From Halieaceae bacterium (lineage in GTDB: Bacteria; Pseudomonadota; Gammaproteobacteria; Pseudomonadales; Halieaceae): 64,000 nucleotides of DNA. A program made the translations under genes and the position numbers. Below the pieces are notes generated by a model that was given only the letters and a program-made list of their open reading frames with translations, had not been told where the DNA came from and did no database searches. Shown here in pieces: positions 1 to 64,000 of this stretch. Location: positions 1-64,000 of the forward strand of contig JAPOQD010000180.1 in assembly GCA_026710905.1 (NCBI GenBank). The letters are read 5' to 3'. How positions within the stretch are numbered: the stretch's first letter is position 1; every line of letters begins with the position of its first letter.

Positions 1-54
1 TTTTCCTTTTTTCAGTTACCCTGCCTGAATGCACGTAGTTATTGAGAGCTGACC

Positions 55-525
55 ATGGAACTGAAAACTGCCCCCGAGCTGCAAACCACTCACTGGCTGA
101 ATGCGCCACAGGAAATCACGCTGGCGTCCCTGCGCGGAAAAATCGTTATGCTCGAAGCCTTCCAGATGTTGTGTCCCGGTTGTGTTTCACACGGCCTGCC
201 GCAAGCGCAGCGGGTGAGCCAGGCATTCAGCCCGGATGATGTGGCGGTCATTGGCCTGCACACCGTATTTGAACATCACCTTGCCCAGGGGACGAAGGAG
301 GCGCTGGAAGCCTTCCTGCACGAGTACAAGATCAACTTCCCGGTTGGAATCGATACGCCCACCGCTGCCGGCGGTACGCCAAGGACCATGACGGAATACC
401 AGATGCAGGGTACGCCAACGCTGATTCTGATCGACCGTCAAGGGCGCTTGAGAAAGCAGACGTTCGGCATGGAGCAGGACCTCGTTCTCGGGGCGGAAAT
501 CATGTCCCTGCTGAAAGAGGAATGA
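55..525 (+). CDS. Thioredoxin-fold (TlpA/peroxiredoxin-like) protein
   Basis: A 156-residue protein with a thioredoxin-like fold. A hydrophobic strand leads into a CPGC redox pair at about residues 40-43, and a cis-Pro-type segment (GTPTLILID) lies near residue 120, the usual order in TlpA/AhpC-TSA relatives. There is no obvious signal peptide, so it is probably cytoplasmic. It likely reduces or isomerises thiols or senses redox, but the substrate cannot be read. The ATG follows a GAGAG-type ribosome site. It stands alone: the next genes are on the opposite strand. Confidence 0.75.
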   Translation: MELKTAPELQTTHWLNAPQEITLASLRGKIVMLEAFQMLCPGCVSHGLPQAQRVSQAFSPDDVAVIGLHTVFEHHLAQGTKEALEAFLHEYKINFPVGIDTPTAAGGTPRTMTEYQMQGTPTLILIDRQGRLRKQTFGMEQDLVLGAEIMSLLKEE

Positions 526-552
526 TGCGGGTTACGGGTTCGCGGAAGGTGG

Positions 553-843
553 TCAGGCCGGCATTTTCAGGAATTCGATTTTGAACCGAACCGGTCCGAT
601 AATCTGAACGCGGTGCAAACTCTCAGGTTCTATAACGCCGTATTCGCCGGCATCGATTCGCTGCTGAAACGGTGGCGAGCAAGAAATAATGTAGTCCAGT
701 GCGCCTTCGATGACGCACAGGCGGCCCCAGACGCCCGGCTTGGTGTCGTGTAGTTTCGTCAGCTTTTCAGGTACGGTTTCATCGCTGAAGACCGTAGTTT
801 CCGCATATTTCCGGATTCCAACAGGAAGGACCGGCATCATCAT
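553..843 (-). CDS. DUF1971 (tellurite-resistance-related, cupin-like) protein
   Basis: A 96-residue protein that starts at a run of three methionines. The pattern PEKL..LHDTKPGVWGRLCVIEG, a later GVIEP and a C-terminal VRFKIEFL match the DUF1971 family, small cupin-like proteins annotated as tellurite-resistance or TehB-associated. No enzymatic role is established. Its ATG overlaps the stop of the upstream membrane-protein gene (ATGA at 840-843), so the two are probably translated together. A longer frame reaches further upstream, but it is out of frame with the neighbour and has no family match there. Confidence 0.75.
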   Translation of the reverse strand: MMMPVLPVGIRKYAETTVFSDETVPEKLTKLHDTKPGVWGRLCVIEGALDYIISCSPPFQQRIDAGEYGVIEPESLHRVQIIGPVRFKIEFLKMPA

Positions 844-1280
844 CCGCCTGCACCATTGAGGATGTTTGCAAAGCTCGAGGCGGCGGCGCCCAACAGCGTC
901 AGGAACTTTGCCACCTCCAACAGAATGTACACTCGGTGAAGTGACCTGGGGCCTACGGGTCCTCCTTCGATCACCCGCAGGCTGCGCTTGTCGAGTACCG
1001 GCATGACAACCAGCCGTTGCAAAGCGAACAAGATGACCGGTATGGTGAAAAACCCTGGGCCCGGCGCAGGTATGAATACCAGCGCGGCGATCAGCAAGCC
1101 GCATACCAGCGCTTCGCCGATTCCAACCCAGAGGAACTGCGCGCGGCCGACTTCCAGCGCAGTCGGTATCGATAGAGATGGCGCCTGAAATTTGGCCGGC
1201 GCTGCAATCAGCGAGCCGCCAAGCGATATCCCTGCCCAGAGTACAGCCAGTGCGGCCGGCACAAAGGCGGCGCTGCTCAT
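840..1280 (-). CDS. Four-helix integral membrane protein, unknown function
   Basis: A 146-residue hydrophobic protein with about four predicted membrane segments (near residues 8-28, 50-70, 75-95 and 118-138) and a conserved-looking loop DKRSLRVIEGGPVGP..LHRVYI. It resembles small uncharacterised inner-membrane proteins of Proteobacteria. It is the first gene of a two-gene operon with the DUF1971 gene, joined by a 4-base overlap. The function is not known. Confidence 0.65.
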   Translation of the reverse strand: MSSAAFVPAALAVLWAGISLGGSLIAAPAKFQAPSLSIPTALEVGRAQFLWVGIGEALVCGLLIAALVFIPAPGPGFFTIPVILFALQRLVVMPVLDKRSLRVIEGGPVGPRSLHRVYILLEVAKFLTLLGAAASSFANILNGAGG

Positions 1281-1384
1281 GAGCGGGGAACCCGGGTTAC
1301 GCCTAACGGCAGCATTTCTGAACGTGTTTTGGCCATGTTGCCTCCTTTATCACCAGTATAAGGGCGGACAAGTGAATTTACACA

Positions 1385-1546
1385 GGAGCCTGCACCGTAG
1401 CAAGATCACGGCTGCAAAGCCGCTCTCACTGCGCGCTTTCACCGATCCTTCTCGTTACATAGTCACCACTATGCGCCTCGAACGATAGGCGAAAGCGCTT
1501 GTGATATCGGCTTTTCGCTATCGTGATTTTCTACGGTGCAGGCTCC
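1385..1546. repeat. Inverted-repeat-bounded element (MITE/REP-like)
   Basis: A perfect 16-base inverted repeat (GGAGCCTGCACCGTAG at 1385-1400 and its complement at 1531-1546) bounds about 160 bases. The similarity continues imperfectly about 10 bases inward. A nested pair GCGCTTTC/GAAAGCGC lies inside (about 1434-1441 and 1491-1498). A degenerate direct copy of the left arm (CTGCACCGCAGCAAGATCACGGC) follows at about 1551-1573. No coding signal is seen. It fills most of the 430-base gap between the membrane-protein gene and the cytochrome b561 gene. Confidence 0.6.
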
Positions 1547-1711
1547 CGGCCTGCACCGCAGCAAGATCACGGCTGCACCGCAGCAAGCTGGCGACATGTG
1601 CGGGCCAGGCAGGCTGGGCTTGCCACCAGCTTTGGGCTGGACAAGAATACCCCGTACGGGTAGCGCCAGTAGGGGGCTTGACCAGTCGATGCGAATCAAG
1701 AAGAGCACTTT

Positions 1712-2971
1712 GTGAATACGCAATCCACCTGGAACCCAGGAGCGAAGTTTCTGCACTGGCTGCTGGCCCTGTGTATCGCGGTGGCGGCAACGCTGGGCTG
1801 GCTGGCGGAATCGGCTGAGATTTCCCCCGCCAAGGTGCAGTTGTTTGTCTGGCACAAGTCCACCGGTCTGACCGTACTGGCGTTGATGATTTTGCGCCTG
1901 CTGTGGCGCCAGTTGCAGGCGCCACCGGCGGAACTGCTCGAGTTGACAGTAGGGACGAGGCGTCTGGCCAGGTTGGGGCACTGGGCCATGTACGCGGTCG
2001 CGCTGCTGCTGCCGCTCAGTGGCTGGATATTGAATTCGGCGGCAAACTTCCCGTTCCGCTGGTTTGGCTGGTTTACCGTGCCCATGCTGACCGGGCCGGA
2101 CGAAGCGCTTCAGAACGCCGCGTCGTTGGCGCATGTCTCTCTGTTTGTGGTGCTACTGGCCTTGGTGGTGGGTCATATCGGCATGGCTTGCAAACACCAC
2201 AGGGACGGGGTTCCGCTGATGCGTCGAATCTTGCCGGCGAATCTCAGCGCCACCGCAACCATCGGTGCCGTGTTGGTGGCCGCTGCAGCCTGGGTTTACC
2301 TGGCCTGGAGCAGTTCCTACGCAGGGCAGGCTGCCCCCGGGCAAGCTGAATTCGCACCTGCTGAAGCGGCTTCAGCGAGTTCCATTGTGTCACTCTCTGC
2401 AGCGCCGGACCCCGTTGCTGACTCAACCATCCTGGACCCCCCCGCAGCCGAAACAGAATCGGCCGGCGGCCATTCCTGGACAGTGTTGGCTGAGCAGAGC
2501 CGGTTGGATTTTGTGGGCAGTTACACGGGGGTGGAGTTCGATGGGCGTTTTGAACAGTTTGTCCCACGGATTGAGTTTGACCCCCAGGCTTTGGCTGCCT
2601 CGCGGTTTGATGTGCTGATAGAAACCGCCAGCGTGACCACGGACAGCGTCGACCGGGATGAAGTGTTGCCCGAGGAGGATTGGTTCCATGTTGCCAGGTT
2701 TCCACAGGCTCACTACCTCGCCAATCGGTTTGAGTGGGTGCGGGAAAATCAATACAGGGCCTTTGGAGAGCTGTCGCTGAAAGGGTTCAGTAAACCGGTC
2801 ACGCTGGATTTTGAGTGGCTCGAAGCTGACGGTGAGGCCACATTGACGGGCGGCGCCGTGCTGAATCGCCAGGATTTCGACATTGGTGTCGGCTATTGGC
2901 GGAATAATCCGAGCGTGGGCTACGAAGTCAAGCTGAAGACGCAACTCAGTTTGCACAAATCAGCACGCTAA
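1712..2971 (+). CDS. Cytochrome b561 fused to a YceI lipocalin-like domain
   Basis: A 419-residue fusion. Residues 1-180 form a four-helix cytochrome b561 domain with haem-ligand-type histidines in FLHWL, WHKSTG, GHWAMY and AHVSLF. A further helix (about 192-212) is followed by a Pro/Ala/Ser-rich linker, and residues about 245-415 are a YceI domain (SRLDFVGSYTGVEFDGRF, LKGFSKPVTLDF). Such fusions are known; YceI domains bind isoprenoids such as quinones, so the protein may pass electrons between a membrane b-type cytochrome and a periplasmic quinone-like ligand (inference). The GTG start is preceded by AAGAAGAG. A separate YceI gene follows convergently. Confidence 0.88.
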   Translation: MNTQSTWNPGAKFLHWLLALCIAVAATLGWLAESAEISPAKVQLFVWHKSTGLTVLALMILRLLWRQLQAPPAELLELTVGTRRLARLGHWAMYAVALLLPLSGWILNSAANFPFRWFGWFTVPMLTGPDEALQNAASLAHVSLFVVLLALVVGHIGMACKHHRDGVPLMRRILPANLSATATIGAVLVAAAAWVYLAWSSSYAGQAAPGQAEFAPAEAASASSIVSLSAAPDPVADSTILDPPAAETESAGGHSWTVLAEQSRLDFVGSYTGVEFDGRFEQFVPRIEFDPQALAASRFDVLIETASVTTDSVDRDEVLPEEDWFHVARFPQAHYLANRFEWVRENQYRAFGELSLKGFSKPVTLDFEWLEADGEATLTGGAVLNRQDFDIGVGYWRNNPSVGYEVKLKTQLSLHKSAR

Positions 2972-3105
2972 ACACACGGCACTCTCCGGGCACATGGCGC
3001 GCAGCCGGTTATTCGGGCCCTGCCGTTCGAACAGGAGGAGGGAGTGGCGAGGAAAATCCCCGGCCAAGCGGCATCGGGGAAGCAGCGCAAACCCGGATTG
3101 CCGGT

Positions 3106-3690
3106 TTATTCCCTGAGTACCCCTTCAATGCCGAAAGCCATTTCTATTTCCTTGGGGAAAAATGGATGGCTGTATCCGAATTGGGGGCCTCTCAGCGTGG
3201 TGGTAGCAGTGAATCCGGCGCGATAGCCGCCCCAGGGGTCCTTGCCTTCGCCAATGGCGGAAACCGCAAGCTCTATGGCCCTGGTCACCCCGTTGAGGGT
3301 CAAGTTCCCGCTCAGGGTGCCGCCGCTGGCATCGCCGTCATAGGAGGTACTGACAAAGGTCGCGGTAGGGTGTTTGGCCACATTCAGGAATTCTTCGCTG
3401 ATCAGGTGTTGGTCACGCTCTTCGTGGTTTGAATCCAGGCTGGCGGTCTGGATGGTCACGCTGATGCTGGAGTCTCCGGGATTTTCCCTGTCCCAGGTGA
3501 AGCTGCCGTCAAACTCATTGAAGCGGCCGGAGAGAACGCTATAGGTGAGATGAGGCACCTTGAACTCCACAAATGCGTGCATGCCCTCTATATCAAGATC
3601 GTACTCCGCTGCCTGAGCCGGCGCTCCGGCGCCGATTACAAGCGCTGCAAACACGGCCGCTAAAAAGCGGTTGCCGATGATTGTATGCAT
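3106..3690 (-). CDS. Secreted YceI family protein
   Basis: A 194-residue protein with a signal peptide (FLAAVFAALVIGAGAPAQA, cleavage near AQA-AE) and one YceI lipocalin-like domain (HAFVEFKVPHLTYSVLSGRF, LTLNGVTRAIEL). It is predicted periplasmic and to bind a polyisoprenoid-like ligand. The start at 3690 is preferred over 3741 because it has CAGGAG eight bases upstream and begins directly with the signal peptide. It converges with the b561-YceI fusion, so both YceI versions sit within 2 kb. Confidence 0.88.
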   Translation of the reverse strand: MHTIIGNRFLAAVFAALVIGAGAPAQAAEYDLDIEGMHAFVEFKVPHLTYSVLSGRFNEFDGSFTWDRENPGDSSISVTIQTASLDSNHEERDQHLISEEFLNVAKHPTATFVSTSYDGDASGGTLSGNLTLNGVTRAIELAVSAIGEGKDPWGGYRAGFTATTTLRGPQFGYSHPFFPKEIEMAFGIEGVLRE

Positions 3691-4018
3691 GTGTTGACTC
3701 CTGATTCCATGAATGACGCTGTGCTGGAAGATTCGCGTCAAGAATATTCTAGATACTTTACTCAGATTAGCAAATTAAAGGGATTATATATTTAACTTGA
3801 CGCCCTAGTTGGCCATGGCCATGTGCCGAACCCGCGTCCACCGGTAGAGGTCGCACAAGTGCGACCCGAAGACAGGCGGGAAACAAAAACCAGCCGCGTT
3901 AAAGGGACAATCCGTAACGGGGATGCTGCCATGCGTCGATTCCCTATTGACAGCCAAATCTTAATAGGTATAAAATATATATGGATAGCTTTTTAATTAC
4001 GATATACTTTTTATTCTA
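3691..4018. promoter_or_regulatory. Intergenic region with the defence-operon promoter
   Basis: A 328-base divergent gap. It holds a strong sigma70-like promoter for the rightward operon: TTGACA at 3947-3952, a 16-base spacer and TATAAA at 3969-3974. The DNA after the -10 box is very AT-rich up to the first ATG, a plausible binding site for the WYL regulator encoded next. Positions about 3811-3865 carry GC-rich repeat-like sequence, including a palindrome around GTCGCACAAGTGCGAC. No gene is seen here. Confidence 0.6.
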
Positions 4019-4903
4019 ATGAGCGGCCACATGCCTGTCGAAGGTCAATATCTGAAGTGGGGAATAGAGCAGCGCATGGAGTTCATAGAATTCCGGCTGT
4101 TCTGGGAAGGTGGTGTCAATCGCTCAGACATCACAAGTTTCTTCGGAGTGTCCGTTCCCCAAGCCTCCAAGGATTTAACCCGGTACCAGGAAATTGCCCC
4201 TGGGAACGCCGAATACGACAAAAGCGAAAAAAAATACTTTGCCGCTGCCGGCTTCAAGCCGGCCTTCCTGGCGCCCAACGCCGAAACCTACCTTTCCAGG
4301 CTGGTACGCACCCTGGAGCACGAAGGCAGCCCGAATTGGTTATTGCGCACCCCGGCGGTTGATTTCCTACCGACGCTTCAGCGCCGGGTGGATGTTCCGG
4401 TTCTGAGAACTATTTTGTCTGCATTGCGCAAAAATACTTCGATGGAAGTTCTCTATCAGTCGATGAACCCGGCCCGCCCGGAACCAGCTTGGCGATGCAT
4501 CAGCCCGCATGCATTCGGTAATGATGGGCTCCGGTGGCACGTGCGCGCCTATTGTCATATCGACAACAAATTCAAGGATTTCCTGCTATCGCGCTGTGAA
4601 GGAGCGAGACTTACTGGTGATGGTGGAGTGGCGCCGGCAGAAGATACTGTCTGGACTGAATTTTTTGACGTTTCGCTGGCGCCAAATCCGAGACTGAGTG
4701 AGGCCCAGCAGAAAGCTATTGCCATAGACTATGGAATGGTAAATTCAGTACTGACTGTTCCGGTGCGCAAGGCGATGCTCTACTACTTTGGTAAACGCCT
4801 GCGTTTGGATCTGGCTGAAAAACTGGATCATCCGAAAGAAACCCCTGTCGTTATCTTGAACCGGGTCGATTTTGAGCAGACCTTGGCGGAGGCTTCTCGA
4901 TGA
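4019..4903 (+). CDS. WYL-domain transcription regulator, BrxR/CapW-like
   Basis: A 294-residue protein with an N-terminal winged helix (about 15-80, VNRSDITSFFGVSVPQASKDL), a WYL domain (about 115-200, LRWHVRAYCHIDNKFKDFLLSRC) and a C-terminal WCX-like part. This is the architecture of BrxR/CapW regulators, which repress phage-defence operons and are thought to respond to nucleic-acid or nucleotide signals. It is the first gene of the operon and overlaps hsdR by ATGA. No good ribosome site precedes 4019; an in-frame ATG at 4031 is an alternative start. Confidence 0.82.
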   Translation: MSGHMPVEGQYLKWGIEQRMEFIEFRLFWEGGVNRSDITSFFGVSVPQASKDLTRYQEIAPGNAEYDKSEKKYFAAAGFKPAFLAPNAETYLSRLVRTLEHEGSPNWLLRTPAVDFLPTLQRRVDVPVLRTILSALRKNTSMEVLYQSMNPARPEPAWRCISPHAFGNDGLRWHVRAYCHIDNKFKDFLLSRCEGARLTGDGGVAPAEDTVWTEFFDVSLAPNPRLSEAQQKAIAIDYGMVNSVLTVPVRKAMLYYFGKRLRLDLAEKLDHPKETPVVILNRVDFEQTLAEASR

Positions 4904-7900
4904 AATCGGAAAATTTTGAATTCCTCCGCAGACGTTGGCCTGAGCTTGCCTCGTTGGGCGGGTTTGCGGAATCTTATGCTTATTCGGATGCCGCCAGCGC
5001 CTTGGTGAAGCTCAGGGCGTTTGCCGAAAATCTCACCCAGGACATCTACAATGAACTAGCCCTGCCGAAACCACTGCGTCCCAGTTTCATTGACTTGTTG
5101 CAGGAGAGCGCATTTTGCGCCATTGCCCCTGGGGTTGTATTGAACAAGCTTCATGCGCTGCGCAGGCAGGGCAACAAGGCAGCCCACGGAGGATCATCAG
5201 AACCTCAAACCGCATTATGGCTTCTGAAAGAAGCTCATGATCTCGGGCGTTGGCTGGCGGTGAATTTTGAAAAGGTTGACCCGAGTACCTTACCATCATT
5301 CAAAGACCCCAGGCCGCCGGACCCGAGTGCATCAACAGCTGAACATGAAAGGGAAAAGAGGAAGGCGCTCGATAAACTGGCCTATCAGGAAGCGCAACTC
5401 AGTGATCTGCTGCGCCAGTTGGATGAAACTCGGAAAGAAGCTCGACAAAAAGGTAAAAATGCCGAAAAGGAGGCTGAAGAACTTGCCTCGTTGGCCGCAA
5501 TGGCAAGGACATCCGTCGACCTTCTTGCGTTTGATGAGGCAACCACGCGAATTCGCATCATTGATAGCCTGCTCGCTTCCGCTGGCTGGGATGTTGGTCC
5601 CGGCCCGGAGACTACCGATAGTGTCGCCAAGGAATTTGAGGTCGCCGATCAGCCGACACTTACGGGCAATGGTTATGCAGACTATGTTCTGTGGGATGAT
5701 GATGGCGCGCCTCTGGCCGTCATCGAAGCCAAAAGAACATCGGTTGATCCCGAGCGAGGCCGCAAGCAGGCCAAGCTATATGCCGATGCGCTGGAAAAGG
5801 CGTTTGACCAGCGTCCCATCATTTTCTACACAAATGGCTTTGATATTTGGTTATGGGATGATGCGACTGGTTGTCCGCCAAGGAAAATTTACGGCTATTA
5901 CTCCAGGGACAGCCTGCAGTACCTGGTAAAGTTCCAGCGTAACAACCGCGCAGACTTGTTGACGCTGTCGCCCCAACAGGAAATCGTCAATCGTCTATAT
6001 CAAATGGAGGCGATAAAACGCATTGCCGAGCGCTTTTCCTCTCACTATCGGAAAGCCTTGATCGTCCAGGCTACCGGTACAGGCAAGACTCGTGTCGCCA
6101 TAGCGCTTGCAGAACTGCTGATCCGTGCAGGTTGGGCCAAGCGTGTATTATTTCTTTGTGACCGACGCGAACTTCGAAAGCAGGCGAAAAATGCGTTTAC
6201 AGACTTTTTACCTTCGGAGCCGATCAGAGTCGTCAATTCACGAGTCTCGGGCACTGCTAACGAACGTATTTTCATAGCCACTTATCCGGCTATGCTCAAG
6301 GTGCATCAATCCTTCGATACTGGTTTTTTCGACCTCATCATCGCCGATGAATCGCATCGCAGCATCTACAATGTGTATGGCGATCTCTTTCAGTACTTTG
6401 ATTCCCTGCAAGTCGGGTTGACGGCGACGCCGGTCGATTTTGTCACGCGTAGCACATACCAACTCTTTAACTGCGAGGGTCAATTGCCGACTGCTCACTA
6501 CGGCCTTGAGCAGGCCGTCGAAGAAGCTTATCTGACGCCATTTGAAGTATTCGAGCACACTACGCAGTTCTTGCGTGAAGGTATTCGTCTTGAGGGCCTA
6601 AACAAGAAACAAATCACCGAATTGGAAGAACAGGGCGAAGATCCATCGCAATACGATTTCAGTTCGGAGCAGATCGACAAGGCGATTTACAACAAGGATA
6701 CCAACCGGGCAATCCTGCGAAACTTGATGGAAAACGGTCTTCGGGAGGCAACCGGCCAAGTTATCGGAAAAACGATAATCTTTGCCCGGAATCACGATCA
6801 CGCAGTACTCATGGGCCGTCTTTTCGATGAGATGTATCCTCAATATGGCGGTCAGTTTTGTCAGGTCATCGACAACTACGACCCGCGCGCGGAGCAGTTG
6901 ATAGATGATTTCAAGGGGCAGGGCGACAACCGGAATCTGGTAATCGCGATATCAGTGGACATGCTTGATACCGGTATCGACGTTCCTGAAATCCTCAATC
7001 TTGTCTTTGCAAAACCGGTCCGTTCACCGGTCAAGTTTTGGCAGATGGTTGGCCGCGGCACCCGTTTGTGTCCGGATTTGTTCGGTCCTGGAAAAGACAA
7101 GACTGTTTTTCGAATCTTTGACCATTGGGGTAATTTCGAACGCTTTGAAACGGGTTATCAGCCTGCCGAGCCACAAGCCTTGAAATCTCTATTGCAATTG
7201 GTGTTCGAAGAACGGTTGAACCTTGCCGAATCAGCGCTTCGAAAAAGTGAAGTGGACACCTTTAATCTGATCATCAAACTGATTGAGGCCGACATCGCCG
7301 ATTTACCGGAGGATTCAATTTCCGTACGAGAGAAATGGCGGGAGCGGCGTGCAGCGCTGGCAAGCGGCCGGCTCAGGCAGTTCGCACCGGCAACCGCTGT
7401 CATGCTAAGAACCACGCTTGCGCCACTGATGCGTTGGCGGGTCATGCATTGTCAGGGCGAGGCCCATGCCTTCGATTTACTGGTGGCGCGGATGCAGATG
7501 GCAATTCTTGGTAAGACGGCGGCTCTTGATGATCTCAAGATCAAATTTTTCGAGCGGCTCGACCGCTTGCAGATGCATTTGAATCCCGTTCGGGAGCGGG
7601 CTGAAATCATAAAACTTTGCAAATCGAGACCCTTTTGGGCTGATATCACGGTTCAGGACCTGGAGTCGGTGCGCGGCCCCTTGCGTGAAATCATCCATTA
7701 CCGGGAGAAACTAACCGATGACGGCTTACCTCCCAGGATCATCGACATCTCGGAGAACCCAGCCGCTTATGTTACAACTCGGCGCGGCACCAGTCTCAGG
7801 ACTGTGGACATGAAGGTCTACGAACAACTGGTCGAGGCAGAGTTGAAGAAGCACTTCGAAACCAACCCAGTGCTCAGAAAAATCCGTGCGGGAGAAGCGG

Positions 7901-8340
7901 TCTCCGAGGGTGACCTGCAAACGCTGGTTTCGCTGGTGCTGACGCAGAATCCGCATGTTTCAAAAGCTGACCTTGACGAATTCTTCCAGTCGACTGCGCT
8001 GCCGCTCGATTTCACAATCCGCTCAATCGTTGGGTTGGACCCTGAATCCGTGAAAACGAAGTTCTCCAGGTTTGTGTTGCAGCATCCCGCGCTGAATGCC
8101 AGACAAACCCGTTTTCTTGCCCTGCTTCAGAACCACCTTATCAAGTTCGGCTTCATCACGATTGACCGCCTCTATGACCAACCCTTCACCATCGTTGACG
8201 CCGATGGGCCAGAAGGTATTTTTGAGCGGAGTGAAGATGTCGACGAACTCATCAAACTTGTGAATCTGTTTGCGCCACCCCAGGAAAGCAAAAGATTACC
8301 GGCGTATGGCGCCGGTTCAAACGACAGGACAACCAACTGA
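4900..8340 (+). CDS. hsdR: Type I restriction enzyme, R (endonuclease/translocase) subunit
   Basis: A 1146-residue HsdR. It has a DUF4145-like N-terminus (about 20-125), a coiled coil (about 145-205), a PD-(D/E)xK nuclease domain with [18 protein letters not shown] at about 258-277, and an SF2 helicase motor: GTGKT near residue 393, DESH near 483, GLTATP near 506 and VGRGTR near 716. A C-terminal helical region for complex assembly follows. The enzyme translocates DNA and cleaves when HsdS meets an unmethylated site. Length and domain order are normal, and it looks intact. Start and stop overlap both neighbours (ATGA and TGATG). Confidence 0.95.
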
Positions 8341-9863
8341 TGATTACCGGTGAACTCAAACAAGACATTGACGCGCTCTGGCTTGAATTCTGGCAGGGCG
8401 GCATCACCAACCCGCTGACAGTGATCGAGCAAATCACCTACCTCATGTTCGTGCGATTGCTCGACGTGAAGGAAGCGCGGGACGAGAATCGCGAACACCG
8501 GGGCGGCAAAGCCTTCAGGCGGCGTTATGCCGCGGACCAACAGGATTTGCGCTGGTCACGATTTCGGCATATGGGGGCTCAGGACATGCTGCCTCTGGTG
8601 CGGGACAAAGTGTTCCCGCATTTTCGCAAGGCTACCACTGGTGGCGCCACCTTCGCAGAGTTCATGAAGGACGCGCAGTTGATGATCCAGAAGCCCAGTT
8701 TGCTGGTTAAAGCCGTTGGCATAATCGATAAGCTGCCGTTGACGGAAGGCGATACCAAGGGCGACCTGTATGAGTATCTTCTCGGCAAACTGACCACCGC
8801 CGGGATCAACGGTCAATTTCGCACTCCGCGCCACATCATTCGTTTGATGGTGGATATGCTGGAACCGCAGCCGACGGAGGTGGTTGCCGACCCGGCGGCG
8901 GGTACGGGGGGCTTTCTCGTACAGGTGATGGAACATCTGGTGGAGGAATTCACTTCCCCGGAGGGCGTGATGGTGGAAACCGATGCGGATACCGGCGAGA
9001 GCTATAAAATCCTTAGCGGTGATCTGCTCGAAGGGCACTGGGAGCATATTCGCTCCGGCATGTTCCACGGTTTTGACTTTGACGCCACCATGCTGCGTAT
9101 CGCGGCCATGAACCTAATGCTCCACGGCGTCGATGACCCGGATATCCATTACCAGGACACCCTCAGTAACAGCTTTGCCGAGCGCTTTCCGCTGGCGTCG
9201 CATGAGAGCTTCGATATTGTTCTCGCCAATCCACCGTTCAAGGGCAGTCTGGATTATGAAGATGTGGATGCAAATCTCTTGCGCCAGGTGAAAACCAGGA
9301 AAACGGAACTGCTGTTCCTGGTCTTGATTCTGCGCATGCTGAAACTGGGCGGGCGCTCTGCCACAATCGTGCCGGATGGCGTCCTGTTCGGCTCATCCAC
9401 GGCGCATGTGGCCTTGCGAAAACTGTTGATTGATAACAACCAACTCGAAGCCGTCATTTCCCTGCCGAGTGGAGTGTTCAAGCCCTATGCCGGGGTTTCC
9501 ACCGGCATCCTCATTTTCACCAAGGGCGGGCGCACGGACCAGGTGTTTTTCTATGACGTGGAGGCCGATGGCTTCTCGCTCGACGACAAGCGCGTCCCAG
9601 CCAAGGAGAATGACCTGCCGGATTGTCTGGCCCGCTGGCAGGCGCGCGATTCAAAAAAAGATATGGACCGCACGGACAAGGCTTTTTTCGTACCTGCATC
9701 AGAGATCCGCGAGGCGAATTACGATCTCTCGCTAAGCCGCTACAAGGAGCGGGTTTATGAGGAGAAAGAATATGATCCGCCACAGGCAATCCTGGAGCGG
9801 ATGAAAGCGCTGAATAATGACATTGCCAATGATCTTGCTGAATTGGAGGACATACTTGGATGA
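8340..9863 (+). CDS. hsdM: Type I restriction-modification system, M subunit
   Basis: A 507-residue N6-adenine methyltransferase. It has an HsdM N-terminal helical domain (about 1-135), the SAM-binding motif [10 protein letters not shown] at about 184-193, and the catalytic NPPF at about 297-300. With HsdS it methylates adenine in a split recognition site, protecting host DNA. It overlaps hsdR (TGATG) and hsdS (ATGA), so the subunits are translationally coupled. No disruption is seen. Confidence 0.95.
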
Positions 9864-11032
9864 GTGAGACGATACCCCTTGGAGAGGTGTTGGAAATTAG
9901 GAAGGGTAAAAAAGCGGCCAAGCTGTCAGATTGGAAGATCGACGGCACCCTTCCATATATTCAGATTGATGAAGTTCGCGGTAGAGTTCCTTCAAAGTAC
10001 GCCATTGATTCCAATGCTGTTGAAGTTACTGAGAAAGACCTTTGTATCGTCTGGGATGGCGCCAATGCCGGGATTGTTGGTTACGGAGTTGCGGGAGTGA
10101 TCGGAAGCACTGTTGCACGTATGAGATTGAGGGAACCGGATTGCTGGGAAACCCCATTCCTCGGAAGATTGCTTGAAGGAAAATTCAGGCAGCTCAATGA
10201 TCAAGCTCTGGCCAGAGGGGCGACAATTCCACATGTCGATAAAATAAAGCTGGAAGCTGTCAATATCCCCAGGATCGGCCGTGACAAGCAACGTCGCATC
10301 GCTGCAATCTTGGACAAGGCCGACGCCATTCGCCGCAAACGCGAACAGGCCTTGGCCCTGGCCGACAACTTCCTCAAGTCCGCTTTCGTTCATTTGTCCG
10401 GCTATAAGAACACCGAATATTCGAATTGGGAGCCCCGAGCCATCGAATCGCTTGCCGAAGCTCGAAAAGGCTCAATGCGAACAGGCCCATTTGGAAGCGC
10501 ACTTCGCCACACTGAATTCGTGGATCGGGGAATCGCGGTGCTCGGAATCGATAATGCCGTGAAAAACCGTTTCACCTGGGGAGAACGCCGTTTCATCACT
10601 CAGAAAAAATACTCGGAACTGAGCAGGTATCGTGTGTTTCCCGGTGATGTGATCATCACCATCATGGGTACTACCGGGCGCTCAGCAGTTGTTCCTGATG
10701 ACATTCCCAAGGCCATCACGACAAAGCATCTGGCGGCCATCACCTGTAATCGAAAATTGGTGTTGCCTGAATTCCTGTCCTACGCAATTCATTCTGATCC
10801 ACTGATTGTCCGTCAGATCAAGCAAGCGAATAAGGGCGCTATTATGGATGGGCTCAATCTGGGTATTATCAGAAAGCTGAAGTTAAACGTTCCTCCGTTA
10901 GCCATTCAGCAAGACTTCGTGAAACTGTTGAACCTCAACCAGGGCAGTTGTGAAAGGGCCGCTACCGATATAGGCAGCGGACAATACCTTTTCGCTTCCT
11001 TGTCTCAACGCGCCTTTCGTGGTGAATTGTAG
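9860..11032 (+). CDS. hsdS: Type I restriction-modification system, S (specificity) subunit
   Basis: A 390-residue HsdS with two target-recognition domains (about 1-130 and 185-330) separated by a conserved helical spacer (about 135-178, [20 protein letters not shown]). It chooses the bipartite DNA site for methylation and cleavage; the site itself cannot be read from the sequence. The second conserved region at the C-terminus is short but present. A 9-base gap containing AGGAG leads to the ATPase gene. Confidence 0.92.
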
Positions 11033-11041
11033 GAGAACAAC

Positions 11042-12778
11042 ATGCGGCTGAGCCGGATCGAGATTGAGAACTTCAAGGGAATTGGCAATCGTCAGACAAT
11101 CGACCTCAAACCAATCACCTTACTGTTCGGGCCGAACAGTGCAGGCAAAAGCACCATTCTGCAGGCGCTGCACTATGTTCGAGAAATCCTTGAGCGCCAG
11201 AATCCAGACCCCGACCTGACCATCGCCGGCGGCCTGACCGATCTCGGCGGCTTCAAGGCGCTGGTGCACAATCATGAGCTAGACCGCGCCATCACCATCA
11301 AACTGGTAATTGCTCTCTCCGCGGAACTGGGCAGCGAGCGGCTCCCGCTCAATACTGGGGGATCCCTTGATGATCCTGAATTTGAAAACCTCAGTGTCCG
11401 CTACATGCTTGGTGAAAATACCGGTTCTGATGATCGGACTGTTGTGCAGGAAGTCGGGGCCGAGATTGAGGTGCGCTGGAGCGACCTTCTCGCTGGCGCT
11501 TATGTTTCGACTCTCACCATTGAGATGAACGGCGCACTCATCGCATCGGCTAAATCACCTCCCCAGGCGGGCCGTGCGATCCTCACCAATTTCAATTTTG
11601 CTAATCCGCTGCTTCAGCAGATCATGTATAAGGATGAAACGGTCACGGAGGAAGAGTTGAAGGGGATGCATGCGCAGGGAGTTGATGAATTGACTGATGA
11701 TATGCTGGATGACCCTCTTGCGTCGCCACTCGGGAGCGAAATTTGGGAGGTCTCCCGTGACATGGCGCTAGAGAATACCACCTTCAAAGGCCATGACTTC
11801 AGGGTGGCCATTGCCACGAAAACCAGCGCCTTGCCGGACCCGAACAAACTCTTGGCGTCCGATTTGCGTGACCCTGACCCTACAAAATTTGAACAGGAAC
11901 ATAGTACGCCAAGGGTGAGAGGACTGGCGGCCTTACTGGATGAATTGCTGCTCGGGCCGGTGCGCATTGTCAGCGATTACCTCGGCGTCATGACCTATAT
12001 TGGTCCTTTACGTGAAGTCCCCGCCCGGAGCTTTCGCCCGCGTCTGTCACCGGATGAATCACGCTGGGCTCAGGGCCTCGCCGCGTGGGATTTGCTTTAT
12101 TCGGATGTCAAGGGTGAGTTGATCGAAGCTGTTAATCACTGGATTGGCGATGAAATCAGATTGAACACCGGTTATCGTCTTGAAAAGGCGGCCTTTCGTA
12201 AAATCCAAGTTCAGGGTCCCATGAGCCTTCTGTTTACGCGTGGCCTGACCGAAGACGATCTTGGCGAACTGCAAGACCTCTATGAGAACCTGGAAACATA
12301 TGTAGAAATCGCACTGCGCGATTTTGAAAAAGGCATTCTGGTCACACCGGGGGATGTTGGCGTCGGCATATCGCAGATGATCCCCGTAGTCGTCGGCTGC
12401 CTGACCGATGGGACTGGACTCCTGGCTGTCGAGCAGCCGGAACTCCATACTCACCCGGCTATTCAGGTCGGCCTGGGTGATCTCCTGATCCATGCGGTTG
12501 GTGGCAATCAACCTGCTTTTTCTTCCAGCAAATCGCTTCTGGTGGAAACCCATAGTGAGCACATCATGCTGCGGTTGCTGCGCCGAGTCAGGGAGACATC
12601 CGAGGGGGAATTGCCGCCCGGCGCGCTATCGCTGACTCCCGAAGCACTTTCGATCATTTATGTTGAAAGCGACGCTGACGGTGTAACGTTTCGTGCGCTG
12701 CGGGTGGACAATGAAGGGGATTTCATCGACCGCTGGCCACGTGGCTTCTTCGACGAAAGGGCGGAAGAGTTGTTCTAG
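11042..12778 (+). CDS. ABC/OLD-like ATPase with DUF3696 C-terminus
   Basis: A 578-residue ATPase of the AAA_15/SMC-like group. It has Walker A GPNSAGKST at 30-38, a signature-like GVGISQM near 440, Walker B LLAVEQPELHTHP near 460, and an H-loop ETHSEHIML near 502. The end (EGDFIDRWPRGFFDERAEEL) matches DUF3696. Such ATPases are sensor/regulator halves of two-gene defence modules (compare PtuA of Septu, GajA of Gabija). It is the fifth gene of the operon, with AGGAG before its ATG. It overlaps the next gene by one base (TAGTG), which argues for a complex with the PLD-like protein. Confidence 0.85.
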   Translation: MRLSRIEIENFKGIGNRQTIDLKPITLLFGPNSAGKSTILQALHYVREILERQNPDPDLTIAGGLTDLGGFKALVHNHELDRAITIKLVIALSAELGSERLPLNTGGSLDDPEFENLSVRYMLGENTGSDDRTVVQEVGAEIEVRWSDLLAGAYVSTLTIEMNGALIASAKSPPQAGRAILTNFNFANPLLQQIMYKDETVTEEELKGMHAQGVDELTDDMLDDPLASPLGSEIWEVSRDMALENTTFKGHDFRVAIATKTSALPDPNKLLASDLRDPDPTKFEQEHSTPRVRGLAALLDELLLGPVRIVSDYLGVMTYIGPLREVPARSFRPRLSPDESRWAQGLAAWDLLYSDVKGELIEAVNHWIGDEIRLNTGYRLEKAAFRKIQVQGPMSLLFTRGLTEDDLGELQDLYENLETYVEIALRDFEKGILVTPGDVGVGISQMIPVVVGCLTDGTGLLAVEQPELHTHPAIQVGLGDLLIHAVGGNQPAFSSSKSLLVETHSEHIMLRLLRRVRETSEGELPPGALSLTPEALSIIYVESDADGVTFRALRVDNEGDFIDRWPRGFFDERAEELF

Positions 12779-13725
12779 TGCATCAGGAGTATGCGGTTGA
12801 ACCCGCCGCCATCGGATCAAGCTGGGAAACCTTCCGTTACCTGATTGAGAAATTCGGCTTTCAGGAAGGCCGATTGATTTCTCGCTTCCCCAAAAGATGG
12901 GAGAGGCAGGTCCTCGAAGCGGCGAAGGCGGCAGAAGTTAGTGATATGGCTTACGCCAAAATTGTAGAGAAGCTGAAGAATAAAAAGCGAACTGCAATTA
13001 TTAAGTCTGGCCGCGCATATGGTTCGGGTCTCGATGCCTGGGTTGCAAATGCGCGAGTTGCCCATGCAGTTAAACCCTTTCATGCCATTATCGTGCAAGA
13101 CGATCATGACGATGATTTATTAGTCACTCCCCAGAATTTGGATGAAAAGCATCCACTCATGCTTGCCCCAACAACTCGTAATGTGTCTCGAACCCCTCAA
13201 GCCCTTGCCGATGCGTGTTTGTTGCTCCTGTGTTCAGCTCGTGAAGTCGATATCGTCGATCCTTATTTCGACATTCAAACGGCCAGATTTACCGACCCCT
13301 TGCGAACCTTGCTTGCCTTGGCGTACGACTCTGAGAAGAAAGACCTATTCATCAGGATCCATTTTCTAACAAATGTTAAACGCCGCCCCACAGTAGAGTA
13401 TGTTCGTCAAAACGTACACCAGTGGGTAGATAATTGGGTTCCAGATAGCTTTGAACTGCACCTTTATGAATGGGAAGAATTACCGGATGGTGAGGATTTT
13501 CATGATCGGTTCATGCTGTGTGATTGTGGCGGATTGACAATCGGCGCCGGTTTTTCAGCAGAGGTGGAGCCTCAGACCACGAACGTGGGATTGATGGATG
13601 AGAAGAATGTTCAGGAATTACGCGCCAGGTTTGCCCCAGGTGCAACTGTTTACAGGCAGAGCGGACCTGCGATTCGGGTCAAGTCGAATGGTGATGCAGA
13701 ATATATTGATCCAATAGATCAGTGA
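12778..13725 (+). CDS. Putative PLD-like nuclease partner of the DUF3696 ATPase
   Basis: A 315-residue protein, GTG start overlapping the ATPase stop. The N-terminal 110 residues are lysine/arginine-rich with no recognised domain. The C-terminal half has VDIVDPYFD (about 156-164) and an HDRFMLCDCGG segment (H242, D243, R244) followed by GAGFS. This resembles the one-HDR-per-chain form of the phospholipase D superfamily seen in MIT_C-type and some effector proteins, where two chains may build one site. If so, it may be the nuclease of an ATPase-nuclease pair. The assignment rests on motif resemblance only. Confidence 0.55.
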   Translation: MHQEYAVEPAAIGSSWETFRYLIEKFGFQEGRLISRFPKRWERQVLEAAKAAEVSDMAYAKIVEKLKNKKRTAIIKSGRAYGSGLDAWVANARVAHAVKPFHAIIVQDDHDDDLLVTPQNLDEKHPLMLAPTTRNVSRTPQALADACLLLLCSAREVDIVDPYFDIQTARFTDPLRTLLALAYDSEKKDLFIRIHFLTNVKRRPTVEYVRQNVHQWVDNWVPDSFELHLYEWEELPDGEDFHDRFMLCDCGGLTIGAGFSAEVEPQTTNVGLMDEKNVQELRARFAPGATVYRQSGPAIRVKSNGDAEYIDPIDQ

Positions 13726-13893
13726 GTACATTCCAGCAAGGCTTGACCGAGTCAAGTCTCAGTAAGGGATTGAGGCTTGCCCGGTACTGGACCGAATGGC
13801 TAGGCCAAGAATGTTGGAACTGAGAGGGGGAGCACAGAGGTCCTAAAGCGTTAGAGTTCACAGGTAGAATGTTTTGAGACGGCGGAGACGCCA

Positions 13894-14034
13894 ATGACAA
13901 CGATGATCACCGGCCAGGCTATTGTCAGGTCCCTGCTGAAGCATGGCGTGGATACCATGTTCGGAATACCTGACGCTCATAGGTATGACCTGAACCATGC
14001 AATGCATGGGTGCCGGGCCGGTCGAAGATCATGA
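13894..14034 (+). pseudogene. Remnant N-terminus of a thiamine-diphosphate enzyme
   Basis: A 46-codon frame begins like acetolactate-synthase-type ThDP enzymes (ITGQAIVRSLLKHGVDTMFGIPDAH, close to the usual VDTVFGIPG motif) and stops after RAGRRS. The remaining ~500 residues of such an enzyme are missing; the dienelactone hydrolase region starts within 75 bases. This is a decayed or deletion-truncated gene at the downstream edge of the defence operon, so the edge is probably a recombination junction. Confidence 0.65.
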
Positions 14035-14106
14035 CGCATACCTGTCAGAGTAGCCTTGGACGGTGTATTGTCCGGCATGGTGCGCACAACAGTAGAGGGG
14101 AACCAT

Positions 14107-14976
14107 ATGTGTGATGAACAAACCGAACGGGACCTGAAACAGTTTCGAGACCATGCTCTCAGCAGGCGGGAATTCGGTAAATATACCGCTGTTGCCGGTA
14201 TGGCGGCGATGCTTCCCGCGGTTGCCAATGTGCTTGAGGTCACCGAGTCTGCCGTGGAGGTAAACACATCCGACGGCGTTTCCGACTGTTATTTTGTGCA
14301 CCCCGCAACCGGCAAACACCCCGGGGTGCTCCTTTGGCCGGACATTCTCGGGCTTCGGCCGGTATTCAAGGACATGGGCAAACGCCTGGCGCAATCGGGT
14401 TATGCGGTATTGGTGGTGAATCCCTTCTACCGCAGCGCCAAAGCCCCGGTAGTGCCGGCGGGCGCCAGCTTTGGCGACCCGGCGACCCGGAAACGGGTCT
14501 TCGGCATGCACGGCGAACTCACGCCGGAAGCGCAATTCGCGGATGCGAAGGCCTATATTGGCTTTCTCGATCAACAATCCGCGGTTGATAAAAATAGAAA
14601 AATCGGCACGGCGGGTTATTGCATGGGTGGGCCTCTCATCATGCGCACGGCTGCCGCCGCTGCGCAGCGAGTGGGCGCGGCTGCGTCCTTTCACGGCGGC
14701 GGATTGGCGACCGACGCGGCAGACAGTCCGCACCGCTTGATACCCGCCACCACCGCCCGGGTACTGCACGCCATCGCCGAAAATGATGACCAACGCAGTC
14801 CCGATGTGAAGACTGTTTTGCGGCAAGCCTATGCAGAGGCGGGAATTCAGGCGGAAATAGAAGTGTACGCGGATACGCTGCACGGTTGGTGTGTTCCCGG
14901 GTCTCCGGCGTACCATGAAGCGCAGGCCGAACGCGCCTGGAAACGTCTTCTTGCTCTATTGAGCGCTTCACTGTGA
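14107..14976 (+). CDS. Dienelactone hydrolase family protein, Tat-like leader
   Basis: A 289-residue alpha/beta hydrolase of the dienelactone hydrolase family. The triad is visible: Cys nucleophile in GYCMGG, Asp in AENDDQ, His in DTLHGWC. The N-terminus carries SRREFGKYTAVAGMAA, a Tat-type twin-arginine leader, so it may be exported. The start at 14107 has AGAGGGG upstream and removes a spurious 17-residue extension. The family opens lactone or ester rings in aromatic-compound degradation; the substrate is unknown. It is followed by an AT-rich gap of about 65 bases. Confidence 0.85.
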   Translation: MCDEQTERDLKQFRDHALSRREFGKYTAVAGMAAMLPAVANVLEVTESAVEVNTSDGVSDCYFVHPATGKHPGVLLWPDILGLRPVFKDMGKRLAQSGYAVLVVNPFYRSAKAPVVPAGASFGDPATRKRVFGMHGELTPEAQFADAKAYIGFLDQQSAVDKNRKIGTAGYCMGGPLIMRTAAAAAQRVGAAASFHGGGLATDAADSPHRLIPATTARVLHAIAENDDQRSPDVKTVLRQAYAEAGIQAEIEVYADTLHGWCVPGSPAYHEAQAERAWKRLLALLSASL

Positions 14977-15042
14977 TCAGCGAGCCCGTCCAGCCTGCTT
15001 GATTTGTTTTGCAAAATAGAAAAAAAATTCTAAAATACAAAA

Positions 15043-16197
15043 ATGCTCGAGAGAAAAATCAGCAATCTGGTTCAGCAGCGTTTGCACACCTATCCAGCCG
15101 TTGCGCTGGTGGGCCCCAGGCAATGCGGGAAAACGACACTTGCCAGGACTTTGGATGGCAAGTATTTCGATCTGGAGCAACAGGCTGATCGATTGCGGCT
15201 CGATCTTGAATGGGAAGAACTTCAAAGTAACACGGACCTGGTCATTCTGGATGAAGCGCAAACATGGCCTGAGATTTTTCCACGCCTGCGAGGTGCGATC
15301 GATAGTGACCGGAAACGAGATCATCGTTTCCTGCTGCTGGGTTCGGTGTCACTCCAATTGATGACCGAGGTTTCGGAGTCCCTGGCTGGCAGACTTTCGA
15401 TCGTGCAACTAACACCACTTCTATTTTCCGAATTGACTGGCAAGGCTGCCGTGGAGCGGTTTTGGTTGGTTGGCGGATATCCCGACGGAGGAGTGTTGGG
15501 AAGAAAAGCCTTTCCAAACTGGCAGCGTGACTACCTCACGCTACTGACCCAGCGCGACCTGCCAAATTGGGGCTTGCCTGCGCGTAGTCAAACGACCCTG
15601 CGCTTGTTACATATGCTCGCGGCAACTCATGGACGAGAATGGAATGCGAGCCAAATTGGCAAGAGTCTGGGACTTTCCTACCACACGGTAAACAACTATC
15701 TGGATTATTTGGAAGGTGCTTTTCTGATTCGCCGGTTGCAGCCTTACCATGCCAATATTCGTAAACGCCTGGTGAAAAGAGCAAAGGTATACTGGCGCGA
15801 TTCCGGCCTGCTGCATGCTCTCTTGAATGTTGCGGACAAGCGGGACCTGTTAGCTCAGCCGTGGGTTGGAACCGGCTGGGAGGGCTTTGTGATAGAACAA
15901 GTAATCAGTACGCTGGAGTACATGGATAGCCCGTTTGAAGCGTATTTCTTCCGAACCAGTGACCAACGCGAGATAGATCTTGTTCTACAATTTGGCCGCG
16001 AACTTTGGGCCATGGAAATCAAACTGACCACACAGCCATCACCCGGCGATATGGACCGGTTAAATGCAAACGCCGATTTGATCGGAGCGGATAAACGCAT
16101 ACTGGTATCACAGCGTAGCGGGTTCGCTGGTGGAGGTTCCCGGATCTCTTGCGACCTTGCGTCATTGCTCTCTTACATTGAACAGACCATGCGCTGA
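15043..16197 (+). CDS. AAA_14/DUF4143 ATPase
   Basis: A 384-residue ATPase with Walker A GPRQCGKTT (about 24-32), Walker B LVILDEAQ (about 67-74), a winged-helix region (SQIGKSLGLSYHTVNNYLDYLEG) and a C-terminal DUF4143 PD-(D/E)xK-like fold with intact REIDLVL and MEIKLT. The family is common in mobile regions and its biological role is poorly known. A second member lies at 38226-39503; unlike this one, it has lost the catalytic-type Asp. Confidence 0.85.
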   Translation: MLERKISNLVQQRLHTYPAVALVGPRQCGKTTLARTLDGKYFDLEQQADRLRLDLEWEELQSNTDLVILDEAQTWPEIFPRLRGAIDSDRKRDHRFLLLGSVSLQLMTEVSESLAGRLSIVQLTPLLFSELTGKAAVERFWLVGGYPDGGVLGRKAFPNWQRDYLTLLTQRDLPNWGLPARSQTTLRLLHMLAATHGREWNASQIGKSLGLSYHTVNNYLDYLEGAFLIRRLQPYHANIRKRLVKRAKVYWRDSGLLHALLNVADKRDLLAQPWVGTGWEGFVIEQVISTLEYMDSPFEAYFFRTSDQREIDLVLQFGRELWAMEIKLTTQPSPGDMDRLNANADLIGADKRILVSQRSGFAGGGSRISCDLASLLSYIEQTMR

Positions 16198-16372
16198 GCA
16201 ATGGAAGTCGCGCACGATGTTGGTTTTCCCTGGCATCCGGAAATGGTGCAGGGTTCTCATACACCGGTGGTATGCGCCAGCGGTATGTGTCGATGTCAAC
16301 CGGAATGGTGCAGGGTTCGCTTTCACCCGTGCGGGTTGCACTTGTGCGAGCCGCACACCACCGGCGCTCGGA
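16198..16372. repeat. Gap with short GC-rich repeats
   Basis: No gene is seen. A phrase close to GGAATGGTGCAGGGTTC occurs twice (about 16240-16257 and 16302-16319), followed by the imperfect palindrome GTTGCACTTGTGCGAGC. A similar GTCGCACAWGTGCGAC-type palindrome occurs near 3850 and 53840. Confidence 0.4.
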
Positions 16373-17962
16373 CTACCTGAGCTTGCTGGTATCGAAGCGT
16401 TTGACCGCGAAAAATCCACCGAGCAGGAAGTCGCCGTCTTCCAGCATCACGGTAATGCCGCCCCAGTTGTTCCACAATACGCTGTCGTCGGGGAAGCGCC
16501 AGGTGGCCTTGATTTCTCCGGTCTCCCAGTCGGCGGCCAGGTACTCGTAAATGTTGTCTCGCTTGTTGGCGATGTAAACCAGACCGTTTCCGGTTGATAC
16601 CGCCGGAGGCATCCAGTCCGTGTTGTCGATGTGGTCAATGGCCCAGGAGGCCGCAAACCGGTTTTCATCGGCCAGCCATTGGTACTTCTGGATACCCCGT
16701 GGCGCGGCGCGGGTAGTTCCGGAGCGAAATGCATTGCTGATCAGATCGCCCGGCACTGGGCCGGGCTCCGGATAGGTGCTGTTGATAACCAGTACGCCGT
16801 TATCGTAGGTGACCGGAGAGGCTTCCACCGTGGTCTTGCTGTCGAAACTCATCGCTATCTGGTCGGCGATACGAGCGGATTTTGTACCCGGTTTTTGTTT
16901 GAAATCGTCGGGAATATCGTCTCGCCAGAATGCGACGATATTGGCGCCATCGGGGCTGCCGTCGGCAATGATAACCAACTTGTCCTCATCGTCGCCGAAG
17001 CCGAGCAGGGACGGCGTGGTTCCAGAGCCGTGGGAAGCGGCGCCCAGAGCCTTGGCTTCACCTTCCGGCATTACGTCGTAGGCGGAAACCCAGGCCCCAT
17101 CCTCTGTTTCCCCGGACAATTTCGTTCCGGTCCAGCGCAGTTTGCGCATGTGGCGGGAGGTCAGTACGTAAACGCCGTTATCGCCATCGACGGCAATGGA
17201 GTTTTCCACCAGTTCTCCCGGAAAGGCCACCTGGTCCTTCACCTGTAGATCGCGGTCCACCACGATCACTGCACCGTCGGCTGCGGCGATCAGATGGCCG
17301 TCGTAAGTCATCGAAATACCGAGAATCCGGTCGATGTTTCCGGCAATGTGGGGCGGCAACTGGGCCACGATGTTGCGGTGTTTGACTGGTACCAGCGCCG
17401 CGTTGACATCGTTGTTGTCGAAGGACTTCACCAGGTAGTGCTTGTCATAGTTGGTGTAGTGGTAGCCGTCCCGGTCGATGACCGCGTAGGCTCCGGAGGG
17501 CATGGTGCGCATGTTGACGTTGAGCCGGTAGTACATATACCAGCTATGCAGCAGCAGGCGCAGATCGTTTCCCCGGCGGCGGTGATCATCAATTTTTTCC
17601 ATTACCTCGCGGATGTCCCGATTACTGACCTCATCGTGTACCTGTTCACGGCCGGGATAGGGCAGGTTTGAGACCATGCTGAAGTCATCCTCCGAGGCGC
17701 GAATCTTTATCAGCCCGAGCGGAGTGGAGGCAATCACCACCGTATCCTCGCCGATATGTTTGTAGGTCGGAGCCGAGCACCACAGTACCGGCACGGTTTG
17801 TACCTCGTCCACGGTCAATTGCTTGCTTCGCCGGGGACCGGCTATCGGTGTGGCGTCGGTTTGCGCGGGATCGTGATGGGAAATCGCGTAACTGGACGCT
17901 GCGATCCAGGGGTTCTGCGGGGGAAGGTTAACCGCCGCGGCGAGTAACAGAGAAGCTAACAT
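16373..17962 (-). CDS. Secreted beta-propeller-like protein, unknown function
   Basis: A 529-residue protein with a short hydrophobic leader (MLASLLLAAAVNLPPQ) and many short repeats of the form ..GAVIVVDRDLQVKDQV.., ..GVYVLTSRHMRKLRW.. and ..GLVYIANKRDNIYEYLAADWETGEIKATW... These resemble PQQ/quinoprotein-type propeller blades, without the active-site residues of a known dehydrogenase that can be named. It is probably periplasmic. It has no operon partner. The enzymatic role, if any, is not known. Confidence 0.6.
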   Translation of the reverse strand: MLASLLLAAAVNLPPQNPWIAASSYAISHHDPAQTDATPIAGPRRSKQLTVDEVQTVPVLWCSAPTYKHIGEDTVVIASTPLGLIKIRASEDDFSMVSNLPYPGREQVHDEVSNRDIREVMEKIDDHRRRGNDLRLLLHSWYMYYRLNVNMRTMPSGAYAVIDRDGYHYTNYDKHYLVKSFDNNDVNAALVPVKHRNIVAQLPPHIAGNIDRILGISMTYDGHLIAAADGAVIVVDRDLQVKDQVAFPGELVENSIAVDGDNGVYVLTSRHMRKLRWTGTKLSGETEDGAWVSAYDVMPEGEAKALGAASHGSGTTPSLLGFGDDEDKLVIIADGSPDGANIVAFWRDDIPDDFKQKPGTKSARIADQIAMSFDSKTTVEASPVTYDNGVLVINSTYPEPGPVPGDLISNAFRSGTTRAAPRGIQKYQWLADENRFAASWAIDHIDNTDWMPPAVSTGNGLVYIANKRDNIYEYLAADWETGEIKATWRFPDDSVLWNNWGGITVMLEDGDFLLGGFFAVKRFDTSKLR

Positions 17963-18351
17963 GAGCGGGTTCTCAAGGATAAGGTACAGGTTTCCGGCTG
18001 GCTCAGGAACGGTACCGACAGGGCCAAACCCCCAATACCGAAGGCATGTATCTTAACGCTACTGAGAAGTGGAAAACGCGGATTGTTCGCGAAAATTGAA
18101 CCATACGGGAAACTACTTGCCCCCTTTGCTCCGTCCGGGTTCGGGAATTGCTGCGCCGACAGGCGCCGATAATTTCCGTAGGGGCTCGCCATGGCGCACC
18201 TTCCGGGCACAGGGCCCGCCTACAAGTGTGTTCCGTGGACGATTCTCATGCTTGATACAAGAGTATGAATTTAATAGATTTTTTCTTTGCTATGCTAAAC
18301 TTGGCTCTTTGACCTGAATCCACGCGACGCAATACTGACACGGAGCTTTTC
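17963..18351. other. Intergenic region with a dispersed GC-rich repeat
   Basis: 389 bases between divergent genes. About 18188-18222 holds a copy of the repeat that includes GGCGCACCTTCCGGGCACAG; related copies lie near 2980, 53790-53840 and 61744-61785. AT-rich DNA at 18265-18320 probably holds the NUDIX-gene promoter. GGAG lies seven bases before its ATG. No gene is seen. Confidence 0.5.
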
Positions 18352-19089
18352 ATGCCCGAAGATAGAATCGCTGCCTTTGCCAAAAGTCATACCAATAATG
18401 CAGCCAATGAGGAAATACAGAAAATTCCGGCGGCAACGGTGATCCTGTTGCGGGATTCAACTCCAGGTATGGAGATTCTGATGTTGCGAAAAACCTCCAA
18501 CATCACTTTTGGCGGCATGTGGGTGTTTCCCGGTGGCAGGATTGATGACCAGGATGGCGCCGACGATGACCCGATGGAGCAGCGTGCGCGCATTGCCGCG
18601 GCGCGGGAAGCCCGGGAAGAGGCAGCATTGCAGGTGGCGGAGCAGGACATGTACTGGTTTTCCCACTGGACCCCGCCGGCTGTGGGCAAACGGCGCTTCA
18701 TCACCTGGTTTTATGCCGCCAGGGCGCCGCGGCAGACCGTAACCATTGACGACGGAGAGATTACGGAAAGCCGCTGGCTCACTGCCGAGGCGGCTTTGCG
18801 CAAACAAGCCGAGGGTGAGATTGAACTGGCGCCCCCAACTTTTGTCACCCTGCGCAATCTGTCCGGTTATCGCACGGTGGACGAGGCGCTGTCTGCGATC
18901 AGGCAGGCGCAACCATGGCGCTACGCTACCCGGGTCTGCGCCAGTGGTGACGATCTGGTACTACTGTGGAGCGGTGATGCGGGTTATGAATCGGGTAAGG
19001 CGGATACCGCAGGACCACGCCACCGCCTGAGCCTGAAGGCCGACGGCTGGATCTTTGAAGACGCCGACCGGCGCAGCGCCGAACATTGA
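18352..19089 (+). CDS. NUDIX hydrolase
   Basis: A 245-residue NUDIX hydrolase. The Nudix box is GG-x(n)-AREAREEAAL with a lengthened spacer (GGRIDDQDGADD then REAREEA) at about 61-93. The family hydrolyses nucleoside diphosphates linked to other groups, including CoA derivatives; the longer insert resembles CoA-pyrophosphatase-like or MutT-like relatives, but the substrate is not fixed. GGAG precedes the ATG. Its end lies just before the P450 gene, so the two are probably co-transcribed. Confidence 0.85.
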   Translation: MPEDRIAAFAKSHTNNAANEEIQKIPAATVILLRDSTPGMEILMLRKTSNITFGGMWVFPGGRIDDQDGADDDPMEQRARIAAAREAREEAALQVAEQDMYWFSHWTPPAVGKRRFITWFYAARAPRQTVTIDDGEITESRWLTAEAALRKQAEGEIELAPPTFVTLRNLSGYRTVDEALSAIRQAQPWRYATRVCASGDDLVLLWSGDAGYESGKADTAGPRHRLSLKADGWIFEDADRRSAEH

Positions 19090-19108
19090 GGCAGGCAAGG
19101 TGACCGAG

Positions 19109-20326
19109 ATGTTGCAAGCGGACCCGCGCAACACGCCGCTGGACCAAATCAACCTGGCCAATATCGAGCTTTTTGCCGCTGATGCCCAGTGGCCCTGGTT
19201 TGAAAGGCTGCGCCGGGAAGAGCCGGTGCACTACTGTTCACAAAGCCTCTTCGGCCCTTACTGGTCGGTGACCCGCTACGCCGACATCCGGCAAGTTGAA
19301 GCAGCCCATGATCTGTTTTCCTCCAGGCCCGCCATCACCCTGCGCGACCCGGATGAGGACTTTACCCTGCCCATGTTTATCGCCATGGATGAACCCGAGC
19401 ACAGCCTGCAGCGGAACGCGGTGAATCCGGCTGTTACGGCTCGAAATGTCCCGAACTTTGCCGGCTTGATTCGTGAGCGCACCTGCCGTGTGCTTGACAG
19501 TTTACCGGTTGGCGAAACATTTAATTGGGTCGACCAGGTTTCCATTGAACTGACCACCATGATGCTCGCGACCCTGTTTGATTTTCCCTTCGAAGACCGG
19601 CGCAAGCTGACCCGCTGGTCGGATGTTTCCACGGCCATACCCGGTTTCGGAATCGTTGAAACCGAGGAACAACGCCGGGCTGAAATGCTGGAGTGCCTGG
19701 AATACTTCACCGTGCTCTGGAACGAGCGAGTCAACGCCCCTCCTGCCAACGACCTGATCTCCATGCTTGCTCACGGCGAGGCTCCCCGCCATATGGAGCC
19801 GTTCACCTATCTGGGCAACCTGATTCTGTTGATTGTCGGCGGCAACGACACCACCCGAAATACCATGAGCGCGGCAGTGCTGGCGCTGAACCTGTTTCCC
19901 ACGGAGTACAGGAAATTGCGTGAAAACCCGCGATTGATTCCAGGGTTGGTGGCGGAGACCATCCGCTGGCAGACACCGTTGACCTATATGCGGCGCACCG
20001 CACTGCGGGACACGCAACTGGGCGGCAAGCAGATTGAAAAGGGCGCCAAGGTAGCCCTGTGGTATTTGTCCGGCAACCGCGATGAAACGGTGTTCGAGAA
20101 TCCCGACGATTTTGTGATTGACCGGCCCCGGGCGCCGAAACACCTGTCATTCGGTTACGGTATCCATCGCTGCATGGGCAGCCACCTGGCCGAATTGCAG
20201 TTGTGCATCCTGTGGGAGGAAATTTTGCGGCGCTTCTCGAGAGTGGAAGTGACCGGTGACCCGGTGCGGGTGCCCTCCATTTTTATCCGAGGCTACTCGG
20301 CCCTGCCGGTACGCCTGCACCGGTAG
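19109..20326 (+). CDS. Cytochrome P450
   Basis: A bacterial soluble-type P450 of about 405 residues. The I-helix oxygen-binding motif is GGNDTT, the K-helix ExxR is ETIRW, and the haem loop is FGYGIHRCMGSHLA with the axial Cys. It is similar in style to steroid- or alkane-oxidising CYP families of actinobacteria and marine proteobacteria; the substrate is unknown. The ATG at 19109 is chosen; in-frame TTG (19055) and GTG (19100) are alternatives, the first overlapping the NUDIX gene. No ferredoxin is nearby. Confidence 0.93.
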   Translation: MLQADPRNTPLDQINLANIELFAADAQWPWFERLRREEPVHYCSQSLFGPYWSVTRYADIRQVEAAHDLFSSRPAITLRDPDEDFTLPMFIAMDEPEHSLQRNAVNPAVTARNVPNFAGLIRERTCRVLDSLPVGETFNWVDQVSIELTTMMLATLFDFPFEDRRKLTRWSDVSTAIPGFGIVETEEQRRAEMLECLEYFTVLWNERVNAPPANDLISMLAHGEAPRHMEPFTYLGNLILLIVGGNDTTRNTMSAAVLALNLFPTEYRKLRENPRLIPGLVAETIRWQTPLTYMRRTALRDTQLGGKQIEKGAKVALWYLSGNRDETVFENPDDFVIDRPRAPKHLSFGYGIHRCMGSHLAELQLCILWEEILRRFSRVEVTGDPVRVPSIFIRGYSALPVRLHR

Positions 20327-20327
20327 C

Positions 20328-20415
20328 ACTAAAGGGGTCAAAGCCCTTTAAGCACTCGGGTGACCTGCGGCCGTTGCACTACGAGCACTGCTTAAAGGGC
20401 TTTGACCCCTTTAGT
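20328..20415. repeat. 88-base perfect inverted repeat, copy 1
   Basis: Two perfectly complementary 27-base arms (20328-20354 and 20389-20415, containing AAAGGGGTCAAAGCCCTTTA) enclose a 34-base loop. It starts one base after the P450 stop codon. A copy that differs at one loop base lies at 21742-21829, on the other side of the MFS gene. It can form a very stable hairpin, so it may also end P450 transcription. Confidence 0.9.
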
Positions 20416-20446
20416 ACTGACCACTTTGATCCTTTGAGGAGCAAGC

Positions 20447-21712
20447 ATTATTTTCACATCGGCGTCCAAGCCCCCGCTTACAAGAAAGAGTGCTTTTGAA
20501 GTCCTTTCCGTTGCCCAGTACCGTTGGCTATTCTACGGCAACGTAGCATTTTTCTTCGCCATGTCGGGGCAGATGCTCACCCGCTCCATCCTGGCCTGGG
20601 ATCTCACTGGCAAGGCGACTGCTTTGGCGATGGTTAACCTGGTTGTCTCGGTTCCCATAATCTTTGTTTCCCTGTTGGGCGGAGCGATTACTGACAGAGT
20701 AGAACGGCGGCAACTGACAATTTTTGGCCAATGCCTGATTCTCGCCAACGAGGTGGCCATACTTGCCTTGTTGTTGTCCGATTCACTGCAATTCTGGCAC
20801 ATGCTGTGCACTGCATTCATCTCCGGTTGCGCATTTCCTTTCATCATGCCCGCCCGTATGGCGATTACCTTTTCTGCGGTTGGCCCTCGGCTCATTCAAG
20901 ACGCCATGGCTTTTTCCAACGGGGTAATGAACCTGAGCAGAGTGGCGGGGCCGGCGATTATGGGGGTAATTATCGCGAGCTTTTCAATCAGTAGCGCGTA
21001 CATGGTTTCCTGTACGCTTTATGTGCTTGCCATCGCCTGCATGTTTGGCGTCAAACGCAGCCGTTCGGAAGGTTCGGAAGGCCAACAAAAAGCGTTATTG
21101 GCAGACATAGTCCAGGGGTTTACCTATCTGGGTGAAAATCGCCCGCTTTTAGTCTGCCTGCTATTCGGATGCCTGCCAATGTTTTTGGGAATGCCTGTTC
21201 AGAGCATTCTGGTGATGCTGGCCGAACAATCCTGGCAACAAGGTGAAAGCGGGGTTGGCATACTGATGGCTGTCGGTGGTATCGGCGCAGTGTTAGGTTC
21301 CATCTGGATGGTAAAGCGGGGCAATTCCGATCATCGGCTTACGCTAATGGTCGGATCATTCCTTGGCTATGCCCTGTTGCTCGCCGTGTTTGCCCAAACC
21401 CCGGTGTTCTATATCGCCCTGTTGCCCCTGTTACTTGCAAACATCTTTGTGAGCGCCGGCCACACAGTCAATGGAGTTGCGGTACAACTCCTTGTTGACG
21501 ACAAACTGAGAGGACGTATTAGCAGTTTCATGATGATGTCATTTGGGCTGACACCGATAGGCGTGGTGCCACTGGCGCTGGTTGCGGATCACATTGGCGC
21601 CGCCAATGCCATTTCGATTGCTTGCGCGATTTTAGTGGTTGCCGTAATCGTGTTTTACCTTGCCAGCCCCAGCCTTCGCAACTTGGATGCCCTGGTAAAA
21701 AGAAAACTGTAA
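20447..21712 (+). CDS. MFS transporter, EntS-like, with apparent ATT start codon
   Basis: A major facilitator of the MFS_3 (enterobactin-exporter-like) type with twelve predicted helices. The first in-frame ATG (20561) would cut into helix 1 and lose the conserved FEVLSVAQYRWLFYGN segment. The frame opens after a TGA at 20435-20437 and has no ATG, GTG, TTG or CTG before 20561. It does have GAGGAG (20436-20441) five bases before ATT at 20447. ATT is a rare but known start (infC, pcnB). Either ATT is used, or a repeat insertion removed the original start. The substrate is unknown. Confidence 0.78.
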   Translation: MIFTSASKPPLTRKSAFEVLSVAQYRWLFYGNVAFFFAMSGQMLTRSILAWDLTGKATALAMVNLVVSVPIIFVSLLGGAITDRVERRQLTIFGQCLILANEVAILALLLSDSLQFWHMLCTAFISGCAFPFIMPARMAITFSAVGPRLIQDAMAFSNGVMNLSRVAGPAIMGVIIASFSISSAYMVSCTLYVLAIACMFGVKRSRSEGSEGQQKALLADIVQGFTYLGENRPLLVCLLFGCLPMFLGMPVQSILVMLAEQSWQQGESGVGILMAVGGIGAVLGSIWMVKRGNSDHRLTLMVGSFLGYALLLAVFAQTPVFYIALLPLLLANIFVSAGHTVNGVAVQLLVDDKLRGRISSFMMMSFGLTPIGVVPLALVADHIGAANAISIACAILVVAVIVFYLASPSLRNLDALVKRKL

Positions 21713-21741
21713 TGGGGCACTAAAGGCACTAAAGGGGTGGC

Positions 21742-21829
21742 ACTAAAGGGGTCAAAGCCCTTTAAGCACTCGGGTGACCTGCGGCCGTAGCACTACGAGC
21801 ACTGCTTAAAGGGCTTTGACCCCTTTAGT
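21742..21829. repeat. 88-base perfect inverted repeat, copy 2
   Basis: Arms at 21742-21768 and 21803-21829 are identical to those of copy 1; the 34-base loop differs by one base. It is preceded by partial tandem arm fragments (ACTAAAGG units at about 21719-21740). Together with copy 1 it brackets the MFS gene as direct repeats 1.4 kb apart. Confidence 0.9.
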
Positions 21830-21905
21830 ACATTCATGTCGGCGCAGTCATTCCCACCCCGGACGGAGCAGGGGAGGCGAGTAATTACTCTCCAAATCAA
21901 AATCC

Positions 21906-24074
21906 CTACCGGACAACGACCCTGACGCGGTCAAGGTTTCGAATAACGCCATAGTGCGTGGTCGAGTCACCTTGCCGCTGTGAACCCCCCCGCAATGCGG
22001 GGAACCAGGTTCCGGGCTGGTCAAATTTGTGGGTGATCGAGACGGTAACTTCGCTGGCGCCATCCGCAACGGGCGAACTGAGCGGGAAGGTTCCCGCTCC
22101 GTCGAAATCCCATTCCGCCTTAACCACTGAACCTGCACCCGGCGGGACCGCTATCGTCCCGGTAAAATTGACGGTTTCCCCTGCAGTGACTTCGGCGCGT
22201 TCACCGCCGTTTACCGCGAGAGTAACCACGGGCTGAATACCCTTGCGATTTGCCGCGGAGTCGGGCACCAGCACCTGGCCGTCGATAATCCTGTATTCGG
22301 TGCTCGGCGGGGGCTCGATGCCCTTTTCGGCCCAGGCGGAAACATCGCGCAATGCCTGTTGCAACATGCCCTGATAGGGCACAACCCGTGCTGCATCCTT
22401 AAGCCTGGGTTTGTCAGCATGAAGAGCATGTTCGGTGTAGAAGAGGCGAAAATGCTGGTCGACCTGGCCGCCAAAATGTTGGGCGACACGCTGGCGATAC
22501 CAGTCCGCCTGCCAGGGCATCGCCTCGCGGTCCCACAGTGAAGCCACCACAATCATCTTTCCGTCGAACACCCCGGTCATTTTTGATCCGGAAGTTGCCT
22601 GGACAAAAATCGGTCCAATCAGCATTGGCCGCTGGGGGTAGACCGGCATGCCGTTCTGGTCGCGAAACTGATCCCAGACAGGGAAATCCGGTCCCGGCAC
22701 CTGGTGACGATGGTAGGTCTGCGCCGCCAGGAAGTTCGAGTTGTCCACGCTAACCTCGTCGCCGGCCTTCAGACTCTCGACTGTGGCCTTGTCCCCCGCG
22801 CCGAGAACAACGACATCACCGACGATTCGCGCCAGGGCGTGCTCTTTGCCCATTGCAGCGCCGCTGGTAATAATCAGGTCGCCACCCAGAAAGTCCACTT
22901 CGGGTGGTGTCTGGGCCAAGCGAAAGCCGATCACCTTTTCAGCATCGGCGCCGGCAGGGACCTGAAAGGCGGTGTCTACGTTACCACGGAACTCTTCGAA
23001 CAGATCGGTATGGATGCGCAAACTTGCCGCTGCCGCCGCCGTGACAGGCTCTGCGATAGTGGTTTCAAAGCGGAGACGATAGCCGTCAAAACTTTCGGGG
23101 TTATCGAAGCCCAGATAACCCGGTTTGGTCCAGAATTCGGTAAAGTAACTGGGGTCGGCTGCCCTGACACCCTGGTAGAGCAGGGCAAAGCCATGCAGAC
23201 CCATGCTCTTGTAGCCGAACCACGCCTGGGGAGGGAAGCCCATCCGGGTTACTTCTCGCAGTGCCTCGCTTTCCTCTTTGTCAAGCCCTGCATGGGGATT
23301 GCCGCTGCCCCCCGGTTCCAGCGCGTCAACGATTTGCGGAAATTTGTCTTTCAGGATACGCATCGCGTGCATGCGCACCGAAAACATGTTCGGGATTGCC
23401 ATGGTGGAACCGATTACGTAGGGCACCACCCCGTCCCATACGCCTTTTGTATTCTCGATTGAGCCAATGGTGCGAAAACCGCCGCCTGAGCCACCATAGG
23501 CGTAGCCAAAGGGACGCTTGCCGGTGGCGTAAATCTGTTGCGCCACCAGGCGGGAAAAGCGGGCAGCCGCCGCGTTGGCGCGATAGGCGGTAATGGTGGG
23601 ATCCATAGGGGTACCTGTCGGCACCGAGAGATCCAGGTGCCCACCACCATTGGTTTCGATAAAATAAGCGCCGCTGTCGATGGAGAATCCGATCTTGTTA
23701 TATTCACCGGCAGGCACTTTGGGGGCCAGATTCTCGCTTTCCGGAATGGGGGTGATGTGCTGGAAAAATCGGCCCTCGTATTGATCTGACGGCGGGAAGT
23801 AGAAGGAGAAACGTGTTTCCGTGCCCTCGAAGCCACCGTGGATATAGCGATGGCGTACAGGGGTATCGCGCCACTCATCGATGTCAATGTAGGGGGCGGA
23901 AAATAGCGGATCCGCGCTGACAGCCTCGCCGGACATTGCCGGCGACGCTTCCCCGGCCAGACTGGCCTGTCCCTCGATTTTTCTTGAGCAGGCCCCAATC
24001 ACTGATAGTCCGGCCATCAGCAGAACCAGCCCTGCTATTCGGTGTAGGGGCGGTTGGCAGGTAATACCTTGCAT
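21906..24074 (-). CDS. Large hydrolase-like lipoprotein with C-terminal PKD-like domain
   Basis: A protein of about 722 residues with a lipobox leader (LLMAGLSVIGAC), so it is likely an outer- or inner-membrane lipoprotein. A central region with GYAYGGSGGGFRTIG near residue 190 recalls the nucleophile elbow of tannase-like or other alpha/beta hydrolases, and a distal ..FRLFYTEHALHAD.. could carry the His. The last ~100 residues (VTAGETVNFTGTI, AEWDFDGAGTF, KFDQPGTW) form a PKD-like beta domain. The start at 24074 is chosen for the signal peptide. The exact enzyme class is not assignable. Confidence 0.6.
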   Translation of the reverse strand: MQGITCQPPLHRIAGLVLLMAGLSVIGACSRKIEGQASLAGEASPAMSGEAVSADPLFSAPYIDIDEWRDTPVRHRYIHGGFEGTETRFSFYFPPSDQYEGRFFQHITPIPESENLAPKVPAGEYNKIGFSIDSGAYFIETNGGGHLDLSVPTGTPMDPTITAYRANAAAARFSRLVAQQIYATGKRPFGYAYGGSGGGFRTIGSIENTKGVWDGVVPYVIGSTMAIPNMFSVRMHAMRILKDKFPQIVDALEPGGSGNPHAGLDKEESEALREVTRMGFPPQAWFGYKSMGLHGFALLYQGVRAADPSYFTEFWTKPGYLGFDNPESFDGYRLRFETTIAEPVTAAAAASLRIHTDLFEEFRGNVDTAFQVPAGADAEKVIGFRLAQTPPEVDFLGGDLIITSGAAMGKEHALARIVGDVVVLGAGDKATVESLKAGDEVSVDNSNFLAAQTYHRHQVPGPDFPVWDQFRDQNGMPVYPQRPMLIGPIFVQATSGSKMTGVFDGKMIVVASLWDREAMPWQADWYRQRVAQHFGGQVDQHFRLFYTEHALHADKPRLKDAARVVPYQGMLQQALRDVSAWAEKGIEPPPSTEYRIIDGQVLVPDSAANRKGIQPVVTLAVNGGERAEVTAGETVNFTGTIAVPPGAGSVVKAEWDFDGAGTFPLSSPVADGASEVTVSITHKFDQPGTWFPALRGGSQRQGDSTTHYGVIRNLDRVRVVVR

Positions 24075-24232
24075 TTTTATGCTTGTCTCCGTTTGAAAAG
24101 TTTGGGTGAGAGTGGTCATCATAAAACCACTCCCGTTCACAGTGAATCCTTTTTATGCTTCCGTTGGAGATTCTTTGATGTTTGCCTCGATAGGCGCTTT
24201 CCGTTTTCGAAGGACTAGCAACGTAACTACCA

Positions 24233-24290
24233 AGGGACACCTGTCATTTCCAACCAAGACGGGAAAGAGGTGGGTGTCCTGTATCCCTTT
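24233..24290. repeat. Dispersed palindromic repeat (GGACACC/GGTGTCC family), copy 1
   Basis: Degenerate copy: GGGACACCTGTCATTTC, then GAAAGAGGTGGGTGTCCTGTA. Same orientation as all other copies in the window. It lies between two divergent genes. Confidence 0.65.
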
Positions 24291-24306
24291 CCAGTTTCCC
24301 CGGATT

Positions 24307-24924
24307 TTACAAGCTACTCATCAGGAAACCCGACAAGGCGGCATAATTCGGCGAGAGATTGGGAGAAACCTGCTTTTTGACCTCCGCCAACAGCTTTTGA
24401 TATCCCTGGTAAAACTGCCAGGAAGGTGTGGGGTGATATTCGAGATCCTGTACTTCAAGATAGGCAAGAATGCCTTTGGCCGTGGTTGGCTTGACGAAGG
24501 CCTCCTTGCGTGGGGCGAAGTAAAAGGGAACCGCGGAGATCAGTGACCACTTGGCCAGCTTGTAATGCGCCAACATACCGAGCAGTTCTTCGAAACCCTG
24601 CCGCTTGCTGCGCCCGTACAGACGTTTTTCCATGGCATCGGCCAATGCCTGTTTCTCATTGGTGTTGAGAGACTGAATGAAGTCGCGAAACCGTGGCTTC
24701 TCAAAACGCGACACCATGGACGAGCGGCTCACAATCTTGAGGATGGTCTCCGCCATATTGGCAGGTTGGTTGAATGCCGCGCGGCCCAGATTGGCCTGGG
24801 CAAAATCCACCAGCTTGCCGACATTGTGTTTCTTCTTGATATAGGCCATGCCCGGATCATCGAAGCCATCCGGAAAACGGGCCATGAAGTTCGCTTCCGC
24901 CTGATTGAGTTTATCGATATTCAT
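24307..24924 (-). CDS. Conserved hypothetical protein
   Basis: A 205-residue soluble, basic, alpha-helical protein with no membrane segment and no recognised motif. The distinctive run is FYFAPRKEAFVKPTTAKGILAYLEV near residue 140. It looks like a real gene (even codon use, no competing frame). The ATG at 24924 is taken; a TTG at 24957 has poorer context. It lies alone between the lipoprotein and oxygenase genes. The function is not known. Confidence 0.55.
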   Translation of the reverse strand: MNIDKLNQAEANFMARFPDGFDDPGMAYIKKKHNVGKLVDFAQANLGRAAFNQPANMAETILKIVSRSSMVSRFEKPRFRDFIQSLNTNEKQALADAMEKRLYGRSKRQGFEELLGMLAHYKLAKWSLISAVPFYFAPRKEAFVKPTTAKGILAYLEVQDLEYHPTPSWQFYQGYQKLLAEVKKQVSPNLSPNYAALSGFLMSSL

Positions 24925-25046
24925 GATTGAAGTGTCACGATTATTCTTCGCCTCCAATGATCCAATAAAACTGCTTCAGGCGCATTTCACCTTGAAACAG
25001 GGGCCTGCGTACAGGCTCACTCCTGCTTGGAAAAGACTGCGCCGGG

Positions 25047-25808
25047 TCAGTAGGTGAGTGATTCCTTGGCATTGCTGATGGGCTTGCCGGTGAGCAGACG
25101 GCCCAGTTTCTTGAACATCAGTTGCAGTGGCCGGTACTCCTCGAACACCACGATAAACACCTTGCGATACTTGCCTTCTGGGCAGCGGATAGGTTTTACC
25201 CCATGCCAGGAATTGCCGCGGCGCCCGAAAATGATACTGCGGTTATCCATGGTTTGGGCCGGAAATTGGGCGTCAAACTCCTCGAAATCCGGAGCACTGT
25301 AAGTGGGAAAGCGGCCCTTGTCATCGAGAATCACGGTTTCCCCGCCCCAGCTTGGGTCCCAATCATCCGCACTGTTCAAGTAGAAAATCTGCGAGCCGAG
25401 TTTGCCCCTGGAGTCGCAGTGGGGGCCCACTTCGGCCCCGTTGGGAGTGTAGTGCCAATGAAAACGCAGCCGTACCCTGGAGACCCGGAGCAGCCGGCAA
25501 ATAAAGTTGCGATAGACGTCGCTGAGCATTTCTTCCATGAATCTGCGCCACGGATCCGGCAGTTCCATTCCTGCCACATAATCGAGAATATAGCGGTCGT
25601 GTGAAGCCTGCCCGCTCTTGCGCTGTTTGCCGAACGAAGCCGTGAAGCATTCCAGAGGGGGGGCGCTTTCCAGCAATTCCCGATAGGCCTCGTCACGAAT
25701 GAATTCCTGCGGATTGACCCAGGGGAACGGTTGCTTTTGCTGAAATTCCGGGGCGTCGATACTGTCCATGAGCGCCTGGTTCAGATAGCGGGTGGCAGTC
25801 TGCGTCAT
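25047..25808 (-). CDS. 2OG-Fe(II) oxygenase family protein
   Basis: A 253-residue protein with a double-stranded beta-helix layout. The Fe ligands are HxD in VGPHCDS (about 145) and a distal His in NSWHGVKPI, with a later Arg/Lys (KYRKVFIVVF) placed to bind 2-oxoglutarate. It resembles bacterial prolyl-4-hydroxylase-like proteins. It hydroxylates an unknown small molecule or peptide. No operon partner is apparent. Confidence 0.8.
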   Translation of the reverse strand: MTQTATRYLNQALMDSIDAPEFQQKQPFPWVNPQEFIRDEAYRELLESAPPLECFTASFGKQRKSGQASHDRYILDYVAGMELPDPWRRFMEEMLSDVYRNFICRLLRVSRVRLRFHWHYTPNGAEVGPHCDSRGKLGSQIFYLNSADDWDPSWGGETVILDDKGRFPTYSAPDFEEFDAQFPAQTMDNRSIIFGRRGNSWHGVKPIRCPEGKYRKVFIVVFEEYRPLQLMFKKLGRLLTGKPISNAKESLTY

Positions 25809-25943
25809 CAGAAAATGCGCCTGAGCAACAGAAAGATGTTCATCCTTTCGTACCAGTAAAATCTGCAGCGCATCTTATCAAGGATAGGCATGGATGCCAT
25901 AGATCATGTTTTCTGTTGCGACAAACACGCGCTGACACCAAGC

Positions 25944-26008
25944 CGGAAAAAAGGGGTCAGAGCCCTTTAATCCCACGGGAAAAAAGGGGTCTGACCCCTT
26001 TTTTTTCA
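25944..26008. repeat. GGGGTC palindromic repeat / terminator-like hairpin
   Basis: Two AAAAAGGGGTC units. The second forms a near-perfect 23-base palindrome at 25981-26003 (AAAAAGGGGTC-T-GACCCCTTTTT) ending in a T run. It can act as a bidirectional terminator between the flanking genes and shares the GGGGTC core with the 88-base elements. Confidence 0.65.
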
Positions 26009-26029
26009 GTCTGGTTCAGGTTCCCGGCA

Positions 26030-26662
26030 TCAGGCCGGAGAGAGCACGAAGTCGAAGCGCCCGAGCCAGCCCTCCGGGTTGCGGCTCAGGCTGAGCAGGA
26101 GGTCTTCGCGAAAGATTCCGTCTCGAGCGTTCTCGACCGGCCGGTCGGGAAAGAAGAGCTGACTGGTGAGGAGCCGCGTGGATGCGCCCTGGACCTTGAC
26201 ATGGATGTGCGAGGTACGCCTTCGATAGCGAGCGGGCCGGATGGTCTCGAATCGAAACGCGCCGGCGGAGTCGGTGAATTGATGGCCGCGATAACGAAAA
26301 CCCGAGTTGTCGTAGCGGCCGTTTTCATCGCTGTGCCAGATGTCGACCACGGCGCCCGCGACGGGTTGGCAGTCCGGGGTTAGCACCAATCCATGCAGGA
26401 CGAGCGGCTGACCGCGTGTATCCGGTTCCCGCAAATTGGCCCTCGCCGGCGTCTGCGGCGAGTAGTACGGTCCCTCAGTTTTTCTGGGCGTGGCGCGCGT
26501 ACAGGCGAGCGGGGCTGTGAGCCCCAGGGAGCGGTCGGCGGCGGGGCCCGAAAATGCATAAGCCAAAGCAGAGGGACGGCTGAATGCCGCGAGCGGTAGC
26601 GCCACGATAGCCGTGGCGGCGGAAGCCACGGCGGTCCGGCGGGTGATGGTGCGCTTTGACAT
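26030..26662 (-). CDS. Exported intradiol ring-cleavage dioxygenase
   Basis: A 210-residue protein of the protocatechuate 3,4-dioxygenase beta/catechol dioxygenase fold. It has the Fe(III) ligand pattern Tyr (NGRYDN), Tyr (PARYRRR) and two His (SHIHV). The N-terminus KRTITRRTAVASAATA is Tat-like, matching a group of exported intradiol dioxygenases of uncertain substrate. It opens a catechol-type ring between the hydroxyls if active. It lies downstream of the O-methyltransferase on the same strand, separated by a hairpin. Confidence 0.82.
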   Translation of the reverse strand: MSKRTITRRTAVASAATAIVALPLAAFSRPSALAYAFSGPAADRSLGLTAPLACTRATPRKTEGPYYSPQTPARANLREPDTRGQPLVLHGLVLTPDCQPVAGAVVDIWHSDENGRYDNSGFRYRGHQFTDSAGAFRFETIRPARYRRRTSHIHVKVQGASTRLLTSQLFFPDRPVENARDGIFREDLLLSLSRNPEGWLGRFDFVLSPA

Positions 26663-26750
26663 CCGGGGAGAATATCATGAGCGGGGCGACCCTCCAATCA
26701 AACTGGCCGCTCGCCGTCCTGGTGATGTGGAGGCCGAGAGAAGCACGAAT

Positions 26751-26800
26751 GGGGTCGGTGAAATTTGAGAGTATTTCTCAATTGTCACCGACCCCTTTTT
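26751..26800. terminator. Hairpin with T run
   Basis: Arms GGGGTCGGTGA (26751-26761) and TCACCGACCCC (26785-26795) with an inner GAGA/TCTC stem, followed by TTTTT. The U run would follow on + strand transcripts. A related GGTGACAC hairpin lies at about 27531-27570, so this may also be a repeat family. Confidence 0.55.
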
Positions 26801-26807
26801 CACATTC

Positions 26808-27443
26808 TCAAGGCGTTTTTACCTTGCAACCGATGTCCAGGCCGTTGCCGATATCGAGCAGCACGCCCTCCATATCGGGTTTGGCCCGCACCGCTGCGCG
26901 GTAGGCTGCCGCGTTGGGCTGAGAATACTCTGGAAACAGCATATTGTCCGCCACCAGGATCGCACCGTCCGCCAGCATGGGGTAGAGGGTTTCGAAGCAG
27001 GGTACGTAGAGGTCTTTCCACAAATCGATGAATACAAAATCCACCGGGCCAGGCTGATCTTCCAGTAGCGCGACTGCATCGCCCAGGAGCCATTCAACGT
27101 GATCGGCGAGCCCGGCTTCGCCAAGGCGCTCTTTCGCATATGCATGCTTTTCGGCGACCAATTCGTAGGTGTAGACCTTGCCCCCCGTGCGCTGTGCGGC
27201 GCTTGCCAAAAACAGTGTCGAGAAGCCAAAGGATGTTCCCAATTCAACAATCGTCTTCGCGCCCGCGCCCACAACCAGGTCGACCAGCAGCCTGGCCGCC
27301 TCCTCGCCGACTTCCAGTAGCATCTGGTCGAGGTGGCCGACGACTTGCTCGCGCGGGGTTGACTGAATCCACTCGCGTTCGGCTTCAATCCGTTCACGGT
27401 AGTGGTTTAGTACTCGGGTGAAAGCCGTGTCGTCCGATGCCAT
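26808..27443 (-). CDS. SAM-dependent O-methyltransferase
   Basis: A 211-residue class I methyltransferase of the caffeoyl-CoA/catechol O-methyltransferase group. Motif I is VELGTSFGFSTLF, followed by motif II-like acidic residues and VDFVFIDLWKDLY as the metal-site/motif IV region. It methylates a catechol-like hydroxyl (family inference). The start at 27443 is chosen because AGGAG lies eight bases upstream; the longer frame upstream has no support. Its neighbour is the intradiol dioxygenase, also a catechol-type enzyme. Confidence 0.85.
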   Translation of the reverse strand: MASDDTAFTRVLNHYRERIEAEREWIQSTPREQVVGHLDQMLLEVGEEAARLLVDLVVGAGAKTIVELGTSFGFSTLFLASAAQRTGGKVYTYELVAEKHAYAKERLGEAGLADHVEWLLGDAVALLEDQPGPVDFVFIDLWKDLYVPCFETLYPMLADGAILVADNMLFPEYSQPNAAAYRAAVRAKPDMEGVLLDIGNGLDIGCKVKTP

Positions 27444-27993
27444 GTGTGTAACTCCTTTTCTCTGGGATTTGTGCCTGACAGCGCCTGATTCTTGCGGTGT
27501 ACCCCGATTCCCGCCACGCGACGAAAGGGCTCGGTGACACATGCGAGTAATTCACAAGTGTCACCGGCCCTGTCCACAGTGCTTACTTTTCGACCAAAAA
27601 GAGTCCTGAATTCCAGTATACGGTATTGCGTGATATTACACCGTATTGAAATATATTCAAAAATGGGAGATTTTGACCATTTATTGAGGGTTTTGACGCT
27701 TTTGGGGATATTTCCAGCCGATTCCAGACCAAGCCTGCCACCCATTCCACGCCAATGTGAAACCGAAACAGGACAACCAAAACGAAACCAAAACAGTACA
27801 CCCATCGAAACCAAAACAGGACACCCATAAATTACCAAAACAGGACACCCATAAATTGAATCAACCGAGAACCGTAAGACACCCGAACCAGGACACTCAT
27901 AATTTCCCCAAAAGATGTGGGTGTCATGTTTTGCCTCGGTGTCCTATATTGGCCCCCCGAGTGAAGGCAATCCTTGGATGATGAGGGCGATTC
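27444..27993. repeat. Non-coding region with repeat arms (family copy 2)
   Basis: 550 bases without a credible gene. It holds a GGTGACAC/GTGTCACC hairpin (about 27531-27570). From about 27758 there are several copies of the left arm CCAAAACAGGACACCCATAAATT in tandem, then one right arm (GTGGGTGTC at about 27917-27925 and GGTGTCCTATATTGGCC near 27938-27954). It looks like a multi-unit form of the dispersed repeat. The AT-rich stretch 27600-27720 is unexplained. Confidence 0.6.
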
Positions 27994-28569
27994 ATGGGGC
28001 GTAAGTCGACGATAGGGAGAATGGATTCAGGTGAATACAGCTTCGCGGCCATCGATTTCGAAACCGCCAATTACGGTCGTGACAGCGCCTGCGCAATTGG
28101 GGTAGCAATTGTGCGAGAGGGCCGCATGGTGGCATTGGAACGGCGCCTGATCCGTCCGCCCACAGAGGAATTCTTTTTCACGCATATTCATGGTCTGACT
28201 TGGGAAGATGTGCGAAGCGCACCTGCATTCGCGGAAGTATGGGGTGATCTCTATCCCGCTTTCGCCGATGTAGACTTTCTGGCGGCCCATAACGCCTCAT
28301 TCGACCGCGGCGTACTCAACGCCTGCTGTGGGGGTCATCGGCTAAGCCGACCCACGCAGGGATTTGTCTGCACCGTACAGGTAGCCCGTTCCATTTTTAA
28401 TATACGCCCGACCAGGCTCTCCGACGTTTGCCGGCATTTGCGGATACCGCTGGACCACCACGAAGCCGGTTCCGATGCTGAGGCTTGCGCACGAATCATC
28501 CTTGCCGCGGCGGAACGCGGTTGGCGCCCATCTGTGAGGCAAAACGGGACACCCATCATTTCAAGATAA
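27994..28569 (+). CDS. DEDDh exonuclease (DnaQ epsilon-like)
   Basis: A 191-residue 3'-5' exonuclease of the DnaQ/epsilon group. ExoI is FAAIDFETANYG, ExoII has AAHNASFDRGVL, and ExoIII has HHEAGSDAEACA, so D-E-D-H-D are present. It is probably a repair or defence-associated exonuclease rather than the replicative subunit. The last 10 codons and the stop come from the left arm of a dispersed repeat (NGTPIISR-stop), so the original C-terminus has been replaced. AGGG lies before the ATG. Confidence 0.85.
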   Translation: MGRKSTIGRMDSGEYSFAAIDFETANYGRDSACAIGVAIVREGRMVALERRLIRPPTEEFFFTHIHGLTWEDVRSAPAFAEVWGDLYPAFADVDFLAAHNASFDRGVLNACCGGHRLSRPTQGFVCTVQVARSIFNIRPTRLSDVCRHLRIPLDHHEAGSDAEACARIILAAAERGWRPSVRQNGTPIISR

Positions 28570-28770
28570 GTAATCGGCGCCGCCAAAAGAAGTGGGTGTC
28601 CTGTATACCCCCCCCTCCTGTATACAGACGAAACGGGACACCCATCATTTTCAAGACGAAACGGGACACCCATCATTTTCAAGACCTATCAGAACAACAA
28701 TCTGCGCCGCCGAAAGAGGTGGGTGTCCTGTATTAGCCCTGTAGGTGTCCTGTATTAGCCCTGTATTAGC
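28541..28770. repeat. Dispersed palindromic repeat, copies 3 and 4
   Basis: Copy 3 (about 28541-28605) is a full unit: GGGACACCCATCATTTCAAG, then ATCGGCGCCGCC, then GTGGGTGTCCTGTATA. Copy 4 (about 28630-28770) has two tandem left arms, one centre, and a right arm followed by extra GTGTCCTGTATTAGCC fragments. Both are in the same orientation. Copy 3 overlaps the exonuclease 3' end. Confidence 0.85.
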
Positions 28771-28942
28771 CGTTACAATCGATAGTTGGTACAGCTACCT
28801 CGACGGGCTCTATTACCAAGCCTCGAAAGTGCCTCAGAATGGGGTTCCTGAATATCCATGTTAGTGAGGGAAGTCCGGCCAATGACTGAGTAGAATCGCC
28901 GTTGAGCCGTATCGAGCTTATAAGAAATTGCTAGGAGAAACA

Positions 28943-29581
28943 GTGTCTATGGCACTAGGAAAAGAAAAAATCGTTGCCTGTGCTACGGAAATCTGCGAAC
29001 AAAGTGGTTTTGAAGCCATCTCCATGCGTAGCATCGCTAAAACACTGGGTGTAACCCCCATGGCGCTTTACAAGCATGTAAAAACTAAAGATGAGTTGCT
29101 CAATTTAGTAGCGTGCGAGTACCTGGGATTGTACCGAAGAAAAAGGAACAACCATAAAAAAAATCCACAACAGAAGGTTTTTGAAGCCTTTTGCGAATTT
29201 AAGAATCTCATGTTGGAAAAACCCATTCTCGCTCATATCATTGTCAGACAGCCACTGGATGGTGAGGCTGCTTACCGCGTCGGGGGTGAGTTAATAGGAG
29301 TCCTGCACGAGTGTGGATTTTCGGAGCAAAAATCTGCGGAAGTATTCGTGAGCCTAACTTCCTATACTCTTGGTTTTGTATCGGTCGTTTTCTCACGAGC
29401 TGATACCACGAATCCAGCGTCCCTGGAAAGCCGCAAACGCCAGTTGAAAGAACATCCGTACTTATTGAGTCTTGCCGATTTTTTATCTCGCCTACATTCA
29501 GATCATTATTTCGAAACGGGCCTCAAAAACATGATAGCAAGCTATGAAAAAGAGCTTTCAGCTGAAGTTCGTAATAGCTGA
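28943..29581 (+). CDS. TetR family transcription regulator
   Basis: A 212-residue regulator with an N-terminal helix-turn-helix (ISMRSIAKTLGVTPMALYKHVKTKDELLN, about 20-55) and an alpha-helical ligand domain. AGGAG at 28933-28937 precedes a GTG at 28943 (spacing 5) and an ATG at 28949 (spacing 11); either could start. It heads an island of two DUF1214 proteins and an FAD oxidoreductase. A 22-base palindrome in the divergent promoter 31038-31059 is its best operator candidate. It probably represses those genes until a substrate binds. Confidence 0.85.
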   Translation: MSMALGKEKIVACATEICEQSGFEAISMRSIAKTLGVTPMALYKHVKTKDELLNLVACEYLGLYRRKRNNHKKNPQQKVFEAFCEFKNLMLEKPILAHIIVRQPLDGEAAYRVGGELIGVLHECGFSEQKSAEVFVSLTSYTLGFVSVVFSRADTTNPASLESRKRQLKEHPYLLSLADFLSRLHSDHYFETGLKNMIASYEKELSAEVRNS

Positions 29582-29679
29582 TTCACGCACATTTTGGGAA
29601 TGTCCAGCTCGTATGCTCGTAGGCTAATCTTGCCAAGAAAACCAGCCGATGATCCGCTCATCTCCCAGTGTTTGGTTTA

Positions 29680-30987
29680 CTACTCGCCCAATAGATTTTG
29701 CCACGCGAGTCGCCTGCCGGTAATGGTTGCCGAGCGCTCTTCAGCACTTGCTCGTACTGCGTCGGAAGGCATTACACTGCCCAGTTGATTTAACGGAACG
29801 ATGGTGGCTTTGATTTTAGGATCATTTTTACCCTGATAGTTTCTGACAATGAGGCTACCTTCTGTCCAGCCACAGGTGTCCAGCCAATTGTAATATCCGG
29901 GATCCTTGTGAGACAGAATGAATCGGATTTTCCCATCGGGGTCGGACTTGGCTGTAACCATGTTACTTGAAGTCAAACGCGAGGCAAACGGCAACGGGCG
30001 TGACCAAACGTCAGTCAACTGGAATGACCAGAATTGGCCGTCAATGGGCTCTTCAAACTCCACCAGAAGCGCCTCGCCAGGTTGTACGGAATAGATTCCC
30101 AACGCATAACTGGACGACCAGCTTGCCAGGTCAGTAAAGTCGCCCGGGAACGGCTTAAACACATTCTTCTGACCTTCAGATTGTTTCATGTACATATCGT
30201 ACAACCCAACAACCCACAGACCCAGTATATACCTCACAAAAGCTTCAGCTTTTCGGATACGCGCAGCCATAGCGGCATGATCAAACTCCTCATGCAAGTA
30301 ATCCTCTGCTGAGCTATCATCAACCAGCTCAACACGAATCTCACCGGGGTCGCCGTTCCAATCACCAAGTGCACGGCGAACATTCAGGAATTGGTAACTG
30401 GAATTGGGGTCGAGCTTAATCCAGTTACCTTCGTGCTCTTTAGCACTGATAATCACCTCGTAGGTGCCGTCTTCATTAATTTCGAAGGCCAGCATGTCGT
30501 AATTTTTGAGGAACTTGAACCCCTCGTCTCCCATCACCCCGTTGTGAGTGTTCACCATAAACAACTTAAGGTCACCTACTCGGCCGCTCAATCTATAGGT
30601 TTGCTGACCGTCGGCCATAAAGATGCCGTAGAGAAAATCAGGCGCTGGTGAGCCGAGTGTGTAGATATCTGTTTGCCAGCCGGTGTTGAGCAGTACCCGA
30701 GGGTGCCCTTTGCGCGGGGCAATCACGTAGTTATAGGCCATCGCCTGGATTTCCATCATCACATGGTATGCCTTTGCCTGATGGTCTTCGTGGTCAAAGC
30801 GGGGCTGGCTTTCCAGCATTTTTCGCATTTCATCCAACGCAGCAAGATAGCTTTTCCATGCTTCAGTCAGGACGGGCAATTGTGACTCAGATATAACAGG
30901 CATTTTAAACTCCGTAGTGTTTGCAAAGGTAAACTGCCACGGCAAAGCCAGTGTACTCGATGTTATCAAGAATTCTCGTCTATTCAT
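29680..30987 (-). CDS. DUF1214-containing protein with exported leader (paralogue A)
   Basis: A 435-residue protein. The leader NRREFLITSSTLALPWQFTFA suggests export. The C-terminal DUF1214 region has GQFWSFQLTDVWSRPLPF, a DPDGKIRFILSHKDPG turn, and NWLDTCGWTEGSLIVR. DUF1214 proteins often pair with DUF1254; none have a firm biochemical role. Similar segments occur at 32821-34251 and 53905-54999. The start at 30987 is chosen for the leader; its ribosome site is weak. It is divergent from the FAD oxidoreductase across a palindromic operator. Confidence 0.75.
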   Translation of the reverse strand: MNRREFLITSSTLALPWQFTFANTTEFKMPVISESQLPVLTEAWKSYLAALDEMRKMLESQPRFDHEDHQAKAYHVMMEIQAMAYNYVIAPRKGHPRVLLNTGWQTDIYTLGSPAPDFLYGIFMADGQQTYRLSGRVGDLKLFMVNTHNGVMGDEGFKFLKNYDMLAFEINEDGTYEVIISAKEHEGNWIKLDPNSSYQFLNVRRALGDWNGDPGEIRVELVDDSSAEDYLHEEFDHAAMAARIRKAEAFVRYILGLWVVGLYDMYMKQSEGQKNVFKPFPGDFTDLASWSSSYALGIYSVQPGEALLVEFEEPIDGQFWSFQLTDVWSRPLPFASRLTSSNMVTAKSDPDGKIRFILSHKDPGYYNWLDTCGWTEGSLIVRNYQGKNDPKIKATIVPLNQLGSVMPSDAVRASAEERSATITGRRLAWQNLLGE

Positions 30988-31037
30988 GAACGGCTGACTC
31001 TGTGTCTTTAGCAGTGGCAAATTCTGTTGAATTCCGT

Positions 31038-31059
31038 CCAAGTATACGCGTACACTTGG
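31038..31059. promoter_or_regulatory. Near-perfect 22-base palindrome, candidate TetR operator
   Basis: CCAAGTATACGCGTACACTTGG, self-complementary at 20 of 22 positions, sits in the short divergent region between the DUF1214 gene (start 30987) and the FAD oxidoreductase gene (start 31110). Size and position fit an operator for the TetR protein encoded 2 kb upstream. Confidence 0.65.
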
Positions 31060-31109
31060 GCTGAATCTATTCGAATAATAACACTCCTTTTTTTAAAGGG
31101 GCGATACTA

Positions 31110-32447
31110 ATGAATCAACCGAAACAAAAAAACGTTGTCGTCATTGGTGCTGGCGCTTCCGGCTTGACCGCCGCCCACCGCTTAAGACAGGCCGGAGTCG
31201 ACGTAACCATTTTAGAAGCTTCAGATAAAGCCTCGGGGCGCGTTCAATCTCTGCAGAAGAACGGCTATATCATGGATGTAGGCGCTGATGTCTGCACCGA
31301 TGGATACCATACGTACCTCGAGCTGGCGGACGAGCTCGGCCTGGACGATAAACGACACATGCTGCCAACAAACATTGGCTCTGTCGTTAGCGGTAAAGTG
31401 CGTTATATCGATACTGCCAGCATGATTTCCATGGCCACGAGCTCGGTTTTTTCCTGGCGGACAAAATTCGAGCTCGCCAAGGGCATGAAAAAAGTAGCCC
31501 CTGATATCGAAGCAATCGATTACAGCCACCTATATAAAAGCGCTCACCTCGATGACCCGCACCGATCAGCTGAAGTCTACGGCTTGAGAAACTTCGGACC
31601 CGGCGCTACTGATTATTTGTTGGATCCGCTATGCCGGCTGGTTCACGCAACGGGTGCAGAGCAAACATCAATTCTCGATGTCATTACCGGATTATCACTG
31701 GCAAACTCGAAGACCTGGACTTTTCTGGGCGGCTCCGACCTGCTATTGAAAACACTTGCCAGCCAGCTACCGGTGCAGTACCACTGTAGGGTTACTCAGG
31801 TACAAGACAGTGAATCACGGGTAACCGTTGACTACGTTAACGCTGAAGGCGAAGCAGTTACTTTGGAAGCCGACGCCTGCGTGCTGGCTATCATGTACGA
31901 GGACATGCTCGAGGTTTATCCGAAACTGATTCCACTATCTCAGGAGCTATACGATAATCTTTCCTATATCGACGTCTGCAAGGTTCATCTTGGCTATAAA
32001 GCGGTAACTAACACTGACGCCTACACTGTGCAGGTTCCTTCCTGCGAAGATGCTGAAATGTTCTTGCTATTCCTTGACCACAACAAGGCACCTGATCGCG
32101 CCCCTGCGGGACACAGCCTGATGAACGTGCAATCTGACGTTAGAGTGGCTGACGAGATGGCTGCAAGAACTGATGAAGAGATGGTCGATTGGGCTCGCGA
32201 AAAGGTTGAGAATCTGTATTCAGAACTTGCTGGTCATTTTGATGGTACCTGGAATGTGGCGCGCTGGCCAAGACTGGGCAACCGCAACTACCCCGGCTAT
32301 TACCGCAACGTTGCCAAGTTCATCGAACGCCTGGATAAAGATAGCCGGGTGCAACTGGCAGGCGATATGTTCACTAAAACCAGTCAGGAAGCGGCGGCCT
32401 CAAGAGGCCAGCTAGTGGCAGACACACTTGTAAGCGTCCTGGGCTGA
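31110..32447 (+). CDS. FAD-dependent amine-oxidase-like oxidoreductase
   Basis: A 445-residue flavoprotein with the dinucleotide motif VVVIGAGASGLTAAHRL (about 9-25), an acidic end of beta2 (ILEASDKASGRV), and a C-terminal FAD-closing RVQLAGDMF near 415. It belongs to the amine oxidase/protoporphyrinogen oxidase/phytoene desaturase superfamily; the substrate is unknown. It is transcribed away from DUF1214 paralogue A and followed by a small membrane protein and DUF1214 paralogue B, so the group likely works on one substrate. Confidence 0.85.
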   Translation: MNQPKQKNVVVIGAGASGLTAAHRLRQAGVDVTILEASDKASGRVQSLQKNGYIMDVGADVCTDGYHTYLELADELGLDDKRHMLPTNIGSVVSGKVRYIDTASMISMATSSVFSWRTKFELAKGMKKVAPDIEAIDYSHLYKSAHLDDPHRSAEVYGLRNFGPGATDYLLDPLCRLVHATGAEQTSILDVITGLSLANSKTWTFLGGSDLLLKTLASQLPVQYHCRVTQVQDSESRVTVDYVNAEGEAVTLEADACVLAIMYEDMLEVYPKLIPLSQELYDNLSYIDVCKVHLGYKAVTNTDAYTVQVPSCEDAEMFLLFLDHNKAPDRAPAGHSLMNVQSDVRVADEMAARTDEEMVDWAREKVENLYSELAGHFDGTWNVARWPRLGNRNYPGYYRNVAKFIERLDKDSRVQLAGDMFTKTSQEAAASRGQLVADTLVSVLG

Positions 32448-32556
32448 CACGGCCGTCAACTTGTTTGATCTTTTGGCGAACGACGGCAGTTTATAGGGTA
32501 TCCAAGGTTCAAACCGCGTTACCGAAACCGAAACACACAACAAGAAGGCGACTTTC

Positions 32557-32772
32557 ATGCTGACGCATCATCTGCTGGAAGCCATCCCACGGGAGATGGT
32601 TATGCCAGCGTCAGCTTCGACTCACTTCGCCAGTGCATTCCCTGTAACGGTGGCAATGTATTCGACCACCAACCCCTGGATAGTGCACGGTGCGGGCCTA
32701 GTTGCTATCGCCCTATGCATGGTATTCATCTGGTTGCTGAGCATGGCCTTTTGCAATAAACGAGCCGTGTAA
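32557..32772 (+). CDS. Small single-pass membrane protein
   Basis: A 71-residue protein with one clear hydrophobic helix (about 45-65, GAGLVAIALCMVFIWLLSMAF) and a basic C-terminus. AAGAAGG lies about nine bases upstream of the ATG. It sits between the FAD oxidoreductase and DUF1214 paralogue B on the same strand. No family is recognised; it may anchor a neighbour in the membrane (inference). Confidence 0.5.
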   Translation: MLTHHLLEAIPREMVMPASASTHFASAFPVTVAMYSTTNPWIVHGAGLVAIALCMVFIWLLSMAFCNKRAV

Positions 32773-32820
32773 CAGTGGCCTGACTGATGTACAAATCTCA
32801 ATTGCGAGGTTTTTAGCCAA

Positions 32821-34251
32821 ATGTTCCAAAGAGTTTTACACGTCCCTACAGTAACTAGGCACATTATTATTTTTGTCGGAGTCATTATTATGCAAAGTTC
32901 AATTGCCGATACAACTGACAGGAAAGCGGGCTACGCAGTAACAAAACTAAGCATGGAAGAAATCCTCGCACAGAAAGGTTTCGGATTCGCGAACGAAAAA
33001 CAAAAGTGGGCGGAAGATCTTTCAACCGAAATCATGAAGGCTGAGCCTATCAGGGCTGTTTTAACGGAGATAGAAAAACGGTTTAAGCAAGATCCTGCCT
33101 ACCAGCTGCCCGGTGCTGCTGCCATTGCTGCGGATGCGGCGTACACACTGGTCTACCGCACCGTCACCTATGTTGTTACTGAGGACCCACTTAGGCCTAT
33201 GCTGCTCTGGTCGTACAATACCGGCCGACAAGATGGCAACAAAATAGTCCCCAACGTTTCGTTTATTGACAGCGCTGACTCGCTTTACCGCATGATCACT
33301 CTCGGTAAGGGTTATCACTATGAAATCACAGGCAAAATGGCCGACAACCCGGCTGCTTACATCACCTTTGAGGCCTGGAACGCAGCACAGGGTCTGGCGC
33401 CGACCGTGGCTTACGTTACCCACGTGCAAAGCGACACCATGACCATCGCGGATGACGGTACCTTCTCTGTTTTTGCCGGGCCGGAGGAAAACCCAGGCTA
33501 TGACAATTATCTGCATCTGCCGGAAGGCGGCTGGATTTACGTACGCGAATCAATGACCGACTGGGCGGCACAGCGCCCGATTGAAGACCTGCAAATCAAA
33601 GTACTCGACGATTTAGAGATACCAGCACCGACATTTGATGAATTGGTGGCACGCTCTGTTGAAGTGATGCATCAATCCTTCGACGTATACCAAACTTATC
33701 TGCATAAAATGTTCGCCGAAGATGATAAGAACCTTTATATCTCCTTTGGAAATAAGCCCAATACATTGAGACCGCAGGTCGCTACTCGTGGCGGTGCCTG
33801 GGGATGTGTAACCGGTACACTGTTTACTATCCCGGAAGATAAAGCACTGGTAGTTACTATTAAAACCGGTGACGCTGATTATTTCGCCATTCAGTTGCAC
33901 GACGCGTGGGGTCGAGCGCTGATACCGATTTACCTGACCAATCGCAACAAAAACGGTTCGGCACTAAATCCGGATGGTAGCGTTACCTACGTACTGGCGC
34001 ATACCGACCCAGGTGTCGCTAACTGGCTTGATGTTAAAGGACATCAGTCTGGCTCTCTGATTGTCCGCTGGCAAGGACTGGACGTTCCTGCAGATGGCTC
34101 CCCTGCTGAGTTGGTGCATGGCGCCCAACTGGTCGATCGATCAGAACTCGACAATGTTCTTCCGGAGGGAACAGCGCGCACTACGGCGGCGCAGCGGGAA
34201 CACGAACTGGCTATCCGAAAAGCGGCCTGGTCGCTGCGCGGAAAAGACTAA
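32821..34251 (+). CDS. Exported DUF1214-containing protein (paralogue B)
   Basis: A 476-residue protein with a signal peptide (VTRHIIIFVGVIIMQSSIA), so it is likely periplasmic. The C-terminal DUF1214 part has DADYFAIQLHDAWGRALIP, then NPDGSVTYVLAHTDPG and NWLDVKGHQSGSLIVRW, closely parallel to paralogue A. Start 32821 keeps the full leader; an ATG at 32890 has a better GGAG site but removes it. It is the last gene of the TetR/FAD island. The role is unknown. Confidence 0.75.
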   Translation: MFQRVLHVPTVTRHIIIFVGVIIMQSSIADTTDRKAGYAVTKLSMEEILAQKGFGFANEKQKWAEDLSTEIMKAEPIRAVLTEIEKRFKQDPAYQLPGAAAIAADAAYTLVYRTVTYVVTEDPLRPMLLWSYNTGRQDGNKIVPNVSFIDSADSLYRMITLGKGYHYEITGKMADNPAAYITFEAWNAAQGLAPTVAYVTHVQSDTMTIADDGTFSVFAGPEENPGYDNYLHLPEGGWIYVRESMTDWAAQRPIEDLQIKVLDDLEIPAPTFDELVARSVEVMHQSFDVYQTYLHKMFAEDDKNLYISFGNKPNTLRPQVATRGGAWGCVTGTLFTIPEDKALVVTIKTGDADYFAIQLHDAWGRALIPIYLTNRNKNGSALNPDGSVTYVLAHTDPGVANWLDVKGHQSGSLIVRWQGLDVPADGSPAELVHGAQLVDRSELDNVLPEGTARTTAAQREHELAIRKAAWSLRGKD

Positions 34252-34282
34252 TCGCCGGTAACTCTAGCAGAGGTCAAAAAGG

Positions 34283-34355
34283 TAAAGGGGTCAAAGCCCT
34301 TTACCCGAGAAATATAATCGGCGCGGAAAAGAGATGGGCGCCCTGTATTGGCTTT
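34283..34355. repeat. Hybrid of two repeat families (family copy 5)
   Basis: TAAAGGGGTCAAAGCCCTTTA (34283-34303) matches the arm of the 88-base elements. It is followed by AATCGGCGC and ATGGGCGCCCTGTATTGGC (about 34314-34351), a degraded right half of the GGACACC family. It lies at the boundary between the DUF1214 island and hipA. Confidence 0.6.
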
Positions 34356-34368
34356 CCACTTTGCCGGC

Positions 34369-35637
34369 CTAACCGGCGTTATTGTAGAACAGACCGTCGT
34401 AGAGGAATGCCGGCTCGATCGCACCGCAGTCCCGCTCGCTCACGCCGGCACGCCGCATCTCCGCATGCCAGTCTTCGCGGACGGTGTGCACGACCTGCTC
34501 GAATACTGCTTCGGCCTCGTCCTCTTCCAGCAAAAACCGCCCATGACCGCTCAGAAGATTGGTCCTGTTCGCGTAGCGCCCGAAGCGGCCGCAACTCATG
34601 GCGAGGTCGCGCCGTTCCCGGGACAGCGCCGGCATGGGCGTCAAGTCGAAGGCCGGACTGAGACGCCACTGCCGTCCCTTCGCGAGTATCGCGTGATTGC
34701 GCGGGTGATCGTCCAGGTTGGAGACCGCCGCGTTGAAGCACATCCGGGCGAACAGTTCGCGCAGATCGTCACCCGGTCTCGCGCTTGCACGGCGGATTTC
34801 GTCCGCCAGCAGAAGATAGGACCAGTCGCCGTGGCCGTGGAACCTTTCGTCACTACGCAGCAGCGTCATGGCGCTCGCCATACGATGGCGGAGATAGCCG
34901 GCATCCGTCCGCTCGCGGTCGAACCGGCGCACAAGCAGCACATCGCGTTCACCGACGGTAACGATACGGCTGTCGGGGACATTCAGGCCGCATGCCCGGG
35001 CGAGGCGGAGCAAGCCATGCTCGACGCGCGGCTGGTTCCATCGGTCGCCGCCATGACCGAACTTGGCGATCCAGAGCCCGCTCTCGTCTTCCACCACCGC
35101 CTTGGGACGGGCCCCGCCCATTGAGGTACTGAGCTGAAGCAACTCTTCGGCCCGCTCTTCGACGGGTCCCGCGTGTTCCCCGCCGTCGTCGAGGATCACA
35201 TCTGCCGCGCGCTGGAGGTCTTCGAGGTTCAAGGTCTGGTTGAACCGCCGCTTCGGGCCGGGAGGCTCGGCGCCAGGACCGAAGCCCAATGCACCTGCGC
35301 GGTCGTCCGGCCCCTGCATCAGGTAGTCGAACTCCGCGAGTTCGGCCAGGCCGGCCTTGCGTTGTATCAAGCGCCGCCCCCAGAAATCCGGCATCGAATC
35401 CCGGATCGCGCCGAAGAAGCCATCCATCCGGGCGGTTTCGTAGGCTTGGCCGGAGAGGCGCAGCTCGACCGGATCGAGCTCGACCGCATCGTCCCGCTCG
35501 CGGTACGAACGCCCGTACACGAACTCGCCGACCCCTCCGGTTCCCTCATCGATCCATCGAAAACGGCCCGCCGTCACGAACTCCGTCGCGCCCGGCAGCA
35601 AGATGTAGACGAAGCACTCGCGCTCAGAAGTCATCAC
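34369..35637 (-). CDS. hipA: HipA-like serine/threonine kinase toxin
   Basis: A 422-residue HipA-family kinase. It shows STSMGGARPKAVV (substrate/P-loop-like segment), a Lys in LWIAKFGH, the catalytic loop NLDDHPRNHAIL, and the metal-binding SPAFDLTPM in DFG position. HipA kinases phosphorylate aminoacyl-tRNA synthetases or other targets and cause growth arrest; target unknown here. All key residues are present. Its start overlaps hipB by 14 bases. GC is visibly higher than in neighbouring islands, which suggests separate transfer. Confidence 0.88.
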   Translation of the reverse strand: MMTSERECFVYILLPGATEFVTAGRFRWIDEGTGGVGEFVYGRSYRERDDAVELDPVELRLSGQAYETARMDGFFGAIRDSMPDFWGRRLIQRKAGLAELAEFDYLMQGPDDRAGALGFGPGAEPPGPKRRFNQTLNLEDLQRAADVILDDGGEHAGPVEERAEELLQLSTSMGGARPKAVVEDESGLWIAKFGHGGDRWNQPRVEHGLLRLARACGLNVPDSRIVTVGERDVLLVRRFDRERTDAGYLRHRMASAMTLLRSDERFHGHGDWSYLLLADEIRRASARPGDDLRELFARMCFNAAVSNLDDHPRNHAILAKGRQWRLSPAFDLTPMPALSRERRDLAMSCGRFGRYANRTNLLSGHGRFLLEEDEAEAVFEQVVHTVREDWHAEMRRAGVSERDCGAIEPAFLYDGLFYNNAG

Positions 35638-35965
35638 TCAGCGCCCCGCGCCGGTGCGCTCTCCTGGGGCTGTGCGCGCGTTCAAGGGCTTTGCCTTCCT
35701 CGTCCCGGTCCGGGTCGGCCACCTCGCGCATCTGGCCCAGCAGGCCCAGCGCCCACAGCGCGCCCAGATAGACCGCTATACCGGTCGTCGGCTTACCTCT
35801 TTCGACATCGGCCACCACGAACCGGGAGACGCCCATGCGCGCCGCCAGCTCGGCCTGGGGAAGCCTGCGGCGCAGCCGCGCTGTGCGTATGCGCCGCCCC
35901 AGCCGTTCCAGTGCTTCCTCGACACCGGCCGGGGGTGAGGCAGCGATTTTTGTTGGCCTTGGCAT
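35624..35965 (-). CDS. hipB: HipB-like HTH antitoxin
   Basis: A 113-residue XRE-type regulator. The helix-turn-helix is RLPQAELAARMGVSRFVVADVERGK (about 34-58). A charged tail (DRDEEGKALERAHSPRRAHRR) may cover HipA. It is upstream of and overlaps hipA, the normal order for hipBA, and likely represses its own promoter through the palindrome at 35978-36000. Confidence 0.85.
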   Translation of the reverse strand: MPRPTKIAASPPAGVEEALERLGRRIRTARLRRRLPQAELAARMGVSRFVVADVERGKPTTGIAVYLGALWALGLLGQMREVADPDRDEEGKALERAHSPRRAHRRGALSDDF

Positions 35966-35977
35966 GACTGTTTACGA

Positions 35978-36033
35978 CAACATACACACGTATTATGTTG
36001 CTTCTAATTAACATCGCTTGTTTATGATGTCAA
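35978..36033 (-). promoter_or_regulatory. hipBA promoter/operator
   Basis: An inverted repeat CAACATA-N9-TATGTTG (35978-35984 and 35994-36000) lies 13-35 bases upstream of the hipB ATG. A consensus TTGACA on the minus strand lies at 36033-36028. The -10 is less clear (AT-rich TAATTA, or CATAAT inside the palindrome). This fits autorepression by HipB. Confidence 0.55.
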
Positions 36034-36060
36034 CCTTCACGGCTGCCACTTGTTGATTGG

Positions 36061-36191
36061 GTATAAAGGGACACCCACCACTTCAAGATAAACAATTGGG
36101 GGTATAAAGGGACACCCACCACTTCAAGATAAACAAATGGTGCTTCCATAAGAGGTGGGTGTCCTGTATTGGCCCTGTCCTGTATTGGCCC
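36061..36191. repeat. Dispersed palindromic repeat, copy 6
   Basis: Two tandem left arms (TATAAAGGGACACCCACCAC, starting about 36062 and 36103), a degenerate centre, and right arm AGGTGGGTGTCCTGTATTGG (about 36152-36171) with an extra CCTGTATTGGCC. Same orientation as the rest. Confidence 0.8.
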
Positions 36192-36221
36192 TTGTTGACA
36201 ATAGGCACACAATAAGGGAAT

Positions 36222-36500
36222 GTGAACTTCATGGATGGCTTTGACTGGGATGACGAGAAGAACAAGCCGCTCGAAAGGACGCGAGGCTTAGGTTTCGAAG
36301 AGATCATTTTTCACATACAGAATGGCGACATCCTTGACATCATTGAGCATCCCAATGTTTCACGCTATCCGAATCAGCGGATCATCGTCCTCAATATGGA
36401 TGGTTATGCATACCTGGTTCCGTTTGTGGAGCAAGAGGGAACGTGGTTTCTGAAGACGATTATCCCAAGCAGGAAAGCGACCAAAGAGTATCTCAAATGA
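36222..36500 (+). CDS. BrnT-like toxin
   Basis: A small basic protein (89-92 residues) of the BrnT/RelE-like ribonuclease toxin group. It shows FDWDDEKNKPL near the N-terminus and the conserved end FLKTIIPSRKATKEYL. It probably cleaves RNA. GTG at 36222 or ATG at 36231 could start (AAGGGA upstream). It overlaps the antitoxin gene by ATGA, and the toxin comes first, as in brnTA. Confidence 0.72.
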   Translation: MNFMDGFDWDDEKNKPLERTRGLGFEEIIFHIQNGDILDIIEHPNVSRYPNQRIIVLNMDGYAYLVPFVEQEGTWFLKTIIPSRKATKEYLK

Positions 36501-36784
36501 ACAAGCGACTTGAACTTGACCATGAGGAAGTGGAGGTTCTCCGGGAATTCGAACGCGGAGAACTGGAAAGCATCAGAAATTTCAAGGATGAGAAGCGCCG
36601 TCTGGAGACAGCCGCCCGCGAGTTTCTGAAGAAGGACCGGCGCATCAATATCAGAATTTCATCCCACGATCTGGAACGCCTGCAAAAGAGAGCGGCAAAT
36701 GAGGGCATGCCTTATCAGACGCTCATCTCGAGTACGTTGCACAAATTCGTTACTGGAAAGTTGAAAAGCGTTGACAACCAGTAA
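36497..36784 (+). CDS. CopG/BrnA-like antitoxin
   Basis: A 95-residue protein with an acidic coiled-coil N-terminus (ELDHEEVEVLREFERGELES) and a ribbon-helix-helix C-terminus (RINIRISSHDLERLQKRAANEGMPYQTLISSTLHKF). RHH antitoxins bind the operon promoter and neutralise the cognate toxin with the other end. Here it is the partner of the BrnT-like protein, translationally coupled through a 4-base overlap. Confidence 0.8.
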   Translation: MNKRLELDHEEVEVLREFERGELESIRNFKDEKRRLETAAREFLKKDRRINIRISSHDLERLQKRAANEGMPYQTLISSTLHKFVTGKLKSVDNQ

Positions 36785-36820
36785 AAGGGCCGGTGGCACT
36801 TGCGAACATTTCCGCAGGGC

Positions 36821-36900
36821 GAAACAGGACACCCATCATTTCAAGATAAGTAATCGGCGCCGCCAAAAGAGGTGGGTGTCCTGAATTAGCCGCATTGGCC
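36821..36900. repeat. Dispersed palindromic repeat, copy 7
   Basis: Full unit: GAAACAGGACACCCATCATT (about 36821-36840), ATCGGCGCCGCC, then GGTGGGTGTCCTGAATTAGC (about 36871-36890). Confidence 0.85.
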
Positions 36901-37310
36901 CATTACACTCCGCATTTTTGCCTGGGGCTCGGATGCGCCAGGACGAAAACAAGCTGGATTGGAAACTATTTTCACACCATTTCGATCATTGTAGTTCTGG
37001 CAGCTTTCTTCAAGTCGCCTTGTTGTATAGCCTGTCAGTGGTTGTATCACCACTGAATTTTTGAGGTCTATCGTTAGTGGAATCTCTCAGAGAAGCGCCT
37101 TCAAGAAATACTGGCTCCGCCTGCTTAAACTCGGCGAAGCCGGTTTCGAGACCCTCGTGGGTGATGGAGAGCGCTGGCTGCTTCGGTGCCGCTGACAGTC
37201 GAGGGGAGTTTCCTGGTGTCAAGATTTTGAGCTCGCTACAGAGCGTGACCTGATGGAAAGGGTAGTACAGCAAATTCAATTCATTGTGCCGAGATACCTG
37301 GGAGAATAAG
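36901..37310. other. Gene-poor gap upstream of the DUF5131 gene
   Basis: 410 bases without a gene I can support. A short frame at about 37070-37195 on the + strand (..AFKKYWLRLLKLGEAGFETLV..) ends in a stop and could be the tail of a lost gene. No known family is recognised. Confidence 0.35.
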
Positions 37311-38090
37311 ATGGCGGAGACCCGGATTGAGTGGACAGATGCTACCTGGAACCCTGTTGCTGGATGCTCCATCGTATCGGCAGGCTGCACCCATTGCTAC
37401 GCTATGCAGATGGCGAAGCGCCTGGAAGCCATGGGGGTTGGGAAATACGCGGGCTTAACTCGTCAGAGTGGCAATAACACCATCTGGAACGGAGTCGTGA
37501 AAGAGGACCGTGACTCGCTTGCGTTGCCGAATAAGTGGAAGAAGCCACGCAAGATTTTCGTCAATTCGATGAGCGATCTCTTTCATGAACGAGTCAGCGA
37601 TACCTTCATAATGGATGTTTGGCAGGTGATGCACGTTACGCCCCGCCACAACTATCAAATTCTTACCAAACGCCCTGAGCGCATGGCCGAGATCGTTTCC
37701 AATAAAATCAAGACAGTGCTTCCCAACGTTTGGCTCGGAACGAGCGTTGAGAATGAAGATGTTGTTGGGCGATTGGAGCATCTACGTCAAGCGCCCGCTG
37801 TAATTCGCTTTATTTCCTTTGAACCGCTGATCGGTCCCGTCGGTAGAGTTGATTTGGCCGGAATCCACTGGGCGATTGTCGGTGGTGAAAGTGGCAGAGC
37901 GGCGCGGCCTGTTCGTGAAGAATGGATCGATGAGATCCATGACCAATGCATTCGGCACCACACAGCTTTCTTCTTCAAACAGTGGGGCGCCTGGGGCAAG
38001 GACAACAAACGCCGATCAAAAAAAGCTAACGGCCGCGAATACCGTGGAAGGACTTGGGACGAGATGCCGGTAACGCTGGCGGCGATGTAG
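37311..38090 (+). CDS. DUF5131 (phage Gp37/Gp68 family) protein
   Basis: A 259-residue protein that starts MAETRIEWTDATWNPVAGC. It has CSIVSAGCTHCYA (about 19-31), a Cys arrangement reminiscent of radical-SAM proteins, followed by KIFVNSMSDLFHE, YQILTKRPERM, WLGTSVEN and FISFEPLIGP. These are hallmarks of the phage Gp37/Gp68 or DUF5131 family, often beside a TcmP partner gene; that partner is not found here. GGGAG precedes the ATG at 37311. The reaction is not established. Confidence 0.85.
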   Translation: MAETRIEWTDATWNPVAGCSIVSAGCTHCYAMQMAKRLEAMGVGKYAGLTRQSGNNTIWNGVVKEDRDSLALPNKWKKPRKIFVNSMSDLFHERVSDTFIMDVWQVMHVTPRHNYQILTKRPERMAEIVSNKIKTVLPNVWLGTSVENEDVVGRLEHLRQAPAVIRFISFEPLIGPVGRVDLAGIHWAIVGGESGRAARPVREEWIDEIHDQCIRHHTAFFFKQWGAWGKDNKRRSKKANGREYRGRTWDEMPVTLAAM

Positions 38091-38120
38091 ACGGCTTACA
38101 ACACAGGGATGGTGAAGGGG

Positions 38121-38193
38121 GAAAGGGACACCCATCATTTCAAGAATAATCAGAAAAATAATCGGCGCCGCCAAAAGATGCGGGTGTCTTTTA
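38121..38193. repeat. Dispersed palindromic repeat, copy 8
   Basis: GAAAGGGACACCCATCATTTC (from about 38121), ATCGGCGCCGCC, then GATGCGGGTGTC (to about 38188). The right arm has diverged (GCGGGTGTC instead of GTGGGTGTCC). Confidence 0.75.
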
Positions 38194-38225
38194 CTGACCG
38201 GAAAGAGAGATTGTTCCGGCGCCTG

Positions 38226-39503
38226 TCAGCGACCCAGGGGGGACATATTCGAGACCAACATTCCCAGAGGCAATGCGTAAAAATTTGCCTGCCCCATTCG
38301 AAAGGGAAGTACTTCTTGTCCGGTGTAAATCAGTATGCCTTGTTCAAAGGCACTGCCGGCAAACTCCGCCAGGTGTGCCAAGCCTCTGAAATCCTCCCGC
38401 CTGACGCTGGCGGAGGCCTTTACTTCAATACCGATGATCGCGGAGTTATCGCGTTCCAGGACAATGGCCACCTCATGCTTCCGTTTGTCCCTGAAGTGAT
38501 ACAGGCCGACCTCTTCCTGCGCACAGGCTGCATGTTTCCAGCATTCAATATAGATCAGGCTTTCAAGCAGCGCCCCGTAGTATTGGCTTTTCAGTAGTTG
38601 CTCTTCATTACGCAGACCCAGCAGATGGCAGGCAAGCCCTGTATCAACGAAGTGAAGCTTCGGCATTCTGGTTGCCAGCCGTCTGGCCCGGTTTTTGATG
38701 TAGGCAGGGACCCTGCGGACGATAAACATCAATTCAAGAATCTCGGTATAACTTTTACTGAGCCCCTCGCTCAATTCAAGGTCATTGGCGATATTCGAGT
38801 ACTTGAGCAGGTTAGCACTGAGTCCGGCAAGGTAGGGCGCCAGGGCTCGTAATCGTGAATGATAGTCACCGCGCGCCGCGTAAAGAGTTTCAAAATCCTT
38901 ATAGAGCCGGCCCTCCATGTAGGAGTTGAACCAGATTTGCCGGGCGCGGCGGCTCTTGCCCTGAATCTCAGGATAACCGCCTTGTAACAACAGGCCGGCA
39001 ATATCTTCCCTGCTGGTAAATGCTGTCGAGGCTGCTGCGAAATTGCCGGCAAGCAGGTAGTCAATGAAATTCAGCGGCTGATTATGAAGTTCCGAGACGG
39101 ACAGCGGCAACAACTCCAGTCTGGCCATATGCCCAGGCAACGCTTCCTGCGCGCGTGCGGAACGAAAGATATCTGCTGAGCCAGTCAGGAAAAATTTGCC
39201 TTTCTCGTGCGGCTCAAGCCTGTCAGAGGCCTCCTTGATAGCGGGAATGAGAGATGGCGCATACTGGAATTCATCCACCACAAGCCGTTTCGACCCGAGG
39301 GAACGGACAAACCCATGAGGGTCACTCTCCAGGGAGGCCAGGGTAGCTTGGTCATCCAGCGTGACGTAGGCCATTTCCAGGTCCCGGGCAACCGCGCGCG
39401 CCAGCGTGGTTTTCCCAGCCTGCCTGGGTCCGGTCAGGTACAGGATGCGAAACTCGTTGAGCAATTCATGAACCAGGGGCTGCAGGCTTCGACGGTACAT
39501 CAT
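38226..39503 (-). CDS. AAA_14/DUF4143 ATPase, nuclease-like site altered
   Basis: A 425-residue ATPase with Walker A GPRQAGKTT (about 26-34) and Walker B RLVVDEFQ (about 72-79). In the C-terminal DUF4143 domain the usual EVDFVLE motif reads EVAIVLE, followed by an intact GIEVKAS. The Asp to Ala change would remove a metal ligand if the fold is a nuclease. The other family member in the window (15043-16197) keeps the Asp. A 22-base tandem repeat lies upstream. The role is unknown. Confidence 0.85.
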   Translation of the reverse strand: MMYRRSLQPLVHELLNEFRILYLTGPRQAGKTTLARAVARDLEMAYVTLDDQATLASLESDPHGFVRSLGSKRLVVDEFQYAPSLIPAIKEASDRLEPHEKGKFFLTGSADIFRSARAQEALPGHMARLELLPLSVSELHNQPLNFIDYLLAGNFAAASTAFTSREDIAGLLLQGGYPEIQGKSRRARQIWFNSYMEGRLYKDFETLYAARGDYHSRLRALAPYLAGLSANLLKYSNIANDLELSEGLSKSYTEILELMFIVRRVPAYIKNRARRLATRMPKLHFVDTGLACHLLGLRNEEQLLKSQYYGALLESLIYIECWKHAACAQEEVGLYHFRDKRKHEVAIVLERDNSAIIGIEVKASASVRREDFRGLAHLAEFAGSAFEQGILIYTGQEVLPFRMGQANFYALPLGMLVSNMSPLGR

Positions 39504-40161
39504 TCACCTCGGGAAATGTTTTCCCGGAGTTTTCGAGGGGATGTGGCGGCTATTGGGCGATTTTTGCTTATTAATCTGGAAAATACAATACCTTAATGCG
39601 GAAAATACACTATCTTAATGCGAGAATTACACCCCTTGAAGAGCCCTTAAACTTGCGCGTTGCTCGGGCTGGCAGCCTGTCGGAGTTGGGCTTTCATAGA
39701 ACGGCAAAACACACGGCGAAACGGGATGCTCATCATTTCAAGAAAAATCAGAAAATAATATGCGTCGCCAAAAGAGGTGGGTGTCCTATATTGGCTGTAT
39801 CTTCTGTGTACACAGCATTCGGACCAAATCTGGATCTGACTTTAGTTTTCGGCACCTAAATTCCTGACGGCACAAGATACCAAGCCGTCAGAATCAAGCT
39901 CGTTCCAGGATAAACATGCGTTCTACAACGGATACCACATCATTCCCCAGAAATGCTGTAGGAGTCCCCGCACCGAAAAAATCGAAAGACTGAAACAGGA
40001 GCACATAAGCTATCCTGTATAATATTCCATCAAGCCATTGGCAATTAGTGAGAATCTGCCTGTTATCGTATATGGCCTTCTTTCAGAATATCAGGTAAGT
40101 TCCTTTGTCTCTGCTACATACAGAGAAAGATTTATGGCCTTGAGGATTAGTTCGATTAATC
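39504..40161. repeat. Gene-free gap with 22-base tandem and repeat copy 9
   Basis: 658 bases without a clear gene. It contains two tandem 22-base units (39579-39600 and 39601-39622, differing at two positions, ending CTTAATGCG), about 75 bases upstream of the ATPase start. It also holds repeat copy 9 at about 39716-39796 (GGGATGCTCATCATTTCAAG, right arm GAGGTGGGTGTCCTATATTG). The rest is AT-rich and probably holds promoters of both flanking genes. Confidence 0.6.
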
Positions 40162-41067
40162 ATGATGGAAAGATACTTCAGCGACCGTGATGGACAGCCG
40201 GAACGCCCGACGTTGATTACTATAACACCGACCGTCTGGAGAGGGCTCACCGCGACAATCCGGAAACGATTGAGTAATAATTCATTCGCTGCTGGTTTTC
40301 CCAAAAAGTGTATAGACGATTGCGGTCCCTACAGTACAGACGAGCAATCATTTTGGGACGCCGTGACTGGAGAGATACCGGATCTGGATGAGGGGGCCAG
40401 TATTCTGTATAAACCGGATCCCCCTCCTCTTCATGTCGTTATGGATATGATCGAATTTTGCTGGGATTACGTTGGACAGCCAACAAGACATAGTTATCAT
40501 AAATATTTCGATCATCATCATCTAATCTTTGACGAAGAAGCTGGGAAGTTGGAGTTTCAGGGAGATATTAATCAAATATTCAGACGCAACGATATTGCAT
40601 TTGAATTAACAGAAGATGGAACTGTTCAACGCTTGCTTGAGCCTGAGTTCGCACAAATTGTACATGCGAGATATCGGACTGGAGATGACATATTGGACTC
40701 AATGATCGAAACCGCGTGTCAGAAATTCATGAGTCCAGATAGAGTGATTCGCCAGGAGTCGTTGGAAAGTCTGTGGGATGCCTGGGAGCGAATTAAAACC
40801 ATAAATGAACAGGACAAACAAGAAGGGATAACTGAACTGTTGGACCGTATTTCCGGTACTGATAATCCGATATTCAGGACTGCTCTGGAAGATGAGGCAA
40901 CGGCTTTGACAACGTTAGGAAATACATTACGGATTCGACACTCTGAAACCAGTCAGGAACCGCTGAGTTGTATAGAACATATGGACTACATATGGCGTCG
41001 TATGTTTTCTCTACTCTACTTGGTCTTGCGCGAAATCACGAATGATGCGGCTTATGGGCCAAAATAG
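40162..41067 (+). CDS. AbiJ-N-terminal-domain-like protein, orphan
   Basis: A 301-residue soluble protein. The middle (VMDMIEFCWDYVGQP, then HHHLIFDEEAGKLEFQGDINQIF and RRNDIAFELTEDGTVQRL) resembles the AbiJ_NTD4-type domain of abortive-infection proteins; the C-terminal half is alpha-helical with no HEPN-type RNase motif that I can see. Two adjacent Met codons begin the frame, with no clear ribosome site. AT content is higher than in neighbours, a sign of transfer. It lies next to a broken IS3. Confidence 0.45.
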   Translation: MMERYFSDRDGQPERPTLITITPTVWRGLTATIRKRLSNNSFAAGFPKKCIDDCGPYSTDEQSFWDAVTGEIPDLDEGASILYKPDPPPLHVVMDMIEFCWDYVGQPTRHSYHKYFDHHHLIFDEEAGKLEFQGDINQIFRRNDIAFELTEDGTVQRLLEPEFAQIVHARYRTGDDILDSMIETACQKFMSPDRVIRQESLESLWDAWERIKTINEQDKQEGITELLDRISGTDNPIFRTALEDEATALTTLGNTLRIRHSETSQEPLSCIEHMDYIWRRMFSLLYLVLREITNDAAYGPK

Positions 41068-41207
41068 GCCTTCACCCGGATTGTCCGCCTCGCATCCTTC
41101 GATATAACAAGTGTTCTCTCCAACAACCCATGCCATCATTGCTTGAGCTGGTCTAATGGCGGCGGAAACCTCAGTTAAGGGATACTACTCCAAAACTGAG
41201 GAGCATT

Positions 41208-41534
41208 ATGACGACGAGAAAGACGTATATGAAAGAATTCAAACTTGACGCGGACCGGCTGGTGACTGAGCGGGGCTATGCGCGAGCCGAGGCGGCCAGA
41301 AATCTGGGCATCAACGCCAATATGCTGGGTCGCTGGGTGCAGGAGCACCTAGCGGACAAAGGCGCGGCTTTCCGCGGCAAGGGGAAGTTGACGTCAGAGC
41401 AGCAGGAACTGCGCAGGCTCCAGGAGGAGAACCGCAAGCTTAAGATGGAGCGGGAGATCTTAAAAAAGGCGGCTGTCCGAATTCACTTGACCAGGTCAAA
41501 CAATCTGTGCAATCTTCAGAAATTTTTTGAATAA
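41208..41534 (+). pseudogene. Truncated IS3-family transposase OrfA
   Basis: The first ~88 residues are a typical IS3 OrfA: HTH (YARAEAARNLGINANMLGRWVQEH) then a leucine-zipper (LRRLQEENRKLKMEREILKKAA). From about 41473 the normal continuation (TAFFAKE-type end, then OrfB) is replaced by unrelated sequence and a stop. No OrfB exists in the window. AGGAG precedes the ATG, and the left terminal region probably lies at about 41150-41200. The break is 70 bases before the DISARM-like locus. Confidence 0.85.
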
Positions 41535-41545
41535 GGGGTTAAACG

Positions 41546-43804
41546 TTGGAGATTCCCGCTAACAGCGACGCAGCTTTGGTGTCGCTTTTTCTTAGCTTCG
41601 CATTAGTCGACGATGTGCTTCATCCCAAAGAGATGGAGGTTATTAGACAGGTCTGCAAAGAGCTCAGCATCCCTCCAGATGTAGTTTCCAATGTTTTTCA
41701 CAACTATGTACCGGATGGAGAATTCGCCTCATCGTGCAAACGGGCCATGGCTAACATTACGGATGAAACCTTACAGAACAAAGCATTTATAACGCTTTGT
41801 GATATCGCGGCAGCCGATGACGTATTCCATAAAAACGAGCGATTATTCCTCTCTCTAGCCTTCGAGCAATGGAGTGTGGAGGCCGCGGCCAGCCTGGACG
41901 AATTCGAGTGGGATGACCAGCAAAGAGAGGTTGTCGAGGCCCCGGAATTTGCAAGGCTTGAAGTTGATGCAGGTCCCGGAATGGGCAAGACCGCCGTCGC
42001 CTGCTCTAGAGTATCTAAGTTGATAGAAGCTGGCGTAGAACCGACCAACATTTGGTTGCTTAGTTTCACTCGTACGGCAGTACAGGAAATTCGGGAACGC
42101 ATAGAATTGTTTGCTGAAGAGTCTCATTCGGTGTTGGGCGTTAAGATCGGCACGATTGATTCGCGAGCGTGGCGTATTCGTCTCGGTTTTTCCGAAGGTG
42201 AAGTAGAAAAGCTTTTCGGTAGCTACGATGCTAGCATTCTTAGCGTAATTGATCTTATAGATAACAGTCCACGTGAGATTCGTGAATTCTTGGAGTCACT
42301 TGAACACGTAATCATCGACGAAGCTCAAGATATTACCGGGGTCCGAGCACGGCTGCTCCTCAGAATGCTCAAGTTACTACCCTCAAGGTGCGGCGTGACG
42401 ATTTTCGTAGATCCTGCACAGGCTATATACGGATTTACCACCGATGGGGAAGACGTATTGGAAGAAGACCGCGTAAATTTAATCGATTTGTTAGAAGAAG
42501 ATTTTAACCCGGAATTTGTTCGAAAGGAGTTACGTACGATCCACAGAACCGATGTCCCAAATTTAATAGAGCTTATAGAAGATCTCAGGCTCGACATCTA
42601 TGTCAACGAAGATATCGACGCTGAAGCATTCAATAGAAGGCGCGAGGTTATTTTAGAAAAGGCAAATGAGCGTGTTGACCAATTCGATGCAAAAGAGCTC
42701 GTGAAGTTTCAAAATGCGCTTGTGCTATTTCGTAGGCGTTCCGAAGTTCTCATGGCCTCCTCATTCGCAAACAGTGAAGGAATCCCACACCGAATTCGCA
42801 TGTCGGGCCTTCCTCAAATCATCGAACCTTGGCTTGGTCAGCTGCTTTCCAACTTTTCAGATACCACAATTGATAAGAACGAATTTATCAAACTTTGGGA
42901 CAAGCAAGAGTACTTTTTATTGACCGAGGGTACCGACGTAGAAGAGGCCTGGAACCTATTGGCCGTTCTTGGCCAAAAAAACGGTGCAGTACACATTTCA
43001 GAGGTAAGAAAGAAGCTCGCTCGCACTCCACCGGATATCAACGCTTCGATTCCCGATTTGGGAACGTCCGGCCCGATCATCGGAACCATACACGCTTCAA
43101 AGGGGAGAGAGGCCAATGAAGTGGTCTTGCGGCTGCCAGAGGTCAAACACAAAAAGAGTTCGGGTGCGACGCTTGATGAAGAATCCCGTGTCATGTTCGT
43201 CGGGGCGACCAGAGCGAAATCCAAGCTTTACGTGGGCAATGGTTTTGTGCGAGCACAATTCGCTCCGTCGCTGGAGAGCGGACGCTGTTTCATGAAGACT
43301 AAGGCATCAAGTCCTCCAGCGGCACAAGTGGAAATCGGCAGGCAAACCGACATCGATCCATTTTCCTTTGTCAGCAAAAAATACCACACACAAGAAGATG
43401 ATGTGTCTCAGATACAGAGACAGCTTGCCTCTATGGCCCAAAATGCGCCCGTTGAGTTAGGAGCCCGTTTAGTTCCAGCGCACAACTTTAATTACCAAAT
43501 TTGGACGACCTTTGACGGGGATAACCCAGCGATACCGATCGGCTATTTCAACGGCAGTCTGAACCAAGACCTATTTCAAATTCTAAATCGTATTGCTAAA
43601 TACCCGGATACTTTCCGTCCACCGAATTCAATTCCCCACTTCTATCTAATGGGTGTTACTTGCTTTGCGGTCAGTGAAGATGATCCACAACTGATGGATG
43701 TTCATGAGCCTTACGCTTCGACCGGCATCTGGTTGGTTCCAGTCATTATTGGATTCCCCAAGGTGACGTTTATGACCAAAAACCGAGCTAGGAGACAGTG
43801 GTGA
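41546..43804 (+). CDS. SF1 UvrD-like helicase with TerB-like N-terminal domain
   Basis: A 752-residue protein. Residues 1-110 form a TerB-like helical domain (two repeats around FALVDDVLHPKEMEVI and DIAAADDVFHKNERLF). It then has SF1 helicase motifs: Walker A AGPGMGKTA (about 141-149), SFTRTAVQEIRER, DEAQD (about 257), FVDPAQAIYGF, IHASKGREANEV and MFVGATRAKSKL (about 550). The C-terminal 150 residues are unassigned. The start is TTG with AAGGGG seven bases upstream. Its stop overlaps the drmA start (TGATG). It replaces the SNF2-type DrmD of class 1 DISARM in position, but it is not the same family. Confidence 0.8.
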   Translation: MEIPANSDAALVSLFLSFALVDDVLHPKEMEVIRQVCKELSIPPDVVSNVFHNYVPDGEFASSCKRAMANITDETLQNKAFITLCDIAAADDVFHKNERLFLSLAFEQWSVEAAASLDEFEWDDQQREVVEAPEFARLEVDAGPGMGKTAVACSRVSKLIEAGVEPTNIWLLSFTRTAVQEIRERIELFAEESHSVLGVKIGTIDSRAWRIRLGFSEGEVEKLFGSYDASILSVIDLIDNSPREIREFLESLEHVIIDEAQDITGVRARLLLRMLKLLPSRCGVTIFVDPAQAIYGFTTDGEDVLEEDRVNLIDLLEEDFNPEFVRKELRTIHRTDVPNLIELIEDLRLDIYVNEDIDAEAFNRRREVILEKANERVDQFDAKELVKFQNALVLFRRRSEVLMASSFANSEGIPHRIRMSGLPQIIEPWLGQLLSNFSDTTIDKNEFIKLWDKQEYFLLTEGTDVEEAWNLLAVLGQKNGAVHISEVRKKLARTPPDINASIPDLGTSGPIIGTIHASKGREANEVVLRLPEVKHKKSSGATLDEESRVMFVGATRAKSKLYVGNGFVRAQFAPSLESGRCFMKTKASSPPAAQVEIGRQTDIDPFSFVSKKYHTQEDDVSQIQRQLASMAQNAPVELGARLVPAHNFNYQIWTTFDGDNPAIPIGYFNGSLNQDLFQILNRIAKYPDTFRPPNSIPHFYLMGVTCFAVSEDDPQLMDVHEPYASTGIWLVPVIIGFPKVTFMTKNRARRQW

Positions 43805-46800
43805 TGAGTGCTCGTCGGAGACTACTCGAGAGGCTGAAAACCGATTTGATTGGGCCTTCGTATGGCGAAAGAGAACAAATCGAAGACCGGCCATCAGATC
43901 GGTACCTTACAGGAATTCTTTTCCCACAGAATTTGGAGATGACCGATGAAGAGGATGAAAAACTCGAAGAGGTCCAAGCTGGCAAGGTAGCAGATGCGGA
44001 TACAGGCGCTAATGGGAAAGTGTCGATATTTCGGTCGATAAGGCCGGCTACGGCGGGAATTTCATTTGCATTGTCTCACACTGGTAGTGCACCTTCCTTG
44101 ATCACCATCGCAGTTTCCGTTGGGCAATATTCGAAGGTGGAGTTGAGCGAAACTGACGTAAACGGTGGCGCCATCCAAGGCGAACAGCCACAAGAACATA
44201 CAACAACCGAGGCAAGCTTCCAAGTCACCTCGAAGGCTTCAAAAAAATGCAAATGGTATTGGAGCCGGGAACACAAAGTTTGTTCACGTACCGTCGCACT
44301 CGAACTGGGTATTCAGGAGATCGATCTCGGGACCATGGACGATGCGGGCTCCGGGACCGTCCCAGGGTTGGCCCTTTTCATCAAGACGGTAAGTATAGGT
44401 GGCAAAATTGCCGTGACAGTTCAGGCGATCAATCAGAATAGGCACGATGCCTCCTCGACTAGAGATGAGGTCGAACAACAGACTTTTTTCCAGTTCCAGA
44501 TGAACATCTCGCCGGTTGCCCCGACGGAACTCGTACCGAGGCCGGTCCTCAATGTCCCAAACGACGAAGATGCCAAGACTTCCGCCCTTATCTACAGAGA
44601 CGCTGTCGAATACGCTACCGGCCATACATGCTCGGCGGATTGGATAGTCAGCGACGAAAGCGTAGTAAGTACGGTTTCCTCGGCCTGGATGCCGGAAAAA
44701 ATCGTAAAGTCGGTGGATCCCTCCGGAGACCCCATTTTCAAAACGACTTACGACAAGCGAGGGCTAGGGATGCCGACCGCCCAAAGGCTCTCGGTTGCAA
44801 GTGAATCTGAACTAAGAGCAATTTTTTCTGGCCTTACAGACGCATATGAGAATTGGCTTCAACAGGAAGCTGCAAAGACAGAAGTTCTTGGTTCCGATGC
44901 ATTGAGAAATCGAGCTGAGATACACCTGTCTCGGTGCGGCGAGGCCTTGGAGAGAATGCGATTCGGGGCATCTCAAATAGTCGCGGATGACCAGGTTCGG
45001 CGGGCCTTCCAATGCGCGAACGCGGCGATGCAAATCCAGGCTGCGTGGGGACAAAATATTCCGTCAGGCATTTCCGAATCTCCTGGGTCCCAATTGGAAT
45101 GGCGACCGTTTCAGCTAGGTTTCGCTTTAATGTGTATCCGATCTTTTCAAGAGCCAAGTCATGACGATAGATCAATCTTGGACCTGATTTGGTTTCCTAC
45201 CGGAGGCGGCAAGACCGAAGCCTACCTTCTTGTAGCGGCCTTCGCGATGTTCTACCGAAGACTCATAAATCAAGAGAAAGCCCTTTGTTACGGAACCAAC
45301 GTATTGATGCGATACACGCTCAGGACATTGACCATCCAACAATTCCAGAGGGCAGCCGCGTTGGTCTGCGCATGCGAAAGGGTTCGGGAAGGCGAATGGA
45401 ATCAAGACGATTCGATGGGAGGGCAAAAGTTTTCCATTGGGCTTTGGGTCGGACAAGCCAGCACTCCGAACAACTCCCAAATGGCACTCGAAGTCCTCGG
45501 AACGGACAGTGAATCCACTCCCTGTCAAATCGAACAATGCCCGGCGTGCCGGAGAGATCTCGTGTGGAAACCCTCGGAGGATGAGACCCGGGTCATATGC
45601 CGATGTGAGACCGAAGATTGCATCTTGGCGAAATGGGACGAATTGCCAATTCTGACCGTTGACGACCAGATTTATCGTACCCCCCCGACGATGTTGATCG
45701 GTACGGTTGACAAGTTCGCCCAAATCGTCCGCCGCGAAGAAGTGGGTGTGCTGTTCGGCCTGGGATCAGACGCCGATCCCCCCGACCTGATCATACAAGA
45801 TGAGCTCCACTTAATTTCAGGACCGTTGGGAACATTGGCTGGAATCTACGAGACGATAATAGACCGTTTATGCACCAAGGATGGAATCGTTCCGAAAGTA
45901 ATCGGCTCCACTGCCACCATTCGCAGAGCTGAACAACAGGTGAACGCCCTATTTCAACGACGAGCTTTCCAATTTCCACCACCTGTTATCGATGGAGAGA
46001 ACTCAGGATTCTCTAAGATCGACGTGGTGTCCGACGGGCGTCTCTATGTCGGCCTTACGACATCCGGACGAACTGATAAGTACATGATGCAAGCGGTCTG
46101 CGCTTCTCTTCTGCAAGCGGTTGTTGATCCTTCAATTAACGATGAAGACAGGGATCCTTATGGAACACTTGTGGCATATTTCAATTCATTGAGAATTTTA
46201 GGCGGTGCTTTGGTCGCCATGCAGGACGACGTTCCCAAGTCGATCGGCGCCATCGCACGGAGAAGGGGAGAGAGACCTCGTACTCTTTCGGAGCCGGAGG
46301 AGATGACCAGCAGAAAGGCCTCATCCGAAATACCCAAAGTGCTCCGCCAACTAAATATCCGGTTCGGTGACGCGGGTTCCATAGATACGTTGCTGGCAAG
46401 CAACATGCTGAGCGTTGGCGTGGACATACCGCGGCTGGGATTGATGGTGGTCAACGGTCAACCCAAGACAATGTCGGAATATATTCAGGCGACTAGCCGT
46501 GTAGGACGCCAGCAGGTCCCCGGTCTTATCGTTGTCATCTACAACAACAGTAAACCCCGGGATAAGGCCCACTACGAAACATTCGAAACATGGCACGCAA
46601 GCCTTTACCGAAGCATTGAGGCCACCAGTGTCACGCCGTTTGCATCAAGGGCGAGAGACAAAGCATTACACGCTGCCTTAGTCGGCTTGGCGAGACATTT
46701 GATCCCGAATCTTTCTGGACCGACTTTGTCGGCGGAAAAGAGAATGGAAATCGAAGATAAAATATTGCCCATCCTCTTTTCCCGCATTGAAAACGTCGAC

Positions 46801-47055
46801 GAGCGAGAGTTGGGGGCGGCTCAACGGCAATTGGAGAGACTTCTCTATGAATGGGAAGATAGAGGAATTTTGAAAAGCTATTGGAACGATTTCTCCTTTA
46901 AGACCAGCCTTCTGATTTCTGCCGAGAAAGCGGCGGCGAGAAAAGAATCAGGATATTCCGAGACTGCTGCCTGGGAAACTCCCAACTCGATGCGCAATGT
47001 CGAACCAGGGGTCGATTTCCAACTCTGGGAATCGGCAGAACTTGAAAGGGGCTAG
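43804..47055 (+). CDS. drmA: DISARM-type helicase DrmA
   Basis: A 1083-residue SF2-like helicase. The N-terminus RRRLLERLKTDLIGP..YLTGILFPQ is typical of DrmA. Motifs: Walker A FPTGGGKTE (about 462), a CPAC..CRC..C zinc-like insert (about 579-606), DELH (about 665), STAT (about 702), SVGVDIPRLGLMVVNGQP and QATSRVGRQ (about 880-902). DrmA with DrmB forms the DNA-binding core of DISARM. ATG 43804 with AGGAGA nine bases upstream overlaps the previous stop. DrmB follows after 4 bases. Confidence 0.9.
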   Translation: MSARRRLLERLKTDLIGPSYGEREQIEDRPSDRYLTGILFPQNLEMTDEEDEKLEEVQAGKVADADTGANGKVSIFRSIRPATAGISFALSHTGSAPSLITIAVSVGQYSKVELSETDVNGGAIQGEQPQEHTTTEASFQVTSKASKKCKWYWSREHKVCSRTVALELGIQEIDLGTMDDAGSGTVPGLALFIKTVSIGGKIAVTVQAINQNRHDASSTRDEVEQQTFFQFQMNISPVAPTELVPRPVLNVPNDEDAKTSALIYRDAVEYATGHTCSADWIVSDESVVSTVSSAWMPEKIVKSVDPSGDPIFKTTYDKRGLGMPTAQRLSVASESELRAIFSGLTDAYENWLQQEAAKTEVLGSDALRNRAEIHLSRCGEALERMRFGASQIVADDQVRRAFQCANAAMQIQAAWGQNIPSGISESPGSQLEWRPFQLGFALMCIRSFQEPSHDDRSILDLIWFPTGGGKTEAYLLVAAFAMFYRRLINQEKALCYGTNVLMRYTLRTLTIQQFQRAAALVCACERVREGEWNQDDSMGGQKFSIGLWVGQASTPNNSQMALEVLGTDSESTPCQIEQCPACRRDLVWKPSEDETRVICRCETEDCILAKWDELPILTVDDQIYRTPPTMLIGTVDKFAQIVRREEVGVLFGLGSDADPPDLIIQDELHLISGPLGTLAGIYETIIDRLCTKDGIVPKVIGSTATIRRAEQQVNALFQRRAFQFPPPVIDGENSGFSKIDVVSDGRLYVGLTTSGRTDKYMMQAVCASLLQAVVDPSINDEDRDPYGTLVAYFNSLRILGGALVAMQDDVPKSIGAIARRRGERPRTLSEPEEMTSRKASSEIPKVLRQLNIRFGDAGSIDTLLASNMLSVGVDIPRLGLMVVNGQPKTMSEYIQATSRVGRQQVPGLIVVIYNNSKPRDKAHYETFETWHASLYRSIEATSVTPFASRARDKALHAALVGLARHLIPNLSGPTLSAEKRMEIEDKILPILFSRIENVDERELGAAQRQLERLLYEWEDRGILKSYWNDFSFKTSLLISAEKAAARKESGYSETAAWETPNSMRNVEPGVDFQLWESAELERG

Positions 47056-47059
47056 CACA

Positions 47060-48910
47060 ATGGCCAAAAACTTCTTAGGTGAAGTCAGAAGGACACAAGT
47101 ACTTGAATACGGTCCCGGCGCCATAATCGATTTTCGCGCCGGGGCGCGCGGCGGTGGTTCCGTTTCCGTGGTTGCGGCTGGGCTGGAACACTGGGATAGG
47201 ACTGCGAAACCTCCTTTTCCAGCGAACCGCCAGGCGATTTCCGAACCGAGGCTGGAGCGACGGCTTGGCGTCAAGGGTTTCCGGTTACCGCCCGTCGACG
47301 ACCGAGATGAAGTTGGCGATCCAAAAAAATCATGGTTGGTAGGTGCTCGATTTCCTACATGGCTCCAGTGTCCTTCCTGCAACGAAATCAAACCGGCTCG
47401 GAAGTGGGACAAAGAACCCGGAGATCCATCCAGGTGGTGCCATCGGTGCTCGTCGGGCGATAGGCGTGTCCATGCTGTCCCTACCCGTTTCGTGGTCGCT
47501 TGTGAGAATGGCCATCTCGACGAATTTCCATGGTGGCGGTGGCTATCGAGAACCGCCCATAAGCCGGATTGCAAAGGCCTCGGAAGGATGAAAATGGAGA
47601 ACCGAGGTTCTATAGGGTTGGCGGGCCTGTTCCTCGTTTGCATGGAGTGCGGAGCAAGCGTCTCGATGGAGGGGGTCTTCAGCCAGGATTCTCTTAGGGG
47701 ATTAGGTTGTAAAGGGCATAGGCCTTGGCTCGGCGAGCAAACCGTGGATTGTGGCGCAAGCCCGCGGGTGCTTCAAAGGGGTGCTTCCAACCTCTACTTC
47801 CCCCTCACTGTTTCCGCGCTCAGCATTCCGCCCTGGTCGGATAAGCTTCAGGAATTAATCGGTATCAGGTGGTCGGAAGTAGTAGATGCTACTAGACGCG
47901 ATCGGGAAGTTCTCCTGCGACATTTTCTTGATTCATTTCAAAATAACCTTGGGATGACCTTGGACGAAGTGCTCGATGAAATCGAACGAAGGGTCGCATA
48001 CATTGACAACCCTGAAAGAGAAAATCTGAGGCAGGATGAATACAAGAATCTGATAGAAGGAAAGGCCGGTCAGCCGCAAATCGAAAACACCCACACGGAG
48101 TTCGAGGTGCACCAACAGCAGGTTCCGGATAAATTGATACCATACATAGCCAAGCTAGCCAAAGTCGTTCGATTGAGAGAGGTCCGAGCGCTTAAATCCT
48201 TTACGCGCATTTATGAACCCGCCACTACCGACGATCCAGGTCGGGCGAAACTGTGCGATTTGTCGCTTACGCCGTTGAATTGGCTTCCCGCTGTTGAAGT
48301 TAGAGGTGAAGGAGTTTTCATCGCTCTAAACGAGGATCGGGTTGCGGCATGGGAAGCCCTTCCGGAGGTTTGCGACCGTGCTCGACAAGTGGACGAGGCT
48401 TTTAAAAAGTCGCTTGTTGGGAAACACGGTGAGGGCGCTTCGGGTGAATTCAATATATCGGCGCGTTTGCTTTTGCTCCATTCTCTTTCACACGCTCTGA
48501 TGAAGCACTTATCTTTGGAGTGTGGGTACGAAACCGCTTCAATACGTGAACGGATATATGATAAGACTTCGGGATCGGAGATGTCGGGAGTTTTGATTTA
48601 CACATCTTCAAGCGACTCCGAAGGAACGCTTGGTGGATTAGCGAGGCAGGCCGAGCCATATTTATTCGAGCCCATATTCATCGGCGCCCTGGAATCAATC
48701 GGTTGGTGTTCTTCGGACCCTCTCTGTATAAACGGGATCACAAGCACTTCCGAAAGCTACAATCTGGCAGCCTGCCATTCCTGTATGCTGGTGCCCGAAA
48801 CCTCGTGTGAAATGTTCAACCGCTTTCTGGATCGAATGATGCTCATTGGATCCAGCATGGACGGCGTCGAGGGGTACTTCGAGGGAGTGAGCGGCGACTC
48901 CAAAGCCTAG
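47060..48910 (+). CDS. drmB: DISARM protein DrmB (DUF1998)
   Basis: A 616-residue protein with N-terminal zinc-like sites (CPSCNEIKPARKW, WCHRC, CENGHLDEF, CMECG) and a C-terminal DUF1998 domain (LLHSLSHALMKHL, YTSSSDSEGTLGGL, CSSDPLC, CHSCMLVPETSCEMFN). This is the DrmB layout; DrmB partners DrmA in DISARM. The start at 47060 has AGGGG upstream; a longer frame from 46997 lies inside drmA and is unlikely. Confidence 0.9.
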   Translation: MAKNFLGEVRRTQVLEYGPGAIIDFRAGARGGGSVSVVAAGLEHWDRTAKPPFPANRQAISEPRLERRLGVKGFRLPPVDDRDEVGDPKKSWLVGARFPTWLQCPSCNEIKPARKWDKEPGDPSRWCHRCSSGDRRVHAVPTRFVVACENGHLDEFPWWRWLSRTAHKPDCKGLGRMKMENRGSIGLAGLFLVCMECGASVSMEGVFSQDSLRGLGCKGHRPWLGEQTVDCGASPRVLQRGASNLYFPLTVSALSIPPWSDKLQELIGIRWSEVVDATRRDREVLLRHFLDSFQNNLGMTLDEVLDEIERRVAYIDNPERENLRQDEYKNLIEGKAGQPQIENTHTEFEVHQQQVPDKLIPYIAKLAKVVRLREVRALKSFTRIYEPATTDDPGRAKLCDLSLTPLNWLPAVEVRGEGVFIALNEDRVAAWEALPEVCDRARQVDEAFKKSLVGKHGEGASGEFNISARLLLLHSLSHALMKHLSLECGYETASIRERIYDKTSGSEMSGVLIYTSSSDSEGTLGGLARQAEPYLFEPIFIGALESIGWCSSDPLCINGITSTSESYNLAACHSCMLVPETSCEMFNRFLDRMMLIGSSMDGVEGYFEGVSGDSKA

Positions 48911-48921
48911 GAAAATTCCGA

Positions 48922-50622
48922 ATGCATAAACCAGGTATGTTTCCGCAGACTATTCTTCGAAAAATACTCGAAGATCCAAGGCGGCAAGCGGAAATTATTG
49001 TCTATAACCAGCTGCGCGATCAGCTTGAAGACTTCACCGTTTTCTACCATTGCCCTTGGTACGACGAGAATGCTGCACGCGGCTCAAGAGACGGCGAAGC
49101 CGATTTTGTAGTGGCCCACCCGCGCTGGGGATTCGTGGTGCTCGAGGTCAAAGGAGGTGTCATTTCTCGGGACGAGAATACGAGGATTTGGCGAAGCAGG
49201 AACAAACAGGGAAAAGTCTTCGAAATCAAGAATCCGGTCGAACAGGCCTTAGTCTCTAAACATGTGATTCTGAGGAAGCTCCAAGATGCATGGAGAGGAA
49301 AGGCCCCATTTATTAGGGCAAAGCACGGTGTCATCTTTCCGGAGTCCGGCCAGCCTAGGAACTCGAATGACTTGGGTGCCGATATGCCCTTGGAAATTTT
49401 CGCATTCGCCGAAGATATGGATAACCTTGGAGCAAAGGTCGTAAAAATCCTCGTAACGGAGCCAGAGCAATCGGAGACACGATATGGAAACTTGGGTGAG
49501 AAAGGGATCGAAATACTTCACCAATTATTCAATCGTGGATTTGAACTCGATTTGAGTCTTGCCGCCTTACTCGCGGATGATGAAAACAAGATTCTCCAAT
49601 TGACCCAACAACAGAACACCTACCTGGATCTTACTAAGACACAGAGGAGGGCTATATTTACGGGTGGGGCCGGAACCGGAAAAACGACCCTTGCTATCGA
49701 GAAATCGAAACGGTTGGCGCAAGAAGGGGCGAGGGTATTATTGTTGTGTTTCAATAATGCACTATCCGAATATCTACGTACTCAGGTGAAGGATCTTTGC
49801 AACATTACAGCCTTTTCGTTTCATCAGTTTTGTCTTTCAATGATCGCCAGGGCCAGAATAAGTTTCGATTACAAGGAAGATAAAGATCGTCGATATTTCG
49901 ATGAAAAACTTCCAGAAGCGTTACTTGCGGCTTTATCTGCTGATGACAACCTTCGTTACGACTCGATAGTCGTCGATGAAGGACAGGATTTCCTTGAAAG
50001 TTGGTGGGAACTTCTGTTGCTTACTTTGAAGGACGTGGATGGAACATTCTTCGTTTTCAAAGACGATAATCAACGAATTTACAGGAAAACATCACAAAAA
50101 CTTCCAGGTTTTGAGACGGATCCCCTACATCTTTCCGTAAATTTCAGGAACACTCAATCAATATTTCACGCTACCGAGAAATATTACAAGGGCGGCGACA
50201 TACGTCCTGGAGGTCCTGAAGGAAAAGAGATCCAATGGTATCCAATAAAACCGGGGAGAGAGGCCAAAATGATCGAAAAAGCAATAAACAGATTGATTAA
50301 CATCGAGGGTATTCCTGAGCAAGATATAGCCGTCCTCTGCGCATGCGCCCTTGAAAAAAGTGCTCTCGCTCCAGGTGATTCGATTGGACGATATGGAACG
50401 GCACCCAGCGAAAATTTCTCGGGAGAATCAATACGCTTCGACTCCATCCATAGGTTTAAAGGCCTTGAAAGTAAGGTCGTAATTCTGACCGATATGGATG
50501 GTGCGGTGGCATCGAATGAGCTCATGTATGTTGGGCTCTCAAGAGCCCGCTTGCTCTTGCTTGTCGTCGCGTCTGAGGTGACGATCGGGAAATTGAAAAA
50601 TGAGATCTATGGGAAAAATTGA
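48922..50622 (+). CDS. NERD nuclease fused to UvrD-like helicase
   Basis: A 566-residue fusion. The N-terminal NERD domain (about 25-165) has the PD-(D/E)xK-type site GEADFVVAHPRWGFVVLEVKGG (D59, E74, K76 region). The SF1 helicase has Walker A GGAGTGKTT (about 247-255), VDEGQDF (about 350), FVFKDDNQRIY, VNFRNTQ, IHRFKGLESKVV and MYVGLSRARLLL. It follows drmB by 11 bases on the same strand, so it belongs to the operon. It takes the place where DrmC (a PLD protein) stands in classical DISARM, and may supply the nuclease (inference). Confidence 0.87.
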   Translation: MHKPGMFPQTILRKILEDPRRQAEIIVYNQLRDQLEDFTVFYHCPWYDENAARGSRDGEADFVVAHPRWGFVVLEVKGGVISRDENTRIWRSRNKQGKVFEIKNPVEQALVSKHVILRKLQDAWRGKAPFIRAKHGVIFPESGQPRNSNDLGADMPLEIFAFAEDMDNLGAKVVKILVTEPEQSETRYGNLGEKGIEILHQLFNRGFELDLSLAALLADDENKILQLTQQQNTYLDLTKTQRRAIFTGGAGTGKTTLAIEKSKRLAQEGARVLLLCFNNALSEYLRTQVKDLCNITAFSFHQFCLSMIARARISFDYKEDKDRRYFDEKLPEALLAALSADDNLRYDSIVVDEGQDFLESWWELLLLTLKDVDGTFFVFKDDNQRIYRKTSQKLPGFETDPLHLSVNFRNTQSIFHATEKYYKGGDIRPGGPEGKEIQWYPIKPGREAKMIEKAINRLINIEGIPEQDIAVLCACALEKSALAPGDSIGRYGTAPSENFSGESIRFDSIHRFKGLESKVVILTDMDGAVASNELMYVGLSRARLLLLVVASEVTIGKLKNEIYGKN

Positions 50623-50722
50623 TCCAATATGGGTAGAGGCGAATTGTGGAGCAGCTTGGTGGGCGCGGTCATGTGCATTGAAGACCTCCACGCACGGCCT
50701 TATCGAAGACGATGTCATCTAG

Positions 50723-51439
50723 TCATTTTTCATTTTGCCGTATGAGGTTCCTCAACTCGTCCATTGCCAACCAAGGATGTTTAGCGTGGATCATCCGATG
50801 GCAGTTGGCGCAGACCAGAGCCAGTTCATTAATCCGCGTTATGTCACCTGACCTTAGTGTGTGCAGTGGCTTCATATGGTGGCACTCGATAAAGCCATTC
50901 CCCCGTGGGCCGTAAGCATCCTCGAAATCGAAGCTACACACCTCACATGCAAGCCGGCCTCGAGCCGCAAGCACCGAGGCCTTCTTCTCCTTCACCAAAT
51001 GTCTATTCCTCTCACGTGCAATATGAGTACGGGTGAGCAAATATCCTTCAGGTGCTTCTTGTATTACCGGTTCAATAATAATGGAGGCCATGTTGGTCTG
51101 TTCGATCGTTTCGCGTATAGCCGACGCAGTTTGCCGCAACCGCTCTCGATCCGCCGCGAACTCTCTCCATACGTCTTTGTCCGCCTTCCCGCTCGCCGTC
51201 AATCCGACTCCGGGGTATGTCTGGTCGAGGCTGCGGAAGTTCATGAGCTTCATAACGACGCTAGCGATTGATCGGTAATTTTCATTCCGGTTTTCGCCCA
51301 GGAATGGGGGAATCTGCCTTAACGTTCGGCTTAGATCCTGAGCTTCCGGTAGATTAGGAGATGGGGTCCTCCTCTCGAGCGCGAGATACGTATCCAAGGC
51401 TAGAATTAACTCTTCACGTCCCCATGGCCTATTTCTCAT
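50723..51439 (-). CDS. HNH endonuclease (McrA-like)
   Basis: A 238-residue protein whose C-terminal HNH site has CEVCSFDF, ECHHMKPLHT and LALVCANCHRMIH, so the zinc cysteines and catalytic histidines are intact. The N-terminal half is an unassigned specificity or oligomerisation region. HNH proteins of this type include methyl-directed (5mC) endonucleases such as McrA relatives. It is divergent from vsr with 68 bases between them and converges on the helicase operon. Confidence 0.85.
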   Translation of the reverse strand: MRNRPWGREELILALDTYLALERRTPSPNLPEAQDLSRTLRQIPPFLGENRNENYRSIASVVMKLMNFRSLDQTYPGVGLTASGKADKDVWREFAADRERLRQTASAIRETIEQTNMASIIIEPVIQEAPEGYLLTRTHIARERNRHLVKEKKASVLAARGRLACEVCSFDFEDAYGPRGNGFIECHHMKPLHTLRSGDITRINELALVCANCHRMIHAKHPWLAMDELRNLIRQNEK

Positions 51440-51507
51440 TTTTTCACGTCCGATCTGTTCTTGAACCGATTCATTATGTTATACACGAGAGGTAAGGGTA
51501 TCCACTA

Positions 51508-51942
51508 ATGGCCGACAAAGTATCTCCTGAAGTTAGATCCGCGATGATGTCGGCTGTGAAGGGGAAGAACACCTTTCCGGAAAGGGTCGTGCGCTCACGC
51601 GTGTTCGCTGAGGGTTTCCGCTATCGTCTTCATGTGAAGAGGCTTCCGGGGTCGCCGGACATGGTGCTCGCCCGCTATCGCACGGCGGTATTCGTACACG
51701 GCTGCTTCTGGCATGGGCACGAATGTTCCCGAGGCAAGCGACCAGAGACCAATCGGACGTTTTGGAATCGAAAGATCGACCGAAATATCGATCGCGACCG
51801 CGAGGCTGTCACTGCCCTTGAAAACGTCGGGTGGACCGTTCACACACTCTGGACGTGCAAGTTGGAAGAGGGACTGACGCGGCTCTTGAAGGCACTTAAG
51901 AAGCAACGTTGCGCTCTTAATCGCCGTAACATATCGAATTGA
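51508..51942 (+). CDS. vsr: Very short patch repair (Vsr) endonuclease
   Basis: A 144-residue Vsr endonuclease. It shows SPDMVLARYRTAVFVHGCFWHGHEC (catalytic Asp and His region), TNRTFWNRKIDRNIDRD and GWTVHTLWTCKLE. It nicks at T:G mismatches formed by 5-methylcytosine deamination and normally travels with a cytosine-5 methyltransferase. Here the methyltransferase lies just downstream on the opposite strand and the 3' ends overlap by 26 bases. All key residues look intact. Confidence 0.93.
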   Translation: MADKVSPEVRSAMMSAVKGKNTFPERVVRSRVFAEGFRYRLHVKRLPGSPDMVLARYRTAVFVHGCFWHGHECSRGKRPETNRTFWNRKIDRNIDRDREAVTALENVGWTVHTLWTCKLEEGLTRLLKALKKQRCALNRRNISN

Positions 51943-53167
51943 CAAGATGTTTCGCATAGAACGCGGCAAGCTTGGGTGGAACAGCGTTTCCGATCATCCG
52001 CGCAATTGGTTCAATCTGGTCGACAGGATAAAAGACATAGTCCTCCGTGAACGATTGAAGGATAGCCGCTTCTCTGAGGGAAATACCGCGTGCCTGTTTT
52101 TGGTCGAAGTGGCCGAAGCGTCCGTTTGAGATACTGTGGCATTTGGTTGTTATGGTCGGTGAAGGCCGGTCGGGGTGCATTCGGGTGTAAACGTCCGAGA
52201 AACAACGCTGACCGAGGCGTTCGTTTACGTCTCGATGGCACTCGAGCGAGAGGTCTCCGTAGAGTGTATTCTCCATATATTCGTTGGATTGCCCCGGCTT
52301 TGCCACCTCAATGCGCAGTTGGTTCAGTTCGCTCAGGCTTCTGGCCCGGTGGTTAGGCACGTCGGGGTGGAGCTCGCCCGCCTTAATCGAAGGCAGGTGG
52401 CCGATGGCCTGCTTAACGGATATCAGGTCCGCGTCCGGATCAAACGCAGGGACAAGAAACTCGTTTGACCATGGGTCTGACATTTGATCTTTACCCACTA
52501 AGGCACGTCTCGCTGCAAGCAGGACAGAACGCTTTCTAAGTTGCGGTATCCCGAACTTAGAGGAACAGACAACCTCCGAGCCGGTAATGAACCCTAGGCA
52601 ATCAAGGCCATTTCGGAAACTCTCCCAAACACCGCCATATCGGGGATTGTTTATACCGGCCACGTTTTCCGACAAGACAAGGTCGGGCCTAAACCGACGC
52701 ACGAACTTGAGGGTTTCTCGTAGGAGATTAGAGTCACGTTTGCGAGCCGCCTTCCGTTCAGGTGTCAATTCCTTTCGCGACAACCGCGTGAAGGGCTGAC
52801 AGGGTGCGCATATAGCGAAGAGAAGCGGCAGGTCGGGGTATTGTTCACGATAGTGGCCGATGAGAGAGGCTAGCTGCTCAATGAGATCCTTCTGTCGTCC
52901 GTCTGGATAGTCTTTGCTCCTCGGGAATATGTCCAAACTGAGGTAGTGCGGGTCGCCATGATCGAGGTAAATGTTGACGTTGTTATCTACGAAGGTTTTC
53001 TCACATCGGGGATCTTTATCAATGCCTGCAATCAGATAACCGCCGGCGTCTATCAAACCTCTTGCGGTGCCGCCGGCACCGCAAAAGAAGTCCACCGCTA
53101 GAAACTTTGGTCCGGTTTTCAACCCTCGTCGCCTACCCTGCACGAAATCCGTTTGGGCGTCTTTCAT
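51917..53167 (-). CDS. DNA (cytosine-5) methyltransferase
   Basis: A 416-residue C5 methyltransferase. Motif I FFCGAGGTARGL, motif IV APCQPFTRLSR with the catalytic Cys, motif VI SENVAG, motif VIII FGIPQLRKRSVLL, motif IX PSPTITT and motif X IGNAVPPKLA are all visible. It protects host DNA; DISARM class 2 also uses a 5mC enzyme (DrmMII). The start at 53167 overlaps the stop of the HTH gene (ATGA), so the two form an operon; the longer frame upstream is a shadow of that gene. The target site cannot be read. Confidence 0.93.
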   Translation of the reverse strand: MKDAQTDFVQGRRRGLKTGPKFLAVDFFCGAGGTARGLIDAGGYLIAGIDKDPRCEKTFVDNNVNIYLDHGDPHYLSLDIFPRSKDYPDGRQKDLIEQLASLIGHYREQYPDLPLLFAICAPCQPFTRLSRKELTPERKAARKRDSNLLRETLKFVRRFRPDLVLSENVAGINNPRYGGVWESFRNGLDCLGFITGSEVVCSSKFGIPQLRKRSVLLAARRALVGKDQMSDPWSNEFLVPAFDPDADLISVKQAIGHLPSIKAGELHPDVPNHRARSLSELNQLRIEVAKPGQSNEYMENTLYGDLSLECHRDVNERLGQRCFSDVYTRMHPDRPSPTITTKCHSISNGRFGHFDQKQARGISLREAAILQSFTEDYVFYPVDQIEPIARMIGNAVPPKLAAFYAKHLVNSICYGD

Positions 53168-53364
53168 CCGTCTCCGCCTTCGATCTGCATTCTGATCCGG
53201 CGAATGTCCTCGTCGGAAAATATGCGCCAGCCACGATGATCCTTGTAGACGTCGTCGACACGTCCCTCGTGAAGCCACCGCAAGAGGGTCTGTCGCGAGA
53301 CGCGGAGTCTCTGTGCAGCCTGTGCCGTCCGATAGTCCGTGTGGCCCTTGATGTTGTTAGACAC
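53164..53364 (-). CDS. Excisionase/MerR-type small HTH regulator
   Basis: A protein of about 66 residues with a winged HTH of the excisionase/helix_turn_helix_17 type (YRTAQAAQRLRVSRQTLLRWLHEGRV..GWRIF..EDIRRI). GTG at 53364 is chosen because the longer frame starts at a TTG that is the -35 box of the promoter itself. It is cotranscribed with the methyltransferase and probably acts as its controller by binding the palindrome at 53396-53411. Confidence 0.75.
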   Translation of the reverse strand: MSNNIKGHTDYRTAQAAQRLRVSRQTLLRWLHEGRVDDVYKDHRGWRIFSDEDIRRIRMQIEGGDG

Positions 53365-53395
53365 GACGTGTGTGTTCCGTTCTTGCTGTCTGAAG

Positions 53396-53433
53396 GTATA
53401 CTTAAGTATACTCACACTACTACATATAGTCAA
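53396..53433 (-). promoter_or_regulatory. Promoter with palindrome over the -10 box
   Basis: On the minus strand TTGACT (53433-53428), a 17-base spacer and TATACT (53410-53405) form a near-consensus sigma70 promoter. The perfect 16-base palindrome GTATACTTAAGTATAC (53396-53411) covers the -10 box. A protein bound there would block transcription of the HTH-methyltransferase operon. Confidence 0.75.
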
Positions 53434-53487
53434 AACCCTAGGTAAAACGCAATATATCGTGTGTAGCAGGGCTAGCGAAAACGCCTA

Positions 53488-53570
53488 AATAGAACACCCA
53501 TTATTTCAAGAAAAGTAATCGGCGCCGTCAAAAGAAGTGGGTGTCCTGTATTGGCGTTTCCTGTATTGGC
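53488..53570. repeat. Dispersed palindromic repeat, copy 10
   Basis: TAGAACACCCATTATTTCAAG, ATCGGCGCCGTC, then GAAGTGGGTGTCCTGTATTGG, with a second CCTGTATTGGCC. Located just beyond the HTH-methyltransferase promoter. Confidence 0.85.
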
Positions 53571-53673
53571 CGTCGCTACCGACGTAGACAAAGATGCATT
53601 ACGTAAAGTGCTGCGTGATCGGGTTGCTACTAGGCGTAAGAGCCTACTCCGCTTGATACGCAAGAAATCAGCG
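53571..53673. other. Unassigned sequence between two repeat copies
   Basis: An open frame on the + strand (..DVDKDALRKVLRDRVATRRK..) runs through this 103-base segment into copy 11. It looks like the tail of a coding sequence isolated between repeats. No family is recognised. Confidence 0.3.
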
Positions 53674-53771
53674 GCAAAACGGGACACCCATCATTTCAAG
53701 AAAAGTAATCGTCGCCGCCAAAAGAAGTGGGTGTCCTGTATTGGCGCTTCCTGTACTGGCGCTGTATTGGC
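53674..53771. repeat. Dispersed palindromic repeat, copy 11
   Basis: AAAACGGGACACCCATCATTT, ATCGTCGCCGCC, then GAAGTGGGTGTCCTGTATTGG, with trailing CCTGTACTGGC and CTGTATTGGC. Confidence 0.85.
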
Positions 53772-53784
53772 TTGATGGCGTAGG

Positions 53785-53870
53785 GGTTCGCCATGGCACC
53801 CTCCGGGCACATGGCACCCTCCGGGCTCATGGCCCGCGGGTCGCACATGTGCGACCCCTACACCGGCACC
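53785..53870. repeat. GC-rich dispersed repeat (CCCTCCGGGCAC family)
   Basis: CATGGCACCCTCCGGGCACAT is followed at once by a second CATGGCACCCTCCGGGCTCAT, then the palindrome GGGTCGCACATGTGCGACCC at about 53836-53855. Related segments lie near 2980, 3811-3865, 18188-18222 and 61744-61785. Confidence 0.6.
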
Positions 53871-53904
53871 TTTTGCAGAGGCCGAGAGTGGGCAGCGGCC
53901 CTGC

Positions 53905-54999
53905 CTACCCCTCTCGCTGTTTAAGCACACTGGTTTCCAGTTCGGGATGATCGTCAGTACCGGTCCAGCGCCAGCACATGGTGCCGAGCTCGTGTCCCGC
54001 GGTATCGATCCAGTTGCCGCCCAGCCCCGGGTCCCGGTGAGCCACATACAACACCACGGAACCATCGTCTTCGTAGTCGGCGGTATGCCGGTTCACGGTG
54101 ACCCGGTGATACCGGTAGTCCAGTGATTCCAACCAGTAATTGTCCAGTTGAAAATTCCAGGTTTGGCATTCCGGCACCCGTGGCGCCCTGATCATCAGGA
54201 TTTCGTCTTCGGCCAATTCCCAGTAGGAATGGAAATAGAAAATATTGGGGTCACCGCCTATCGACTGGCAATAGGCCTGGTCCGCCGGCGGCAGGGGATT
54301 GCAATCCGGCCGGAAACTGGCGGACCAGTCAGCGAACAGCTTGACCGTGCCGTGCAGGTAGTCGCTGACCCGCTTGAGATCCAGATCGAACTGTTCGGCG
54401 GAGTAGGGCGGTGGAGCCCCTGACGAATCAATGCGTTCGATCTCCAGTTCCGCGGGGGTCTCCCGGCTGCGGTCGAGAAAGGTCTGGCGGATAAGCAGGG
54501 AACGGGAGTCGGGCGTCATTTTCACCCAGTTACCCTCATGGGGTTTCTGGCTGAGAATAATTTCGAAGCTGCCATCCTCGTTTACCTGCAGGGCCTGGTT
54601 GTCGATAAAGCCATCGGTAATCATGGTGCCGTCGCTGCCGTAGCCCCCGGAGGTGGCGGAAAAACTGAGATAGTAGACGCTGCCACGCCGGCCCCGGATA
54701 CGGTATTCATAGTCGCCGTGTATGGACCCGCCCTGGTATATATTGTCCGGGTTGTCCGCGCCCAGTTTGACCATATACCCAAGTTTGCGCATGACCGGAA
54801 ATTCCGGTCCGCCCCCTTCCACCACGGATTCCAGCGTATTGCGCAGCAGGCGGGTCAGATAACGAAAACCCTCCGCGCGATTAAAACTGTCATCGGGGGT
54901 GTCGGCGCGGGTGATTTGCTGACCCAGCAGCTTCAGGCTGTCGCAGAATTCCTCCCAGCTTTGGCCGCTGGCTACTTTTTGATCTATGTCTTCACTCAT
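53905..54999 (-). CDS. DUF1214-like protein, paralogue C
   Basis: A 364-residue protein with no clear signal peptide. The C-terminal half parallels paralogues A and B: QTWNFQLDNYWLESLDY, a YEDDGSVVLYVAHRDPG turn and NWIDTAGHELGTMCWRW. The DGSFEIILSQKPHEGNWVKM segment also matches paralogue A (DGTYEVIISAKEHEGNWIKL). AAGGA precedes the ATG. It follows the GST gene by 48 bases on the same strand, so the two likely form an operon. The role is unknown. Confidence 0.75.
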   Translation of the reverse strand: MSEDIDQKVASGQSWEEFCDSLKLLGQQITRADTPDDSFNRAEGFRYLTRLLRNTLESVVEGGGPEFPVMRKLGYMVKLGADNPDNIYQGGSIHGDYEYRIRGRRGSVYYLSFSATSGGYGSDGTMITDGFIDNQALQVNEDGSFEIILSQKPHEGNWVKMTPDSRSLLIRQTFLDRSRETPAELEIERIDSSGAPPPYSAEQFDLDLKRVSDYLHGTVKLFADWSASFRPDCNPLPPADQAYCQSIGGDPNIFYFHSYWELAEDEILMIRAPRVPECQTWNFQLDNYWLESLDYRYHRVTVNRHTADYEDDGSVVLYVAHRDPGLGGNWIDTAGHELGTMCWRWTGTDDHPELETSVLKQREG

Positions 55000-55011
55000 G
55001 GTGTATTCCTT

Positions 55012-55053
55012 GCAGAAAGTTATTGGCAGAAAGTTATTGGCAGAAAGTTATTG
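55012..55053. repeat. Three exact 14-base tandem repeats
   Basis: GCAGAAAGTTATTG occurs three times without mismatch. The third unit contains the GST stop codon (minus strand TAA at 55050-55048); the other two fill the short gap to the DUF1214 gene. It may be a slippage product or spacer in the operon. Confidence 0.9.
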
Positions 55054-55746
55054 TTGAGCGCGGTGGTCAGTGGCGGACTCCAGCCGCCGCATCCATTCCG
55101 TCACTCCGGGATATTCATCGATGATCGCAGCGGCCTCGGTGGCGTCGCGAAAGCAGGTGAACATGCTGTGCACCGCCAGGTCGGCCAGGCTCAACTCGGC
55201 CCCCAGCAACCAGGGATCGTTTTCCACCAGGTCCGCCACCGCTTGCACATGGCGGCGTGTATCCACCAGCAGTTGCCGCATATCCTTGCGCCCAATACCC
55301 TGGGTCGCCGTGATTTTGGCAATTCCCTTCGGACTCCCGCGCAGTATCAGCCAGCGCATCAAGCCGCTTTCATGTTCCACCATGCGCGGCAGGTTGCGCT
55401 GCTGGTTGCCCGGAGTACCGAAGCGCAAGTGCATTTCGTAGAAGTACAGGCTCTCGTCAGCCCAGTCTTCCAGTGCGTGCATGAGCCCGCGCAGCCGGGC
55501 GTTTTCGGGAATCAGGCGCGGCTCGGGAAACTGCTGTTCGATGTACCAGGCCATATCGGTGGAATCGCAAACCAGCTTATCCCCGTGTTGGAGCGCCGGC
55601 AGCTTCAGGGTGGGGTTGATTTTCCGCACATTCTTGCGCTCGGTCAGGCCCCAGAATTTCTCGGTGAAGGCTACGCCCTTATAGTTCAACATGCGTTGAA
55701 TTTTCATGTTGAAGGGAGACATGTGGTACTGGTGAATTGTCAGCAT
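55048..55746 (-). CDS. Glutathione S-transferase family protein
   Basis: A 232-residue GST. The N-terminal thioredoxin-like domain has HMSPFNMKIQRMLNYKGV and NPTLKLPALQHGDKLVCDSTDMAWYIE, where the TLKLPAL/DST part forms the glutathione site. The C-terminal helical domain ends with LGAELSLADLAVHSM. It conjugates or isomerises unknown substrates. It is the first gene of a two-gene operon with the DUF1214-like gene. Confidence 0.88.
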   Translation of the reverse strand: MLTIHQYHMSPFNMKIQRMLNYKGVAFTEKFWGLTERKNVRKINPTLKLPALQHGDKLVCDSTDMAWYIEQQFPEPRLIPENARLRGLMHALEDWADESLYFYEMHLRFGTPGNQQRNLPRMVEHESGLMRWLILRGSPKGIAKITATQGIGRKDMRQLLVDTRRHVQAVADLVENDPWLLGAELSLADLAVHSMFTCFRDATEAAAIIDEYPGVTEWMRRLESATDHRAQQ

Positions 55747-55906
55747 CCGGGGAGATCTCGCCGCATTGCGCCTGCCGTGAAAACTGGCCGAAGAATACGA
55801 TATTTCGCCCTTGGCAGTACACGCAATCTTGTATTCCCCGAACTTTAAGGGGGTGTGGTTTGTTATAATTGCCCATCGCCACCCACTACAGGAAATTGGA
55901 GCCGCC

Positions 55907-56278
55907 GTGTCCGCCGTTCACATTTACCATAATCCACGTTGTTCAAAATCTCGCCAGACCCTGGCCCTGTTGCAAGAAAACGGGATTACCCCGGAAATAT
56001 GCCTGTACCTGGAATCTCCACCCAGTGCGGACCAACTGGCCATACTGGCGGCGCAACTGGGAATGACGCCGCGCCAGTTTTTGCGCAAGGGCGAGGCGGA
56101 ATACAAAGCGCATGGTCTGGGCGATGAGGGCCTTGCCGACAGTGAAGTGTTGGCCATCATGGCGGCCAACCCGAAACTGATTGAGCGGCCGATCGTGGTC
56201 AAGGACGGCCGCGCCGTGCTGGGCCGCCCACCGGAAAATGTGCTGGGTTTGATCTCAGCGCCAGTTCAGTCCGGATAA
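55907..56278 (+). CDS. arsC: Arsenate reductase (glutaredoxin-type) ArsC
   Basis: A 123-residue ArsC/Spx-fold protein: VHIYHNPRCSKSRQTLALL with the catalytic Cys near residue 12, a C-terminal region LIERPIVVKDGRAVLGRPPENVL with the conserved RPI and GRP motifs. It reduces arsenate using glutathione/glutaredoxin. GTG at 55907 with GGAG five bases upstream is chosen; a longer ATG frame reaches into non-conserved sequence. No other ars genes are nearby, as is common for this chromosomal form. Confidence 0.92.
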   Translation: MSAVHIYHNPRCSKSRQTLALLQENGITPEICLYLESPPSADQLAILAAQLGMTPRQFLRKGEAEYKAHGLGDEGLADSEVLAIMAANPKLIERPIVVKDGRAVLGRPPENVLGLISAPVQSG

Positions 56279-56331
56279 TGCATCAGTGGATGGGATGATC
56301 GCGCAGGGTTTTACGTCATGACACGGGCCGA

Positions 56332-56691
56332 ATGGCCACTTGCATGAACCGGGCCCAGGTCATGCGTTTGCTGACTGTAGCCAGCCTGCTGGCGGTGCTG
56401 CTGGTGGAACTGCTGGTTTCATGGCGCGAACGCGCTCCCTGGGTGGTGTGGCTGCTTCGCTGGTTGCCGTTGTTGCTCTTTGTCCCCGGAATGTATGCCG
56501 ACCGCTTGCGCAGTTATTTCTGGCTGTGCCTGGTTTGTTTGCTGTATTTCGTGACTGCGGTGTTGAGAATATTCGCTGCTCCCGGGGACCTGGTGGCAGG
56601 CTTCGGGCTGGTGGCCATCATTAGCCTGTTTGTCAGCGCCATGTTGTATGTGCGCTGGCGCTCGCGGCAACTGCGAGGTCTCAATGGCTGA
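56332..56691 (+). CDS. DUF2069 inner-membrane protein
   Basis: A protein of about 115-119 residues with four hydrophobic helices and the DUF2069 pattern (LLRWLPLLLFVPGMYADRLRSYFWLCLVCLLYFV). The function is unknown; the family is common in gammaproteobacteria. An ATG at 56344 is an alternative start. Its end overlaps dgkA by 8 bases, so they are coupled. Confidence 0.85.
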   Translation: MATCMNRAQVMRLLTVASLLAVLLVELLVSWRERAPWVVWLLRWLPLLLFVPGMYADRLRSYFWLCLVCLLYFVTAVLRIFAAPGDLVAGFGLVAIISLFVSAMLYVRWRSRQLRGLNG

Positions 56692-57079
56692 CCAGGCGGA
56701 CGGCACTCGAACCGGTAGCAGCGCCGCACGGCCAGGTTTGCGGCTGCTGCGCAGTTTTCGTTATGCCGGGACCGGGCTGATCACCCTGTTGCGGGAACAA
56801 GCCAACGCCCGCATTCACTTGTTGGCGACCATCCTGGTTGTCGGCGCGGGGCTGCTGCTCAATGTTCAGCGCTCGGACTGGTTGATCCTGTTGCTGTGCA
56901 TAGCGCTGGTGTGGGTTGCCGAGGCCTTGAATACCGCGCTGGAATACCTGTGCGACGCCACTGTGGAAGAGCAACACCCACTGATCGGCAAGGCCAAGGA
57001 TATTGCCGCGGCGGGTGTGTTGATTGCCGCGGCCATTTCCGCCCTGGCGGGCCTGCTGGTGCTGCTACCCTACCTGTAA
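56684..57079 (+). CDS. dgkA: Diacylglycerol kinase
   Basis: A 131-residue integral-membrane DgkA. It has a short N-terminal amphipathic part, ANARIHL, then WVAEALNTALEYLCDATVEEQHPLIGKAKDIAAAGVL (catalytic Glu and metal-binding residues). Three helices. It phosphorylates diacylglycerol in lipid recycling. The start at 56684 overlaps the upstream gene. The 3' end overlaps the convergent RND gene by 10 bases. Confidence 0.93.
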   Translation: MADQADGTRTGSSAARPGLRLLRSFRYAGTGLITLLREQANARIHLLATILVVGAGLLLNVQRSDWLILLLCIALVWVAEALNTALEYLCDATVEEQHPLIGKAKDIAAAGVLIAAAISALAGLLVLLPYL

Positions 57080-60000
57080 GTGCTTTCGCCGGGGGGAAGC
57101 AACAGGTCCTGGCCGGCGCCGGTCACGGAACTCAGGTCATCCAGATAGATTTCCTGTTTGCCCGGCTTCAACCAGGTTTTGAGATCCTCCAGAATCATGT
57201 ACAGGGCGGGCACCAACAGCAGCGTAATCACGGTGGCGAAGACGATGCCGAATGCCAGTGATATCGCCATGGGTATGATGACCTGAGCCTGGGTGCTGGA
57301 TTCCGTGAGGATCGGAACCAGACCGAAAAATGTAGTCAGGGAGGTCAGCAAAATTGCCCGGAAACGCCTGGCGCCCGCCAGCACCAGCGCCTCCCGCTTC
57401 GGCGAGCCTTCACGGGTAGTGCGGTTAACGAAGTCCACCAGGATCAGGCTGTCGTTCACCACCACGCCGGAGAGGGCGATCATCCCCATCAGGGACATCA
57501 TGCTGATCGCGTAACCGGTAAGCACATGCCCGATCGCGGCTCCTATGATGCCGAACGGGATCACCCCCATGATGATCAGTGGCTGGAAGTAGGATTTGGT
57601 CGGAATCGCCAACAGGGCATAGATCCCAAACAGGGAAATTACCAAACCCCGGGTCAGACTGCGCACCATCTTTGCCTCTTCGTTTGACATCCCGGAAAGG
57701 CTGTAGGACAGCCCAGGGTATTTGCGGGCCAGTTCAGGCAGATAATTCTGCATGATTTCGGCGGTGATTTTCCCCGGCTCTACCCGCTCGACTTCCGCCT
57801 CCGCATTGATTTCAACCGCGCGTCGGAAATTGATATGCGTGCTCTTGCTCAATCCGGGCCTGGTTTCCAGACTGGCTACCGAACTGAAGGGTATCGCATC
57901 ACCCTTCGGGGTGCGTATGAACATGCTGTCGAGGCTGGCGGCGTCGTGGCGGTCGGTTTTGGGATAGCGCACCATCACTTTGATTTCGTGACTACCCCTT
58001 TGAATGCGTTGCGCCTCGGCGCCATAAAATGCGTGACGCACCTGGTTGCCGAGACTGAAGCGGGTGATGCCGAGAGCCTCGGCTTGCGGCAGGAGTTCGA
58101 TGTGGAATTCGTCGGCGACGGCGCTAGAGCTACTTTGAATGTCATACAGACCATCGTAACCTTTCAGTTTGTTCTCCAACTCCAGGGAGGCGGCTTTCAA
58201 TATCTGCCAGTCCGGATGGCTGAGGTCGAAAGAGATGTCTGAGCCAAAACCGGGCCCGTCCATGGAGGAGAAGGAAACGGCTTCCGCGCCGGGCACTTCA
58301 CCGGCCATGGCGCGCCAGAGAAGCATGATTTCCCTGGTGCCGAGTTTTCTTTCCTCCGGGCGGACCAGCTCCACCATCAGGGTTGCATCGGTCGAGCCCT
58401 CGCTATGGACAAAGGTATGGGCGATCAGTTTTTCGGTGCTGCCGGTTTCCGCCAGGTATTCCGCTTCCGTTTCCTCAAGGGCCAGGAAGAGCTTGTTCAC
58501 GACCTCGATGGTGCGCTGTTGCGGAGTACCCTCACTCATTTTCAAGTCCACGGTGATGAACTCGCCTTCAATTTCCGGCGCCAGAACCATCCGTACCTGT
58601 CCCCCGGCGATCAGGCCGATGATCAGTATCAAGGTGCTGACAAAAATAGCGACGGTGAGGTAGCGGTGTTCGATGCAGCGTTCCACGAAGGGGCGATAGC
58701 GCCACTCGACGATGTGCCTGAGCCGTTGGTTGACCCACCGCGGCACACGATCCCACGCTACCAGCCATGGCGCCCGGTTCGGTTTGGTGTGGGCCAGATG
58801 GGCGGGCAGTATCCACTTGGACTCAATCAGGGAAAATACCAGACACAGGACCACGACCCCGCCGATGGCTACTCCAAAAGACTCAAACATGCCGTCCAGA
58901 ATCATCAGTGGGGCAAAGGCCATGATGGTGGTCAACACCCCAAAGGTTGCGGGTATGGCCACCCGATGGGTGCCGCGAATGATGGAATCGATGCCGCGGC
59001 CGTGGTTTTCCTGTTCCGTAGCGGCGCTCTCACCAATGATGATGGCATCATCCACCACGATCCCCAGCACCAGGATAAAGGCGAACACACTGACGATATT
59101 CAGGGTCCCGCCGAAAACCGGGGAGGCGAACACGGCCACCGCGCCCAGAAAACAGATGGGAATGCCCACCATGACCCAGGCGGCCAGTTTGATCTCCAGA
59201 AACAGGGCCAACACCAGGAAAACCACCGCCGCGCCCATGCCCAGGTTTTTCAGCATCATTCCCAGGCGTTCTTCCAGGTAATAGCTGACATCCGACCAGA
59301 TCACCAACTCCACCCCATCGGGCAGCATCGGGTTCTTTTCCCTGACGTAGGTTTTGGCGGCGTGGGCCGCCTTGAGGATGTCCTGCTCCCCCAGCGCCAT
59401 AATGGGCAGGCCAATGGAGAAGTTGCCATTGAACAGGGAAAAGCCGGCGGTATCGGTGAAACCGTCCTGAATATCCGCGATCTCGCCCAGGGTCAGGCGG
59501 GTGCCATCGGCAAAGGTCTTGAGAACGATGTCCTCGAAATCGGTTTGGCGATAGGCCTGACCCTGGGTGCGCAGCATGATATCCCCGTTTTCGGTGCGCA
59601 CCGCGCCGCCGGGCAGATCAATGGAGGAGGCGGCGACGATTTTGGCCACCTGGTCCAGGGTCAGATGGTATTCCCGCAACTGGTGTTCGGAAATTTCAAT
59701 GGCGATTTCATAGTCGCGGGCGCCCCAGATGTCCACCGAAGAGATATCCGGGTGGGCAATCAGGTCCAGCTTTATCTCCTCGGCGAGCTCTTTCATGCTG
59801 CGCTCATCGAGTTCGCCGCTGATTTGTATCATCAGTGCCTGGATCGGCAATTCCATGCGCCCCACGATCGGTTTTTCGGCGCCCTCCGGAAAATGGGGAA
59901 TGGCGTCTACCCGGCTTTTGACATCGTTCATCAATTCCATGATGTCATCTTCGTTCTCCGGCTCCATGAAGATGAACGCCAGCGATTCCAGGGAATCGGA

Positions 60001-60261
60001 TTCGATGCGTTTGATACCCTCCAGGTCAGCCAGGGCTTCCTCGATTTTCAGCACAATGCCCTGCTCCACTTCTTCGGGCGCGGCTCCGGGGTAGATCATG
60101 GTGATCAGCACCATATCGATCTCGAACTCCGGCATCATGCTGCGCTTGATCGACAGTCCGGCGTATATACCCGCACTGATGATGAGCAGCATCAGCAAAT
60201 TGGCGGCGACCGGATTACAGGCGAACCAGGCGATTATGCCCTTGTGGTGTTTTTCACTCAT
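57070..60261 (-). CDS. RND (HAE1-type) efflux pump inner-membrane subunit
   Basis: A 1063-residue RND permease of the AcrB/MexB-like superfamily, with twelve predicted helices, two large periplasmic loops and the proton-relay pair in GIVVDDAIIIGE. It exports hydrophobic compounds with the adaptor encoded directly upstream. The start at 60261 overlaps the adaptor stop (ATGAGTGA). No outer-membrane channel gene is in the window, so an unlinked TolC-like protein is presumably used. Substrates are unknown. Confidence 0.93.
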   Translation of the reverse strand: MSEKHHKGIIAWFACNPVAANLLMLLIISAGIYAGLSIKRSMMPEFEIDMVLITMIYPGAAPEEVEQGIVLKIEEALADLEGIKRIESDSLESLAFIFMEPENEDDIMELMNDVKSRVDAIPHFPEGAEKPIVGRMELPIQALMIQISGELDERSMKELAEEIKLDLIAHPDISSVDIWGARDYEIAIEISEHQLREYHLTLDQVAKIVAASSIDLPGGAVRTENGDIMLRTQGQAYRQTDFEDIVLKTFADGTRLTLGEIADIQDGFTDTAGFSLFNGNFSIGLPIMALGEQDILKAAHAAKTYVREKNPMLPDGVELVIWSDVSYYLEERLGMMLKNLGMGAAVVFLVLALFLEIKLAAWVMVGIPICFLGAVAVFASPVFGGTLNIVSVFAFILVLGIVVDDAIIIGESAATEQENHGRGIDSIIRGTHRVAIPATFGVLTTIMAFAPLMILDGMFESFGVAIGGVVVLCLVFSLIESKWILPAHLAHTKPNRAPWLVAWDRVPRWVNQRLRHIVEWRYRPFVERCIEHRYLTVAIFVSTLILIIGLIAGGQVRMVLAPEIEGEFITVDLKMSEGTPQQRTIEVVNKLFLALEETEAEYLAETGSTEKLIAHTFVHSEGSTDATLMVELVRPEERKLGTREIMLLWRAMAGEVPGAEAVSFSSMDGPGFGSDISFDLSHPDWQILKAASLELENKLKGYDGLYDIQSSSSAVADEFHIELLPQAEALGITRFSLGNQVRHAFYGAEAQRIQRGSHEIKVMVRYPKTDRHDAASLDSMFIRTPKGDAIPFSSVASLETRPGLSKSTHINFRRAVEINAEAEVERVEPGKITAEIMQNYLPELARKYPGLSYSLSGMSNEEAKMVRSLTRGLVISLFGIYALLAIPTKSYFQPLIIMGVIPFGIIGAAIGHVLTGYAISMMSLMGMIALSGVVVNDSLILVDFVNRTTREGSPKREALVLAGARRFRAILLTSLTTFFGLVPILTESSTQAQVIIPMAISLAFGIVFATVITLLLVPALYMILEDLKTWLKPGKQEIYLDDLSSVTGAGQDLLLPPGESTYR

Positions 60262-61540
60262 TGCGGGGAGAACCACCAAGGGCCTGGAAGGAGGAGTTTG
60301 GCGTGTCCGCCTGGCGCCGTGGTATTCCCGCGGCTTCGAGTATCGAGTCCTGCCGATGCAGCGTGCTGACCCGGCTATTGATGCTTACCCGCAGTCCGGG
60401 CAGGGCGCCGCTGATCATGCTCAGATTCACCAGGTCGCCATTGTGCAGACCACTGCTGACGTAGATTTGCCGGCCCCTGGCGCGCAGGGTTTGCACAGTG
60501 CGGCTGCGCAAGGTCATTTGCTCATCCACCACCCACACCTGGTTCCCGGCGCGCAGAACCTGCCGTGGCAATACCGCAAGACCGTGCATTTCCCTGCTGA
60601 GGATGCTGGCTTTGACAAAAGCGCCCAAACGCAGTGGTTCTGTTCCCGTTTTCAGCGCATAGGGGTCTTCGACTTTCGCGACGGCGAACAATACTCGCGA
60701 GCGCTCATCAAAAACTGCTTCGGTGCGTTCCAGCCGGCCCTGCCAGGAATTGATTTCTCCGGCCACATCGGTGTACAGCTCAACCAAAGGCGCCTGTCCC
60801 GGTAAAAAACTGCTGTTGACCCTGGGTAATTCCAGGTAGCTCAGTTTGCCCTGGGGTATAGCCAGCCGCACTTCCGCGTAGTCCACGGAAAAAATATCGG
60901 CCACCGGGGTTCCGGGCGAGACGAATTGGCCCAGATCGCTGCGCTTGGCGCGGATAATGGCGTTGTAGGGAGCGCGAATGGTGGTGCGGTCGAGGTCGTC
61001 CTGCGCCTTCTTGTGGTCCGCCCTGGCTGACAGCAACTTTGCTTGTGCGCTGTCCAACTGGGGTTTGCGCAAATACAGGTCGGTGGCTTCCTGCGAGCGT
61101 TGTGATTTTTCAGGCAGTTTCTGCCATTCGCTGTAAGCCACCAGCCCACGCCCTTTTTCCTGGGCCAGTGCGCTTTCGGCGGTTTCAACCTTGGCGCGGG
61201 CATCCAGCAGTTTGGCCTGGTAATCCCGGTCATCGATTTTCAGCAACACCTCATCCTTGGCTACGTAACCACCGGCCTTGAACGAGGGAGAAACCAGCAC
61301 GATCTTTCCGGCCACTTCAGACACCAGCGCGGTCTCCCGATGGGGCTGCACGGTGCCCTGGGCGAGGATGGGTATACGCAGGCTCTGCAGGACCACTTCC
61401 GCTACGTCTATCTCGACGATACGCTCCGGCAGCGGCGCCAGCACGGTTTGACTGCGATTGGCATACAGCAGCAGCGCAATCAAGGTGGCGCCACCGACCA
61501 TCAGCACAGGCAGCAGCGCTTTGAACATCTTTGCAGTCAT
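60254..61540 (-). CDS. RND efflux periplasmic adaptor (MFP/HlyD family)
   Basis: A 428-residue adaptor with an N-terminal membrane anchor (LLPVLMVGGATLIALLLYA), a lipoyl/barrel-sandwich part (RETALVSEVAGKIVLVSPSF, GGYVAKDEVLLKIDDRDY), an alpha-helical hairpin (about 100-180) and beta-barrel regions. It bridges the pump and an outer-membrane channel. GAAGGG lies six bases before the ATG. It is the first gene of a two-gene operon. Confidence 0.92.
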   Translation of the reverse strand: MTAKMFKALLPVLMVGGATLIALLLYANRSQTVLAPLPERIVEIDVAEVVLQSLRIPILAQGTVQPHRETALVSEVAGKIVLVSPSFKAGGYVAKDEVLLKIDDRDYQAKLLDARAKVETAESALAQEKGRGLVAYSEWQKLPEKSQRSQEATDLYLRKPQLDSAQAKLLSARADHKKAQDDLDRTTIRAPYNAIIRAKRSDLGQFVSPGTPVADIFSVDYAEVRLAIPQGKLSYLELPRVNSSFLPGQAPLVELYTDVAGEINSWQGRLERTEAVFDERSRVLFAVAKVEDPYALKTGTEPLRLGAFVKASILSREMHGLAVLPRQVLRAGNQVWVVDEQMTLRSRTVQTLRARGRQIYVSSGLHNGDLVNLSMISGALPGLRVSINSRVSTLHRQDSILEAAGIPRRQADTPNSSFQALGGSPRNE

Positions 61541-61804
61541 CGGTTTCCCTTCCAGGACATCGCGGCCTGTTTACCAATGATAAGGGTGGAGTGCGCTGCC
61601 ATTATAGGTGGAGTGCCGGGTTGTTTTCACTAAACCCGCCATTGTACCAGTTCCGCCGAGCGTGTTGGTTTTCCGATGGATCTGCGGCGCCCCCCACGGG
61701 GGAACACGGTTCCGGCGGTTGTTCGGTTGACCTCGACAATGCAGTGGGGGCCCTGTGCCCGAAGGGTGCGCCATGGCGCACCCGCGGGCGCGCATTCGCG
61801 CCCG
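61541..61804. repeat. Gap with GC-rich dispersed repeats
   Basis: 264 bases without a gene. It holds CCCCCCACGGGGGAACACGG (about 61690-61709), which resembles CCCCCCGCAATGCGGGGAAC near 21986. It also holds a reverse-orientation copy of the GGGCAC family, GGGCCCTGTGCCCGAAGGGT, at about 61749-61768. It could also terminate transcription of the alcohol dehydrogenase gene. Confidence 0.5.
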
Positions 61805-62911
61805 CTACGAGATTTCCAGAACGGTTCGAATCCCTCTCCCCTTGCCCAGGTCATCCAGACCCTGGTTGACTTCCTCCAGCGGTCTGCGCCGGGTGATCAT
61901 TTCTTCCAGCTTGAGCCTGCCTTCTTTCCACAGCCGCAGCAGGCGCGGTATTTCGTAGAGACTGTTACTGCTGCCGAGCATGCAACCGCACAGACTTTTC
62001 TCGCTCACCACGAACAGCACCGCGCAGGGGATATGGATCGGGTCTTCCAGCGGCGGGGCGCCAACACAGACCATCTTGCCACCCCGGCGTATGGAATTGA
62101 GCCCGGTATCGATCAGAGAGCTCACCCCGGCGGTTTCAAAGGCATAGTCCATACCGATGCCGCCGCTACATTCGAAACACTGCTCCATTACGTCCTGGTT
62201 CGCCGGGTCAATGACCTGGGTTGCTCCAAATTCGAGAGCAGCCGCGCGCCGCTCCGCGACCGGATCGGAAACCAGGATAGTGGCCGCACCGGCCACGCGC
62301 GCACCCTGGGTAGCGGCAATACCGATGCCGCCGGCGCCCATGATCAGAACACTGGCGCCTGCCTCCACCTTTGCAGTATTCAGCACCGCGCCAACCCCGG
62401 TCTGCAGGGCGCAGCCAATTACGCAAACCGTATCCAGGGGCAGGTCCTTGTCAATCTTTATGGCGCCGGTAGCCGGCGTCACCACGAACTCCGCCAGGGC
62501 GGCCAAGCCCACACCGCGCATCACCCGCTTCCCGCCACGTGACAGGCCAGTCTCACCATCGGGCAGGGAATTGGTCATGATGCTCATGGTGTTGTCGCAG
62601 AGGCTGTGTTGTTCGCGCTGGCAGTAGTAACACTGTCCGCAGGGTGGGGTGGGTGTCAGCACCACATGATCGCCGGGCAGGAGATGGGTTACGCCAAGGC
62701 CCACGCTTTCGACAATACCGGCTGCCTCGTGGCCGAGAATGATCGGCTCACCTTCAAAGGGCATGGTGCCATTGGCAATACTCAGGTCAGAGTGGCAAAG
62801 GCCACAGTATTTGACATTGACCCGAACTTCGCCCACGCGGGGCTCAATGATCTGCACGTCGTCGACAATTTTCAGCGCTTGTCCCGGCGCTTCCATCAGG
62901 GCGGCTCTCAT
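61805..62911 (-). CDS. Zinc-dependent alcohol dehydrogenase
   Basis: A 368-residue medium-chain dehydrogenase. Catalytic zinc ligands lie in CGLCHSDLS and GHEAAG, the structural zinc in CGQCYYCQREQHSLC, and the NAD(P) site in VLIMGAGGIGIAA. It oxidises an alcohol or a formaldehyde/S-glutathione adduct; the substrate is not fixed. The start at 62911 overlaps the DUF3604 stop (ATGA), so the two genes are coupled; a start four codons upstream is less likely. Confidence 0.92.
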   Translation of the reverse strand: MRAALMEAPGQALKIVDDVQIIEPRVGEVRVNVKYCGLCHSDLSIANGTMPFEGEPIILGHEAAGIVESVGLGVTHLLPGDHVVLTPTPPCGQCYYCQREQHSLCDNTMSIMTNSLPDGETGLSRGGKRVMRGVGLAALAEFVVTPATGAIKIDKDLPLDTVCVIGCALQTGVGAVLNTAKVEAGASVLIMGAGGIGIAATQGARVAGAATILVSDPVAERRAAALEFGATQVIDPANQDVMEQCFECSGGIGMDYAFETAGVSSLIDTGLNSIRRGGKMVCVGAPPLEDPIHIPCAVLFVVSEKSLCGCMLGSSNSLYEIPRLLRLWKEGRLKLEEMITRRRPLEEVNQGLDDLGKGRGIRTVLEIS

Positions 62912-64000
62912 GGCGTATACCATATCGGCGAGCTGTACGCCCGGTCCTGAATTTCCCTGGGACTCTCGGCGGGAACTTCAAACCCATATTTCCGCCGATC
63001 GTATTCCGTCCACCGCGGCGTGGGAATTTCCAGCACTCGCACGTAGTAGAAGGCGTGTTCGCCGGCATTGAAGTCCGGGTCCCGCCACACCACTTCGAGC
63101 TGCGCTGCGCCGACGCTATTTTTGTAGGTCGCCGTTTCCGGATCGACGGTTGATTTAACCGGGCTGGTTTCGCCGTTGTCGTTGATCTGGCGCTCGGGGG
63201 AAACGGCAACGTTGTACACTTTCTCCCGTAACACACCCTGCTGATCCTGCCAGCCTTTCACAACCTGGATGCGATCCAGATTGGCCCCGATGGGGTCTTT
63301 TGCGGCAGCGATGAGAAAGCTCGGTGATTTGCCCGGCGAGCTGCCGGCCAGGTCTCCCCCCATTGGTACACCAACTCGGTAGGCATTCCGGTAGCGGTCG
63401 GGCACGTCGAGGTCCGTTTCCGTAAAGGACCAGCCGCCGAAGAACCGAAGCGCTATTCGCGATCCGGTGGTGGCGTATACCTCCTTGCGTTTCAGGGCGT
63501 CGAAGATTGCGGCGCGCGTATTTTCCGTGGCCCAGACCGCGGCGTAGCCCGAGGCTACCTGTTGCCAGGCCATGATCGCTTCGGGTTCCCCAGGGGTAGA
63601 GGGGATAAATTGACCCGCGATGCGCGCGAAACCTGGTTCGACCAGGGACACCTTGCCCCAGAAATTGTTTTCGGCGCCGGTCGCCAGCGAGGTGTGCGCA
63701 TCGGTGCTGCCGATCATACCGAATTTAAATGGATTGGCGCCGGTGCTGTCCTGCTGCGCCAAACCGAGCTTGAGAGCCGAGCGGGCGTATTCGTATTGCA
63801 GCATGCCGGGTTTTTTCGGGCTGCTTCTCGCTATGTTCAGATTGCCCTTGTCCCAGTTCTCGAAATTGGCGAATTCATCTTCCGGTGACAGGTAGGGGTG
63901 CGCCTCGCTGTCGCCCTTGATCTGGGTAACTTCAACAATCGGCTCCCAGCGCTGGCGCAAGCGGTTGTAGCCGCCGGTCAGCGCCTTGCCCGCGGAATCC
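62908..64000 (-). CDS. DUF3604 domain protein (N-terminus beyond window)
   Basis: At least 364 residues, open to the window edge, so the N-terminus is missing. The segments EVTQIKGDSEAHPYLSPEDEF, KFGMIGSTDAHTSLA and KRKEVYATTGSRIALRFFGG match DUF3604, a family of PHP-like, metal-dependent proteins that are often secreted. It ends PREIQDRAYSSPIWYTP. It is upstream of, and coupled to, the alcohol dehydrogenase. No enzyme activity is established. Confidence 0.85.
   Translation of the reverse strand, partial: DSAGKALTGGYNRLRQRWEPIVEVTQIKGDSEAHPYLSPEDEFANFENWDKGNLNIARSSPKKPGMLQYEYARSALKLGLAQQDSTGANPFKFGMIGSTDAHTSLATGAENNFWGKVSLVEPGFARIAGQFIPSTPGEPEAIMAWQQVASGYAAVWATENTRAAIFDALKRKEVYATTGSRIALRFFGGWSFTETDLDVPDRYRNAYRVGVPMGGDLAGSSPGKSPSFLIAAAKDPIGANLDRIQVVKGWQDQQGVLREKVYNVAVSPERQINDNGETSPVKSTVDPETATYKNSVGAAQLEVVWRDPDFNAGEHAFYYVRVLEIPTPRWTEYDRRKYGFEVPAESPREIQDRAYSSPIWYTP

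Follow-up and report, generated by a model that had tools for sequence, protein, structure and literature searches.

The locus described here lies in a stretch of 64,000 nt (hereafter the window) from contig JAPOQD010000180.1 of a Halieaceae bacterium (GCA_026710905.1) and opens with four tightly packed genes on the forward strand. The first encodes a Rep/UvrD-type SF1 helicase of 752 aa (UvrD1; 41546..43804, TTG start) that carries a TerB domain at its N-terminus and ends in a region specific to the family. It is followed by a DrmA-family (YprA-type SF2) helicase of 1085 aa (43798..47055), DrmB (DUF1998/MZB; 47060..48910, 616 aa from the likely start in an ORF that opens at 46997) and a fusion of a NERD nuclease with an SF1 (UvrD/Schlafen/UPF1-like) helicase, 566 aa in length (NERD-UvrD; 48922..50622). 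Next come, in mixed orientation, an HNH endonuclease of 238 aa (50723..51439, reverse strand), a Vsr mismatch endonuclease of 144 aa (51508..51942, forward strand) and a C5-cytosine DNA methyltransferase (51917..53167, reverse strand; likely ATG at 53167 in an ORF open to 53278). Both the row of four and the mixed set behind it had been read from the sequence in an earlier note, and ORFs and domains are found at the positions given there, except that the starts of DrmB and the methyltransferase are corrected to 47060 and 53167. Catalytic motifs are intact. The HTH gene that the note placed at the right end drops out: the ORF in question (53062-53445) has no Pfam or PADLOC match, and the sole HTH found nearby belongs to an IS3-type transposase orfA remnant upstream (41208..41534, forward strand; Pfam HTH_Tnp_1, 3.4e-13). 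This remnant ends 11 nt before the start codon of UvrD1; it is the boundary of the locus and lies outside the system. Given that it abuts the first core gene, expression of the core is uncertain here. The locus is made up of two modules, a four-gene core and a pair of C5 methyltransferase and Vsr.

The two central genes of the core tie the locus to DISARM. DrmA is recognized by the PADLOC DrmA profile at 6.8e-206 and narrowly misses the NCBIfam equivalog cut-off for DISARM_DrmAS (891 against 950 bits). The family profile is homologous to the solved Serratia DrmA (7s9v, 2.5e-222) and aligns from residue 136 of that structure, so that the N-terminal extension of the Serratia protein (about 130 residues) is absent here. 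An EVE-like N-terminal domain and a trigger loop are features of class 1 DISARM; at the position of the trigger loop the window DrmA has a shorter acidic stretch. DrmB is a separate gene adjacent to DrmA, as in DISARM, and matches PADLOC DrmB (2e-82), NCBIfam DrmB_fam (501 bits, above the cut-off of 240) and Pfam MZB (3e-10), with four CxxC pairs.

For the flanking core genes the relationships lie elsewhere. UvrD1 matches Pfam UvrD-helicase (73.5 bits, 2.9e-20), its Walker A (AGPGMGKT) and DEAQD motifs are intact, and its AF2 model (pLDDT 83) finds UvrD/Rep/PcrA as the best PDB matches, with AdnB lower. Its TerB match lies just over the cut-off (28.3 bits against 24.4; 2.3e-6) and the domain is found in just 3 of 26 aligned UvrD1-type helicases, which makes TerB a lineage-specific addition. 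The idea that a TerB helicase stands in for DrmD is not supported, in view of this rarity and of the DrmD-like SNF2 helicase gene that is also present in 8 of the 22 four-gene loci described below. DrmE was considered as the identity of the upstream helicase and rejected, as the DrmE profile (one PADLOC model, PDLC02636) has no match in the present genome and 11 related genomes or records. Nor did 199 genomes from the order to which L104 (Jeotgalibacillus) belongs provide a class 2 reference, and a DrmE-like candidate in Lactiplantibacillus (L287) was discarded, having neither a PADLOC or Pfam family match nor similarity to UvrD1. NERD-UvrD has an AF2 model with pLDDT 86 and PDB matches to SLFN11, UPF1 and UvrD. 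The Pfam NERD domain is detected in 21 of 24 aligned members, the window copy itself remaining below threshold; E59, D61, E75, K77, K254, D352 and E353 (NERD and helicase Walker residues) are invariant in 24 relatives.

According to the PADLOC definitions both DISARM classes need DrmC, with DrmD and DrmMI in class 1 and DrmE and DrmMII in class 2 (PMC9252829). The window shares with DISARM a DrmA and DrmB that are homologous over nearly the full length and encoded side by side, a methyltransferase nearby (of the C5 type, as DrmMII of class 2), an accessory gene upstream and a nuclease slot downstream. It differs in the content of these slots: NERD-SF1 occupies the place of DrmC and a UvrD-type helicase precedes DrmA. 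The HMM search proposed in the earlier note thus gives a divided outcome. DrmA, DrmB and DrmMII are matched, the last by the window C5 methyltransferase, whereas DrmE is unmatched and neither DrmC (or any other PLD gene), DrmD (the class 1 SNF2 helicase) nor DrmMI (the class 1 N6 methyltransferase) has a match among the genes scanned at 40.1-53.4 kb. The PLD genes of the genome are on other contigs, and PDLC02640 (DrmMI) has no match in any of 8 genomes or records. Relatedness to DISARM without DrmC therefore stands as noted. Since DrmC, DrmD, DrmMI and DrmE are unmatched and the DrmA equivalog cut-off is missed, the locus falls in neither class and we call it a DISARM-like variant.

The same arrangement is found well outside this genome. 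A plasmid search with UvrD1 reveals the identical order helicase, DrmA, DrmB, NERD-UvrD on plasmids of Azospirillum, Shinella and Rhizobium. Scanning genome contigs with a DrmA alignment yields over 580 relatives, the best 80 of which entered the survey, and viral contigs add 18. Within the combined set, genome relatives being limited to those best 80, UvrD1-DrmA-DrmB is present in 61 loci, and all four genes, overlapping or with gaps of a few bases, in 22 examined loci including the window. The 22 are spread over at least five phyla (Pseudomonadota, Bdellovibrionota, Balneolota, Acidobacteriota and Bacillota) as well as plasmids and viral contigs, and none of them contains DrmC. The four-gene order recurs far beyond chance, and the survey of drmAB neighbourhoods suggested earlier accordingly finds the expected pair of UvrD and NERD-UvrD without a PLD gene. 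These counts apply to loci that were picked by DrmA similarity and are mutually related; several contigs end within the locus, and genes were called as longest ORFs, which makes their starts approximate. Over 19 non-redundant loci the four core proteins co-diverge (Mantel r 0.87-0.92, with p=0.0005, the floor of the permutation).

Other neighbours of UvrD1-DrmAB were seen along the way. In L044, L045, L046, L049-L052, L128 and others a divergent pair lies beside it, consisting of a DrmD/DpdE-like SNF2 helicase and a protein of about 1000 residues (c10) with no Pfam or PADLOC match. The actinobacterial group is mostly preceded by a large Sacsin-like/SF2 helicase protein; in Actinomycetota loci such as L073, L077 and L100 this protein (about 1600 residues, Sacsin-like N-terminus) is followed by UvrD1-DrmA-DrmB, with a divergent HTH gene and no NERD-domain gene downstream. 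The genome of the window also has a second, fused YprA-family helicase of 1395 residues (L171, on contig C136 of G000) with neighbours of 928 and 577 residues.

It might be argued that the core is a machine for DNA repair or end processing (like MrfAB or RecBCD) and not for immunity, given the resemblance of UvrD1 to Rep/UvrD/PcrA and AdnB and of NERD-UvrD to UPF1- and Dna2-type helicases. Its distribution points the other way: in a sample of 369 genomes of the same class full-length UvrD1 is found in one only, which is the present genome, and the core is carried on plasmids and viral contigs. A single-sequence search of the viral contigs with UvrD1 gives no match, and matches are found with the UvrD1 alignment. 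Full-length homologues adjoin drmAB in the examined plasmid matches that cover most of the query and in the 5 best viral loci. Together with the homology to DISARM DrmAB, this patchy distribution makes a repair function very improbable.

In a DrmA tree of 108 rows, a single clade of 31 rows (SH-aLRT 99) takes in 20 of the 22 four-gene loci; its members belong to Pseudomonadota, Bdellovibrionota, Balneolota, Acidobacteriota and Myxococcota. L105 and L126 are placed near the actinobacterial DrmA group. As the tree comes from a quick search and contains several long branches, deep placements are unsure. Seven of the eight DrmC-bearing loci are outside the clade. The exception, L121 (viral contig IMGVR_UViG_3300025034_000893), reads UvrD1-DrmA-DrmB-DrmC and has DrmC exactly at the place of NERD-UvrD, which indicates that the nuclease slot is exchangeable and agrees with the earlier proposal that NERD-UvrD sits in place of DrmC. 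It is a natural swap of the slot, and one that is found in a viral contig. A NERD-SF1 gene comes after DrmB in 22 loci that also have UvrD1 upstream, and in a few that lack UvrD1 (Fisher p=0.0008 among the loci examined, a value that is indicative only because the rows are related). In Actinomycetota, UvrD1-DrmA-DrmB commonly lacks a NERD gene, and NERD is thus not a constant feature of the wider group. The NERD-SF1 protein is portable between contexts: relatives adjoin a NO VEIN-like protein, an EVE/AAA_5 (McrB-type) protein or a DEAD-box helicase.

The second module behaves differently from the core. The window C5 methyltransferase (Pfam DNA_methylase, 1.1e-33) has the PCQP, ENV and GNAVP motifs, and its best PADLOC model is DrmMII (210 bits, 1e-62), with MTase_II nearly equal (1.2e-58). 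Vsr is over the cut-off of TIGR00632 (143.8 bits) and matches Pfam Vsr at 1.9e-30. A single integrated DISARM subtype of six genes, in which a DrmMII-like C5 methyltransferase and Vsr are obligate and methylation is the self-mark that is read by the core, would account for the DrmMII match, for the C5 methyltransferase near 16 and Vsr near 14 of the 22 cores, and for L041, L049 and L126, where the methyltransferase points the same way as the core and lies no more than about 100 nt from it. Distances argue against it, as those of the methyltransferase and Vsr track each other (r=0.76) but not those of the core (r 0.05-0.23, p 0.07-0.29). The methyltransferases near the 16 cores belong to differing families and are not orthologous to that of the window, which is just 21-31% identical to those beside other UvrD1-DrmAB cores and shares 64% and 48% identity with genes of two further genomes; the latter pair with Vsr and adjoin an unrelated protein of about 810 residues, with no drmAB in the stretches read. 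Moreover, the stretches fetched for 6 of the 22 cores, some of them on short contigs, contain no C5 methyltransferase gene. We consider an integrated subtype unlikely, and the view of the locus as one single gene set gives way to one in which methyltransferase and Vsr diverge independently of the core.

The HNH endonuclease (Pfam HNH, 1.5e-7; C..C/HH/N.....C..CH motif intact) had been named as part of the DrmC replacement. It is not conserved beside other four-gene cores, for which reason it was rejected as the effector, and its relatives adjoin unrelated R-M genes on plasmids, for instance a SinI system on a Psychrobacter plasmid. HNH is local cargo; it is possible that it serves as the restriction enzyme of the methyltransferase module. 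In a further explanation, two unrelated systems share an island: a full type II R-M system (C5 methyltransferase, Vsr and HNH) beside a self-sufficient core. The mixed orientations here fit such a reading, as do the relatives of HNH and of methyltransferase/Vsr that occur without drmAB and the further defence genes in the window (HipBA, AbiJ-like, type I R-M). On the other hand, the window methyltransferase is the sole PF00145 gene found in the 3.7 Mb assembly and sits 1.3 kb from the core, and C5 methyltransferase and Vsr are near most cores, far above what that density predicts (though defence islands cluster such genes). Coincidence of two unrelated systems seems doubtful to us. By these comparisons the methyltransferase module is exchangeable, yet repeatedly recruited by cores.

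Overall, we think it fairly likely that the locus is a DISARM-related anti-phage system of two separable modules, a four-gene machine and an exchangeable R-M module. The judgements given for this reading, for the integrated subtype and for two unrelated systems are not mutually exclusive and need not add up to one. Sequence comparison thus suggests that we are probably dealing with a DNA-degrading anti-phage system with interchangeable R-M partners; the defence function, the direction of action, the cut by NERD and the protection by methylation are what we infer from the gene content. An autoinhibitory loop restrains DrmAB of DISARM, which binds single-stranded 5' overhangs and depends on ATPase activity, and DrmC is dispensable there (PMC9142583). 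By analogy, incoming DNA would be loaded with DrmAB at single-stranded or 5'-overhang ends and unwound by the two SF1 motors as they translocate, and the PD-(D/E)xK domain of NERD would cut it, taking the role of the PLD protein DrmC. The operon would in this way bring its own nuclease-motor instead of DrmC, plus an extra SF1 motor upstream. In the other module the C5 methyltransferase would mark host DNA, Vsr would repair the T:G mismatches left by deamination of 5mC, and HNH may act as the cutter. The module would then supply the information on self and non-self, and possibly also the DNA ends that are degraded by the core. More tentatively, and with the odds against it in our view, the four genes might constitute a separate and as yet unnamed class within the DISARM superfamily, which does not need a methyltransferase of its own and degrades DNA from its ends, including ends cut by neighbouring restriction systems, while R-M modules are swapped freely.

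Several known systems resemble the locus in part. Bell et al. (2025) mention 'many uncharacterized DISARM-like' classes in a tree of YprA helicases, undescribed and unnamed in the text (PMC12458937); these probably contain the present DrmA clade, although the text gives no four-gene set with NERD-UvrD. Bell (2024) reports a DISARM-like system associated with McrBC, and as an ATPase gene and a DUF2357 (McrC-type) gene lie beside the core in L038 and L064, overlap with that set is possible. TALON and ARMADA likewise combine a YprA-family helicase with extra helicases, TALON including a NERD nuclease and ARMADA type II a GajB-like helicase (PMC12458937). However, the TPR-CSD and TBP genes of TALON are missing among the genes scanned here, the SNF2 and PglX genes of ARMADA were not found here, and in contrast to both the DUF1998 part has a gene of its own, which agrees with DISARM. 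Accessory proteins of DRT systems in PADLOC are also similar: the RT-associated NERD-helicase (RTasNERD-Hel) is the best profile match of NERD-UvrD (230 bits, 1.6e-68) and the RT-associated helicase (RTasHel) matches UvrD1 weakly, with no match to a reverse transcriptase among the genes scanned at 40.1-53.4 kb. UvrD1 shares TerB with Shango and Bunzi, which are reported to contain it (PMC10952713), but the domain is fused here and rare among the relatives. The SF1 motor resembles GajB of Gabija, whereas GajA is not present at the locus. In the open-licence literature searched we found no published name for this gene set, though one may exist elsewhere. The suggestion of a distinct, undescribed subtype survives for the recurring pair of UvrD and NERD-UvrD around drmAB, and is not supported for a single set that includes the flanking genes.

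The route by which DISARM destroys DNA is open, as DrmC can be dispensed with and is frequently absent, and a borrowing of host nucleases had to be suggested by Bravo et al. (PMC9142583). Here we describe a recurring DrmAB operon with its own predicted nuclease, whose catalytic residues are invariant, and a close relative that has DrmC in the same slot; consequently, the effector question becomes testable through one gene. That the core and the methyltransferase module are independent also matters for the question of whether methylation is read by DISARM-like systems at all. The same four genes, apparently unnamed, are present in distant bacterial phyla.

The surroundings of the locus are rich in defence-related genes. 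A gene for an AbiJ_NTD4 protein (40162-41067, forward strand; match to the PADLOC candidate PDC-S32 at 1e-47) immediately precedes the IS3 remnant and the core, and a HipA-like protein with an HTH partner (34369-35965, reverse strand) forms a toxin-antitoxin-type pair adjoining the island. Further to the left, at 4019-13725, a type I R-M set (WYL regulator, HsdR, HsdM, HsdS) precedes two more genes, one for an AAA_15-type ATPase and one that is uncharacterised. A genome-wide repeat of 70-90 nt with palindromic ends (GGACACCCAYCATTTCAAGA ... GTGGGTGTCCTGTATTGGC) lies between cassettes in which toxin-antitoxin, R-M and further defence genes abound; it has 62 matches on many contigs of the assembly and a uniform orientation within every contig that holds several copies. 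The assembly contains no Y1/RAYT transposase, so that an assignment to REP/RAYT elements was rejected, and no attC-type core was recognized in the repeat. Window copies are found at 28538-28740, 36065-36189, 36818-36890 and 38122-38196, and, by position, others flank the block of AbiJ, DISARM-like and methyltransferase genes: one to the left (39714..39795, forward strand) and, in the same orientation, two to the right (53482..53570, forward strand, and 53672-53760).
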